Positions 1 to 64,000 of a stretch of 64,000 nt of DNA are shown here, piece by piece. Numbering within the stretch: position 1 is the first letter of the stretch; each line of letters starts with the position of its first letter. The notes under the pieces are model-generated. The model did not search any database, was not told the origin of the DNA, and saw only the letters and a list, made by a program, of their open reading frames with translations. The stretch is from assembly GCF_029867415.1 (NCBI RefSeq), contig NC_081185.1:47376766-47440765 (forward strand). The letters run 5' to 3'. This DNA comes from Vicia villosa. Lineage: Eukaryota; Streptophyta; Magnoliopsida; Fabales; Fabaceae. Made by a program: the position numbers and the translations under genes.

Positions 1-2145
1 ATACTTCCGATGCTGGTCAGTATCCCCCCAAATGAAAGAACGCTGCATCTTATGGATATCTTTAATACTAGCTTTCGGAAGCATCTTGGTCATCATGGGA
101 TATATCGGTATAGCCTCCATAACACTTTTGGTAAGAGTAATTCTACTAGCAAAGGATAAATGTATGGCTTTCCAACTCGTAAGCTTCTTCGCAATCTGCT
201 CAGTAATATAATTAAATTCACTTCTACGCAGAGCCTTACCTTTCAACGGAACACCAAGATACTTGCCAAGGCACTGAGTTTCCTTAACACCTGAGCTGGA
301 GCACAACTTCAACCTTAACCTTCTGGCCACATTATTGGAAAACATAATGTTCGACTTCTCATAATTAATTTCTTGACCTGACATAGAGCAGAATTTGTCC
401 AAGGTTCTTTTAATACAGTCCATTTGAGCCTCCTTAGCTTCCCCAAAAATAAGCAAGTCATCAGCAAACATTAAATGAGTTATGTCAATCCCATGCACAC
501 CGACACGAAAAGGCTTCCAATTCTTACTAGCCACCTCATGTTCAATAAGATGAGAAAGCTTATCCGTACATAAGACAAAAAGATAAGGAGAAATAGGGTC
601 TCCTTGCCGAATACCCCGTTGGGGACGAAAGAGTTCATTCCGGTTGCCATTCCAGTTCACATTAGTTTCTAAACTAGTAACTCCATGCATGACGAGATCT
701 ATAAATTTCTTAGGCAAATGGATATCTTCTAAAAATCTCCAGATAAACTCCCGGTTTAGCTTGTCATAAGCCTTAGACAAATCAATCTTCATTGCAAAGA
801 AACCTTTCTTCCCTTTCTTATGACTCATACTATGAATAACCTCATTAGCAATAATAATATTTTCATGAATAGCTCTGCTCGGAACAAATCCAGTCTGATA
901 AGGAGATACTAAGTGAGGCATAAATGGCTTCAAACGACCAACCAGAATTTTAGTAATAATCTTATAAAGGGAATTACATAAAGAAATTGGCCTGAATTGA
1001 GCTATTCTTTGAGGCTGATCCACTTTAGGAATGAGGCAAATATTTGTCTTATTAATTTCAGAGATTGTACTTGGGTCGTGCCAAGTATTAATAATGAAAT
1101 CACAAATCCCACCCCCAACCACATCCCAAGCCTTTTGATAAAATCCAGCCGGAAATCCGTCAGGACTAGGGGCCTTCCAAGGTTTCATCGAGAACAAAGC
1201 TTTTCTCACTTCATTTATATCAATATCTTTTCCCAGCTGCATAAAAGAATTATTGCTCAAAGCTGGGAAGCTGACATGGGACTGCTCCCAGTTGCACCAC
1301 TGGCTAGGGCTCTGAAACAAATTTTTATAATAATCAGAAACATGCTTCCTCAAAGAATCTGGATCCGACATCCACTCCCCATCCTCATTCTTCAACATAC
1401 AAATCTTATTTCTCTTCCTTCTAGAGATAGTGTGCATATGGTAGAATTTAGTATTTCTATCACCCTCTACTAGCCATCTTGCTCTAGACCTTTGATGCCA
1501 CATAAGCTCCTCCTGGTTAAGAATATTACGAAGCTGCTTTTGAAGGTTAACCTCCAATCTCCGCATACCTCCTATGTTATCATGCCGCTGAATACACCTT
1601 TGAACTCCTCCAAGTCTCTTCATAATAGAATTCTTGGTTCTCTTAATAATGTTAAAAGATTCAAACTTCCATTTGTCAATACCATCAACAACATTCTTCA
1701 AATTCCCCACAACATTAGTATCATCATCCCAAACATCTTTGAGCATAGAATTATAAGAATCATATGTAAGCCATGCATTTTTGAAACGGAAAGGTTTCTC
1801 AAACCAAGGAAATTTATCCTCCCTAAAATAAATTAGAATGGGGTGATGGTCAGAAAACTCCACTCTAGGCAAAACAGCAACAAAAGCATTAGGGAAAAGC
1901 AGCCTCCACTCATCATTGCTAACCGCACGATCCAACTTTTCATAAATACGTTGACCACCACATAATATAGGCCCTCTCCACGTGAACACCGGACCTCTAG
2001 CCTCCACGTCATTAACACAACACATGTCCATTCTATCACGAAATCTCTTACATCTACTCATAGAAGGCAAGGCACCACATCTTTTATCAATCATATACGC
2101 AATATCATTGAAGTCCCTAGCTAGCAGCCACGCAATATCACTCAT
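1..2145 (-). CDS. LINE (non-LTR retrotransposon) ORF2, endonuclease C-terminus plus reverse transcriptase, partial
   Basis: An uninterrupted 715-codon frame runs from an ATG at 2145 off the left edge. The first residues match the C-terminal half of an APE-type endonuclease (RDFNDIA near residue 10, SDHHPI near residue 100). Reverse transcriptase follows with its usual blocks in order: PDGFPAGFYQ, RPISLCN, QTGFVPSRAI, KIDLSKAYDK, QRGIRQGDPISPYLF, and the catalytic FADD (about residue 560). In the family this protein nicks the target and primes cDNA from it. No stop or frameshift is seen, so RT decayed little. The N-terminal endonuclease and ORF1 are missing and an in-frame TAA lies just upstream, so this is a 5'-truncated copy and the ATG is not the native start. 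RNase H and the 3' end would lie beyond the window. Family assignment is firm; activity is unlikely. Confidence 0.9.
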   Translation of the reverse strand, partial: MSDIAWLLARDFNDIAYMIDKRCGALPSMSRCKRFRDRMDMCCVNDVEARGPVFTWRGPILCGGQRIYEKLDRAVSNDEWRLLFPNAFVAVLPRVEFSDHHPILIYFREDKFPWFEKPFRFKNAWLTYDSYNSMLKDVWDDDTNVVGNLKNVVDGIDKWKFESFNIIKRTKNSIMKRLGGVQRCIQRHDNIGGMRRLEVNLQKQLRNILNQEELMWHQRSRARWLVEGDRNTKFYHMHTISRRKRNKICMLKNEDGEWMSDPDSLRKHVSDYYKNLFQSPSQWCNWEQSHVSFPALSNNSFMQLGKDIDINEVRKALFSMKPWKAPSPDGFPAGFYQKAWDVVGGGICDFIINTWHDPSTISEINKTNICLIPKVDQPQRIAQFRPISLCNSLYKIITKILVGRLKPFMPHLVSPYQTGFVPSRAIHENIIIANEVIHSMSHKKGKKGFFAMKIDLSKAYDKLNREFIWRFLEDIHLPKKFIDLVMHGVTSLETNVNWNGNRNELFRPQRGIRQGDPISPYLFVLCTDKLSHLIEHEVASKNWKPFRVGVHGIDITHLMFADDLLIFGEAKEAQMDCIKRTLDKFCSMSGQEINYEKSNIMFSNNVARRLRLKLCSSSGVKETQCLGKYLGVPLKGKALRRSEFNYITEQIAKKLTSWKAIHLSFASRITLTKSVMEAIPIYPMMTKMLPKASIKDIHKMQRSFIWGDTDQHRKY

Positions 2146-2564
2146 AGGGCTTTAGTCACTAACAAATATCTAAGAATTAATAATTTGTATCATGAATCTA
2201 ATCCAATCCTTAATATGATAGATGTTAATGTTTGTAACCTTCAAGAAAAATCAAAAATGGAAGAAATTTTCAAGAAGTTAAATGAAATAATTTAACTATG
2301 ATAGGATGAAGGCGTGAACTCAAGCTTGTAAGAATCCATAACAACTTCATTGACAAACTCTTGTGAAAGCAAATCATACAACAAGGAAGATATGCCGACA
2401 GTATCTTGTTTCAAACCAACTTCCGCAACAAACAACCAAGTACCGACAGTGATCCACTCACATGTCGCATACCAAGGGATAATATGCCGACAGTATTCAA
2501 CTGTCGTGCAACTCAACTGACTCGACATTTGGCCGGACGGACCGACCTGCTCTGATACCACTAT
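2146..2564 (-). mobile_element. Element X: leader downstream of its 5' LTR, truncated at the LINE
   Basis: This stretch lies directly downstream (minus-strand sense) of the X LTR and its PBS. It contains a short open frame of about 85 codons without recognisable domains and ends where the LINE homology begins. I see no gag here. The arrangement (LTR ending GGGTGTTACA, Met-tRNA PBS) fits a plant Ty3/gypsy element, perhaps a chromovirus, but no diagnostic protein is left. The rest of X was lost or lies elsewhere. Confidence 0.5.
2546..2560 (-). other. Primer-binding site of element X (initiator Met-tRNA type)
   Basis: Minus strand reads TGGTATCAGAGCAGG, four bases after the LTR terminus TGTTACA. 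TGGTATCAGAGC is the classic plant initiator-tRNA-Met complement. It fixes the orientation of X and marks 2565 as the 3' end of its 5' LTR. Confidence 0.85.
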
Positions 2565-2668
2565 TGTAACACCCTTCTAAAAACCCCCGCGAAAAAACAT
2601 AATAATCAGAGTAATCATACAACAAGGATGTTACAATTAATAATATAAAGAAAACCCCAAGTCGTTTG
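2565..2668 (-). repeat. Element X 5' LTR, segment 1 of 3 (LTR 3' end)
   Basis: On the plus strand the segment starts TGTAACACCC, the complement of LTR terminus GGGTGTTACA, which is an inverted match to the other LTR end at 52136. It is cut at 2668 by the copia element S, whose TSD GTTTG (2664-2668) reappears at 9616-9620. Confidence 0.75.
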
Positions 2669-3124
2669 TGTAGATGTTGTTGATTGGCTGTAATTTTTGG
2701 TAAAACTAATTGTGGTTCTGTCATGTCAAAAACAGTGTCATGACATGCTTTCTGTTGTTGTTCATTATGCAGGCCTTTACCTGATGTCAGGGCCGATGTC
2801 ATGACATTCGCAGCTGTTCGTTATTTTCTATTACTTCTTATGATTGTATGATCTGATAAGACCTTATGCGCTATATTTGGTAATAATGGATTCTGGTCTG
2901 TTTCAAGGACGTATTGGATGATTACTATTATGAGTTCCTTGTGTAATGGAGATTTGGTTTAATTAGGGCAAAAACTATTTTGTGGATCCAAGGCCCAGTT
3001 GCTGTATTGTCTGAAGGCTATTTAATCCGTGCAGGAGCTGCTGTTGCCGTCAGGGTTTTCTGGTTGAGAAACTATTAGAGTTCTGTGTGTTTAAGGTTCT
3101 CAGTGTAGTTTTCTTGTAAGCCAA

Positions 3125-3144
3125 ACAATCATCATGATGATTGT
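3125..3144 (+). repeat. 20-bp perfect palindrome in the S LTR leader
   Basis: ACAATCATCATGATGATTGT equals its own reverse complement. It lies in the presumed transcribed part of the LTR, 35 bp before the twin hairpins, and is repeated at 9144-9163 in the 3' LTR. Confidence 0.9.
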
Positions 3145-3178
3145 CTTGGTCTAGGTGTTTTTGTTTTGAGTTGTAAGA

Positions 3179-3243
3179 AGTACTCGAAGCTTTTAAGCAA
3201 GAGTACTATTGTACTTGATCAAAGCTTTTAAGCAAGATCAAGT
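3179..3243 (+). other. Twin hairpins with the same loop in the S 5' LTR
   Basis: Hairpin 1: stem AGTACTC / GAGTACT (3179-3185, 3201-3207). Hairpin 2: stem ACTTGATC / GATCAAGT (3213-3220, 3236-3243). Both enclose a 15-nt loop, GAAGCTTTTAAGCAA and AAAGCTTTTAAGCAA. The loops are the same but for one base, while the stems differ and both pair perfectly. The same structure is at 9198-9262 in the 3' LTR. Confidence 0.85.
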
Positions 3244-3598
3244 TGTGTTTTTGAAGAGTGTCTTCTTCTGTTATTAGTCTGTTAGTTTTTCATCACTGCT
3301 GTGATTGAGGGGGAGTGAGTAGGATCTCTGGTCTAAGTTGTTTAGATTGAAGTTGCATTGGGTAGATATTAAGTGAAAGGCGTAATATTGAGTTGTATTA
3401 CCTTGAATTGATATTACTTATAGTGGACTTCCTCCCTGGCTTGGTAGCCCCCAGATGTAGGTGTGTTTGCACCGAACTGGGTTAACAATTTTCCTGTGTT
3501 GTTTTCTGTTTACACTTTGTTCATTTAGTTAAAAACATTCAGATAGTGATGTCGTGACATCCTGTAAGACATCGCGTGTCTGAGTCCAGAATTTCAAT

Positions 3599-3613
3599 TG
3601 GCATCAGAGCAGG
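3599..3613 (+). other. Primer-binding site of element S
   Basis: TGGCATCAGAGCAGG lies two bases after the 5' LTR end. It is a one-base variant of the Met-tRNA PBS TGGTATCAGAGC used by copia elements. Confidence 0.85.
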
Positions 3614-3665
3614 CACCCTGCCTGTTTTTACTGGGTGAGATCTAGGGAAAGTATTTTCTGGTTCG

Positions 3666-6128
3666 ATGGACAAAGAAGGTGGTGGATTTATAATGAGACC
3701 ACCCATTCTGGATGGCTCTAATTATGATTATTGGAAACCTCTCATGGTGGCTTTTCTGAAATCCGTGAACAGCAAAGCATGGAGAGCTGTGAACAAAGGA
3801 TGGGAACATCCTGTTATTATTGATAAAGATGGCAACAAAACTCTTAAACCAGAGGAAGATTGGGACAAAGATGAAGAGGCATTGGCGCTTGGCAACTCTA
3901 AAGCTCTAAATGCATTATTCAATAGAATTGACAAAAATATATTCAGACTGGTTCACCAGTGTGAACTAGCCAAAGATGTCTGGGATATCCTAAAGACTAC
4001 TCATGAGGGCACCTCCAAAGTGAAGATGTCAAGACTTCAACTGCTAACTACAAAATTTGAAAATCTAAGGATGAGGGATGATGAAAGTATTAAGGATTTT
4101 CATATGAATTTACTCGATATTGCTAATACCTCTGGAGCTTTGGGAGAAAAAATGTCTGATGAAAAGTTGGTGAGGAAAATCCTTAGATCCCTACCTAAGA
4201 GATTTGATATGAAAGTTACAGCTATAGAAGAGGCACAGGACATCAGCAAAATGAAGGTAGAAGAGTTAATTGGATCTCTTCAAACCTTTGAGATGGGAAT
4301 CAGTGAAAATTCTGAAAAGAAGAACAAGAGCATAGCCTTTGTGTCCAACTCTCAAGAGGAAGTAGAGGAAAGTAGAGAAGAGAATCTATCTGAATCTATA
4401 GCTATGCTTGGCAAACAATTCAACAAAATTATAAGAAGAATGGATCAGAAGCCAAGACCTAATGTCAAGAACATCTCATCTGACATCAGTAGATCTTATG
4501 ACTCTGGCAGAGGAGTTAAACCTGAAGAAAAGTACAACCACAACAAAGGGATTCAATGTCATGGATGTGAAGGGTATGGACATATTAGAGCTGAATGCCC
4601 TACTTATCTCAAGAAACAAAAGAAAGGATTGTCAGTCTCCTGGTCTGATGAAGATTCTGAGAGTGATTTTGAAGAAGAATCAGCCAAACATGTCACAGCC
4701 CTTACTGGAGTTTGCAATTCTGATGAAGATGCTAGTGAAGATGAGCTAACCTTTGAAGAACTGGCAACCTCCTACAGAAAGCTCTGTATCAGAAGTGCTG
4801 AAGTATGTCAACAAGGTGAAAAGCAGAAGAAATACATAGCCCAGTTGGAGGCTGATAACAAAGAGCTTAATGAAACTATATCTGAACTGAATGGTGAAGT
4901 TATCCTGTTACAATCCAAACTTGATCAGATGTCAAAATCAGTAAAAATGTTGAACAGTGGCACGGATATGTTGGAGGAGATCTTGCAGGTTGGAAAAAGT
5001 TCAAGAGATATGTCTGGTATAGGATTTGTTGGCACAAAGAAATATGTCCAAGATAGTAGCAGAACTAAACCTGAAGCTGAGATGTCGAAGCCGATGTCAA
5101 AACATGTGACTCAACATCACGAGAAAGGTGAAATGAAGAGAAAGTTTCAAAGATGGAGATGTCATTACTGTGGAAGATTTGGACACATTAAGCCTTTCTG
5201 CTTCAGACTATATGGATATCCAGATCAAGCTCCTTCTTACAAACCTAAGCAGATCATACCCATCCAGAAGCAACAATGGAAACCTAAAAGTATGGCTTTA
5301 ATAGCCCATACATCTCTTAGAGTGTCAGCCAAAGAAGACTGGTATTTTGATAGTGGATGTTCCAGACACATGACTGGAATCAAAAATCTGCTTGTGGATA
5401 TCAAGAGTCATTCTACTAGTTATGTAACCTTTGGTGATGGAGCTAAAGGAGAAATCAAAGGAGTTGGAAAATTAGATTGTTCAGGAGTGCCAAATTTAGA
5501 AGATGTTTTGTTGGTCAAAGGCCTGACTGCCAATCTCATAAGCATCAGTCAACTCTGTGACCAAGGATACCAAGTCAACTTTACCAAAGCTGAGTGTGTG
5601 GTTACTAATGAAGAAAATGAAGTAGTAATGAGGGGTGTCAGATCCAAAAATAACTGCTACTTGTGGGTGTCTCATGAATCCAGCTATTCTACTATATGCT
5701 TTAAAGAAGAAGAAACAAAGCTATGGCATCAAAAACTTGGTCACCTTTATCTGAGAGACTGGGCAGGCAGTGTTGATGACAGAAAAAGTACTTCAGGAGG
5801 ATGTTCCTTCTTGGGAAGTAGCTGTTCTCAACTTGTTTGGATGGAACAGATGTTAACAGAGTACAATGTCACACAAGATGTCATGACATTATATTGTAAC
5901 AACTTAAGTGTCATCAACAGTTCAAAGAATCCCATTCAGCACAGCAGGACCAAGCATATTGATATTAGACACCTCTACATTAGAGATCCTGTTAAGGACA
6001 AAGTAATTGACTTGGAACATGTTGCTACAGACCTTCAACCTACTGACATTTTTACAAAAGCCTTAGAGACAAATCAATTTGGAAATCTAAGAAACAAATT
6101 AGGCATTTGTCTTTGTGAAGGATTATAG
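3666..6128 (+). CDS. Copia gag-protease polyprotein fused to an RNase H remnant (pol internally deleted)
   Basis: An 820-residue ORF starts at the ATG 69 bp after the LTR. Residues about 10-230 are a copia gag domain. CCHC knuckles lie near 297 (CHGCEGYGHIRAEC) and 497 (CHYCGRFGHIKPFC), with an acidic stretch and a coiled coil (about 390-460) between them. The aspartic protease motif DSGCSRHMTG is near 560, and the GAG-pre-integrase motif LWHQKLGH near 685. The protein then jumps at about residue 697 to DWAGSVDDRKSTSGG of the RNase H region; integrase and all RT are missing. A second in-frame gap inside RNase H removes the part with catalytic acidic residues (GGCSFLG runs straight into SSCSQL). 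The C-terminus (TKHIDIRHLYIRD) is normal. It could still form particles and cleave gag, but cannot copy or integrate DNA. Annotators would usually expect a copia polyprotein of about 1300 to 1600 residues. Confidence 0.92.
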   Translation: MDKEGGGFIMRPPILDGSNYDYWKPLMVAFLKSVNSKAWRAVNKGWEHPVIIDKDGNKTLKPEEDWDKDEEALALGNSKALNALFNRIDKNIFRLVHQCELAKDVWDILKTTHEGTSKVKMSRLQLLTTKFENLRMRDDESIKDFHMNLLDIANTSGALGEKMSDEKLVRKILRSLPKRFDMKVTAIEEAQDISKMKVEELIGSLQTFEMGISENSEKKNKSIAFVSNSQEEVEESREENLSESIAMLGKQFNKIIRRMDQKPRPNVKNISSDISRSYDSGRGVKPEEKYNHNKGIQCHGCEGYGHIRAECPTYLKKQKKGLSVSWSDEDSESDFEEESAKHVTALTGVCNSDEDASEDELTFEELATSYRKLCIRSAEVCQQGEKQKKYIAQLEADNKELNETISELNGEVILLQSKLDQMSKSVKMLNSGTDMLEEILQVGKSSRDMSGIGFVGTKKYVQDSSRTKPEAEMSKPMSKHVTQHHEKGEMKRKFQRWRCHYCGRFGHIKPFCFRLYGYPDQAPSYKPKQIIPIQKQQWKPKSMALIAHTSLRVSAKEDWYFDSGCSRHMTGIKNLLVDIKSHSTSYVTFGDGAKGEIKGVGKLDCSGVPNLEDVLLVKGLTANLISISQLCDQGYQVNFTKAECVVTNEENEVVMRGVRSKNNCYLWVSHESSYSTICFKEEETKLWHQKLGHLYLRDWAGSVDDRKSTSGGCSFLGSSCSQLVWMEQMLTEYNVTQDVMTLYCNNLSVINSSKNPIQHSRTKHIDIRHLYIRDPVKDKVIDLEHVATDLQPTDIFTKALETNQFGNLRNKLGICLCEGL

Positions 6129-6326
6129 CAATTAATTGGGGGTGGGGCCAGCATTATTTCTCTTTCCAAATCTTGGATATCATTACACATTAAAGTGCAT
6201 TTTCCCCCCCTTTTGCAAGTTACCCAAACGGTTTTCATTCCTCCAAAACCTCTCCTCCACACTCACGCTATCTCTCTGTGTTTCTGCATTCATCACTCTT
6301 TACCCAGCCTCTCATTCTCTCTCACC

Positions 6327-8318
6327 ATGTCTCAGAGTCCTTCCTCAAAGAAATCTTCTCCTATCTCTGAAACAGCATCAGGCTCTAGGGCACCAAATGC
6401 TGTGAGCGATCAAGATGTTGTGCTAGATGTTGTGCCATTGAACTCTGTTCCTCCTTCCGATTCTGCTCGCAGTCAACCAAGAAAGATGCATGCAAGAAAA
6501 TCAACCGGAGGATCTGTCCCAGAAACTTTTTCTGTCCAGCGTAGAGAGGGCACTTCCTATGTTCATAATGCGATTGCAAATATGGTCACCAGAATCTTGA
6601 ATGAAGGGCACAAAGTTGAAGGAATTTCTGTTCCTCTAGCCCAAATGCCTGCTTCCAATGATGATCAAGGTGTGCAAGATGATGAGACCCCTGTTGATAA
6701 AGGTGTTAAGACAACTGTTGATAATGATGAGACATCTGCTGAGAAAAATGATGAGACTCCTATTACTAAGGATGTTGAGACATCTGTTAATGAGACCCCT
6801 GTTGCCAAAGATGTTGAAACATCTGAAGCTATCAATGTTGAAGCATCTGATTCCAAAGATGATGAGACTCTTGCTCCTGAGAAAGATGAAGAGGTTCCTG
6901 CTGTTCCTGCTAAGAAAGATGAAAACCCTAATGTGCATGATGTGGTGGATCTAGATGAACTTGATGATCCTATTGATATTGCTGATGATGACCTCATCTC
7001 CAGCATCTCCAACAGGGTCAAGGCTCGTAAGGGAAAACAAGTCTGTGAGCAACATTCTCTCAAGCCACAGGTTACTCCTCTGAAGACTGTTACTAAAGAT
7101 AAGATGAAGAAAGTTCCTACTGGACCCTCAAAATCTGGAAGCAAAGTTAGTGTGAAGAAGAGGAAGGAAAGAAGCATTTCTGACTCTGAAGCTGATGTCC
7201 CAAGTGATGTCCCTGACATCCCCTCCAAGAAAATTGCTGTTACTAAATCTGCTACAAAGGTTCGTGATGTTCCTTTGGATAATATATATCTGCACTATGC
7301 CTCTAATGCAATCCAGTGGAAATTTGTGTATCAAAGAAGGCTGGCCCTTGAAAGAGAATTAGCAAATGATGCTCTGGAGAATCAAGAGGTAATGCAGCTC
7401 ATCAAAACTGCAGGTTTGATTAAGACTGTTTCTCAATTCTCTAAATGTTATGAAATGCTTGTAAAAGAGTTTATTGTCAATTTATCTCAAGACTGTGCTG
7501 ATGGTAGAACAGATGATTTTCATAAAGTTTATGTTAGAAGAAAATGCATAGAGTTCTCCCCTGCTGTTATCAATCACTATCTAGGTAGAAATGCTGAAGC
7601 TCAACCTGAGCTTGAAGTAACTGATAATGAGGTCTGCAACACCATCACTGGGGGTAAGGTTAAAAAGTGGCCCATCAAAAGCAAACTGTCTGCTAGTCTC
7701 TTGACTGTTAAGTATGCTCTGCTGCATAAAATTGGCTCTGCCAACTGGGTGCCCACAAATCACACCTCTACCATTGCTGTTGGCTTAGGTAGATTCATTT
7801 ATGCTATAGGGACCAAGACTGTGTTTGACTATGGGACCTATATTTTTGATCAGACTATGAGACATGCAGGTACCTCTGCTACTAAGCTTCCTATTGCCTT
7901 TCCATCCTTAATATGTGGAATCATCCTAAAGCAATACCCTAGCATCTTGAAAGCTAAAGATTCTGTCCGCAAAAGGGAAAGTGCTTTGACTTTTCACTAC
8001 AAGCTGCTTCAAAGGACTGATGCCTCAACATCTGCTGGAACATCTCAAACTAGCAAATCTGTGACCAAAGCCTCTCTTATAGCTGAGCTGAAGGAGACCT
8101 GCAAAGAGCTGGAAAATAGGAAGATGAAGCTTGAGCAGCTTATACAAAGTCTTGAGCAGTCTGCTGATAGTGATGATGATCATGCTGCTGGTGGTGATGG
8201 TGAGAAGATGGATGCTGATATGGATGCTGATAGTGAGGATGAATATAAGTCTGGTAGCTCCAGTGATGAAGAGATGAGTGAGGAGGATGATGATGATACT
8301 GCTGGCTCTGAAGATTAA
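6327..8318 (+). CDS. Envelope-like ORF of a Sirevirus (plant transposon-protein domain)
   Basis: A 663-residue protein; I take the ATG at 6327 (ACCATGT context), because the frame upstream has no good start. It sits 198 bp after the pol stop, the position of the env-like ORF in Sireviruses. Residues about 120-215 hold imperfect acidic repeats around D-E-T-P and D-V-E-T-S; then a basic Lys/Arg-rich region. Residues about 310-560 match the domain often annotated as putative plant transposon protein (VYVRRKCIEFSPAVINHYLGR). A predicted coiled coil (about 580-610) and a very acidic tail (runs of D and E) end the protein. I see no signal peptide and no membrane segment, so a true envelope role is doubtful. 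No stops or shifts are present, so it was intact at insertion. Confidence 0.85.
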   Translation: MSQSPSSKKSSPISETASGSRAPNAVSDQDVVLDVVPLNSVPPSDSARSQPRKMHARKSTGGSVPETFSVQRREGTSYVHNAIANMVTRILNEGHKVEGISVPLAQMPASNDDQGVQDDETPVDKGVKTTVDNDETSAEKNDETPITKDVETSVNETPVAKDVETSEAINVEASDSKDDETLAPEKDEEVPAVPAKKDENPNVHDVVDLDELDDPIDIADDDLISSISNRVKARKGKQVCEQHSLKPQVTPLKTVTKDKMKKVPTGPSKSGSKVSVKKRKERSISDSEADVPSDVPDIPSKKIAVTKSATKVRDVPLDNIYLHYASNAIQWKFVYQRRLALERELANDALENQEVMQLIKTAGLIKTVSQFSKCYEMLVKEFIVNLSQDCADGRTDDFHKVYVRRKCIEFSPAVINHYLGRNAEAQPELEVTDNEVCNTITGGKVKKWPIKSKLSASLLTVKYALLHKIGSANWVPTNHTSTIAVGLGRFIYAIGTKTVFDYGTYIFDQTMRHAGTSATKLPIAFPSLICGIILKQYPSILKAKDSVRKRESALTFHYKLLQRTDASTSAGTSQTSKSVTKASLIAELKETCKELENRKMKLEQLIQSLEQSADSDDDHAAGGDGEKMDADMDADSEDEYKSGSSSDEEMSEEDDDDTAGSED

Positions 8319-8675
8319 ATCTTCATCTGATGTTTGGCTCCTTTTGTGGCTAAAAAGGGGGAGTAGTAGTAGTAGTAGTAGTGTGTTAGTTGTAATGGTT
8401 GTAATGGTTGCTTTGTTGTTCTGGTGATCCTTTGGTTTCTTCTTGGACATGGTTTTTCTTTGTGTTTGTGGTTTTCTTTATTTGGATGTTCTCTGGTTCT
8501 CCCTGACAATGACAAGTGGTTTCTGTAATATTTGATTAAGTAGTTGGTTTTTGGTGATTAATCAAGTTGAATCAAGTTGCTGCTGTTTTTTTTACAGAAT
8601 TTATTTTTCTGTTGTTGGCTGCTGTATGCTCTGATATCTGGTTGCATCTATTATTGTTTTAGCCAAAAATTCGCC
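8319..8675 (+). other. Element S 3' untranslated region with internal PPT-like tract and AGT microsatellite
   Basis: Non-coding. AAAAAGGGGGAG at 8352-8363 duplicates the core of the true PPT, and is followed by an (AGT)n run. Multiple PPT copies are a described Sirevirus feature. The remainder is T-rich without ORFs. Confidence 0.75.
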
Positions 8676-8687
8676 AAAGGGGGAGTT
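8676..8687 (+). other. Polypurine tract of element S
   Basis: AAAGGGGGAGTT lies immediately before the 3' LTR TGTAGATG. Confidence 0.9.
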
Positions 8688-9615
8688 TGTAGATGTTGTT
8701 GATTGGCTGTAATTTTTGGTAAAACTAATTGTGGTTCTGTCATGTCAAAAACAGTGTCATGACATGCTTTCTGTTGTTGTTCATTATGCAGGCCTTTACC
8801 TGATGTCAGGGCCGATGTCATGACATTCGCAGCTGTTCGTTATTTTCTATTACTTCTTATGATTGTATGATCTGATAAGACCTTATGTGCTATATTTGGT
8901 AATAATGGATTCTGGTCTGTTTCAAGGACGTATTGGATGATTACTATTATGAGTTCCTTGTGTAATGGAGATTTGGTTTAATTAGGGCAAAAACTATTTT
9001 GTGGATCCAAGGCCCAGTTGCTGTATTGTCTGAAGGCTATTTAATCCGTGCAGGAGCTGCTGTTGCCGTCAGGGTTTTCTGGTTGAGAAACTATTAGAGA
9101 TCTGTGTGTTTAAGGTTCTCAGTGTAGTTTTCTTGTAAGCCAAACAATCATCATGATGATTGTCTTGGTCTAGGTGTTTTTGTTTTGAGTTGTAAGAAGT
9201 ACTCGAAGCTTTTAAGCAAGAGTACTATTGTACTTGATCAAAGCTTTTAAGCAAGATCAAGTTGTGTTTTTGAAGAGTGTCTTCTTCTGTTATTAGTCTG
9301 TTAGTTTTTCATCACTGCTGTGATTGAGGGGGAGTGAGTAGGATCTCTGGTCTAAGTTGTTTAGATTGAAGTTGCATTGGGTAGATATTAAGTGAAAGGC
9401 GTAATATTGAGTTGTATTACCTTGAATTGATATTACTTATAGTGGACTTCCTCCCTGGCTTGGCAGCCCCCAGATGTAGGTGTGTTTGCACCGAACTGGG
9501 TTAACAATTTTCCTGTGTTGTCTTCTGTTTACACTTTGTTCATTTAGTTAAAAACATTCAGATAGTGATGTCGTGACATCCTGTAAGACATCGCGTGTCT
9601 GAGTCCAGAATTTCA
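8688..9615 (+). repeat. Element S 3' LTR (928 bp)
   Basis: Same length as the 5' LTR, offset by 6019 bp. It repeats the 20-bp palindrome (9144-9163), the twin hairpins (9198-9262) and the ATGTCATGACAT motifs. It ends CA at 9615, followed by TSD GTTTG. Confidence 0.95.
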
Positions 9616-9620
9616 GTTTG

Positions 9621-9986
9621 TCATGCTTTATTAGAATTTAACCAATATCAAAACATGTGTTTAGCACAACGGAACTTAATTTAACAATATTAGGAAACAT
9701 ATCCAAACAAATAATCAATACATAATCCATAACCGAAATGGCAACACGTATATCGAGTAACTCTAAGACTATCGACCCCCAGTGTTACAAGATCAGAGCA
9801 TGACCGACATGACTCCACATAACCGGATAAACTCTACGAGTCATCCTCACCGATCGCTTAGGCCGCTACTTCAATCTGAAATCATTAAAGTAAGGGTGAG
9901 ACTACATCATAATTAAATAGCATTATAAATCGTCCGAATAGAATTCATAAGCAATTATCCACTCTACTTAGCATATTCAGATTTAT
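9621..9986 (-). repeat. Element X 5' LTR, segment 2 of 3
   Basis: It continues the X LTR after the S insertion and stops where homology to the A LTR begins (CAACATTTAGG at 9987; compare 18836). No ORF. Assignment rests on continuity across the S TSD and on the matching terminus at 52136. Confidence 0.6.
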
Positions 9987-10460
9987 CAACATTTAGGAAA
10001 GGCATAAAAGAACAGGAAAGACCTTTTGACAGATTTTGGGTTCGGGGGGTTGGTTATACAAATGGAAGGTTTTAAGCACCCTTTGTATCCATGGTTATCC
10101 ATGGGCTCTTAATTGCTTAGCTCACTTTTTAAATGCTTTATTGATTTGAAAATAGAAGAAGTGAAGATGGACAATATGTCACATAGGTCTCTGAAGAGTT
10201 TCACCGGGAATAATACCCTTCAAATACCAGATGAAAGTTTTGAAAATAGATGAGAAGTTTTGAAAATACGTTGTTTGAAAATGAAAGTGTTTGAGCAAGC
10301 AATTAGGAGTTACTTACTCTCAATTTATAAGATCTTTCCTATGCATTTAATACTTTTCTTAAATGATGGTATGATTAAAAAAAGAGTAATAAGAGGGAAA
10401 ACCATAGAGGTGCAAGTGTGCAAAGTGCTTTTTTTTTTAGTTTTATCTTGATTATTAATG

Positions 10461-11270
10461 TTATAGCTCAAAGGTAAAAATATGATCCAAGTGGACAAAA
10501 GGAAGATGACAGAAACATAAACAATGCGTCCAAATGGACAAAGAAAAAATAGCGGAAGCATAAATAATATGTCCAAATGGACAAAGAGAAAATAGCGAAA
10601 ACATAAATAATATGTCCAAATGGACAAAGAGAAAAATAGCAGAAACATAAATAATATGTCCAAATGGACAAAGAAAAAATAGCAGAAATATAAATAATAT
10701 GTCCAAATGGACAAAGAAAAAATAGCAGAAATATAAATAATATGTCCAAATGGACAAAGAAAAAAATTGCAGAAATATAAATAATATGTCCAAATGGACA
10801 AAGAAAAAATAGCAGAAATATAAATAATATGTCCAAATGGACAAAGAAAAAATAGCAGAAATATAAATAATATGTCCAAATGGACAAAGAAAAAATAGCA
10901 GAAATATAAATAATATGTCCAAATGGAATAAGAAAAAATAGCAGAAATATAAATAATATGTCCAAATGGACAAAGAAAAAATAGCAGAAATATAAATAAT
11001 ATGTCCAAATGGAGAAAGCAAAAATAGCAGAAATATAAATAATATGTCCAAATGGACAAAGAAAAAAAAAAGACAGAAACATAAATAATATGTCCAAATG
11101 GACAAAGAAAAAATGACAGAAACATAAATAATATGTCCAAATGGACAAAGAAAAAATAACAGAAACATAAATAATATGTCCAAATGGACAAAGAAAAAAA
11201 TGACAGAAACATAAATAATATGTCCAAATGGACAAAGAGAAAATAACAGAAACATAAGTAATATGAATGA
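10461..11270 (-). repeat. 43-bp tandem array inside the A 3' LTR (about 18 units)
   Basis: Each unit holds TGTCCAAATGGACA, an inverted repeat with 6-bp arms around AA, followed by an A-rich spacer and ATAAATAAT. Units vary mainly in the A-run and in AGCAGAAATA / GACAGAAACA. Unit length near a multiple of three minus two keeps three minus frames open by chance, producing repetitive pseudo-proteins. Confidence 0.95.
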
Positions 11271-12235
11271 TAAAATAAAGTATAAAGCAAGAAATATAAA
11301 GAACAATATAATAAAATGCGGAATTTAAAGTTAATTGTTAGTATGTTAGCACGCGAATCATCTTGAAGCTAGTCAAGTATATCCACGATGTTAGTAAAGG
11401 TCGATGGTGAGTGAATGATGATCTCGGATTTAAAGTTAATGAAAATTTATCAGAAGCTTGATAGAATCATAGCGACTACACGATAAATATCCAAAAGTCT
11501 TAAATCAACTGCCTACAATCTCTGCCATAATTGATCTTTTATTCCAATTCTGGACAAAGGAAAAAGATAAGAAATAATATCAAATAATATACAAAAATAA
11601 ATATAAAACAAATTAAACTTAATTCATTCTTTTTGTGATTTTTTGGAATTGATTTTAAGTTAATTAACAAGCTAATTAAACAAATAATTATACAAATAAT
11701 TAAACTTAACAAGAAAAATATTATTTTATATGTCAAAAATTAGATTACAAAAAATATAAACCTAAATCTAAAAGGAAAATACTTTTGGAGTTTTCTGATT
11801 GGTTGAAAATAATTAAAAAAAAAGCAATATTTACATAATTACTAATTAATTAAGCAAAATAAATTAATTATGAAAAAGAAATAAAATATTTTTATGTTAA
11901 AAATTAAATAAACATTTTATCAACTTAAAACTAAAATTAAAACATTTTTTTTTGAGAAATTGAAAATATGCATAAATATGGAGTTTTTAATTCATGAACT
12001 CCTAACACTACTACATATTAAAAATTACATTGTACTTACTCTATGATGTCCCAAGAGTGGAATAGAGTGATTGAAATTGAATGAAAGTGGCTATTTGAAT
12101 GAGCCTTGATTTTTACAAGTTTCTTGAAACTTTTGCAAAAAAATATAAACTTAAGCTATGACTTTGTGGTGATTGTTGTTGTTCTTTGTGTTCCTCCCCC
12201 TTTTTTTCCTCTCTTGAATGAAGAAAATGAAGCTC

Positions 12236-12243
12236 TATTTATA
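12236..12243 (-). promoter_or_regulatory. TATA box 2 of the A 3' LTR
   Basis: Minus strand reads CCTATAAATAGAGC, a canonical plant TATA, followed by a CT/A-rich leader. It lies about 2.5 kb from the LTR start. The 5' LTR copy is at 48003-48010. Confidence 0.6.
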
Positions 12244-14104
12244 GGCAAATGATTTGATCTTGAACCCTTGCAAGTTGGAATTTTCATGATTGATTTTGTG
12301 GAAAAAATATGATAATGGAATATTTTCAATGAGTGCATTTCTTAACCATGGTTAAAACACTCAAGTATTATTCTCTTCAATCTTGCAATAATATATTTAA
12401 GCATCTTGGATAATATCTTTGAATTATCTCACTTTAATTAAACTTTAAATGAATAAAATTTAATTAAAATGAAATAAAAGTGTCATGAATCATGGATAGG
12501 TCGTGGATGCCCTTTAGACATATGGGAATCAAGATTGAATCACAAAAGAATTGGCCTTTTTGAAAAAAAAAATCAAATTTTGGTCATTACTTGTTTGATG
12601 CATTTTTCCAAAAAGGGTCAACTTCATCAAGGCATATCTCCCTCAATTTTGATCCTATGAAAGTGTTCTTTTACTTTTTGGAAAGCCCAAGATGTCCTCT
12701 ACAAGCCACTTTGGAAGCGTTTTTGCATTTGGAGAAGTTATCTGGATGATATGGGCTTTGACAAAAAAACCGCTTTTTGTTGACTTTGAAAATGACCTGT
12801 AATGTTTTGGCTTATATCTCTTAGGCGGAAGCATTTCTTGACCTTGGTCCCAATATCAAAGTTGTAGAGAATTGAATTTCCTTGAGAATGAGCTTTGGTT
12901 GGAATTTTTCTGATAAATTATGAGATAGTTTTGGTCGGTCAAAGTTCAGTTGACTTTTAGGTAAAAAACTCTAATTTTGCAATTTTGAGTTTTGTCGATT
13001 TCTGAACTTTTCTTGATGAATTATGATCAACCATTGATCACATGATGAATCTTTTGACAAAATATGGATGTTGACAAAAAATTGCATTTTTGACTGTCTG
13101 TTGACTTTTTGGTCAAACTGGTCGTCTGTTGATTGTTTGAGCTGTTGACTGTGCGTCTGAGCGAATCGAAGTTTGAAAATTTGCCTGGTGGTACTTTGAG
13201 ACATATGGAGATCCATGAAATCCAGTTGAGGTCTAAAAAACTCGTTCTCCTGAAAAAAAATAAAAACCCTAGTTAGGGATGTAGGAGACAGTTAGGCGTA
13301 CCTGATTTTTATGCAGTGTTGAGTCTCTGTTGATCACGTGATTATCAGAAGACTTCTAGAACAAAATCTTGGAAATTTGAAGTGCGAAAAATTGATTTGA
13401 CTGATGGTACAAACACGGAGAATTGCGCTGATAGCGGGTTTGACTGGTAACTAGCTGTCCGGGTATTAACGTAACAGTTAAAGTGAAAACTTAACAGTTA
13501 AAGTCAATTTTTTCTTTTTGTTTTTTGTTGTGTTAATGGTGAGAAATTATTTACATGATTTGTTAGAAAAACACAAATATAATAAATAACAAAAATACAC
13601 TGTACGCGAACAAAATCACCGTCAATAATAAGATTGAAAGGGATTTAATGCATAGAAAAATAAATATTTAACTAGCAATAAACACACATAATATTATCTT
13701 ACTAGTTAAACGACGGTATAATAGATAGTGTAATACTTAATACTGACAGTACAAATATTACCTAAACAAAACGTAGCGAACAGTACGGTAAACATAAAGA
13801 ACGGTACATTCTAAAAAACAGAAGATACGACAAACTTTACATATGACGATCAATAATCCATGCTATGAACAACAGAAAATAGATGATCGGAAGTGTAACC
13901 ATCGCAGGTCCGCATTTTTCAGGACTATGCAGACAGAAGAAGGACATGATCACCATAAAAATAGTGATGACTATAAGAAAAAGTGTATCCATCCACTTTG
14001 CCATTTTTGCCGGGGAAGAAGAGAAAATAATTATGAGATAGAAGTTTGAGAAATTTGGGAGATGAGTGAAATTTGATGTGAGAATTTATGGAAAAAATGA
14101 GGAG

Positions 14105-14112
14105 TATTTATA
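14105..14112 (-). promoter_or_regulatory. TATA box 1 of the A 3' LTR
   Basis: Minus strand reads CTCTATAAATACTCC, about 635 bp from the LTR start, the same distance as the TATA of element C from its LTR start. A CT-rich leader and, about 100 nt on, AAAAATGGC (ATG at 14004) follow. The 5' LTR copy is at 49911-49918. Confidence 0.7.
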
Positions 14113-14743
14113 GAGTGAAAAGAGAGAGATAGAGACGTTGGGAATGGAGTGTTACCGTTTTGAATAGTAGTAGGATTTGAAAAAAAGTATGGTAGGTTTT
14201 GAAAAGAAAAGGGGTGTAGAATAAAGCTAGGATTTGATTTGAAAGAAAGAGATTTGAAAAGAAAGGAAGATATTTGAAAAGAGCGAAAGAGATTTTGAAA
14301 AAATAATATAGTATAAAAAATAAAAATTAGTGGGAAATAAAACCAATAATAATTTAATTGCTACTAGTATAATCTGAAACCCGGACTCCGCGCCTGCAAA
14401 TTTTAATTCCGTACCAACTGCGTCAGCATTATTTATCTGAAAATAAATCTCAAATAAACAGTGTATGAAGTGATAAACAGTATTTGGCGTTTATGTAAGA
14501 ATAAATTTAACAGCGAACCAAAATACTGTATAAAAAATTCTAAAAATTGAGTATTTATAAAATCAAGATATTTATGAAATAAAAATCCAAGATTGTATAA
14601 AACTCCAAATATTTAGACAGAAGTCTGTTGACTTCTCTTTTTTTTTTTTCAAAAAAACGCAGGCAAATTTTGGGGTATAACAATAATGATCATAACACTT
14701 AGAAAATGATGGGATCTCAAAGGTCAAAAATTGGGGTGCAACA

Positions 14744-14760
14744 GATGCCCCTATTTAAGT
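14744..14760 (-). other. Polypurine tract of element A
   Basis: Minus strand AACTTAAATAGGGGCATC directly precedes the 3' LTR. It is identical in its core to the PPT of C (37683-37698). Confidence 0.85.
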
Positions 14761-15089
14761 TTCTTCTATCCGGAGATGTGAAGATTGGAAATCTTCGTTT
14801 CGACGTGATCGAAGAGACTTAAATATATATAAAAACACAATTTTTGAACCTGAGATGCAATGTAATGCTTATGATTATGAATGCATATGATTTCCACGAG
14901 ATGGAAACAGAACACCACAGGGGAGAAGTAAACAGACTCCGTTGGGGAAAAGGTATACGTCATCCAGGAATAGAATCAAACTTCATAAAAGAAAGAAACA
15001 GTCGACAGAAGCTTTCAGGAGTAAAACGTGAAAGGAACTCTGGACAGGAAATCAACAGAGACGTTCAGAAAGAAAATTCTCTGGAACCC

Positions 15090-15590
15090 ATATCAGAAAT
15101 AATTCAAGAGTAAAACATGAATGAATTTGGAAAGGAGTATAAATTGACAGAGGCATTCAAGAGTAAAACATGATTGAACATCACCATAGGCAATCAAGAC
15201 TAAAACATGATTGAATAATCATCAACGGACAATCAAGAGTAAACCATGATTGGATAACATCATAGGCAATCAAGACTAAAATATGATTGAGTAGTATCAA
15301 AAGCAATCAAGAGTAAACCATGATTGGATAACATCATAGGCAATCAAGACTAAAACATGATTGAACATCATCAAAGACAATCAAGAGTAAAACATGATTG
15401 GAAAATATCAAAGGCCATCAAGAGTAAAACATGATTGAACAACATCAAAGACAATCAAGAGTAAAACATGATTGAGACACCAACCGAGAGTAAAGCACGA
15501 TCAAACAGCATCGGGAGTAAAACATAATCGAATATAAATAAAGATCAATCAAGAGTAAAGCGTGATTGAATAATATTAAAGGTTAATGCC
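15090..15590 (-). repeat. Minisatellite in the A 3' internal region
   Basis: About 15 units of roughly 20 to 45 bp around AATCAAGAGTAAAACATGATT on the plus strand, whose ends AATCA and TGATT pair. The same core, in sense orientation, makes the arrays of element C (36451-37440). Tandem repeats in this 3' region are known from pea Ogre elements. No coding potential. Confidence 0.9.
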
Positions 15591-16388
15591 AAGTGAGTTG
15601 GACTTTGATCTCAAGGTAAGATGTTGATAACAACAAGACTTGAAAAAATATAAATGAGCATGAATTTGTTTCTATGCATGATGTTAAATTTTTCTATGCA
15701 TGATGAATGCTCAATGCAATGTAGTTATTTATGACAACTGGGATTGACTCTTTTGTGAGGCAAGATTGGAGCTTTGATTCCTCAACATGGAAATTCTACC
15801 AACTCTGCTTCGGAAGATGCTTGAATAAACTTCATGTCACACTGATAACTGTATTAAACAAATGATCCTTTGAGAAGAACTGATAAACTATGCTTGAGGA
15901 TTGCTGAAGAAGATTGCCCCTGATTGAATAATTGTTGCAAGTTAACTGATCATGGCTTCAGTTGAACTATGTTGGGGATGAACTGATCACAGATTCAACT
16001 CTTGAAATGAATGTTGGGAAGACTTGCCATAGCATACATCTTGTAGAGGATATTCTGATCAAAAAATCTTGATTAAACATATGAACAACAGGATCTTGAA
16101 GTAATGTGCCCCTGACAGGATCACTGATCAAGTTTCTCGATTGTTTGAACTTCCTAGAAGATTAGTGTTTTCTTGCAAATAAAATGTTCATTCAAGAATA
16201 GTAATTTTAATGCAATGCTCAAAACATATTTTTTGAAATCAAAGTTTTAGAATGATATTATATATGTAAAGATAATGGAATCATTGGTCAAAACACTAAG
16301 GTTAAGACAATCAAAGTAAAAGATAAAGCAAAGATATGGTATCAACATAAATGATTGGTAAATCTCTTGGGAGTCAGCTTACGCAACA
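15591..16388 (-). other. Element A non-coding spacer between minisatellite and structured domain
   Basis: No ORF of note. It is alignable by eye with the corresponding spacer of C (35583-36450), including repeated ATGATCAGTT-like words and TTGCCCCTGAT-type motifs. Confidence 0.7.
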
Positions 16389-17198
16389 TTGTTGTAGTAT
16401 GCTTTCAAAATAAACCTTGCTTCAATTAGGGCTTTTGAAGGTTGTAACGTGGTCAGGTTCACGGTTTAAAAAACAAAAGGTATAAGGCTCAAAATTTTTG
16501 TAACCCACCCCATCTTCGTGATGATCTTCAGTCCTAAACTCAGTTAATTCAAAATATGCATTCAGGTTCTAAGAGACTTCTGCAATTTTATCTGTCGTGA
16601 TGATGATAGTTCACAAGCCAAGAAAACTTAGAGATGGCAGTCACTTTTTCCTTTTGATAGTCACAACATTTTGTGGTTCAAGAATTTATTGACTTCTCTC
16701 TATTTTCTTTCTTTTGATATCCCTAACTTTTGCCTGAACTGTTTATTTTGAAACTTACAGTCAGCGGGATGCCTTAATTTTTGCCTAAGTCATTTTTTGA
16801 TTTTGACTTAGCAGACTTTTCTTTGATTTTCTTTTTTTGATACCCTTTTTCCTGAAAGATAGTGACTACCTTGCTTAATGATTATAATGAACCATCATCG
16901 ACTTTTGCTCGGCGTTTCCAACATTTCTTTGATGTAAGCGGAGGAAAGCTTGTGATTAAAACACTTGTTAAAAGGTGCATTGAATGATTCTCCTAAAATA
17001 GAATGCACAACAAAATTAACTGGGAACTACCCTGCCCCGGGTTAAAATGTGGGTTATTTCGTACAGAAAGAAACACCAACTTCTAGGCTCAAAGGGGTTG
17101 ACGAGGGATTAACTTCCTTATTTCTCCAGTGTTTGGGAATTGAAACAATGCCTGTACATCCTCAGCAAAGTTTTATTTGAAAGCATACATTTCAACAA
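16389..17198 (-). other. Conserved nested-stem domain (candidate structured RNA), copy in A
   Basis: Paired segments, given as plus-strand positions: P1 16389-16421 with 17164-17198; P2 CAGTTAATT 16541-16549 with 17014-17022; P3a 16603-16613 with 16888-16898; P3 16636-16645 with 16861-16870; P5 16734-16742 with 16757-16764; P4 CTAAGTC 16785-16791 with GACTTAG 16805-16811. P4 and P5 are hairpins inside P3, which is inside P3a, P2 and P1. P3a and P3 each contain one pair that works only as G.U in the minus-strand (sense) RNA. No ORF. Confidence 0.7.
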
Positions 17199-17513
17199 CC
17201 TTGGTATTTCGTTGTCATCATCCTCCCTCCAATCTTTGCATAAAACACAAGTTTGATAGAGAAAGCAAAATAGAATTTTTTTTTTTGTAAAAGAAGCATA
17301 AACATAGACATAGTAGATGAAAATGAATTCAAACATACGATGCTCATTTCATTAAAACAAACATTCAGGAATAAACAAAGTTTAAAAGCAAACAATACAA
17401 CTAAGGAAATGCAAACAGTAGGGAAACATGGCCTAGTGACTAATCAGTGACGAGGATGAGTTGTCCTGTCTTGATACACTGGCTTTAGGGAGATAATTGT
17501 CTTTGACCCGTTT

Positions 17514-17760
17514 TCAGCCATTCTGATTCGGCAAAGGATTAGTGACAACATTGGGACCAACATTCTTAAAAGATAACAACTTTGATCTAACCAACTCTTG
17601 AACTCTGACCTTCAAAGGAAAACATCTTTCTAAATCATGGCCCGCTGCCCCTTGATGGAAAGGACAATGAAGATCAGACCTAAAACCTTCTGGAAGAGGA
17701 TTCCGAGGAGGAAGAATCAGCTCGATGGTAGACAGATAACTTCGAAGATGGAGACAGACA
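17514..17760 (-). pseudogene. gag C-terminal remnant of element A
   Basis: The minus-strand frame ends at TGA (17514-17516). About the last 75 codons are recognisable: an LPEGFRSDLH segment, then the finger CPFHQGAAGHDLERC with spacing C-x2-H-x5-H-x4-C, then a conserved tail NVGPNVVTNPLPNQNG. The finger type and PNVV tail match the complete gag of B. The matrix/capsid part of gag is gone; upstream sequence turns non-coding near 17760. The open frame continues to 17876 without homology. It cannot make a working gag. Confidence 0.8.
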
Positions 17761-18716
17761 AGGATAAGTTTCATGGATAACCTGGATTTATGTATGCAAA
17801 TGATGTAATTGTTGTTTATATTATTTTTTTTGAGTTTCAAAGAACTTAAGATATTAATTTGCAAACATTCAAGCATTGGATTAAAGCATTGATCAAGTTA
17901 TCATAAAAATCAATCATCCATTTTGGTGGATTAGAGTTTTCACCCCATCAACACCCAAGATCCATTGAGTTTGATGAAACTTATGATGTTTACAAAAAAG
18001 ACCTCTGAGTTCATTGGAAATCAAAGGAAAAGATTTTTATGAATGTATGAATGCATGAATGCCACATATACAGAAATGGTAACACAAACATGGTGCACAT
18101 AAGGTAGGTTCAAAAGTTCAACGTCACGAGCATGAGGTCAAAGAACCAAACATGGGATAGTACTAGGGGTTAATCACCTGCACAACATGTTCTACTGATA
18201 CGTCAGAGTCTACATTTTTGTTTCGGATATTACCGGCTTGCACAACTGAACTTGTGAGCTAGCAATATTCTCAAGAAAAACTCGTCTGAGTGTGGCTCTC
18301 CGCATGACAACTAATCCAAGTCTTCACCTGAATAGTTTCTGCGCCACAACCTAATAAGGCCAGGATGGGTTGGGGTTCTACGGCCAACTCAGCTTATACT
18401 GTTCAATGAAAGCAATAATGTCTTCGCTACGAAACATGCTAAACATATATTACCAACAAGGAACCTCCACTGAGCGGAAGGATTCTCATGTCGGCTTTTT
18501 AAGGACTGAACTCCTTGTATGCCATACATGACTATACCCTCCACCTAATTCTTATGTGTACTTAATCCGGGTTAGGATTTGTCCATAATGTATCTCAAGT
18601 GACGGAACCACACATATAGAATGAAATAACAAGTATGTACAAAATAACCAAGTATAAGCAAATATTAAAGTGATCAAAAACTCTAAGGTAACCCCTCTTT
18701 TAAAAAGATTTTTCAA
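17761..18716 (-). other. Element A leader between PBS and gag remnant
   Basis: Non-coding. Part of it (17880-18010) is clearly similar to element C 33985-34110, including ATGGATGATTGAT, perhaps the old gag start region. No other feature seen. Confidence 0.6.
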
Positions 18717-18735
18717 ATCCCCAGCAGAGTGGCCA
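18717..18735 (-). other. Primer-binding site of element A (tRNA-Arg type)
   Basis: Minus strand TGGCCACTCTGCTGGGGAT lies four bases after the LTR end TTTACA. One base differs from the B site. Confidence 0.85.
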
Positions 18736-18739
18736 GTTC

Positions 18740-19515
18740 TGTAAACTCGGTTTTTTGAGGCGAACTGACTCCTTGCTCTTTCTTTTTTTTATTTTTTATA
18801 TTTTTGCAAGAGTCGCCACCGACTTTTATTTTGTCCAACATTTAGGAAAGGCATAAAAGAACAGGAAAGACCTTTTGACAGATTTTGGGTTCGGGGGGTT
18901 GGTTATACAAAGGGAAGGTTTTAAGCACCCTTTGTATCCATGGTTATCCATGGGCTCTTAATTGCTTAGCTCACTTTTTAAATGCTTTATTGATTTGAAA
19001 ATAGAAGAAGTGAAGATGGACAATATGTCACATAGGTCTCTGAAGAGTTTCACCGGGAATAATACCCTTCAAATACCAGATGAAAGTTTTGAAAATAGAT
19101 GAGAAGTTTTGAAAATACGTTGTTTGAAAATGAAAGTGTTTGAGCAAGCAATTAGGAGTTACTTACTCTCAATTTATAAGATCTTTCCTATGCATTTAAT
19201 ACTTTTCTAAAATGATTGTATGATTAAAAAAAGAGTAATAAGAGGGAAAACCATAGAGGTGCAAGTGTGCAAAGTGCTTTTTTTTTTTAGTTTTATCTTG
19301 ATTATTAATGTTTTAGCTCAAGGTAAAAATATGATCCAAGTGGACAAAAGGAAGATGACGGAAACATAAACAATGCGTCCAAATGGACAAAGAAAAAATA
19401 GCGGAAGCATAAATAATATGTCCAAATGGACAAAGAGAAAATAGCGGAAACATAAATAATATGTCCAAATGGACAAAGAGAAAAATAGCAGAAACATAAA
19501 TAATATGTCCAAATG
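18740..19515 (-). repeat. Element A 5' LTR, segment 1 (U5 end)
   Basis: Plus strand starts TGTAAACTCGG at the PBS side. It carries a PBS-like TGGCGACTCT (18809-18818, minus strand), then the first units of the 43-bp array. It is cut by B at 19515; the TSD AAATG (19511-19515) sits in the centre of a GTCCAAATGGAC palindrome and recurs at 44194-44198. Confidence 0.88.
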
Positions 19516-22500
19516 TGGCGCACGCTCGCGAAAATGAACAGAGTCGCCACCAATATATTTATCCCATAAAGGGAAAGGAATATCAGAAAACCTAGGATGA
19601 ATAAGAACGAGGTCTTTCGACCAGAGATAAGGTACGGGAGTCGGTTATGCGAGGGGAAGGTGCTAGCACCCCTCACGCCCATCGTACTCGATGGTATCCA
19701 CCTATGTTTGTTTCTATCTAAAGTATGTGTACTATAAATCTAAAGCTCAAAGAAAATGAAAGAAAAGAAACACGGGGAAAATAAGGTTTATAAATAATTG
19801 TGCTCGCTTAGGCCCCGCGACCTAATGCCTACGTATCCTTTTCAGGAATCAGAGCGCCGTAGTTCGGCTCTTTAGTTTTTGCTTGTTTTTGTATTTTTTA
19901 GTGGACGAAGTTACATTCGCACTCCGCTGCTCGACCTCTAGAGTCTTAAGCTGGGAATGGAGCGGAAATAACGTGTCCGATTAAAGAATGCCTCGGAGGC
20001 GAGATAGAGAAAAGAGTTTGAGCGTTCAAGTTGCACCCTAAAGCAAGGGAGACTCGAGTTGCTCTTTGGTTTGTGTTTTTTAGAATTTGGGAACTTACGC
20101 CCGAATGGTTCCCTAAAGCAAGGGAGATCCAAGCACTCGAATGATTCCCTAAAGCAAGGGAGATTCAAGCTTCCATTCCCTTTTTAATGATTTTCACTTT
20201 GATTATTAATGTTTTATTAAGTGTTTTCTTTGTATTTTTTAAAGGAATTTTATTTTGATATTTATTAGATGTTTTAATGTTGAAAAGGAAAAGAAACTAG
20301 CCTAAGTATGAAGGGAATTTCTACCTAATGTTATCATGGTTTCTACCTAAGGTTAGGAATCAAAGAATATGAAAATAAAGATCACAATTAGAAGTCAACA
20401 AGTAGGATACACGAAAATAGTACAAGAGCATGAAATAGAACAAGTCAAAATATAGCACAAAAGTGAATTAAAAGTACTATTATTTTTATTGGTTTTTATG
20501 AAATGAATTGAATTACAAGTCAAGTAAAAAGACTAAAAAACAAATAGCCTAAAAACTAATATTTTTTATGATTATTTTTTATATGACAAAAATTGTATCA
20601 AAGGTTTAAAATTCTAACAATGGAGATTAGTATTTTTATTGGGTTTTATTATGAAAGAAGCTAATTCTAAGAATAAATCAAACGGGCCCAGGGGTGCACA
20701 TTGAATTTGAAACTGTGAATAGTATCAGGGGCGCAGGGCCCAGAGAACTTGGCCCAAGGGCGTTTTGTTACAGATTTTTATCATGCCAAAAAGTGGTGAT
20801 GGGCCCGAGGGGGTGTGTGATTAGTGATCAGGCCCAGGATATTATTGTTACAATTTTTTTTATTCAGCACCAAAAGAGTGGTACGATGGGCTTAGATGGG
20901 GTGAAGAAGCGTGATTCGTTTGGCCCAAGAAATTGTTATAGTCCAAGTTCAGATTTCATTCAATATCCATTAATAAAATTTCGCATTTAAACCTAACTAA
21001 TAACAATTAATCAGACTTTATGGTACCATTAATCAGGTTTATTTCACATTCAATCTTAAATTAAAAAGATGAAAAAGGATGAATTAAAATAAAATAAAAA
21101 ATAATTATGAAAAGGGGATTTTAGGGTTTGCAATGTGACTATCCTGTTATGACTCTCAGACTCAACTCTCTCTTGTCTCGCGAACGAGACGGCGGCGGTG
21201 GTTCTCTCCAATCCCTCCTCCGCCGTGAATAAACAATCAACTCACCATCTCACTCTCAGATCCTCCGTCTATCGCCGTCTATCATCTCCCTGAGTCTAAA
21301 ACTAATAGAAACAAAACCCTAAGATCCTCATAGTCCGATTACAAGGTGAAGGTGGCGAATCAGAGCTTGATACCTTGGGGTTATGAATCGGAACGGCTCA
21401 TTTTGCATCGCGACATGAAGAAGAGTTGAAGCAAATGGCATAAAGAGGAAGTTCGAAGGGGTTACCTGGTATGAAGATCGATAGCGGAAGAACAGAAGTC
21501 CAGAGGAGAAGTCCCGATGCTCTTGAATGCGAAATAAACGCAAAGGATGAAGCCACTCCTCAGGCACGAATTCAGGTACTCTCGTTTTCGCCAATTCTTC
21601 TTCTTCTTCTTCTTTCAAAGCCTCTTTCTTTGAGATGTTATTTTTGTGTATCGTGAGGACTGAGAGGTTGAGCACGAGCTTGTTGAGGCTCTAATGTTGA
21701 GCTTCAACAGCTTTGTGGATGTGCGTGTAGTAAGGGCGAGGGTGATGAATTTGCAGAAAGTGTGAGGTTGGTGATGAATTGCAGGTGGTGAAGAGAAGAG
21801 ATGAAGGTGGTGATGAGATTGAAGAAGATGAATTGAAGAATGTGGAGAGAGAGAGAGAGAGCTGAAATGGAGAGTGTGAATGGTGTCTAGAAACTGATAA
21901 TCGTGGAGGTGATGAGAATATATAGAGGTTGAGAGAGTGGAATTCAGTTGAAGGAGGAGATTCTGAGCCATTGGATTAGAGGGAGTTAGTTATGAGATCA
22001 AGGGTGAGGATTGAGTTAAGTGGAGAGGTTAGTTACATTCTGTTATAGGTTGTTATGTAGGTTAGTTAGGTTGAAATGAAAACTGTTAGAAAGTGAGGAA
22101 AAGTTAGTTAGGGGAATTGTAGTTAGTTTTCTGTTTGAGTTTGGTTATAGTCAGTTATATATCAGTAAGAAAACCGTTCCATTTAATTAACAGGCTAGTT
22201 TGAATGTCACTGATTTTGAACAAACTATGTGGTGATGAGTAATGCTGAATTAAGTGGCTGATTTCTTTTCTTGAATTCTGGATTCAAATTTTCCTGTAGA
22301 AATAGGCTGCTTGCACTTCATTTGATTCTTGCTTGCCTTGAACCTGTGTTATGAGCTGTTTCTTATGATTTTTTTTATTTGTTCTTGTTGTGCAATGCTG
22401 GACTGTTGTGTGCAGGGACTATTAGCAGGGCTGAATCATGAGACTGAAATTGATTTTTTTTGTTTTGATATGCAGGTTCTGATTTGCACTTGAATTGGTG

Positions 22501-23385
22501 GCATGCGTTGTTTACCGGCGAGTTTTGCCGGAGCTTTAGTATGCATCAGATTTTCCAGAAAGGAAGACTTTGGAGAAGGCCTTAAATCAGACATGGTGCA
22601 AAATCTTTACATCTTTGGTGGAGCTGAGAACACAACTGCAGATATATACATATGTATCGGGCAGCAAACTGTTTGATTGAGGCATAGGTTTAAGATAGCA
22701 CCATTAGCATCTTGTGTAACTTAAATATAAAACACTTGTGAATCTGTATAATTCTAACTGAAAGGCACCTTTATTTCCACCTGACTTTCCTTTTTTCTTT
22801 TTAATGTGAATGACACTTGAAGTTGTACCATAGATTTTGTATAAGCTTGGAATTCTAGTGTCTTCATTATGTAATGCACCACTTTGAGAATGACTTTGGA
22901 TGAAACTTGATAATGTCTTGGGAATGGTTAAATCTTGAATGAGCTATCAACTTAAGCTTCCTAATAACACAGAGAATGAGTTATGATCTCAAGTCCTCTT
23001 TTTGAATGATGATCGTATGTTGAATTGGAATTAAATGAAGAATTTTTGTCTTGTAGAACTATTCCATTGGATGAGCATGAGCCATTTTGGATTTTGGTGG
23101 ACTTTGATGGATAAGATCAATAAAAGCCTTGGGTGACTTTTACATTCCCATTTTAATTCTCAATGAAAACCTAAATTAAATCTCCAATTCAAGTTACCTT
23201 GTACTGCAATCAATAAGTAATTGAGAAAGTGACTAGATTCTCGACCCCATGTCCATGTTATTGATTAAATGTTATTGATTAAATGATGCATGATATGTTA
23301 ATGACCTAATGGATACATGCAAATGAAATGTGCATCTTAAGCCAATTAGAAATAAAATTAGATGGGCAAATTTTGGGGTGCAACA
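19516..23385 (-). repeat. Element B 3' LTR (3870 bp)
   Basis: Begins TGTTGCACCCCAAAATTTG at 23385 and ends ...GCGTGCGCCA at 19516. A TATA-like TCTATATATTC lies at about 21917-21927, followed by a CT-rich leader. A PBS-like TGGCGACTCTG sits near its end (19539-19549). A GC-richer stretch (21170-21260) and splice-like AG/GT words occur, but no gene was accepted. Confidence 0.92.
21917..21927 (-). promoter_or_regulatory. TATA box of the B 3' LTR
   Basis: Minus strand CCTCTATATATTCTC, about 1.46 kb from the LTR start, followed by a pyrimidine-rich leader containing (CT)n. The copy in the 5' LTR is at 42723-42733. Confidence 0.55.
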
Positions 23386-23402
23386 GCTGCCCCTATTTAA
23401 TC
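23386..23402 (-). other. Polypurine tract of element B
   Basis: Minus strand GATTAAATAGGGGCAGC directly before the 3' LTR. Confidence 0.85.
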
Positions 23403-23559
23403 GTCTTAAACCTGAAGGTGAGATTGGCGCTAGCCTTTCGAGCATTCGAGGTAGAAGAAGATTAAATACCAAGTGAACCTGAAAATTTGCGTGATGAGAG
23501 GTAGGATCCACTGGGGAAAAATTATGTCAATTCCACTGAGGAAAAATGCATCAACTCTG

Positions 23560-24700
23560 GATTAAACAACTTAACTCTAGGTTTAGAAATGAAATAAACT
23601 TCAACTCTGGGTTGAAAAAGAAAAGTGGGTCAACTCTGGGTCGAAGAGTAAAGGGAGGTCAACTCGGGGTTGGATAAAGGATTGGATAATAATTATGGGT
23701 TGAAAGTGGAAAGATGAACAATTAGAAATAACCGTCAACTCTGGGTTGACTGGGTAAAGACAAGAGATGACCGTCAACTCTGGGTTGAGTGGGAAAAAGA
23801 ATCAATAAGAAATATCCGTCAACTCTGGGTGAGAGGGAAAGAGAAATCAATTCTGGATTGAATAAAAGATATTCGTCAACTCTGGGTTGAGTGGGAAAAA
23901 GGATAAAGGATAACCGTCAACTCTGGGTTGAGTGGGAAAGGAGAAAAGATAACCGTCAACTCTGGGTTAAGTGGGAAAGGACAAAATATGACCGTCAACT
24001 CTGGGTTGAAGAATAAAGGAAAGTCAACTCTGGGTTGAATAAGAGGTAAACATCAATTTTGGATTGAGAATGAAAAAGGAAATCAATGTTAATGGGATGA
24101 GATATAGGCATCAACTCTGGGTTGAGCAAGGGAATCAACTCTGGGTTGAAGAAGAAAGGGAAGTCAACTCTGGGTCGAGAAAGAAAGAAAGGAGATCAAC
24201 TCTGGGTTGAGAGAAAGAAAGAAGATCAACCCTGGGTTGAGAGAAAGTAATTCAACTTTGGGTTGAAAGAGGAAAAGATGAACAATTAACCATCAACTCT
24301 GGGTTGAGTGGGAAGAAGAAAAGAAGATCAACTCTGGGTTGAATAGAAGAAGAAAAAGATATCCATCAACTCTGGGTGAGAGGGAAATAAGAGATAAAGA
24401 ATAATCATCAACTCTGGGTTGAGAGGGGAAAGAGGAAAAAGATCAACTCTGGGTTGAATAAAAGAAAAGATAACCTTCAACTCTGAGTTGAGAGGGGAAT
24501 AAGAAAAAAGATCAACTCTGGGTTGAATGAAAGAAAAGGTAATCTTCAACTCTGGGTTGAGAGAGGAACTAAGAAAAAGACATCCATCAACTCTGGGTGA
24601 GAGGGAAGAGATAATTAACTCGGAGTTAAAAGATGAAGGGAAAATCAACTCTGGGTTGAACACAAAAACATCAACTCTGGATTGAAGAAAGATGAACATG
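23560..24700 (-). repeat. TCAACTCTGGGTTGA minisatellite of element B
   Basis: About 30 copies of TCAACTCTGGGTTGA, spaced 20 to 45 bp by purine-rich linkers. The 15-mer is a near-perfect palindrome (one non-identical pair). It lies in the same position as the unrelated arrays of A, C and D. Confidence 0.93.
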
Positions 24701-25585
24701 ACTGACTTTGGGGGATGACACCACAATGGTAACTCTGAGTGATCCAGTGGAATATCAATTGATTGCTTGTAGGGACCTCATCTGATGAGTAACTTGGCTT
24801 ATGCTTCACATGCAAATGTTTGATTTATTTGTGCACTTCTGGAGATGCTATGCAATGATTTCTATATGCAGTGTACTGATTGATCGGGGTTTCTGCTTTG
24901 TGGGGAATAAATTAGGTGGAGTTCTGAACTCTGCTTAATTCAAGATAGGGTGGATGCCCCTGCTTTATTGATGATTGGATTATTGTGGGAGAGATGATAA
25001 TGAAAATGCAATGATATGCGTGATACATGCATGACTATGAATGGGATGATTTGTTTCCAATATACAAGGAGTTGATGGAGGATGCCCTTGCGGAAAGGTT
25101 GTTTCTTGAAGGATAGAACTTGTGGAGGTGTTGGGCTTGACTCCTCGTCACTTGTATCGATATCTGACACTTGATTGAAGATGAAGAGATGAATTATTAC
25201 TAGCTTGCCCCAGCTTGTATGATCTTTTGAGATAGAACTTTTGATAGTGCTTGAATGATGGAGATTGCAATGGTCTGCCCCAGTGTTGATCATGGAGTGA
25301 GTGCCCCAGATTGAAAGGAACTATTCCACCAAATGGATGCTTCAGATATTTGCTTTGCAGTGACCAACCTTTGCCTTTGTAAGATTACTCGATGGAGTTT
25401 CAATGTTGAACTTTCCTTGGTATCAAGTACTTGCTTTCAGATTGGAGACAATTCTGTTTTGAAAAGGATAATGAGAATGCAATGCACATGTTAATCTCAA
25501 AGAAAAGTTTTATTTGTCAAAATGTTATACTGATACTAACACAAGTGACACAGCAACATTAGGAGTCAGTTTGACATGATTTTTA
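24701..25585 (-). other. Element B non-coding spacer
   Basis: No ORF supported. Recurrent TGCCCC words (TTGCCCCAG type) resemble those in the matching spacers of A, C and D. Confidence 0.6.
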
Positions 25586-26440
25586 CAGTTTGTATGCTTT
25601 TAGAACGAACCCTGCTTCAATTAGGACTTTTGAGGGTTGTAACATGGTCGGGTTCACGGTTTAAGAAACAAAGGATAAAGGCTCAAGTTCTACTTAACCC
25701 ACCCCTCTTCATGATGTTCTCCAGTCCTATGTTCAGTTAGTTTGACACGAGTGTTCACCTTTCAGGAAGGATTGTGAAGGATGAGGATCCTTTGTAGCTT
25801 TGATGGAGGTGGCAGTCACCCTTTGGTTCTTCTTGTTGATGGTCATAACAACTTGTCCCTTGGAGGATTTTTGTTATTGCTCTTTTCTTTTGCTTTCCCT
25901 AACTTTTTCCTGGACAGAAAGTTTCTTTTGATTTTGGTTTTCGTTGTCCAGCGGGATATGCCCTAATTTTTGCCTAAGTCATTTGCTTCAAAGCTTTTCT
26001 TTCTTTTTGACTTAGCGGGCTATTGTCTCTTTCTTCTTTTTTTTTATCATGATTCATAACTTTCTTTTCATTCTTTTTGTCTCGTTCGGGAACAAGTTGT
26101 ATGACTTTGGTGATTGACTTGATGAAAAGGTTGTGACTGCCTTCTTCATAGTGAATGGGAGACATCCATTGTGGATTGTGCTCTTCCTTTTTTGTTGTGA
26201 GATCTGAGATATGATTGATCCTCTGATAGAATATCTGAAAGTTGAGCGCTCGGTCGCACTAACTGAAGACTACCCTGCCCCTGGTTAAGATTGAGGGTTT
26301 TGTATTTTTTTGAAAAGAAACTACTACTCCTTAGGCTCAAAGGGGTTGACGAGGGTTTCACTCCCTTATAACTCCAGTGTTTGGGAATTGAAATAATGCC
26401 TGTACATCGTTAGCAGGTTTCTTGTTCCAAAAGCATACAG
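25586..26440 (-). other. Conserved nested-stem domain (candidate structured RNA), copy in B
   Basis: Plus-strand positions: P1 25586-25616 with 26411-26440; P2 TTCAGTTAGT 25732-25741 with ACTAACTGAA 26258-26267 (10 of 10); P3 GGCAGTCAC 25811-25819 with GTGACTGCC 26133-26141 (9 of 9); P5 CTGGACA 25910-25916 with TGTCCAG 25945-25951 (7 of 7); P4 CTAAGTC 25974-25980 with GACTTAG 26009-26015. P2 and P5 differ from C on both arms yet remain fully paired. P3a is weak here (a bulged GGATG/CATCC). Non-coding. Confidence 0.72.
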
Positions 26441-26723
26441 TTAGTAATTCATGTGTTTTTGATTTTTCATCATTCTCCTTTTTTGGTTGCTTTAGTCGAA
26501 TGAGTTGAATATCAATGGACATAATGACAAAGATGAAATGATTTTGAGAAAAACATGTATATTACATTATTTTTATTTATTCAAACATAATGAGTTTCTT
26601 ACAACGAGAAATACTTGATAACAACAAAAGTAATACAATTGAAAATACTAAAGAAATCTATACAATGGCAAGCTTGGCCTTATTCTAATGCAAATGAAAT
26701 GTTCTCTGACAAACATAAAGTCT

Positions 26724-28346
26724 TCATGGTCCACTGGTGGAAGCTCCATTGTGAGGTGGCATGGGATTGTTGACCACATTAGGTGCCACAGGTGCGAATG
26801 TAATCTCTTTTGCATCAATCAGATCCTGAACCCTGTCCTTGAGAACTCTGCATTCTTCAGTAGTGTGACCAGATCCCCCAGAGTGGAATTCACATTTGGC
26901 ATTGATCTTGTAATTTGGAGGGAGAGGATCAGGAGGAGGCCTCGCTTCTGCTAACTGAATCAGTTTGAGGTCGAGCAAGGTAGCAAGAAGTTGGCTATAA
27001 GACATTGGCACACGATCATACACCCTTTTTGGCCTATTCTGTCTCTGTTGACCTTGTCTCTGTTGATAACCTTGTTGTTGTTGTTGAACATATTGCTGAT
27101 ACGGAACCCAAGGTTGTTGACCAACAGGTGCCACATAAGCTTGAGGAGCGGTGGCGTTCACTTGATAGTAGGGAGCTTGATCTTGAGCAGAAGCAGCACT
27201 AGTCTCACCTTCTTTCTTTTTGATGAAATTACCTTGAGGTTTTTTGTACCCATATGGATTAGCAGCAGTAGCATTGGCGGGATTCTGGATCTTACCAATT
27301 TTCAAGCCATTCTCAATTCTTTCACCAATCCTAACTAGATCGGAGAAGCCAGAAGAAACACTACCCACCATCCTTTCATAGTAATGTCCTTGAAGAGTGT
27401 TCATGAACATATCAACCAGCTCGGATTCAGAAAGTGGTGGATTAACTTGAGCAGCCATTTCTCTCCACCTTTGGGCATATTCTTTGAATGTCTCATTGGT
27501 CTTTTGTGCTTGATTCTGAAGTTGCAACCTAGTCGGTGCCATGTCGATGTTGTATTGGTATTGCTTGAGAAAGGCATCATACAAATCCTTCCAAGATCGG
27601 ATCCTATTACGCTCCAGATTCATATACCAGTTCAGAGATGCCCCAGACAAGCTATCTTGAAAGCAATGGATGAGCAATGGTTCATTGTGAATGTGAGGAG
27701 CCATCTTACGACAGTACATGATAATGTGGCTCTTCGGACAGCTTAAACCCTTGTACTTCTGAAAGTCGGGAGTCTTGAACTTGGGAGGAATAACCAGATT
27801 AGGAACCAAGCACATTTCTTCAGCGTTCATCCCATAGGCACTAAAACCTTCGATAGCTCGGATCCTTTCCTCAAGAATCTTATACTTCTTAGCAGATCTC
27901 TCAATAGGTTGAGCTCTTTCAGCAGTTGGTATTGGATGCATTTCTGGATTAGCAAACTGAGGACCACAAAAAGCAGGATGAGGAACTTCTGAATGAGGAG
28001 GTGGAGTAGGAAATGGGAAAACAGGCCCAGTCATAGTTGGCACTCCAGAAGTTATGGGCATGGATCCTCCTTGGTTTAAAGCTCCAAGAGTATCAGCAGT
28101 CATGAAGCTAAATGGCATTCCAAGAGTAGCATTAGTCCTTGGTTGGAACTCAGGTGGAGTAGTAGAAGGTGGAATGACATCAGGTTGACTAGCAGCAGCT
28201 TGATTAGCATCAACGGGAACCTCTTGTGCAACAGGAATCCTTTCATTCCTCAAAGCTTGGAGGGCTTCCAAAATAGCATCAACCTTGCCCTTCATTTGGT
28301 CCACCTCTTCTCTAATGGCAGCTTGATCTTGTTCATAGTTCTCCAT
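26724..28346 (-). CDS. gag: Ogre/Tat-type Gag protein of element B
   Basis: A 540-residue protein from the ATG at 28346 (MENYEQDQ); the frame is open a further 37 codons upstream but without support. Residues about 5-35 form a short coiled coil, then a Pro/Ala-rich linker. Residues about 170-370 hold the capsid-like retrotransposon gag domain (LIHCFQDSLSGASLNWYMNL; F-L-K-Q-Y; F-K-E-Y-A-Q-R-W-R). A Gln-rich region follows, then the finger CEFHSGGSGHTTEEC (C-x2-H-x5-H-x4-C) and the tail PNVVNNPMPPHNG. In the family, Gag assembles the cytoplasmic particle and binds element RNA. No frameshift or stop is seen, although pol is absent: B could make its own particle but needs enzymes in trans. Ogre elements often carry an extra ORF1 upstream; none is found here. 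Confidence 0.9.
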   Translation of the reverse strand: MENYEQDQAAIREEVDQMKGKVDAILEALQALRNERIPVAQEVPVDANQAAASQPDVIPPSTTPPEFQPRTNATLGMPFSFMTADTLGALNQGGSMPITSGVPTMTGPVFPFPTPPPHSEVPHPAFCGPQFANPEMHPIPTAERAQPIERSAKKYKILEERIRAIEGFSAYGMNAEEMCLVPNLVIPPKFKTPDFQKYKGLSCPKSHIIMYCRKMAPHIHNEPLLIHCFQDSLSGASLNWYMNLERNRIRSWKDLYDAFLKQYQYNIDMAPTRLQLQNQAQKTNETFKEYAQRWREMAAQVNPPLSESELVDMFMNTLQGHYYERMVGSVSSGFSDLVRIGERIENGLKIGKIQNPANATAANPYGYKKPQGNFIKKKEGETSAASAQDQAPYYQVNATAPQAYVAPVGQQPWVPYQQYVQQQQQGYQQRQGQQRQNRPKRVYDRVPMSYSQLLATLLDLKLIQLAEARPPPDPLPPNYKINAKCEFHSGGSGHTTEECRVLKDRVQDLIDAKEITFAPVAPNVVNNPMPPHNGASTSGP

Positions 28347-29253
28347 GATTTTTCTTCTGTGAGCTCTTGTCAGATATCGGTGTGGAGGAATCGTCTTGAC
28401 TGATCTGATGGAGAGAAAGAGTGGTAAGAGTCTTGATAACCATGGATGCACATGCATGAATGCAAAAATGTTAATGAAGATGCAAATGTATCATAAATCA
28501 GGATCAACGATCAAGGCCTCTTGGATAACAACTTCTCATGGTCAATAAGATATGGTTGAATCCTCCAGATTCAGAGGTTCGACGTTGCTCTCTGGATAAA
28601 TAGCTTGTGCATAAGTCAAAGATGGTCGAACCCTCCAGATTCAGAGGTTCGACGTTGATTCTGATAGATAACTGATGTAGAACTTCTGTATAAGTCAAAT
28701 GTCCCAGGATCAAAGGTTCGACGTCTTTTATTGAATAGCAGAAATCCGGGTATGATGGAGGTCAAGTTTCCTGTCCCACCCCAATCTCACGGGTATGTAG
28801 TCTAGACACGGACAAGTGGTCCCTAATGGTCACCAGGGTCTACAGTTCCCATGGGGTACAAAGTGTTTGAGGCAACAAGCGTGCCAGACACAGTGTTCCA
28901 CGAAAGAACCTCGCCCAGTTGTGGTACCCCATGTCAAGCTCGATCGTAGCAAGGGCTACGGGAGTCGACATGAGCATCCACGCTAATCCTATGTGTCACT
29001 GGCCTGGGTAGTGGGCCTTTTACCTCATACAAACCCCCCACCTGCAAAACAGAACAGAAGACCCCAGGGAACACAAAATATAATCCATATGCATGATGTG
29101 CAAACAGAAATAAACATGATATGCAGGCAAAGAATAAGCATGCAAACATATATACAAGGTATAGACATAAAACAAGTAAACACCCAATAAATAAACAAAC
29201 AAACGCAGGCTAGGATCGACTCGCTAAGAATGGACCCACAATAGGTCTAGCAA
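28347..29253 (-). other. Element B leader between PBS and gag
   Basis: Non-coding. It contains three copies of a GGTTCGACGT-type block (about 28565-28725; core TCAGAGGTTCGACGTT). No ORF1 of the Ogre type is visible. Confidence 0.65.
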
Positions 29254-29273
29254 CATCCCCAGCAGAGTCGCCA
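29254..29273 (-). other. Primer-binding site of element B (tRNA-Arg type)
   Basis: Minus strand TGGCGACTCTGCTGGGGATG, two bases after the LTR terminus GCGCCA. It is the usual Ogre PBS. Confidence 0.9.
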
Positions 29274-29275
29274 GC

Positions 29276-29966
29276 TGGCGCACGCTCGCGAAAATGAACA
29301 GAGTCGCCACCAATATATTTATCCCATAAAGGGAAAGGAATATCAGAAAACCTAGGATGAATAAGAACGAGGTCTTTCGACCAGAGATAAGGTACGGGAG
29401 TCGGTTACGCGAGGGGAAGGTGCTAGCACCCCTCACGCCCATCGTACTCGATGGTATCCACCTATGTTTGTTTCTATCTAAAGGGTGTGTACTATAAATC
29501 TAAAGCTCAAAGAAAATGAAAGAAAAGAAACACGGGGAAAATAAGGTTTATAAATAATTGTGCTCGCTTAGGCCCCGCGACCTAATGCCTACGTATCCTT
29601 TTCAGGAATCAGAGCGCCGTAGTTCGGCTCTTTAGTTTTTGCTTGTTTTTGTATTTTTTAGTGGACGAAGTTACATTCGCACTCCGCTGCTCGACCTCTG
29701 GAGTCTTAAGCTGGGAATGGAGCGGAAATAACGTGTCCGATTAAAGAATGCCTCGGAGGCGAGATAGAGAAAAGAGTTTGAGCGTTCAAGTTGCACCCTA
29801 AAGCAAGGGAGACTCGAGTTGCTCTTTGGTTTGTGTTTTTTAGAATTTGGGAACTTACGCCCGAATGGTTCCCTAAAGCAAGGGAGATCCAAGCACTCGA
29901 ATGATTCCCTAAAGCAAGGGAGATTCAAGCTTCCATTCCCTTTTTAATGATTTTCACTTTGATTAT
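29276..29966 (-). repeat. Element B 5' LTR, segment 1 (U5 end)
   Basis: Matches 19516-20206 of the 3' LTR. Interrupted by C; TSD ATTAT at 29962-29966 and 40988-40992. PBS-like TGGCGACTCT at 29300-29309 (minus strand). Confidence 0.93.
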
Positions 29967-30227
29967 TGTCATACCCCAATTTTTGACCCTAAGATCATAC
30001 CTCATTTGCATATCAATCATCAATCAAGAGTTTCATCTTAAAGCTCTGCTCTCGGTGTTATGCTCACTTCATCTATAAGAGGGATCATCAAACACCAATG
30101 TTTTTCTACTTGTATATGTTTTACTAACAAAAATACCAAAAATATTGCCTCGTGCTTTTGTATGTTTGTGTTTTGTAGGTACCAAGTCAAAGTATCCTTC
30201 AAAAAGGGCATTTTTCAACATTTTCAC

Positions 30228-30412
30228 TGTGCAAATCGATTTGCATAAGGTGTAAATCGATTTACACAACTGTTTCTGCACCAGATTTGCTTCTGCCATC
30301 AGTGCAAATCGATTTGCATAAGGTGCAAATCGATTTACATAACTGTTTTTTTCCCAGATTTTGCCTTTTTCAGCTATGTAAATAGATTTGCATAAAGTGT
30401 AAATCGATTGCA
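30228..30412. repeat. AAATCGATTT palindrome cluster 1 (5' LTR of C)
   Basis: Six units. Four are good 16-mers such as TGCAAATCGATTTGCA and TGTAAATCGATTTACA, set in pairs separated by TAAGG; two are degenerate. The copy in the 3' LTR is at about 37960-38144. Confidence 0.9.
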
Positions 30413-30651
30413 CCAGTACGAATTTGGAAAAATGAAGGCAAATTTCAGCTTTTGAAAGTGTTGACATCATTTGCAAGCATGGGAAGCATGACTTAGTTCT
30501 TACATTTGATTTCCTACATCATTTTATCATGAGCCCTCATGTGATTGCATCAAGACCATTGGATTTCATTTTTGGCTCCAAATCACTTTTCCAAGCCTAA
30601 TTCTATTTTCCAATCCTAACTCCAAGCCACAAAAATTCCCAAGCCTAGCTC

Positions 30652-30659
30652 CTATAAAT
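30652..30659 (+). promoter_or_regulatory. TATA box of the C 5' LTR
   Basis: CCTATAAATTGAGGC followed by a CT-rich leader (CTCTTCATTTTTC). The 3' LTR copy is at 38384-38391. Confidence 0.7.
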
Positions 30660-31105
30660 TGAGGCATTCCCCTCTTCATTTTTCAAGCTTTGATAGCCAA
30701 GAAACTTATTGCAAATTCTCTCCTCACCTCTTCCAAACCCATCACTCAAAGCTCTTTCTCTTCCACACAAATTAGTGAGTCACATCTTGAACCTCACTAA
30801 TTTAGAGCTAAACCTCAACATAAACACTACTTTTCTTCATCAATTGTGAGAGATCAAGGCTTGTGGTTTTGTGTTCTTGAAGAAGATTAAAAGTTTGTGA
30901 AAGATTTGGTAAAATTCTAGATCCAATCCATAATTCAAGATGTGATCCATTGTTGTTTATGCTTGATGCACCTTTGGTGTTATATTGATGAGATTTGCTT
31001 GCTTACTTGATACATTTTCGTGCACAAATTGATCCAAGATCACAAGGTGTTTGGTTTTATGTTTAAACAAGTTTTCTTCTCTTTATTTGCTGTTTTTTTG
31101 AAAAC

Positions 31106-31225
31106 TGTGTTATGCAAATCGATTTACATCTTGTGCAAATCGATTTACACAACTGAAAACTGCGCAGATTTTGAAAACAGAGTTGTGCAAATCGATTTAC
31201 ACTCTGTGCAAATCGATTTACACTG
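31106..31225. repeat. AAATCGATTT palindrome cluster 2 (5' LTR of C)
   Basis: Four units of TGCAAATCGATTTACA type, downstream of the TATA and so probably transcribed. The copy in the 3' LTR is at about 38838-38957. Confidence 0.9.
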
Positions 31226-33262
31226 GGCAGAATGCTGATTTTTTGTAGTTTTTGACTTGTTTTTGGTTCTAACTCATCTTCTACTCCATTCTTTTGATAT
31301 TTTCTTTGAATCACAAGTTAGAGGCCTAATTTCTCTCTAATTTCAATGGACTTAGGGCGTTGATAGGATGAGAATCCAAATCCGCAATATTAAGTGATTG
31401 AAATTATGGATGAAAGGAGCTTTTAATGTGGTTCCATCTTTTACTTCTTTTTATTTTGGTCGATGAAAGTCTTAATGCCTTGAGAATTCTTATGGATTCT
31501 TGGTAAAGACTAGATCACTCACCTATTTTCTCTTCGTGCGGTATTGCTTTCGGAAGGCGATCTACATATCGTTCTTCTCGCATGCATTAGCACATAAAGT
31601 TTTGACCGGCCTCGTTGTAGGGTGATTTCTATATAAATCACTTGGCGATCTGCTTAACATAGCGCAATATTTCGTGTCCCGAATAAAAAAGATCAAATAT
31701 GGAAGAGAATTGTATGCGGTTGATTTAAGACTTGTGGAGGTTTTTATCGTGTAGTCGCTATGATTTTATCAAGCTTCTGATAAGCCCCATTGACTTTAAA
31801 TCCGAGTACATCATTCACTCACCATTGATCTCCTACTAACTTTGATAACATACTTGACAAGCTTCAAGATGGTTATCTTTAACATTTAACAACTAACTTT
31901 AATTTCCGCACCTTTACTATATCGTTCTTTATATTACCGCTCTTTATATTACCGCTCTTTATATTTCTCGCTTTATCGCTTTATTTTATCATTTCATCAT
32001 ATTTACTTTCCGTCATTTTTTCTTTTGTCCACCTGGACCATACTCTATTTTTCTTGCTAAAACACTAATAAATAATCAAAAATCTAAAAAATACATAAGG
32101 TTCTCTTTGGACTATCAGTTACTATCCCTAGCAATTTGGAGATTCGGACTTATGGACCTAGTACCTTTGGACTCATTCTATTACTATCCTGTGATTGTTC
32201 TGTCTGTCTGGCATTGTTCTGTTGTATGTTTATGTGTGCAGGTATTTCCTTGAAAGCCCTTGATGGTTAATTCCAAGGCATTGAGATAAGGATTTTACCC
32301 AAAAACAGCCGTTACTCTGCCCAATTTTTGTCAGAATCTTAATGTGCTTAATGAAAAAATGGTGCTAAGATAATAAGTTCATCTGGATCCCCAAGTGTTA
32401 ATGTGTTGGTATTGATAAATCCAAAGGATGGGAAAATTACCTTGGCTCTTAATGTCAAGTGTTGGCTTCTTATTCGGTTAGACCGTTTCTTTCCTTAGCT
32501 TTTATTTTATGCATTAGGTTAGCCTCTTCATCTCCTCCCATTCTTAAATTTTCAAAATCTTCTCCCTTTTTCCAAAATATTCTTATGTTTGCAAATCTTT
32601 TCAAAACCTTTTTCTTAAAAATATCTTTCGCCCTTAGTGGCTTTTCTTCAAAAGTTTAGACACCGTTAATTGTCGAAACGAGTGGTTATACCCCACGATT
32701 TTGAAATTGATTGATAATAACGAGATCTTTTCCGCGTGAGAGAGCTAGTGGCATACTCGTTGATTTTATCCGAGTTGGCGCCCTTCTTTCATTTGCGATG
32801 CAAAGAACTTGTTTGTTCTCATGCTCAAGATCAATGGCTGAGTATTTCTCTCTAACGACAACAAAGTGTTTATTCGTTTTAAAACGTTTTTTCCAAAAGC
32901 GGAACTACATTAGCTCTGACTTCTCCATTGCACCGAGGAGGTATGTAGGCACAAGGCTTAACGTCTTGCCGAGCTTATTTTAAAAATAAAACAAACTCGT
33001 TTTTTAGCACACACACAACACAGATTTTCAAAAAGGTTCCCGTGGAGTACCACGGATATGAGGGGTGCTTTAAACCTTCCCCTCATATAATCAACACCCG
33101 AACCTGAGTTCTCTTTCTTGTTTTAAAAAACAAAACTTTGGGTTTTACGTTCTTTTCCCTTTTCCTTTGAAGAAAATAAAGCGCGGTGGCGATTTCAAAC
33201 GAAATATTGATTCGAGTCAATCTCATGGCTTCGATGTCAGATTTTCCCCGCTACAGAAAAAA

Positions 33263-33281
33263 TGGCGACTTCACTGGGGAT
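33263..33281 (+). other. Primer-binding site of element C (tRNA-Arg type, variant)
   Basis: TGGCGACTTCACTGGGGAT, seven bases after the LTR end CTACA. It differs from B at two positions (TCT/TTC region). Confidence 0.8.
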
Positions 33282-34372
33282 CCAGTTTTAAGTGTGTTAA
33301 GCCTATTTTTGTTTATCTATGTGTTTTATCTGTATATATTGTTGTGTGTTTTGTTTGTTTATTTTCTTTTTTTTCTTTTTGGTGCTCGATGGTTCCTCTG
33401 TGATGAGATAAAGTTCTAACCCGAACTTTGGTGAGTAACTTGAGATAGGAGGTGGTAAGACCAATAGTTGCATGTCAGGAGCAATCCTTAACATGAGCAT
33501 CATATGGTGGAACCCCAATCAGTGGAGGCCTCATGGAAGGTAGTAGATGTTGTTACGAACTATCGTAAGAACGCTATTACTTTCAATAGTGAGTGTCCGT
33601 AGAAGCTGAATGACCTAGAACCCTTTTAACCAATCTAAGCCTTTTTAGGATGTAGTGCAGAAACAAGATCAAGTACCAATTTGAGCTTGTTGTCATGCGA
33701 TACTACGCTCAGACGAGGTCTTTTTAGGCATATTATTGGCGCCCATGAGCAATTGTGCGTGCCGGTAGTATCCGATAGAAGATTGAAAACTCTGGGAACC
33801 TTTGTAGAACCCGTTCGGCAGGTACAAAATTCCCTAGTTCATACCTTTGTGGGTGGTTCTTAACTTTGACTCCATGCTCGTGACGTCGAACCTTTGAACC
33901 CTGTTTGTGCGACCATGTGTGATCTTGATTGTGATTGATGCATAAACCATACATCCATACATTCATTTGATTTCCAAGGAACTCATAGGTCTTCCTTTGT
34001 GAACATCATAAGTTTCATCAAACTCAATGGATCTTGGGTGTTGATGGGGTGAAAACTCTAATCCACCAAAATGGATGATTGATCTTGATGATAACTTGAT
34101 CAATGCTTTGATCCAATATAGGATTTACCTCCTTCATGTTTTGATGTTTACAAAGTAATAACTTGAATTCTTTGAAAATCAAATAAATAAATAAAAAACA
34201 ACAATTGCATCATTTGCATACATACATCCAGGTTGTCCAAGAAACTTATCCTTGCCTGTCTCCATCTTCAGAGTTGTCTGTCTACTGTCAAGTTGATTCC
34301 TCGACACATTGAACTAGAAGCATGTATCTGAAGAGTATGGAAGAACTTCAACAAGACCAAGAGTTGATGAGG
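33282..34372 (+). other. Element C leader
   Basis: Non-coding. Sections align by eye with the leader of A (for example 33985-34110). The gag body is deleted; ATGGATGATTGAT near 34070 may mark the former gag start. Confidence 0.6.
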
Positions 34373-34444
34373 ACAAATGTTTTATCTTTCAAGGATATGG
34401 GTCCTAATGTTGTCACTAATCCTTTACCAGATCAGAGTGGCTGA
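34373..34444 (+). pseudogene. gag tail remnant of element C
   Basis: Only about 23 codons remain, ending DMGPNVVTNPLPDQSG and TGA at 34442-34444, corresponding to the last residues of the A and B gag. The zinc finger is deleted. It is useful only as a landmark showing where gag ended. Confidence 0.75.
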
Positions 34445-34758
34445 AGACAAGTCAAAGCCCGATTTTCCTAAAGCCAAGTGTTTCAGACGAGATAGCTCAT
34501 CTTTGTTGCTGATTAGTCACTAGGCCTTGATTCTGTACTGTTTGTATTTCCTTTATTGTGCTGTTTACTTTTAGACTTTGTTTGTTTCTGAATGGTGATT
34601 TTAATGAAATGAGCATTGCATATTTTGAATTCATTCACATCTGCTATGTTTATGCTTATGCTTTCTTTTACAAAACTTTTTCTTCCATTTGCTTTCTCTA
34701 TCAAATTTGTGTTTTATGCAAAGGTTGGAGGGAGGATGATGACAACGAAATACCCAAG

Positions 34759-35582
34759 TTGTTGAACTGTATGCTTTCGAATAAAACTTTGCTGATGATG
34801 TACAGGCATTGTTTCAATTCCCAAACACTGGAGAAATAAGGAAGTTAATCCTTTGTCAACCCCTCTGAGCCTTCGAAGTTGGAGTTTCTTTCTGTATGAA
34901 AAACCCGCATTTTTAACCTGGGGCAGGGTAGTTCTCAGTTAATTTGGCTGTGCGTTCTATTTTAAGAGAATCATTCAGTACACCTTTCAACAAGTGCTTC
35001 AATCACAAGCTTTCCTCCGCATACATCAAAGAACTGTTGGAGATGTCAATCAAAAGCCAATGATGGTTCATCAATCATTAAGCAAGGCAGTCACTATCTT
35101 TCAAAAAAAAAATATGTATCAAAAAAATATATATATATATATACAAAGAAAAGCCTGCTAAGTCAAAACCAAAAACGACTTAGGCAAAAATAAGGGCATC
35201 CCGCTGACTGTAAATGCAAAAATAAACAGTTCAGGCAAAAGTTAGGGATATCAAAAGAAAAAGATGAAAAAAGAGAAGTCAATAAATTCCTCAAGCAACA
35301 AAATGTTGTGACAACAAAAAGGAAGAAGTGACTGCCATCTCAAAAGTTCTCTTTGCTTGTGAGCTATCATCATTATAAAGATGCAATTCCAGAAGCCTCT
35401 TGGAACCTGAATGCATAAGTTGAATTAACTGAGTTGTAGGACTGGAGATCATCACGAAGGGGGTGGGAACAATCAAATTTTGTGCCTTATATCCTTTGTT
35501 TCTTAAACCGTGAACCAGACCACGTTACAACCTTTAAAAGACCTAATTGAAGCAAGGTTTGTTTGAAAGCATACTACAACAA
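34759..35582 (+). other. Conserved nested-stem domain (candidate structured RNA), copy in C
   Basis: P1 34759-34793 with 35551-35582; P2 CTCAGTTAAT 34934-34943 with ATTAACTGAG 35424-35433 (10 of 10); P3a ATGATGGTTCA 35060-35070 with TGAGCTATCAT 35360-35370 (11 of 11 with two G.U); P3 GGCAGTCACT 35086-35095 with AGTGACTGCC 35327-35336 (10 of 10); P4 CTAAGTC 35158-35164 with GACTTAG 35177-35183; P5 CTGACTGT 35204-35211 with ACAGTTCAG 35226-35234 (one bulge). All arms are nested in order. Starts about 310 bp after the gag stop. No ORF. Confidence 0.75.
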
Positions 35583-36450
35583 GGTTGCGTAAGCTGACTA
35601 CCATGAGATTTTCCAATCATTTGTTTTGATATCATGCCTTCGCTTTATCTTTCACTTTGAATGTCTTAACCTTTATGTTTTGACCAATGATTCCATTTCC
35701 TTTACATCAATAACATCATTCCAATAATGATTTTGATTTCAAAAATATTCTTTGAGCATTGCATTAAAATTACCATTCTTGAATGAACATTTTATTTGCA
35801 AGTAAGCACTCATCTTTCAGGAAGTTCAAACAGTTGAGAAACTTGATCAGTGGTCCTATCAGGGGCACGTTACTTCAAGATCCTGTTGTTCAGATGTTCA
35901 TTCAAGATTTGTTGATCAGAATATCATTTCAAGACTTGTACTGGGGCAAGCCATCCCAACATGCATTTAAAGAATTGAAGCCATGATCAGTTCATCCCAA
36001 ATATAGTTCAACTGAAGCCATGATCAGTTAACTTACAACAATCACTCAATCAGGGGCAATCTTCTTCAGCAATCCCCAAGCAGTTTTATCAGCCCTTCTC
36101 AAAAGATCATTGTTTTGATACAGTTACCGGTGTAATAGAAGTGTGTTTAAGCATCTTCTTCCCAAGCAGAGTTGGCAGAGTTCTCGTGTTGAGGAATCAG
36201 AGTTTTAATCTTGCCTCACAAAAGAGTCTCCCTCAGTTGTCACAAACAATTGCATTGCATTGATCATATATCATGCATAGAAAAATTCAACATCATGCAT
36301 TGAAACAAATTTCATACTCATTTGCATTTTTCGAGGTCCTGTTGCTATCAACATCTTCACCTTGAGATCAAAACAGATACTTGTTTGTCTTGTCTGTCTA
36401 GTGTTGTTCCTAGATGTATCTTTTATTCTTTTAGTGTCATTCCTGAAAGA
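35583..36450 (+). other. Element C spacer between structured domain and array
   Basis: Non-coding counterpart of A 15591-16388. Nothing else seen. Confidence 0.6.
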
Positions 36451-37042
36451 TCGCCACCATGTTTTATCTTGGTTCCCTTCAATCATGTTTTATCTTGATT
36501 GTCTCTGATCATGCTTTATCCCGATCGCCACCATGTTTTATCTTGGTTCCCTTCAATCATGTTTTATCTTGATTGTCTCTGATCATGCTTTATCCCGATC
36601 GCCACCATGTTTTATCTTGGTTCCCTTCAATCATGTTTTATCTTGATTGTCTCTGATCATGCTTTATCCCGATCGCCACCATGTTTTATCTTGGTTCCCT
36701 TCAATCATGTTTTATCTTGATTGTCTCTGATCATGCTTTATCCCGATCGCCACCATGTTTTATCTTGGTTCCCTTCAATCATGTTTTATCTTGATTGTCT
36801 CTGATCATGCTTTATCCCGATCGCCACCATGTTTTATCTTGGTTCCCTTCAATCATGTTTTATCTTGATTGTCTCTGATCATGCTTTATCCCGATCGCCA
36901 CCATGTTTTATCTTGGTTCCCTTCAATCATGTTTTATCTTGATTGTCTCTGATCATGCTTTATCCCGATCGCCACCATGTTTTATCTTGGTTCCCTTCAA
37001 TCATGTTTTATCTTGATTGTCTCTAATCATGCTTTATCTTGA
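36451..37042 (+). repeat. 74-bp tandem array of element C (8 near-identical units)
   Basis: Unit starts fall at 36451, 36525, 36599, 36673, 36747, 36821, 36895 and 36969, exactly 74 bp apart. Each unit is three sub-repeats of ATCATGTTTTATCTTGAT type (CAATCA ... TGATTG arms). Near-complete unit identity implies very recent amplification. Confidence 0.95.
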
Positions 37043-37440
37043 TCGCTTTCAACCGTGTTTTATCTTGGTTACCTCCAATCATGTTTTACCTTGATTGTCA
37101 TTTGATGTTATCCAATCATGTTTTACCTTGATTATCCCTTAATGACATCCAATCATGTTTTACCTTGATGGACCTGTGATGATTATCTAATCATGTTTTA
37201 CCTTGATTGTCCGTTGATGATTATCCAATCATGTTTTACCTTGATTATCCTTTGACGATATCCAATCACGTTTTACCTTGATTGTAAGTTGGTGTTGCCT
37301 AATCACGTTTTACCTTGATTGTCATTTGATGTTGTCCAATCATGTTTTACCTTGATATTCAATGGATGTAGCCACATTCATGTAGGCCTCAAATATTCTC
37401 TTCTCGAAGTTCAATCATGTTTTATCTTGAAAGCTTCTGT
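37043..37440 (+). repeat. Degenerate part of the C array
   Basis: About ten diverged units of roughly 40 bp with CAATCATGTTTTACCTTGAT cores, the older form of the 74-bp array and the sense-strand counterpart of A 15090-15590. Confidence 0.88.
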
Positions 37441-37680
37441 CGACTGTCTCTTTCTCCTGTGGAATCCAAGTTTTATCCCTGGATGACACATACCTTTTCC
37501 CCAGTGGAATCCTTTCTTATCTCCCCAGTGGTGTTATACTTCCCTCTATTCTATAATCATACTTGATGCATCCATTAGCATCGCATCATACCTTAGGTTC
37601 AAAAATTGTGTGTTTTATATTTAAGTCTCTTCAATTACGTCGAGCTGAGGATTTTAACCCTCACATCTCCGGATAGAAGA

Positions 37681-37698
37681 AACTTAAATAGGGGCATC
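37681..37698 (+). other. Polypurine tract of element C
   Basis: AACTTAAATAGGGGCATC immediately before the 3' LTR TGTCATACC. Confidence 0.88.
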
Positions 37699-40600
37699 TG
37701 TCATACCCCAATTTTTGACCCTAAGATCATACCTCATTTGCATATCAATCATCAATCAAGAGTTTCATCTTAAAGCTCTGCTCTCGGTGTTATGCTCACT
37801 TCATCTATAAGAGGGATCATCAAACACCAATGTTTTTCTACTTGTATATGTTTTACTAACAAAAATACCAAAAATATTGCCTCGTGCTTTTGTATGTTTG
37901 TGTTTTGTAGGTACCAAGTCAAAGTATCCTTCAAAAAGGGCATTTTTCAACATTTTCACTGTGCAAATCGATTTGCATAAGGTGTAAATCGATTTACACA
38001 ACTGTTTCTGCACCAGATTTGCTTCTGCCATCAGTGCAAATCGATTTGCATAAGGTGCAAATCGATTTACATAACTGTTTTTTTCCCAGATTTTGCCTTT
38101 TTCAGCTATGTAAATAGATTTGCATAAAGTGTAAATCGATTGCACCAGTACGAATTTGGAAAAATGAAGGCAAATTTCAGCTTTTGAAAGTGTTGACATC
38201 ATTTGCAAGCATGGGAAGCATGACTTAGTTCTTACATTTGATTTCCTACATCATTTTATCATGAGCCCTCATGTGATTGCATCAAGACCATTGGATTTCA
38301 TTTTTGGCTCCAAATCACTTTTCCAAGCCTAATTCTATTTTCCAATCCTAACTCCAAGCCACAAAAATTCCCAAGCCTAGCTCCTATAAATTGAGGCATT
38401 CCCCTCTTCATTTTTCAAGCTTTGATAGCCAAGAAACTTATTGCAAATTCTCTCCTCACCTCTTCCAAACCCATCACTCAAAGCTCTTTCTCTTCCACAC
38501 AAATTAGTGAGTCACATCTTGAACCTCACTAATTTAGAGCTAAACCTCAACATAAACACTACTTTTCTTCATCAATTGTGAGAGATCAAGGCTTGTGGTT
38601 TTGTGTTCTTGAAGAAGATTAAAAGTTTGTGAAAGATTTGGTAAAATTCTAGATCCAATCCATAATTCAAGATGTGATCCATTGTTGTTTATGCTTGATG
38701 CACCTTTGGTGTTATATTGATGAGATTTGCTTGCTTACTTGATACATTTTCGTGCACAAATTGATCCAAGATCACAAGGTGTTTGGTTTTATGTTTAAAC
38801 AAGTTTTCTTCTCTTTATTTGCTGTTTTTTTGAAAACTGTGTTATGCAAATCGATTTACATCTTGTGCAAATCGATTTACACAACTGAAAACTGCGCAGA
38901 TTTTGAAAACAGAGTTGTGCAAATCGATTTACACTCTGTGCAAATCGATTTACACTGGGCAGAATGCTGATTTTTTGTAGTTTTTGACTTGTTTTTGGTT
39001 CTAACTCATCTTCTACTCCATTCTTTTGATATTTTCTTTGAATCACAAGTTAGAGGCCTAATTTCTCTCTAATTTCAATGGACTTAGGGCGTTGATAGGA
39101 TGAGAATCCAAATCCGCAATATTAAGTGATTGAAATTATGGATGAAAGGAGCTTTTAATGTGGTTCCATCTTTTACTTCTTTTTATTTTGGTCGATGAAA
39201 GTCTTAATGCCTTGAGAATTCTTATGGATTCTTGGTAAAGACTAGATCACTCACCTATTTTCTTTTCGTGCGGTATTGCTTTCGGAAGGCGATCTACATA
39301 TCGTTCTTCTCGCATGCATTAGCACATAAAGTTTTGACCGGCCTCGTTGTAGGGTGATTTCTATATAAATCACTTGGCGATCTGCTTAACATAGCGCAAT
39401 ATTTCGTGTCCCGAATAAAAAAGATCAAATATGGAAGAGAATTGTATGCGGTTGATTTAAGACTTGTGGAGGTTTTTATCGTGTAGTCGCTATGATTTTA
39501 TCAAGCTTCTGATAAGCCCCATTGACTTTAAATCCGAGTACATCATTCACTCACCATTGATCTCCTACTAACTTTGATAACATACTTGACAAGCTTCAAG
39601 ATGGTTATCTTTAACATTTAACAACTAACTTTAATTTCCGCACCTTTACTATATCGTTCTTTATATTACCGCTCTTTATATTACCGCTCTTTATATTTCT
39701 CGCTTTATCGCTTTATTTTATCATTTCATCATATTTACTTTCCGTCATTTTTTCTTTTGTCCACCTGGACCATACTCTATTTTTCTTGCTAAAACACTAA
39801 TAAATAATCAAAAATCTAAAAAATACATAAGGTTCTCTTTGGACTATCAGTTACTATCCCTAGCAATTTGGAGATTCGGACTTATGGACCTAGTACCTTT
39901 GGACTCATTCTATTACTATCCTGTGATTGTTCTGTCTGTCTGGCATTGTTCTGTTGTATGTTTATGTGTGCAGGTATTTCCTTGAAAGCCCTTGATGGTT
40001 AATTCCAAGGCATTGAGATAAGGATTTTACCCAAAAACAGCCGTTACTCTGCCCAATTTTTGTCAGAATCTTAATGTGCTTAATGAAAAAATGGTGCTAA
40101 GATAATAAGTTCATCTGGATCCCCAAGTGTTAATGTGTTGGTATTGATAAATCCAAAGGATGGGAAAATTACCTTGGCTCTTAATGTCAAGTGTTGGCTT
40201 CTTATTCGGTTAGACCGTTTCTTTCCTTAGCTTTTATTTTATGCATTAGGTTAGCCTCTTCATCTCCTCCCATTCTTAAATTTTCAAAATCTTCTCCCTT
40301 TTTCCAAAATATTCTTATGTTTGCAAATCTTTTCAAAACCTTTTTCTTAAAAATATCTTTCGCCCTTAGTGGCTTTTCTTCAAAAGTTTAGACACCGTTA
40401 ATTGTCGAAACGAGTGGTTATACCCCACGATTTTGAAATTGATTGATAATAACGAGATCTTTTCCGCGTGAGAGAGCTAGTGGCATACTCGTTGATTTTA
40501 TCCGAGTTGGCGCCCTTCTTTCATTTGCGATGCAAAGAACTTGTTTGTTCTCATGCTCAAGATCAATGGCTGAGTATTTCTCTCTAACGACAACAAAGTG

Positions 40601-40987
40601 TTTATTCGTTTTAAAACGTTTTTTCCAAAAGCGGAACTACATTAGCTCTGACTTCTCCATTGCACCGAGGAGGTATGTAGGCACAAGGCTTAACGTCTTG
40701 CCGAGCTTATTTTAAAAATAAAACAAACTCGTTTTTTAGCACACACACAACACAGATTTTCAAAAAGGTTCCCGTGGAGTACCACGGATATGAGGGGTGC
40801 TTTAAACCTTCCCCTCATATAATCAACACCCGAACCTGAGTTCTCTTTCTTGTTTTAAAAAACAAAACTTTGGGTTTTACGTTCTTTTCCCTTTTCCTTT
40901 GAAGAAAATAAAGCGCGGTGGCGATTTCAAACGAAATATTGATTCGAGTCAATCTCATGGCTTCGATGTCAGATTTTCCCCGCTACA
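37699..40987 (+). repeat. Element C 3' LTR (3289 bp)
   Basis: Same length as, and nearly identical to, the 5' LTR, offset by 7732 bp. Ends CTACA, followed by TSD ATTAT. PBS-like TGGCGATTTC at 40919-40928. Confidence 0.95.
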
Positions 40988-40992
40988 ATTAT

Positions 40993-42625
40993 TAATGTTT
41001 TATTAAGTGTTTTCTTTGTATTTTTTAAAGGAATTTTATTTTGATATTTATTAGATGTTTTAATGTTGAAAAGGAAAAGAAACTAGCCTAAGTATGAAGG
41101 GAATTTCTACCTAATGTTATCATGGTTTCTACCTAAGGTTAGGAATCAAAGAATATGAAAATAAAGATCACAATTAGAAGTCAACAAGTAGGATACACGA
41201 AAATAGTACAAGAGCATGAAATAGAACAAGTCAAAATATAGCACAAAAGTGAATTAAAAGTACTATTATTTTTATTGGTTTTTATGAAATGAATTGAATT
41301 ACAAGTCAAGTAAAAAGACTAAAAAACAAATAACCTAAAAACTAATATTTTTTATGATTATTTTTTATATGACAAAAATTGTATCAAAGGTTTAAAATTC
41401 TAACAATGGAGATTAGTATTTTTATTGGGTTTTATTATGAAAGAAGCTAATTCTAAGCATAAATCAAACGGGCCCAGGGGTGCACATTGAATTTGAAACT
41501 GTGAATAGTATCAGGGGCGCAGGGCCCAGAGAACTTGGCCCAAGGGCGTTTTGTTACAGATTTTTATCATGCCAAAAAGTGGTGATGGGCCCGAGGGGGT
41601 GTGTGATTAGTGATCAGGCCCAGGATATTATTGTTACAATTTTTTTTATTCAGCACCAAAAGAGTGGTACGATGGGCTTAGATGGGGTGAAGAAGCGTGA
41701 TTCGTTTGGCCCAAGAAATTGTTATAGTCCAAGTTCAGATTTCATTCAATATCCATTAATAAAATTTCGCATTTAAACCTAACTAATAACAATTAATCAG
41801 ACTTTATGGTACCATTAATCAGGTTTATTTCACATTCAATCTTAAATTAAAAAGATGAAAAAGGATGAATTAAAATAAAATAAAAAATAATTATGAAAAG
41901 GGGATTTTAGGGTTTGCAATGTGACTATCCTGTTATGACTCTCAGACTCAACTCTCTCTTGTCTCGCGAACGAGACGGCGGCGGTGATTCTCTCCAATCC
42001 CTCCTCCGCCGTGAATAAACAATCAACTCACCATCTCACTCTCAGATCCTCCGTCTATCGCCGTCTATCATCTCCCTGAGTCTAAAACTAATAGAAACAA
42101 AACCCTAAGATCCTCATAGTCCGATTACAAGGTGAAGGTGGCGAATCAGAGCTTGATACCTTGGGGTTATGAATCGGAACGGCTCATTTTGCATCGCGAC
42201 ATGAAGAAGAGTTGAAGAAAATGGCATAAAGAGGAAGTTGGAAGGGGTTACCTGGTATGAAGATCGATAGCGGAAGAACAGAAGTCCAGAGGAGAAGTCC
42301 CGATGCTCTTGAATGCGAAATAAACGCAAAGGATGAAGCCACTCCTCAGGCACGAATTCAGGTACTCTCGTTTTCGCCAATTCTTCTTCTTCTTCTTTCA
42401 AAGCCTCTTTCTTTGAGATGTTGTTTTTGTGTATCGTGAGGACTGAGAGGTTGAGCACGAGCTTGTTGAGGCTCTAATGTTGAGCTTCAACAGCTTTGTG
42501 GATGTGCGTGTAGTAAGGGCGAGGGTGATGAATTTGCAGAAAGTGTGAGGTTGGTGATGAATTGCAGGTGGTGAAGAGAAGAGATGAAGGTGGTGATGAG
42601 ATTGAAGAAGATGAATTGAAGAATG

Positions 42626-42670
<45 letters not shown>

Positions 42671-44193
42671 GAAATGGAGAGTGTGAATGGTGTCTAGAAA
42701 CTGATAATCGTGGAGGTGATGAGAATATATAGAGGTTGAGAGAGTAGAATTCAGTTGAAGGAGGAGATTCTGAGCCATTGGATTAGAGGGAGTTAGTTAT
42801 GAGATCAAGGGTGAGGATTGAGTTAAGTGGAGAGGTTAGTTACATTCTGTTATAGGTTGTTATGTAGGTTAGTTAGGTTGAAATGAAAACTGTTAGAAAG
42901 TGAGGAAAAGTTAGTTAGGGGAATTGTAGTTAGTTTTCTGTTTGAGTTTGGTTATAGTCAGTTATATATCAGTAAGAAAACCGTTCCATTTAATTAACAG
43001 GCTAGTTTGAATGTCACTGATTTTGAACAAACTATGTGGTGATGAGTAATGCTGAATTAAGTGGCTGATTTCTTTTCTTGAATTCTGGATTCAAATTTTC
43101 CTGTAGAAATAGGCTGCTTGCACTTCATTTGATTCTTGCTTGCCTTGAACCTGTGTTATGAGCTGTTTCTTCTGATTTTTTTTTATTTGTTCTTGTTGTG
43201 CAATGCTGGACTGTTGTGTGCAGGGACTATTAGCAGGGCTGAATCATGAGACTGAAATTGATTTTTTTTGTTTTGATATGCAGGTTCTGATTTGCACTTG
43301 AATTGGTGGCATGCGTTGTTTACCGGCGAGTTTTGCCGGAGCTTTAGTATGCATCAGATTTTCCAGAAAGGAAGACTTTGGAGAAGGCCTTAAATCAGAC
43401 ATGGTGCAAAATCTTTACATCTTTGGTGGAGCTGAGAACACAACTGCAGATATATACATATGTATCGGGCAGCAAACTGTTTGATTGAGGCATAGGTTTA
43501 AGATAGCACCATTAGCATCTTGTGTAACTTAAATATAAAACACTTGTGAATCTGTATAATTCTAACTGAAAGGCACCTTTCTTTCCACCTGACTTTCCTT
43601 TTTTCTTTTTAATGTGAATGACACTTGAAGTTGTACCATAGATTTTGTATAAGCTTGGAATTCTAGTGTCTTCATTATGTAATGCACCACTTTGAGAATG
43701 ACTTTGGATGAAACTTGATAATGTCTTGGGAATGGTTAAATCTTGAATGAGCTATCAACTTAAGCTTCCTAATAACACAGAGAATGAGTTATGATCTCAA
43801 GTCCTCTTTTTGAATGATGATCGTATGTTGAATTGGAATTAAATGAAGAATTTTTGTCTTGTAGAACTATTCCATTGGATGAGCATGAGCCATTTTGGAT
43901 TTTGGTGGACTTTGACGGATAAGATCAATAAAAGCCTTGGGTGACTTTTACATTCCCATTTTAATTCTCAATGAAAACCTAAATTAAATCTCCAATTCAA
44001 GTTACCTTGTACTGCAATCAATAAGTAATTGAGAAAGTGACTAGATTCTCGACCCCATGTCCATGTTATTGATTAAATGTTATTGATTAAACGATGCATG
44101 ATATGTTAATGACCTAATGGATACATGCAAATGAAATGTGCATCTTAAGCCAATTAGAAATAAAATTAGATGGGCAAATTTTGGGGTGCAACA
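40993..44193 (-). repeat. Element B 5' LTR, segment 2 (U3 side)
   Basis: Continues 29276-29966 after removal of C and one TSD. Total 3892 bp against 3870 bp in the 3' LTR; the difference is mostly a longer (GA)n run at about 42628-42668. Begins TGTTGCACCCC at 44193. Confidence 0.93.
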
Positions 44194-45970
44194 AAATGGA
44201 CAAAGAAAAATAGCGGAAACATAAATAATACGTCCAAATGGACAAAGAAAAAATAGCAGAAACATAAATAATATGTCCAAATGGACAAAGAAAAATAGCG
44301 GAAACATAAATAATACGTCCAAATGGACAAAGAAAAAATAGCAGAAATATAAATAATATGTCCAAATGGACAAAGAAAAAATAGCAGAAATATAAATAAT
44401 ATGTCCAAATGGACAAAGAAAAAATAGCAGAAATATAAATAATATGTCCAAATGGACAAAGAAAAAATAGCAGAAATATAAATAATATGTCCTAATGGAC
44501 AAAGAAAAAAATATGAGAAATATAAATAATATGTCCAAATGGACAAAGAAAAAATAGCAGAAATATAAATAATACGTCCAAATGGACAAAGAAAAAATTG
44601 CAGAAATATAAATAATATGTCCAAATGGACAAAGAAAAAATAGCAGAAATATAAATAATATGTCCAAATGGACAAAGAAAAAATAGCAGAAATATAAATA
44701 ATATGTCCAAATGGACAAAGAAAAAATAGTAGAAATATAAATAATATGTCCAAATGGACAAAGAAAAAAATAGCACAAATATAAATAATATGTCCAAATA
44801 GACAAAGAAAAAATAGCAGAAATATAAATAATATGTCCAAATGGACAAAGAAAAAATAGCAGAAATATAAATAATATGTCCAAATGGACAAAGAAAAAAT
44901 AGCAGAAATATAAATAATATGTCCAAATGGACAAAGAAAAAAAAAAGACAGAAACATAAATAATATGTCCAAATGGACAAAGAAAAAATGACAGAAACAT
45001 AAATAATATGTCCAAATGGACAAAGAAAAAAAACAGAAACATAAATAATATGTCCAAATGGACAAAGAAAAAAATGACAGAAACATAAATAATATGTCCA
45101 AATGGACAAAGAGAAAATAACAGAAACATAAATTATATGAATGATAAAATAAAGTATAAAGCAAGAAATATAAAGAACAATATAATAAAATGCGGAATTT
45201 AAAGTTAATTGTTAGTATGTTAGCACGCGAATCATCTTGAAGCTAGTCAAGTATATCCACGATGTTAGTAAAGATCGATGGTGAGTGAATGATGATCTCG
45301 GATTTAAAGTTAATGAAAATTTACCAGAAGCTTGATAGAATCATAGCGACTACACGATAAATTTCCAAAAGTCTTAAATCAACTGCATACAATCTCTGCC
45401 ATATTTGATCTTTTATTCCAATTCTGGACAAAGGAAAAAGATAAGAAATAATATCAAATAATATACAAAAATAAATATAAAACAAATTAAACTTAATTCA
45501 TTCTTTTTGTGATTTTTTGGAATTGATTTTAAGTTAATTAACAAGCTAATTAAACAAATAATTATACAAATAATTAAAATTAACAAGAAAAATATTATTT
45601 TATATGTCAAAAATTAGATTATAAAAAATATAAAGCTAAATCTAAAAGGAAAATATTTTTGGAGTTTTTTGATTGGATGAAAATAATTAAAAAAAAGCAA
45701 TATTTACATAATTACTAATTAATTAAGCAAAATAAATTAATTATGAAAAAGAAATAAAATATTTTTATGTTAAAAATTAAATAAACATTTTATCTTCTTA
45801 AAACTAAAATTAAAACATTTTTTTTGAGAAATTGAAAATATGCATAAATATGGAGTTTTTAATTCATGAACTCCTAACACTACTACATATTAAAAATTAC
45901 ATTGTACTTACTCTATGATGTCCCAAGAGTGAAATAGAGTGATTGAAATTGATTGAAAGTGGCTATTTGA
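44077..45970. repeat. 1.9-kb tandem duplication, copy 1
   Basis: Repeated at 45972-47865 with period 1895 and no difference noticed. The unit joins the last 117 bp of the B LTR to A LTR sequence (array plus AT-rich part), so it arose after B inserted. One extra T at 45971 marks the junction. Confidence 0.92.
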
Positions 45971-48900
45971 TATGTTATTGATTAAACGATGCATGATATG
46001 TTAATGACCTAATGGATACATGCAAATGAAATGTGCATCTTAAGCCAATTAGAAATAAAATTAGATGGGCAAATTTTGGGGTGCAACAAAATGGACAAAG
46101 AAAAATAGCGGAAACATAAATAATACGTCCAAATGGACAAAGAAAAAATAGCAGAAACATAAATAATATGTCCAAATGGACAAAGAAAAATAGCGGAAAC
46201 ATAAATAATACGTCCAAATGGACAAAGAAAAAATAGCAGAAATATAAATAATATGTCCAAATGGACAAAGAAAAAATAGCAGAAATATAAATAATATGTC
46301 CAAATGGACAAAGAAAAAATAGCAGAAATATAAATAATATGTCCAAATGGACAAAGAAAAAATAGCAGAAATATAAATAATATGTCCTAATGGACAAAGA
46401 AAAAAATATGAGAAATATAAATAATATGTCCAAATGGACAAAGAAAAAATAGCAGAAATATAAATAATACGTCCAAATGGACAAAGAAAAAATTGCAGAA
46501 ATATAAATAATATGTCCAAATGGACAAAGAAAAAATAGCAGAAATATAAATAATATGTCCAAATGGACAAAGAAAAAATAGCAGAAATATAAATAATATG
46601 TCCAAATGGACAAAGAAAAAATAGTAGAAATATAAATAATATGTCCAAATGGACAAAGAAAAAAATAGCACAAATATAAATAATATGTCCAAATAGACAA
46701 AGAAAAAATAGCAGAAATATAAATAATATGTCCAAATGGACAAAGAAAAAATAGCAGAAATATAAATAATATGTCCAAATGGACAAAGAAAAAATAGCAG
46801 AAATATAAATAATATGTCCAAATGGACAAAGAAAAAAAAAAGACAGAAACATAAATAATATGTCCAAATGGACAAAGAAAAAATGACAGAAACATAAATA
46901 ATATGTCCAAATGGACAAAGAAAAAAAACAGAAACATAAATAATATGTCCAAATGGACAAAGAAAAAAATGACAGAAACATAAATAATATGTCCAAATGG
47001 ACAAAGAGAAAATAACAGAAACATAAATTATATGAATGATAAAATAAAGTATAAAGCAAGAAATATAAAGAACAATATAATAAAATGCGGAATTTAAAGT
47101 TAATTGTTAGTATGTTAGCACGCGAATCATCTTGAAGCTAGTCAAGTATATCCACGATGTTAGTAAAGATCGATGGTGAGTGAATGATGATCTCGGATTT
47201 AAAGTTAATGAAAATTTACCAGAAGCTTGATAGAATCATAGCGACTACACGATAAATTTCCAAAAGTCTTAAATCAACTGCATACAATCTCTGCCATATT
47301 TGATCTTTTATTCCAATTCTGGACAAAGGAAAAAGATAAGAAATAATATCAAATAATATACAAAAATAAATATAAAACAAATTAAACTTAATTCATTCTT
47401 TTTGTGATTTTTTGGAATTGATTTTAAGTTAATTAACAAGCTAATTAAACAAATAATTATACAAATAATTAAAATTAACAAGAAAAATATTATTTTATAT
47501 GTCAAAAATTAGATTATAAAAAATATAAAGCTAAATCTAAAAGGAAAATATTTTTGGAGTTTTTTGATTGGATGAAAATAATTAAAAAAAAGCAATATTT
47601 ACATAATTACTAATTAATTAAGCAAAATAAATTAATTATGAAAAAGAAATAAAATATTTTTATGTTAAAAATTAAATAAACATTTTATCTTCTTAAAACT
47701 AAAATTAAAACATTTTTTTTGAGAAATTGAAAATATGCATAAATATGGAGTTTTTAATTCATGAACTCCTAACACTACTACATATTAAAAATTACATTGT
47801 ACTTACTCTATGATGTCCCAAGAGTGAAATAGAGTGATTGAAATTGATTGAAAGTGGCTATTTGAATGAGTCTTGATTTTTACAAGTTTCTCGAAACTTT
47901 TGCAAAAAAATATAAACTTAAGCTATGACTTTGTGGTGATTGTTGTTGTTCTTTGTGTTCCTCCCCCTTTTTTTCCTCTCTTGAATGAAGAAAATGAAGC
48001 TCTATTTATAGGCAAATGATTTGATCTTGAACCCTTGCAAGTTGGAATTTTCATGATTGATTTTGTGGAAAAAATATGATAATGGAATATTTTCAATGAG
48101 TGCATTTCTTAACCATGGTTAAAACATTCAAGTATTATTCTCTTCAATCTTGCAATAATATATTTAAGCATCTTGAATGATCATTGCTTGCATCACATGA
48201 GCATCTTGGATAATATCTTTGAATTATCTCACTTTAATTAAACTTTAAATGAATAAAATTTAATTAAAATGAAATAAAAGTGTCATGAATCATGGATAGG
48301 TCGTGGATGCCCTTTAGACATATGGGAATCAAGATTGAATCACAAAAGAATTGGCCTTTTTGAAAAAAAAATCAAATTTTGGTCATTACTTGTTTCATTC
48401 ATTTTTCCAAAAAGGGTCAACTTCATTAAGGCATATCTCCCTCAATTTTGATCCTATGAAAGTGTTCTTTTACTTTTTGGAAAGCCCAAGATGTCCTCTA
48501 CAAGCCACTTTGGAAGCGTTTTTGCATTTGGAGAAGTTATCTTGATGATATGGGCTTTGACAAAAAAACTGCTTTTTGTTGACTTTGAAAATGACCTGTA
48601 ATGTTTTGGCTTATATCTCTTAGGCGGAAGCATTTCTTGACCTTGGTCCCAACATCAAAGTTGTAGAGAATTGAATTTCCTTGAGAATAAGATTTGATTG
48701 GAATTTTTCTGATAAATTATGAGAGAGTTATGGTCGGTCAAAGTTCAGTTGACTTTTAGGTAAAAAACTCTAATTTTGCAATTTTGAGTTTTGTCGATTT
48801 CTGAACTTTTCTTGATGAATTATGATCAACCATTGATCACATGATGAATCTTTTGACAAAATATGGATGTTGACAAAAAATTGCATTTTTGACTGTCTGT

Positions 48901-50550
48901 TGACTTTTTGGTCAAACTGGTCGTCTGTTGACTGTTTGAGCTGTTGACTGTGCGTCTGAGCGAATCGAAGTTTGAAAATTTGCCTGGTGGTACTTTGAGA
49001 CATATGGAGATCCATGAAATCCATTTGAGGTCTCAAAAACTCGTTCTCCTGAAAAAAAATAAAAACCCTAGTTAGGGACTGTTTGTGTAGGAGACAGTTA
49101 GGCGTACCTGATTTTTATGCAGTGTTGAGTCTCTGTTGATCACGTGATTATCAGAAGACTTCTAGAACAAAATCTTGGAAATTTGAAGTGCGAAAAATTG
49201 ATTTGACTGATGGTACAAACACGGAGAATTGCGCTGGTAGCGGGTTTGACTGGTAACTAGCTGTCCGGGTATTAACGTAACAGTTAAAGTGAAAACTTAA
49301 CAGTTAAAGTCAATATTTTCTTTTTGTTTTTTGTTGTGTTAATGGTGAGAAATTATTTACATGGTTTGTTAGAAAAACACAAATATAATAAATAACTAAA
49401 ATACACTGTACGCGAACAAAATTACCGTCAATAATAAGATTGAAAGGGATTTAATGCATAGAAAAATAAATATTTATCTAGCAATAAACACACATAATAT
49501 TATCTTACTAGTTAAACGACGGTATAATAGATAGTGTAATACTTAATACTGACAGTACAAATATTACCTAAACAAAACGTAGTGAACAGTACGGTAAACA
49601 TAAAGAACGGTACATTCTAAAAAACAGAAGATACGACAAACTTTACATATGACGATCAATAATCCATGCTATGAACAACAGAAAATAGATGATCGGAAGT
49701 GTAACCATCGCAGGTCCGCATTTTTCAGGACTATGCAGACAGAAGAAGGACATGATCACCGTAAAAATAGTGATGACTATAAGAAAAAGTGTATCCATCC
49801 ACTTTGCCATTTTTGCCGGGAAAGAAGTGAAAATAATTATGAGATAGAAGTTCGAGAAATTTGGGAGATGAGTGAAATTTGATGTGAGAATTTATGGAAA
49901 AAATGAGGAGTATTTATAGAGTGAAAAGAAAGAGATAGAGACGTTGGAAATGGAGTGTTACCGTTTTGAATAGTAGTAGGATTTGAAAAAAAGTATGGTA
50001 GGTTTTGAAAAGAAAAGGGGTGTAGAATAAAGCTAGGATTTGATTTGAAAGAAAGAGATTTGAAAAGAAAGGAAGATATTTGAAAAGAGAGAAAGAGATT
50101 TTGAAAAAATAATATAGTATAAAAAATAAAAATTAGTGGGAAATAAAACCAATAATAATTTAATTGTTACCAGTATAATCTGAAACCCGGACTCCGCGCC
50201 TGCAAATTTTAATTCTGTACCAACTGCGTCAGCATTATTTATCTGAAACTAAATCTCAAATAAACAGTGTATGAAGTGATAAACAGTATTTGGCGTTTAT
50301 GTAAGAATAAATTTAACAGCGAACCAAAATACTGTATAAAAAATTCTAAAAATTGAGTATTTATAAAATCAGGATATTTATGAAATAAAAATCCAAGATT
50401 GTATAAAACTCCAAATTTTTAGACAGAAGTCTGTTGACTTCTCTTTTTTTTAAAAAAAAAAAAACGCAGGCAAATTTTGGGGTATAACAATAATGATCAT
50501 AACACTTAGAAAATGATGGGATCTCAGAGGTCAAAAATTGGGGTGCAACA
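44194..50550 (-). repeat. Element A 5' LTR, segment 2
   Basis: Starts at the TSD AAATG after B and ends at the LTR start TGTTGCACCCC (50550). It includes two copies of the array caused by a tandem duplication, TATA boxes at 48003-48010 and 49911-49918, and the same AT-rich blocks as the 3' LTR. No gene. Confidence 0.88.
45972..47865. repeat. 1.9-kb tandem duplication, copy 2
   Basis: Second copy of 44077-45970. It starts inside the B LTR end (ATGTTATTGATTAAACG) and includes the B/A junction a second time. Confidence 0.92.
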
Positions 50551-52136
50551 CATACCAATCACAAACACAAGTCGAAAGTATGCACCAATAACACAACACA
50601 ATCATAACACCGGAATTCATCCTGACATGTCACAATTTATACAAAGACCATGCAGACTCTTATGCATGTGGTACCATACATGGGATACACCCATCCAACT
50701 GATCTTTTTCATCACCGAGATACAGTTTAACCAGCACAAATTCCACACAATGGGAATTATGCCCACCATTTTGATCCACTTTCATCACTGGGATCCATCA
50801 CCAAAAATGCGTATGAATGAATGCACACATATGACATACTTACAACATCACCAATCCGATGAGCAACATCGTCTCACATAACTCAACATAGTTATCACCA
50901 ATAAGTATGTACATGTATCATGCATCATTCAAAACAAATCAATCATCATTATGCGATCACAACAATCACCACATGATCAAAATGAACAATGTCATTACCA
51001 ATAACTCACCAAAAGCAACACCGAATAATATATTCGATTTCAGCACCATCTACAATTATATCATACATAATTCACACCACATATAACGTCAAATCACAGT
51101 TATATCATTATAACGTCACCACATTGTCACATTAACCAAATCATGCATTCAATGTACAAAACACACCACCAACGAAATAAATCAAGATTTCCAAAATAAA
51201 ATCAAGTTATTGTTGTTTTCTTTACTTTATATTATAGAGTTTTTAATTTAAGAAACAACGTCCAAAACGGCGTCTAAAACGGACTTACGGTTTGAAAATT
51301 AGAGCTGTTTGAAGTTAGAATAGTTTTCAAAACGTGCTGCTGGAAATTTGTACTGGAACCCGGTTCGTCCCACATGGGAACCGGTTCCTGGACCCAAAAA
51401 TGCTATTTTTAACGTTCTAACACAGTGGAACCCGGTTCCTCCCACATGGGAACCGGTTCCCACGAACCCAGAAGCTGAAAAACATGATTTTTAAGACTTT
51501 TATGCATCCCAAACACATACCAACTCATACCATTACGAAATTGATCATCGATAACATCAAAATACTCCAAATACATGATTCTGATGCACAAACAACATAC
51601 CATAACACCATGTAACAATACTACATCATCAATTGCAGTCAATTCATCAAATCATGCATGTCAGTGTTGGAATTTCACAAAACCTAACACCCCAAATAGA
51701 GATTCTAATCCCTTAATTCAATCCTATCATCATCAAAATCATAATACCATATAATTAGAGTAATCACCCCTTACCTGGAATTAGGTTCTTGATTCTCTTT
51801 GAGCTTTGGGGTTTTCCTCCTCCTTGCTCCTCTTCTCTTCTCTTGCTCTTTCACGTACTCTTCAGTTCTCAGACTTCTGTCCCTTTTGTCTCTAACCTTC
51901 TCTTTTCCCAATTTCCTTTATTTTCATCATTTCACTATTTTATTAAAAAAATAAGATAATTAGTTAGTAAGGCCTCTCCATTGGCACCTCCCTTTTTACT
52001 AACTACGTCATGGCCCAATAACAATAATTCCCGTAATTCTTCCAAAAATCCAATTTTAATTACTGAATAATTAAATAATTTCCGAATAATTAATTTAACT
52101 TGATTAAATTAATTCATGAAATTACGGGGTGTTACA
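50551..52136 (-). repeat. Element X 5' LTR, segment 3 of 3 (LTR start)
   Basis: Minus strand begins TGTAACACCCCG at 52136, an inverted match to the LTR end at 2565. It has two modules of paired GGAACCGGTTCC palindromes (51354-51388 and 51427-51460). A purine-rich leader ending CCAGGTAAG (about 51770) looks like a splice donor as in other legume LTRs. No ORF. Confidence 0.7.
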
Positions 52137-52149
52137 TAACTTATACCTT

Positions 52150-52560
52150 AAATATTATTTTGATTTTCTAGAAAGAAGTAATGAAATGCTTTATCATGAA
52201 ATAGCTAATATTAGAAACCTAGATGGAACATGTGATACATGTGTCTCGATGAAAAAGGAAGTAAAAGATTTCCATGAAACCCTGAGTAAAATTGTTGAGG
52301 GGAAAAAACCTTGATTTGATTCTATCAATCAAAGGCTTTCCTTAAATAAAACTGGATTAGGGTTTAAATCTGGTAGAGTACATAGTAAAGAATTTAATAG
52401 AAAGAAAGCAAACTGACCAATCTATATATTCTCTTACTGTAATAAACTTGGCCACTTAGTTTCGTTCTAATATGATAAGTTACGAATGTCTAAAGGTAAT
52501 AATTCTAGACCTCTTAACACTACTAACTCACTAGAATCCAAAAAAAAAATTGGATACCAA
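52150..52560 (+). pseudogene. Decayed Ty1/copia gag fragment
   Basis: Frame-by-frame reading gives a copia gag-like spacer (ERSNEMLYHEIANI; CDTCVSMKKEV) and a ruined zinc knuckle (Y-C-N-K-L-G-H), with several stops. X inserted at its left side (52136). No LTR can be assigned. Confidence 0.55.
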
Positions 52561-53359
52561 AACGGAAAACATAAAGGGTTTTGCAGGGATGCTTAGAAGC
52601 TTTAACGAAGATATATTGCGTATTAAATAAATATATGTAAAGAAAAGATTATACTTTTGGGTGTACAATAGTACCTGTTTGATCCGAAGCTTATGATCCA
52701 AGGATGTCTGTTGCTGGTGTTTATCATAGATTGTGATCAAAGAAAATGTTTGTTGAGGAAGGTCTCAACATCTTATATATGTTATGATTAGTTGACCTCT
52801 TAGAAGGTTGATAAGATAAGTCTATCATGGACTTATCTATCTTGTGTTTAATCATTTCTCGTATCCAATGCTCCAAGTTTGTCATATAACACCTATAATT
52901 ACTATGGCCTCATTTATTGTTAATGGCTTAGGAAATGTTCAATATATATCGTTTGTTTTTGGTAATGCAACTTAATTATTTTTACTGCCCAGATTGATGG
53001 CACTCAACAATATACGCAAGCAGTAGCACAAGGCTGCCAAAACTATCTATACTACCAAAACTGAAAGTTTTATATTTACCCTTCTCACTACTTCTATACT
53101 ACCAAAACTATCTATACTACGAAAAATGAAAGTTTCACATGGTTAATTTTTTGAGTTATTAAAATATGCCCATCTATTCAATAGTAAAGCTTTTTTAACT
53201 AATAATCATGTGCTAACACATATGTGTACTAATTGTCACTCATGGTCTGTGCCACTATATTAACTCCTGATTTTCTAAGTTCGTTATGGTTTAATGCATT
53301 ACCTTCTGTGTTTGACATACATTAATCATCAACTTACTTGAAATTCATGTCCTGTATCA
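52561..53359. other. Unassigned AT-rich stretch
   Basis: I see no gene. A short sequence (CTATACTACCAAAACT) is repeated at about 53045-53130. It could be intron or flank of the Helitron relic to its right. Confidence 0.4.
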
Positions 53360-54828
53360 GTTCTGGAACTGAGTGAAGATGATGTTAAGAATCTAACTCT
53401 AATAGAAATTGAAATTTTACTCCAAGCTAATAGGAGAACACTGGGTGACTTCAAACCAATTCCATATCCGGACGGTTATGTTCTTGAACAGCTAGGAAAT
53501 AGGCTTATCTATGAAGAGAGGAGGTACAATGTTGTTGTTATGAAGTCCGAATTCAAAGCACTTTTCAGAGCTCTAACAGGTTTTAATCTTTGTCTCAATG
53601 CAGTTTATGTGTTGAATTAATGACTGCTGTCTTTTTAATTTTTCTTCTTCAACCACATATTAACAGATGAACAACGTCGTATCTATGGCGAAATCACAAC
53701 AACAGTGGAGGAGTCTTTTTCTTGCATGGCTTTGGGGGCACCGGAAAGACTTACATGTGGAAAACGCTTGCAATGTATGTCTTTGAGATCAAAACATTAA
53801 ATTATATTAACTGTTTCTTCGAGTGGAATAGCGTCTTTATTGTTACCTGGAGATAGAACTGCACATTCTAAGTTCAAACTTCCTGTACCAACTTTGGAAA
53901 ATTTTACTTGCGGGATTGACTATGATGATGATCATGACGAACTACTACGGCAAAGTAAGTTGATTATTATGGATGAGGCCCCGATGGCAAGTAAATTTTG
54001 TTTTGAAGCCTTGGATAAAACTTTGATGGATGTAATGAGTACATATGGTAATTCCACGAAGGTTTTCGGAGGTAAGGTTGTCGTCTTTGGCGGAGATTTC
54101 AAACAAATCTTACCTGTTATTCCTAGAGGGAGTCGATCGGATATTGTTCACTGCGATCAATGCATCTTACATTTGGGATTCAGTCAAGGTCTTGACTCTA
54201 ATTAAAAATATGAGATTGCAAGGAGGTCAAACTGACCAAGAGAAGCAAGATATTGCTGATTTTTCCAAATGGCTTCTAAAACTAGGTGAGGGCAGGATCA
54301 CCAAGCCAAATGAAGGATATGCCGACATTGATATTCCAAGGGACATTTTAATTGAAGAATTCCATGACTCTATTATTGCCATTGTGGATAGTACTTATCC
54401 TTCTTTCTTGGATAATTACCAATATACGACTACCTCCAAAGTCGAGCTATTTTAGCATCAACCATTGAAGTAGTTGATCAAATAACTAATCACATCCTTA
54501 ACTTGATGCCAGGTATTTCTATGACAACAACAATTCTTTATTATCCAGAACATACATAACATCGCATCATTTTTTTCTTCATAACACAGTTACTTTTCCA
54601 CAGGTGAATAGAAGGAATATTATAGTTCTAACACAGTCGACATGTCAGAAATTCATGACAATAGCATCCTTAAGGTTCTAAGTCCTGAATTTCTCAGCTC
54701 TTTGCAAACTTCTGGATTTCCAAACCATCACATCACATTAAAGGTTGGATGCCCAATTATGCTTATGCGGAACATTGATCATTCCGAAGGTTTGTGCAAT
54801 GGTACTAGGTTAATTGTTACTAAAATGG
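53360..54828 (+). pseudogene. Helitron PIF1-type helicase, first part
   Basis: Domains in order: a lead-in (LSEDDVKNLTLIEIE, then FKPIPYPDGYVLEQLGNRL) at 53374-53579; a plausible intron with GT at 53580 and AG at 53666; DEQRRIYGE; Walker A GFGGTGKTYMWKT (about 53730, in a shifted frame); LPGDRTAHSKFKLP (about 53840); Walker B LIIMDEAPMA (about 53960); GGDFKQILPVIPRGSRSD; KNMRLQGGQ; and PNHHITLKVGCPIMLMRN (about 54725). These are RepHel helicase motifs that unwind DNA in rolling-circle transposition. At least four frameshifts make it non-functional. The Rep nuclease half is absent from the window. Confidence 0.85.
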
Positions 54829-56449
54829 CTGATAACACAAAAATATATCGTATATTTGATTCGATTAACATAAATTATGTCTTTATTTTATATTAATTAT
54901 ATTATTTTATTTTAGTATTATGCTAGTATTTTCATTTTATTTCAGATATTTAATTTTTCCCGAGTTCGATTAAAAAAAAGAGAAATAAAGTATTTTTGAA
55001 GGATTATTCAATGAAGAAATAAAGAAATGCAAAAGCCCGTATTGAAGGCGGGGCGCCCACCCTCTAGCCTTAGGACCCCCACCCTCAAGTTGTGAACGTG
55101 AAGAAATGAAGAATGTGGGGGCACCCACCCTTGCTACATGGGGCCCCCGCCCCAAAGCCACATCTGCAAAGAAGAAAGAAAGAAATAGGGACGTCCGTCC
55201 CTTGCGCTTGTGGCCCCCGCCACAAGCGTTGGTTTAGGTGACTCGTTCCAGATTCCCCACGATTCAGCACAAACTCTACAACATTTTCTCTCCACCGACT
55301 CTTCAGCAACTTCAACCGAGTCTTCAGCAAAGCAACTGCAAGCTTCCACTTTCCCCTAAATTCTCTCCTTCAGCAGTTACATCCTCACACTATAAAAGCA
55401 AGTTAAAGAAACGAAGTGAGGTTTGGCCGTTTTTACCCAGATTTTGATTAGAGTTCAGAGCAAGTTTTATTTTTCCAGTTTCTTTTTGTTTCCAATTTCC
55501 CAGTTTATGCATATTGATTTCTACACCCGAAATTAAGTGCCGTTGAATTTAATTTTGTTTTAGACTTCCAGGATTTCTTTTTAGTTTAGGTTTTACTTTC
55601 GTTCAATTTCTTTTCTGCAATTGGTTGTAATCTGAGAACAAGAAGCAAAAGCCTACCGTTTATGGAGGGTTGCATATGCTATTTCCAGCTTCAATTTTAA
55701 TTTCAGGTTTTAGTTTATATGCTTTGTAGTTTTAAATTTATATCGATAATATGTTTGAATTTATGTATGCTATTTATTACTCTGAATCTGTTATGAATCT
55801 GATATGTAATCTTAAACCGAAGGGATTCGGTAACGAATTGGCACAATTTACTTTATAATCAATTCTCTTTTCTATTTCTATTCTTATTATTAATATTAAA
55901 ACTATTTTATTACCAGAGTAAAAAGCAATATAGAGGTTAAAATCAATAGGAACGAGAGTTTGATATTTTAACTGGACAGTAAGAATGAAACGTTAATTTT
56001 GAATTCAGCGAGAGCGCTTTAAGATTAATTGAACTCTATTTGTTTTCAAAAAGTATTTTTGGAGTTTTAAATGACATAGCAAGAGCGATCATCTAGGTCC
56101 AATTATATAGTCAGAATCAATAAACACGAGAGTGTGAGACAAAAAAATTTAAACCGATAGTTTTCACTAAAAAAAAGTTTTGTGACATTAGAAACAACTT
56201 CCAATAAATTACCGAACCCTGAAGTTAGATAAATTACATACCGACGTTTGCTTATAATTAACTTTAGATTCTTTTTAATTACTTCACCCCTTTTATTCGT
56301 TATCCGAATATTTTTAGCCTTAGATTTACACCGTAACATTAGATAACAGTAGATTGAATTTTGGTCCTTTGGGTTCAATAATCTTTATAGCTACGTGATA
56401 CGACTGTGCACTTGCAGTCACGAATCTATAGACATAATAAGTCGCGATA
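54829..56449 (+). mobile_element. Element E: probable solo LTR inserted in the Helitron helicase
   Basis: 1621 bp flanked by AATGG (54824-54828 and 56450-56454). The helicase frame is continuous if the insert and one AATGG are ignored. Plus-strand TATA-like CACTATAAAAGC at 55389, pyrimidine-rich leader, and an end GTGCACTTGCAGTCACG typical of plant Ty3/gypsy LTRs. Ends are not TG...CA (CTGATAACAC ... GTCGCGATA), so the exact borders or the class remain open; an Athila-type solo LTR is my best guess. No ORF. Confidence 0.55.
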
Positions 56450-56806
56450 AATGGAAAATCACGTACTTGAAGCTCAAATAATAGGGGGGAAAGGACATGG
56501 AAAAGTTACCTACATCCCAAGGATGGATATGTCACCATCACAATCACCTTGGCCTTTCAAGTTGAGTAAGAGACAATTCCCAATCATTGTGTCTTATGTA
56601 ATGACCATCAACAAATCTCAAGGACAATCGTTGGATTAGGTTGGATTATATATTCCTAAAGATGTATTTAGTCATGGGCAATTATATGTGGCTATATCAA
56701 GGTTGACAAGTAAGAAAGGAATAAAGATTTTGATTCACGACGACGACAACAAGCCAAAGTCGTCTACCGCAATCGTCGTATACAAAGAGGTCTTTGCCAA
56801 TATCTA
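56450..56806 (+). pseudogene. Helitron PIF1-type helicase, C-terminal part
   Basis: Continues the interrupted helicase: ENHVLEAQIIGGKG, IPRMDMSPSQSPWPFKL, then the conserved MTINKSQGQSLD (motif V/VI region), one in-frame stop, then VFSHGQLYVAISRLTS and KEVFANI, stop near 56806. Same strand and family as 53360-54828, clearly one gene. Confidence 0.88.
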
Positions 56807-57000
56807 AATGGTAACTTTTTATACCATCCCTTCCTAATATTGTTCTTCTCAAATTGTATATATGTATTTTCCTTTTCCACACCATTAAATTCTACTCAAG
56901 TTTTCAAATTACATACTACGGCATGTTTTGATGTTTACAGGATGGACTAATCAACATTGACTTGGCAATCAATTTTTTGTGGTCTTTAATTCTGGAAATC
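56807..57000 (+). other. Helitron 3' flank
   Basis: Short non-coding stretch between the helicase stop and element D. No CTRR hairpin end found; the Helitron end may lie beyond D. Last five bases AAATC are the likely left TSD of D. Confidence 0.5.
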
Positions 57001-60000
57001 TGTAATACCGTGAACTGACTTTTTTATTGAAATGTCGCGGTTAAGCAAGAGTCGCCACCGACTTTTATTTTATCCAAAATTCAGAAAGGCTAAAAGAACA
57101 GAAAAAACCTTTAAAAGAAATTTTGAGTTCGGGGGGTAATTTATGCCAAGGAAAGGTGTAAGGCACCCTTTGCATCCATGGTTATCCATGGGCTCTTAAT
57201 TGCTTTGCTCTTTTGAAAGAAATGTAGAAGAAGTGAATACGGACTTTAGCTCGTAAATGAGCGTAGCCTTATTGAAGGTTTATGAAAAAGTGTAAGAAAA
57301 AGATTTAAGCCAGAGCAAGGCAATTAGGAGCAATCACCTTAATAATGTAGAAAAAACAAGTCTTTTAGGCTTTCAGGGTGAAAGGGTCTATCCATGCCAT
57401 AAGAGGGCAGGAAGCCTTTCGTTTGGATGTTAACGGGTCATCGAGTCATCGTTCGCCATAAGACTATCCCATGCCATAGAGAGGTAGGTAGTCTAAGGGA
57501 ATGATCAGAATAGCCTTTCGTTAGGCAACCAGAGGACACCTCAGCCTTTCGTAGGCAACTTCCGAGGGACGAGATCATATTAATGTATCGAAGGCAGCAT
57601 CATTAGGGACTTATGATCTTTGCCGAGGCAACATGGCAGAGGTATCCTCGTATTTGAGGGACATGGCTATTCTGCAAAAAACACAAGGCAACAAGGCAAC
57701 AAGCAACAAGCAACAAGAGGGGTTACCAAAAAAAGTGTGCGTGGGTGCAACAATCATGTGATTAATTCAGAATTTTAATCTTATAATTAGTGATGCTAAT
57801 TCAGTTCAAGGTTATCACTCCCTAGGATTACTAACCACATCAATTAATATGGGGAAGGGGAAAAAGAAACCAGCGAGGGAAAGGGAGAATGAAGCCAGCA
57901 GATCAATAGTGCTACAGGTCTAACACAAGTAATAATTAAAATAAATCAGGGTTTTAGGGTTACCGACTATTGAGCTTTGACGGTTGGCAAATCCTGAAAA
58001 TTAGAAAAGGGAGAAATAAACAGAAAATAGTGAGTGTATGGCTAATTCAATGACAATGAAGGCTAGCCCTAATTAAATAAAAGAGGGCAAGATAAATATT
58101 TAAACATAAAATAAAACTTAGCTTTTTATTTGATCTGATATGGTTCGTAGTTAGAGGTAGCCTCGAGGTTAACCCTGAAAAATAGGCAAAAAGGGGCAAA
58201 ATGCGTGAGTGCAAAAGAGTCCATTGACTTTTGAGGTTTTTTAATCGATTGAATAAGAACTAATAATCAAATAAATAATATTAACAATTTAAATCAACTA
58301 AAAAAACAATTAAGATAAAATTAAAATAAATAATATATTATTATTATTATTTATTATGTTTTTAGGAAAAAGAGAAATTTAAAAAGAAAAATGAAAAGAA
58401 AATTTATATAAAAGATAAAATAAATATAATTATTGTTGAATAAAAATAATAAGCAAATTAGAAGACTCAGCTTTTATTCAGTGTGGATGGCTCTTGTTGG
58501 TGCACCATAGACCAGCGTCATATGAATCCTTGGATTAGCCTCATGGAAGATCCAATCGGTGGATGAACGAAGGCACAGGCGTGAACATGTAGCACTGGAT
58601 CGGACGACATCATATATCATGCGAATTAAGCCAAAAACAAACCCCCCACCAGGGATCGAACAGGTGTCATGGAGGACAAAGGGCCAAACGCGCGCGCTAC
58701 CACTGGACTTCCTCTTTCTTGCTGTCAATTACATAACAATTAATTAATATAAACAAAATCAAATGATTCAAAATTTGGAACCTGGAATTCGCGCCCAAGC
58801 TTAGTCATCTCCTCGCAGGGACTGAACTTTTAGCCACGATTTTTCCTCCATTTAGCTACGAATTGTTTGGAAGCTATCTCTACAAAAGTAGAAAATCATT
58901 GAAACATAATATAAATTCAATTAAGAAGCATGGATCGATTGGAGATTGTCTTCTGAATTCAACAGTGCCCTTGATTTTGGCCAATTTTCCCTAGACCAAG
59001 AGATCTCAATTGAAGGTTCTAAAACCCTAACAATGGTGGAAGCTTCATCCTACACTTAAACTCTAATCAAATTATCCAGAGAGCACAGAAAACTCATAAA
59101 GAATACAAATACACACTCAACTTATATCAATTGTGTCTGAATCAACGAAAACGAACTCGAATTAAGGGAAGCAAACCGAGAACGTGTAGGGGCAGTTCTG
59201 CGCGCGAACGGGCTTGGAGGCGATTCATATAACTTCAGGGAACACTAAATGATAGATTGAAGTCTTCAAATGTCCTTGAATTGGCTTCCAAAACAGAAAA
59301 CGCAATTGGCTCGTTCTTGAACTTTTTAAGGTTCGGTTGGAACTTTTGGAGGCCGAAAAAAAATCCTTTTGAGGTCTGGAATCCTTGTCCTTTTGTACTG
59401 AATTAGTTTAGGTTAACAAAATTGAAGAGAATCCAATCAAATCATGTGTTTTTGATGTTGAATATTTGATTGAAATTCCTCAAATGAGGTCCTTCTATTT
59501 TGGTCAACAATTTCTTTTCCAATCTTCCTTCCACGTTTTTTATATCAAACATTTGGCATATATGATGACTAAAATTGATTGGGAAATAAATCCAAACAAA
59601 TCTTTTCTATTTTCTTTCAAAACATTTGATTAAATTGATTTTTTTAATGAATAAAAATTCATAAAAAATCAAATAATTATCAATAATTCGTGGTATTGGA
59701 TATGGACCTCATTGGTGGCTTGTGAAACAAGATTGAGCCAAAAAAAATTGGGCTCCTTTACAAGAAAATCCATTTTGAGGCCTTTTCTTTCACATTTTTC
59801 CCTTTAAAATTGTCCAACTTTGACAAGGCATATCTCCATCAATTTTTAAGATATGGAGGAGTTCTAGGACTTTTTGGAAACCTCAAGATGTCCTATACAA
59901 GCCACTTTGGAAGCTTTTTTCCATTTGAGTATTTTATCTTGATGATATTGGCTTTGACAAAAAACTGCTTTTGGTTGACTTTCAAAAAGGACCTATAATT

Positions 60001-60579
60001 TTTTGATCCATATCTCTCAAGTGAAGCATTTTTAGACTTGGCATGTGAGAGACAAAATTGTATAGAATTCAATTTCCTTCAAAATGAGCTTTGGATGGGA
60101 AATTTCTGATGTTCCATGTAGGAGTTATGGCTGGTCAAAGTTCAGTTGACTTTCTCCTTTGAAAAACCCTAATTTAGAAACTTTTGGAATTGTTGATTTT
60201 TTATCTTTCCTTGATGAATCATGATCAGTCCTTGATCAAATGGTGAATGATACTTCAAAATAAGGATGTTGACAAAAAATCAGGAGTTTTGACTGTACTT
60301 TGACCACAGTTGACTTTTAGGTCAATTTAGTCGACTGTTGACTTTCTGAGCAATTGAGTGATCAATCTTTTGAATTGAGACTTGAAATTTGTCATGGAGG
60401 TAATGTGGGGTATCATAGACCATATGGGATGTCTTGAAGCCTTTGGTTCATTGATTTTCCTTCAAAGCAACAAAACCCTAAATCTTTGAGCCTTGTTTAG
60501 GAGAGAGTGTCTTTGAGCTTTGAGCCTTGATTTGAATTTGAATAGGAGAAATAGTATGGGAAAATTTTGGGGTATGACA
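57001..60579 (-). repeat. Element D 3' LTR (3579 bp)
   Basis: Minus strand begins TGTCATACCCCAAAATTTTCC at 60579 and ends ...CGGTATTACA at 57001. PBS-like TGGCGACTCT at 57048-57057. Block 59700-60480 is similar to 12500-13260 of the A LTR. A tRNA-like segment lies at about 58645-58710. No gene. Confidence 0.9.
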
Positions 60580-60597
60580 GCTACCCCTGTTCAATTT
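60580..60597 (-). other. Polypurine tract of element D
   Basis: Minus strand AATTGAACAGGGGTAGC just before the 3' LTR; weaker purine run than in A, B and C. Confidence 0.75.
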
Positions 60598-60713
60598 TCT
60601 TAAACCTGAAGATATAGAGTGGTTTGTATGCCAGTCGGAGTCTGAAGGTGGAAGAGGATTGAACACTAGAATACCCAGGAATTTGCCCTAGCTGATGATG
60701 AAGGGACTTTTAT

Positions 60714-60845
60714 CGGAGATGGGCTTGAAGATGCCATCCAGGTGTTTGGAGAAGATGTATGACGGAGATGGGCTTGAAGATGCCATCCAGGTGTTTGGAG
60801 AAGATGTATGATTGAGATGGGCTTGAAGATGCCATCCAACTTGAT
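60714..60845 (-). repeat. 49-bp tandem repeat of element D
   Basis: About 2.7 units (starts at 60714 and 60763) containing GAGATGGGCTTGAAGATGCC. Confidence 0.9.
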
Positions 60846-60849
60846 AGAC

Positions 60850-61740
60850 TTGAGAGTCAGAATACGTCGTACGTTAGACCGTTTCTGAGGAATAGACTTA
60901 GGTTCAGTCGTACGTTAGACTGGGTCTAGTTTGCATCAGCAAATGTCTGGAAAACCGTCCGTTAGGCTGAAGGATGTGTCGTACGTCAGATCAGATCCGA
61001 TTTGCATCCGTAGATGTCTGGAAAACTGTGCGTTAGGTCTAAGGATGAGTCGTGCGTTAGACTAAATCCAATTTGCATCCGTAGATGTCTGGAAAACCGT
61101 GCATTAGGTTGAAAGATGAGTCGTGCGTTAGACTGAATCCTTTGTATTTGAGAAGTGTTTGTTGGAGATTAATCGTGTCAGCACCGTTCGTAGTAACTGA
61201 ATTAGACTTTGGAAAAGTTGATCGTGTCTACACCGTTTGTGATGATAGAATTAGATCTTGGAATGTTGATCGTGTCAGCACCGTTCGTAGTAACTGAATT
61301 AGACCTTGGAAGAATTGATCGTGTCCACACCGTTCGTGATGATAGAATTAGATCTCTTGTCGTGTCAGCACCATTCGTAGTAACTGAATTAGACTTGGAG
61401 AGACGATCGTGTCTACACCGTTCGTGATGATAGAATTAGATCTTTGAAGGTCGATCGTGTCAGCACTGTTCGTAGTAACTGAGTTATATCTTTTTGTCGT
61501 GTCAGTACTGTTCGTAATAACTGAATTAGACTTGGAGAGATGATCGTGTCTACACCGTTCGTGATGATAGAATTAGATCTCGGAAAGATGACCGTGTCTA
61601 CACCGTTCGTGATGATAGAATTAGATCTTAGAGAGTTGACCGTGTCAGTACCGTTCGTAGTAACTGAATTAGATCTTGGAAGATGATCGTGTCTACACCG
61701 TTCGTGATGATAGAATTAGATCTTTGAAAATTTGGAGATA
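60850..61740 (-). repeat. Compound minisatellite of element D
   Basis: First a CGTACGTTAGAC-type repeat (60865-61140), then about 14 units of roughly 40 bp alternating CGTGTCTACACCGTTCGTGA and CGTGTCAGCACCGTTCGTAG, each followed by GAATTAGA. Same position as the arrays of A, B and C. Confidence 0.9.
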
Positions 61741-62888
61741 TTGTTTATCTGCTTGTACCTGTATCCTGAAAAAAGGTAAAGTTAGTCTTTATGCAATGTC
61801 ATGAGGCATGTATTATGTGACAAGTCTATCAAAATAAATGAGAAACTTTGTATATTATGCATGAGTTCATTATGAGGTAATGTATGCGATGTATGAATAT
61901 GCTTATGATTTGTGACGTATGACTATGATTTATGCTGTTTGACACATCTTGATTGAGAAGATGGATCTCCATGTCATTGTAATTTTGATGTTTGATCTTA
62001 TCTTGGAGATGCTCAGCTGGGGATTTATGATTTCTGCTTGGGGATTAGAGATATTAATAAACCATGTTGGAGAAGAGCAAAGTGTTGGAGAACCGATAGT
62101 GTTGAAGATGTAAACTCTGTTGGGGAGCCATGTCTTTGTCGGGACGAGAACATTTGAAGATGTCTTCTTAATGATTACTCTGTGGGGATATGATCTTGTG
62201 AACCCGGCTCTGTGGGAAGACATGGATGTCTTGAACGTTGCCCCCAGTATTATAGTAACAGTCATTCCTGGACTTGCATTGATTAGGACACACAAATGAG
62301 TGTTGGTTGAAGTGTTAAACATGCCTTGCATAGCTCTGCCCCAGCTAGTAGGGACTTCGAAGAGATTTTCCTCGCAAGGACCTTATGAGATGTGTACTAT
62401 GGGTGGCATGCCCCTAGTACTTAGTATAATGCCCCTAACTGATCGGAAAATAGCTTCAGACCCACTTGGGTGCATGCCTCTGATTGTTTGGAATTCTTGA
62501 GAGATTCTTGGAATCTTGACTTGATTGCCCCAGATTGATTGGGAAAAACGTGTCATGCCCCTTGTATACGTAGGAGACATTGCTTCTTAGAGTAATCTTT
62601 ATTTGTCGGGATAACTTTCAGTCATTAGTTGTACCCTGTGCGAATTCTTTATGTTGCTAACATTTGAAATTATGTAGCAGAATATGTTTAATAATGAATT
62701 CATGAGATGCAATGCATACGTTTGTCTTGAGTTTTTGAAAAAACATTAAAACAGGAGATGTAAAAGCGTGATATTTGTAAAAACATGATATTTGTAACAA
62801 CGTGATGTAAAAACGTGATGTTTGTAAAAGACAAATATCAACTCAGCATTTTTGGTAAACCTTAAGGAGTCGGGATACCCTTTTGGTG
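61741..62888 (-). other. Element D non-coding spacer
   Basis: No ORF. TGCCCC words recur as in the other elements. Confidence 0.55.
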
Positions 62889-63678
62889 ACAGTATGCTCT
62901 CGAACTAACCATGCTTCAGTTAGGACTTTCAAGGGTTGTAACGTGGCTTGGTTCACGGTTTAAGAAACAAAGGCTAAAGGCTCGAAATTTGATTGTACCC
63001 ACCCCTCTTCGTGATGATCTTCAGTCCTATGCTCAGTTAATTCAACTTATGTATTTAGGTTCCAAGAGACTTTTGGATTTGCACCTTTGATAATGATGAT
63101 GGTTCACAAGCAAAGAGAACTTTTGAGATGGCAGTCACTTCTTCCTTTTAGTAGTCATAATATTGTGTTGTTCAGGAATTTATTGACTTCTCTTTGTTCA
63201 TCTTTTTGATATCCCTAACTTTTGCCTGAACTGTCTATTTTGAGCTTACAGTCAGCGGGATGCCTTGATTTATTGCCTAAGTCTTCTTTTTGATTTTTGA
63301 CTTAGCAGGCTTTTCTTTGTGTATATGTTTTTTCAATTTTTTTGAAAGATATTGACTGCCTTGCTTAATGATTGATGAACCATCATTGGCTTTTGATTGA
63401 CATCTCCAACACTTCTTTGAGGTGTGCGGATGAACGCTTGTGATTGAAACCTTTGTTGAAAGGTGTACTGAATGATTTTCTTAAATGCACATCCAAATCA
63501 ACTGAGAACTACCCTACCCCAGGTTATGATCAAGGGTTTTAATTAGTACAAGAAAGAAACTTCTACTCCTTAGGCTCAAAAGGGGTTGACAAGGGATTAA
63601 CATCCTTATATCTCCATTGTCTAGGAATTGAAACAATGCCTGTACATCGTCAGCATAGTCCGCTCAAAAGCATACTGT
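62889..63678 (-). other. Conserved nested-stem domain (candidate structured RNA), copy in D
   Basis: Plus-strand positions: P1 62889-62916 with 63652-63678; P2 CTCAGTTAATT 63032-63042 with AATCAACTGAG 63496-63506 (11 of 11, one G.U in sense RNA); P3a ATGATGGTTCA 63096-63106 with TGAACCATCAT 63376-63386 (11 of 11); P3 63130-63139 with 63351-63360 (8 continuous pairs); P5 CTGAACTGT 63226-63234 with ACAGTCAG 63248-63255; P4 CTAAGTC 63277-63283 with GACTTAG 63299-63305. Non-coding. Confidence 0.72.
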
Positions 63679-63937
63679 ATGAGGTTGCGGTATCATTTTC
63701 GTCATCCTCCCTTAAAAGGTTCACAGCTTTAGCGGGAGTTAAATATCACAAAACATATGCAAAGTAAAGACGTAATTTAAAATGAATGATAGCAAAATAA
63801 TTTATTCAAGACAAACATATGCAATGCACTGATGATGATTATTAAAACAGATAATGTCTATCATAAGCCGAATGTTTAAACAAACAGGAAAGAAATTGCA
63901 AATGAAAGTAAATCTAATGATCTAAAAGTTCATCTTT

Positions 63938-64000
63938 CTAGCCATCCACAACATTAGCAATCTTGTTGTGATTAGGCATGGGAGCAGTGATCACATTAGG
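63938..64000 (-). CDS. gag: Gag C-terminus of element D, partial
   Basis: The minus-strand frame enters from the right edge and ends at TAG (63938-63940). The visible 20 codons include PNVITAPMPNHN, equivalent to the PNVVNNPMPPHN tail of the B gag. The rest, including the zinc finger, is outside the window. Confidence 0.7.
   Translation of the reverse strand, partial: PNVITAPMPNHNKIANVVDG

Follow-up and report, generated by a model that had tools for sequence, protein, structure and literature searches.

To our knowledge, the packaging and copying of the RNAs of plant non-autonomous LTR elements are poorly known. LARDs are elements of the gypsy type and reportedly entered the literature with a 2004 paper by Kalendar, and TR-GAG elements consist of LTRs and gag without pol. 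A hypervariable 3' UTR is said to have been described by Macas in 2009. The CTE of MPMV is a folded-RNA export element. In LARDs such as Sukkula, which are non-autonomous LTR elements, the non-coding core specifies well-conserved RNA secondary structures, according to a passage of PMC7215508, and non-autonomous Ogre elements of Lathyrus that lack pol carry tandem arrays close to GAG, as a passage of PMC7004042 describes. The RNA of the parasitic element BARE2 is packaged in BARE1 particles, and the authors invoke conserved dimerisation and packaging signals (a passage of PMC3735527). The RTE of IAP and the MTE of musD are cis-acting elements of LTR elements in the account given by a passage of PMC12786077.

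Here we analyzed a window of 64,000 nucleotides from the vetch Vicia villosa, in which four elements (A to D) share a non-coding domain. Like LARDs, the vetch elements are non-autonomous LTR elements with conserved RNA structure, a likeness drawn from description only, and among elements of this kind LARDs are the closest precedent for a conserved structure. In contrast to LARDs, which encode no protein, the vetch elements keep gag (open in element B and in other copies), and their structure is a single module of 0.7-0.9 kb located 3' of gag. With LTRs and gag and no pol they resemble TR-GAG elements. They share with Ogre (Tat lineage, Ty3/gypsy) long LTRs with a target duplication (C, 3289 bp, ATTAT; B, 3870 bp), a gypsy-type gag, assigned by PF03732 alone, and tandem repeats in the 3' non-coding region, but differ from it in being without pro-pol. 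The signals of BARE2 are not known to reach the size of the vetch domain. BARE2 is likewise non-autonomous and, in the passage referred to above, its RNA is packaged in trans; it differs in being copia rather than gypsy and in lacking Gag, whereas the vetch elements lack Pol. The resemblance to CTE, RTE and MTE is that of a folded RNA and is one of description. A conserved structured domain goes unmentioned in the passage of PMC7004042 on the gag-only Lathyrus Ogre elements, and we found no published description of the vetch domain in the open-licence PMC literature. The first-pass annotation of this DNA had known of no described counterpart in Ogre elements. Within that literature the statement holds for Ogre; it does not carry over to LARDs, for which conserved RNA structures have been described (a passage of PMC7215508).

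The elements of the window and the architecture of the domain

Repeat positions indicate threefold nesting at 9987-50556 of the window: element C sits in the 5' LTR of B, and B in turn sits in that of A. Element C lies on the forward strand between LTRs at 29967-33255 and 37699-40987 and is flanked by the target duplication ATTAT. Its two LTRs differ by only one mismatch in 3289 bp, indicating that the element is young. The 3' minisatellite of C (36449-37356, forward strand) is composed of 74- and 37-bp units. Element B, on the reverse strand, has a 3' LTR of 3870 bp at 19516-23385 and a 5' LTR that is interrupted by element C (29276-29966 plus 40988-44193); by eye, B is surrounded by an AAATG target duplication. 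The gag of B is an open frame of 588 codons from stop to stop (26727-28490, reverse strand), and PF03732 matches its 577-aa ORF (E 1.1e-16). This is the only long gag frame within the window: the gag of A is a 127-codon remnant, that of D would fall past the end of the window, and among the ORFs of the window element C has no sense frame of more than 102 codons. A tblastn search located a gag match upstream of the domain in L001, L009 and L039, which are the copies of C, B and D in the window. The window ORFs include no second long sense frame besides gag in B and no long sense frame in C.

Other repeats were noted in the window. A copia-type LTR element occupies 2669-9618, with LTR-like repeats (2669-3599 and 8688-9618) that are 99.5% identical; one of its frames matches Retrotran_gag_2 and Pol_BBD, and a second frame of 707 aa is hit by PF20167 ('Transposase_32') but by none of the pol families. 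The LTR of A contains a 2-kb tandem duplication (43959-47878, 97.3%) with long arrays of a 43-bp minisatellite, and palindrome-like repeats with the core AAATCGATTT are present in both LTRs of C (30229-30409 and 31184-31224, and the same places in 37961-38956).

The domain itself is non-coding, 0.7-0.9 kb long and located on the gag side of the 3' minisatellite. It spans 34759-35582 in C, on the forward strand, and 16389-17198 in A, 25586-26440 in B and 62889-63678 in D, all on the reverse strand; its orientation relative to the element is the same in all four. These positions are supported by alignment and folding, together with genome searches for C, B and D, the last a mosaic discussed below. 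Alignment of the four domains in the sense direction yielded one nested structure, consisting of P1, P2, P3a, P3, P4 and P5. The first-pass annotation had placed the domain at these coordinates in all four elements, between gag and the 3' minisatellite, and had proposed this same nested order with a weak P3a in B. The alignment and the strands confirm the former, RNAalifold of the sense alignment returns the latter, and the weakness of P3a in B can be seen in the four-sequence structure. For the four window sequences, RNAalifold predicts 166 pairs, 19 of them with two-sided changes, with a small covariation term (-5.1 of -106.2 kcal/mol).

In element C, where all positions are on the forward strand, P1 pairs 34769-34793 with 35551-35574, and these arms co-vary between families. 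P1 has 23 pairs in the structure used for testing, and single-sequence folds of C and A contain five further outer pairs. The hairpin motif GATGTACAGGCATT at 34797-34810 is identical in eight representative copies from six families. P2 pairs 34930-34952 with 35414-35443, P3a pairs 35060-35071 with 35359-35370 (outside the covariation test described below), and P3 pairs GGCAGTCA at 35086-35093 with 35329-35336. P3 also exists in B, as GGCAGTCA/TGACTGCC, where the alignment has slipped (26134-26141 with 25811-25818). The hairpins P4 (35153-35197) and P5 (35198-35249) are those of the four-sequence structure. No Rfam family matched within the window at the gathering score. We considered and rejected a protein-coding domain, since the short frames of the 5' arm, compared by eye, stop at differing places in the families, and the families differ by many amino-acid changes. 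The GATGTACAGGCATT hairpin motif, at 34797-34810 and in the representative copies of the other families, contains the 6-nt palindrome TGTACA; that two RNA molecules could contact each other at this palindrome is only a guess.

Genome-wide copies and their context

To place these four copies in the genome, we searched 2,034,964,285 bases in 1,888 contigs. With up to 3 mismatches allowed, the 5'-arm motif, a pattern built on GATGTACAGGCATT, has 18,251 matches and its reversed control none; the 3'-arm motif was found at 17,999 places and its reversed control at one. Of 65 exact 5' motifs in the first 20.2 Mb of C1, 50 are followed on the same strand, after 573-756 nt, by an exact 3' motif; an exact 3' motif lies upstream on the same strand for none of the 65, and on the opposite strand within 3 kb for one. 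Searches with the domains of C, B and D were read from the best 40 of 6,384, 6,167 and 5,367 candidates, respectively. For the C domain, the other 39 of the best 40 scored copies are 93-95% identical.

We then compared the surroundings of 68 copies, including three from the window. Elsewhere in the analysis, 6 duplicate domain copies were removed from a set of 72 rows. Sequence of the copy's own element is found on both sides of the domain in 66 of the 68, and on one side only in L066 and L068. In 64 of the 68 a gag match ends 254-373 nt upstream of the domain (median 310), a distance that leaves no pol frame between gag and the domain; no upstream gag match was found in the remaining copies, L003, L007, L030 and L066. 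PF03732 was detected in four of five upstream frames of copies from families C, D and B, and the fifth frame (L058) matched no family. A motif like CTGACTCCT occurs downstream of the domain in all eight representative copies shown, and by eye none of these eight has a direct repeat flanking the domain. The domain is integral to the elements and is no stray insertion.

The domain is also present in families other than those of the window. We sampled 20 of 100 listed places in the first 33 Mb of C1, a sample that includes rarer letter variants and is not strictly random. Two D-like loci (L076 and L082), taken as stretches too short to span the domain, were left out, and the 18 copies with the whole domain were assigned as 12 D-like, 1 A, 1 C, 1 B, 3 E and 1 F. 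Families E and F are new, domain-bearing and located outside the window. In the 9.9-kb surroundings of an E copy, a gag frame of 482 codons is followed by the domain, and a gag match was not found in the similar-sized surroundings of the F copy. Five patterns detected no domain copies in viral contigs, and the C domain was not found in plasmids.

As far as seen, the copies are gag-only, in agreement with the first-pass description of the elements as lacking pol. Having no pro-pol (RT, RNase H, archaeal RNase H or integrase), they are at most non-autonomous, Ogre-like elements. In the first 33 Mb of C1, none of 12 pol-domain hits (7 RVT_3 and 5 H2C2, many of which may not be Ogre pol) has, among the exact matches listed, an arm motif of its own strand within 141 kb downstream. 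This is a weak comparison, made by position only and with exact motifs, for which the listed 3'-arm matches reach 20.4 Mb. One of the 7 RVT_3 hits lies in a frame of more than 600 codons.

Covariation, strand and conservation

To examine covariation, we used 15 copies of six families, hand-picked from 84, and 77 of the 166 RNAalifold pairs (P1, P2, P3, P4 and P5, with P3a and smaller local stems excluded); the tested stems were thus those of the four-window-copy structure. Across these copies 92.9% of 1,132 cells are paired, and sliding the partner by 1-3 columns reduces pairing to only 25.4-42.7%. Two-sided changes are found in 19 of the 77 pairs, compared with a shuffled mean of 11.1 (1 of 500 shuffles was as high), and in 48 cells, compared with a shuffled mean of 17.1 (none of 500 shuffles was as high). 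There was no excess of further pair types over shuffles (297/500). One P1 pair is seen as UA, AU, CG and GU. P4 and P3 contribute little covariation: P3 has a two-sided change in one of 8 pairs, and in P4 the upper 8 pairs include 5 invariant and no two-sided pairs and the lower 4 include 2 two-sided pairs. In P5 the outer 4 pairs are invariant, and among the inner 8 two-sided changes occur in 2.

Further support is provided by a pairing test based on 720 permutations of the family labels. Own-family energies were calculated for arms taken from different copies, except in F (a single copy), using at most 12 copies per family having both arms; per arm, 1-11 of the 84 copies were without an anchor. 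Own-family arms pair more stably than mixed arms in P1 (-30.2 vs -23.8 kcal/mol), P2 (-24.3 vs -17.1 kcal/mol) and P5 (-13.1 vs -10.6 kcal/mol), and the true assignment ranks first of the 720 for P1, first for P2 and second for P5. Complementarity outside P1, for which both flanks were found in 73 of 84 copies and at most 12 per family were used, has no clear own-family advantage. With 41 of 720 permutations as good, an outer extension of P1 was rejected as having no clear support. In a separate comparison, cells in which both sides had changed were paired at 0.43-0.78, compared with 0.30-0.60 expected; the same analysis gave no excess for D to C, and G-U vs A-C counts that went in both directions. 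Overall, the excess of two-sided changes and the better pairing of own-family arms bear out the large structured RNA proposed in the first-pass annotation, and we consider it very probable that the domain is a structured RNA under selection. Because the arms have changed in step in six families, the domain probably acts as a signal in the form of folded RNA.

The minimum free energy (MFE) of the domain is lower than that of 20 out of 20 dinucleotide shuffles in all four window copies (z of -4.6 in C, -3.1 in A, -3.9 in D and -6.5 in B). A repeat with 30-nt flanks and 30 shuffles gave smaller z values (-2.6 in C, -2.4 in A, -3.2 in D and -4.3 in B), and two tested E copies barely fold better than shuffles (z of -0.4 and -1.5). 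The summed energy of P1, P2 and P5 is -67.6 kcal/mol on the sense strand vs -59.2 kcal/mol on the antisense strand. Whole-domain MFE is lower on the sense strand in 8 of 9 copies of C, 30 of 40 of D and 1 of 2 of A, and in none of 29 copies of B, 3 of E and 1 of F. In families E and F, which were not used for the structure, G-U outnumbers A-C at paired sites by 30 to 15 over all stems and by 18 to 13 in the long-range stems, which is modest strand evidence for RNA. We favor RNA over DNA because of the stems and their context in a transcribed retroelement; whole-domain MFE gives no such support.

To compare conservation between families, each family was represented by a single domain copy, and B, C, D and E also by a single gag frame. 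At four-fold sites of gag (48-108 sites per pair), D and E share 59% identity, and every other pairing among B, C, D and E shares 31-40%. The arms are 71-90% identical in all 15 family pairs (0.71-0.90 for the 5' arm, 0.71-0.88 for the 3' arm), and are conserved far beyond the silent sites of gag. The middle of the domain is 50-89% identical between families, with 12 of the 15 pairs at 50-66%, and the 30-40 nt just outside P1 are 34-58% identical upstream and 39-64% downstream, A-C and D-E excepted.

The mosaic domain of element D and possible functions

Gag (76% of amino acids), outer arms and flanks all make D and E sister families. Divided into 16 windows of 40 columns, the interior of the D domain (columns 161-800, approximately P2 to P2) matches C at 0.78-0.95 in 15 and at 0.54 in one, and matches E at 0.50-0.88 in the 13 windows with enough E letters. 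One of the outer windows is even (0.83 and 0.85), and all the others place D closer to E. Judged by its sequence, the domain of D is a mosaic of E-like outer arms and a C-like interior bounded by P2, and this interior has probably been swapped between families. The pattern would fit template switching between RNAs packaged together, the usual route of such exchange; the mosaic could also stem from gene conversion at the DNA level, or from decay of the E interior with those of A, C and D preserved by constraint.

We tentatively favor the domain as a cis-acting folded RNA module of the gag-only, Ogre-like Ty3/gypsy transcript, serving as a packaging or dimerisation signal. The rod formed by P1 and P2 would offer conserved unpaired motifs to a protein, for which Gag/nucleocapsid is the likeliest candidate. 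By signalling encapsidation and/or dimerisation, the domain would bring the RNA into particles with a helper-supplied polymerase, and the D mosaic may be a trace of RNAs of two families sharing one particle. We rank this role first on three grounds: an element without pol depends on a helper, the mosaic points to shared particles, and the trans-packaging of BARE2 sets a precedent; nuclear export would come second. Counting against a packaging role, known packaging signals are usually located near the 5' leader and the start of gag.

An element for nuclear export or RNA stability like the animal CTE, RTE and MTE, by which unspliced genomic RNA leaves the nucleus, is a possible but rather unlikely alternative. 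It would suit the 3' non-coding position and the large RNA fold with its conserved loops, and mouse IAP and musD carry such elements (a passage of PMC12786077), but that passage names no plant LTR element of the kind, and the structural evidence is the same as for packaging, with nothing specific to export. We regard as unlikely a signal for replication or expression, acting in strand transfer, in control of the stop codon or of splicing, or in recruitment of a helper reverse transcriptase. The domain does occupy the place that pol takes behind gag in full elements; a gag match ends a short distance upstream in 64 of 68 copies, and none of the 12 pol-domain hits on C1 has a listed arm match within the downstream distance given above. 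However, the pol comparison covers exact matches listed only and many of its hits are perhaps not Ogre pol, and the sequence offers no visible mechanism. Equally doubtful is a module specific to pol-less elements that hijacks the reverse transcriptase and integrase of a helper, one that would replace pol, be absent from autonomous Ogre and be swapped as a P2-bounded unit.

That the domain is a passive remnant, its arms conserved by exchange between families alone and their pairing incidental, appears improbable: at least one exchange is likely (the interior of D), but exchange would spread identity evenly, whereas the middle falls well below both arms in 12 of 15 family pairs, and within each family the arms fit their partners. 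An independent MITE-like or foldback DNA insertion with P1 as its terminal repeats, the alternative raised in the first-pass annotation, was checked and can be set aside as highly improbable, since despite TIR-like ends and conservation borders that are sharp at P1, the copies are embedded in element sequence on both sides (66 of 68) at a site constant relative to gag, the CTGACTCCT-like motif recurs downstream with no flanking direct repeat by eye in the eight representative copies, and the inner stems also co-vary.

Packaging or dimerisation remains our tentatively preferred role for the domain. As a discrete, covarying RNA domain present in about 18,000 copies and observed in six families, it is a defined piece to delete, probe and transplant. 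If it is a mobilisation signal, it would help explain how pol-less elements filled vetch genomes, and mosaics such as that of D would record which families shared particles.
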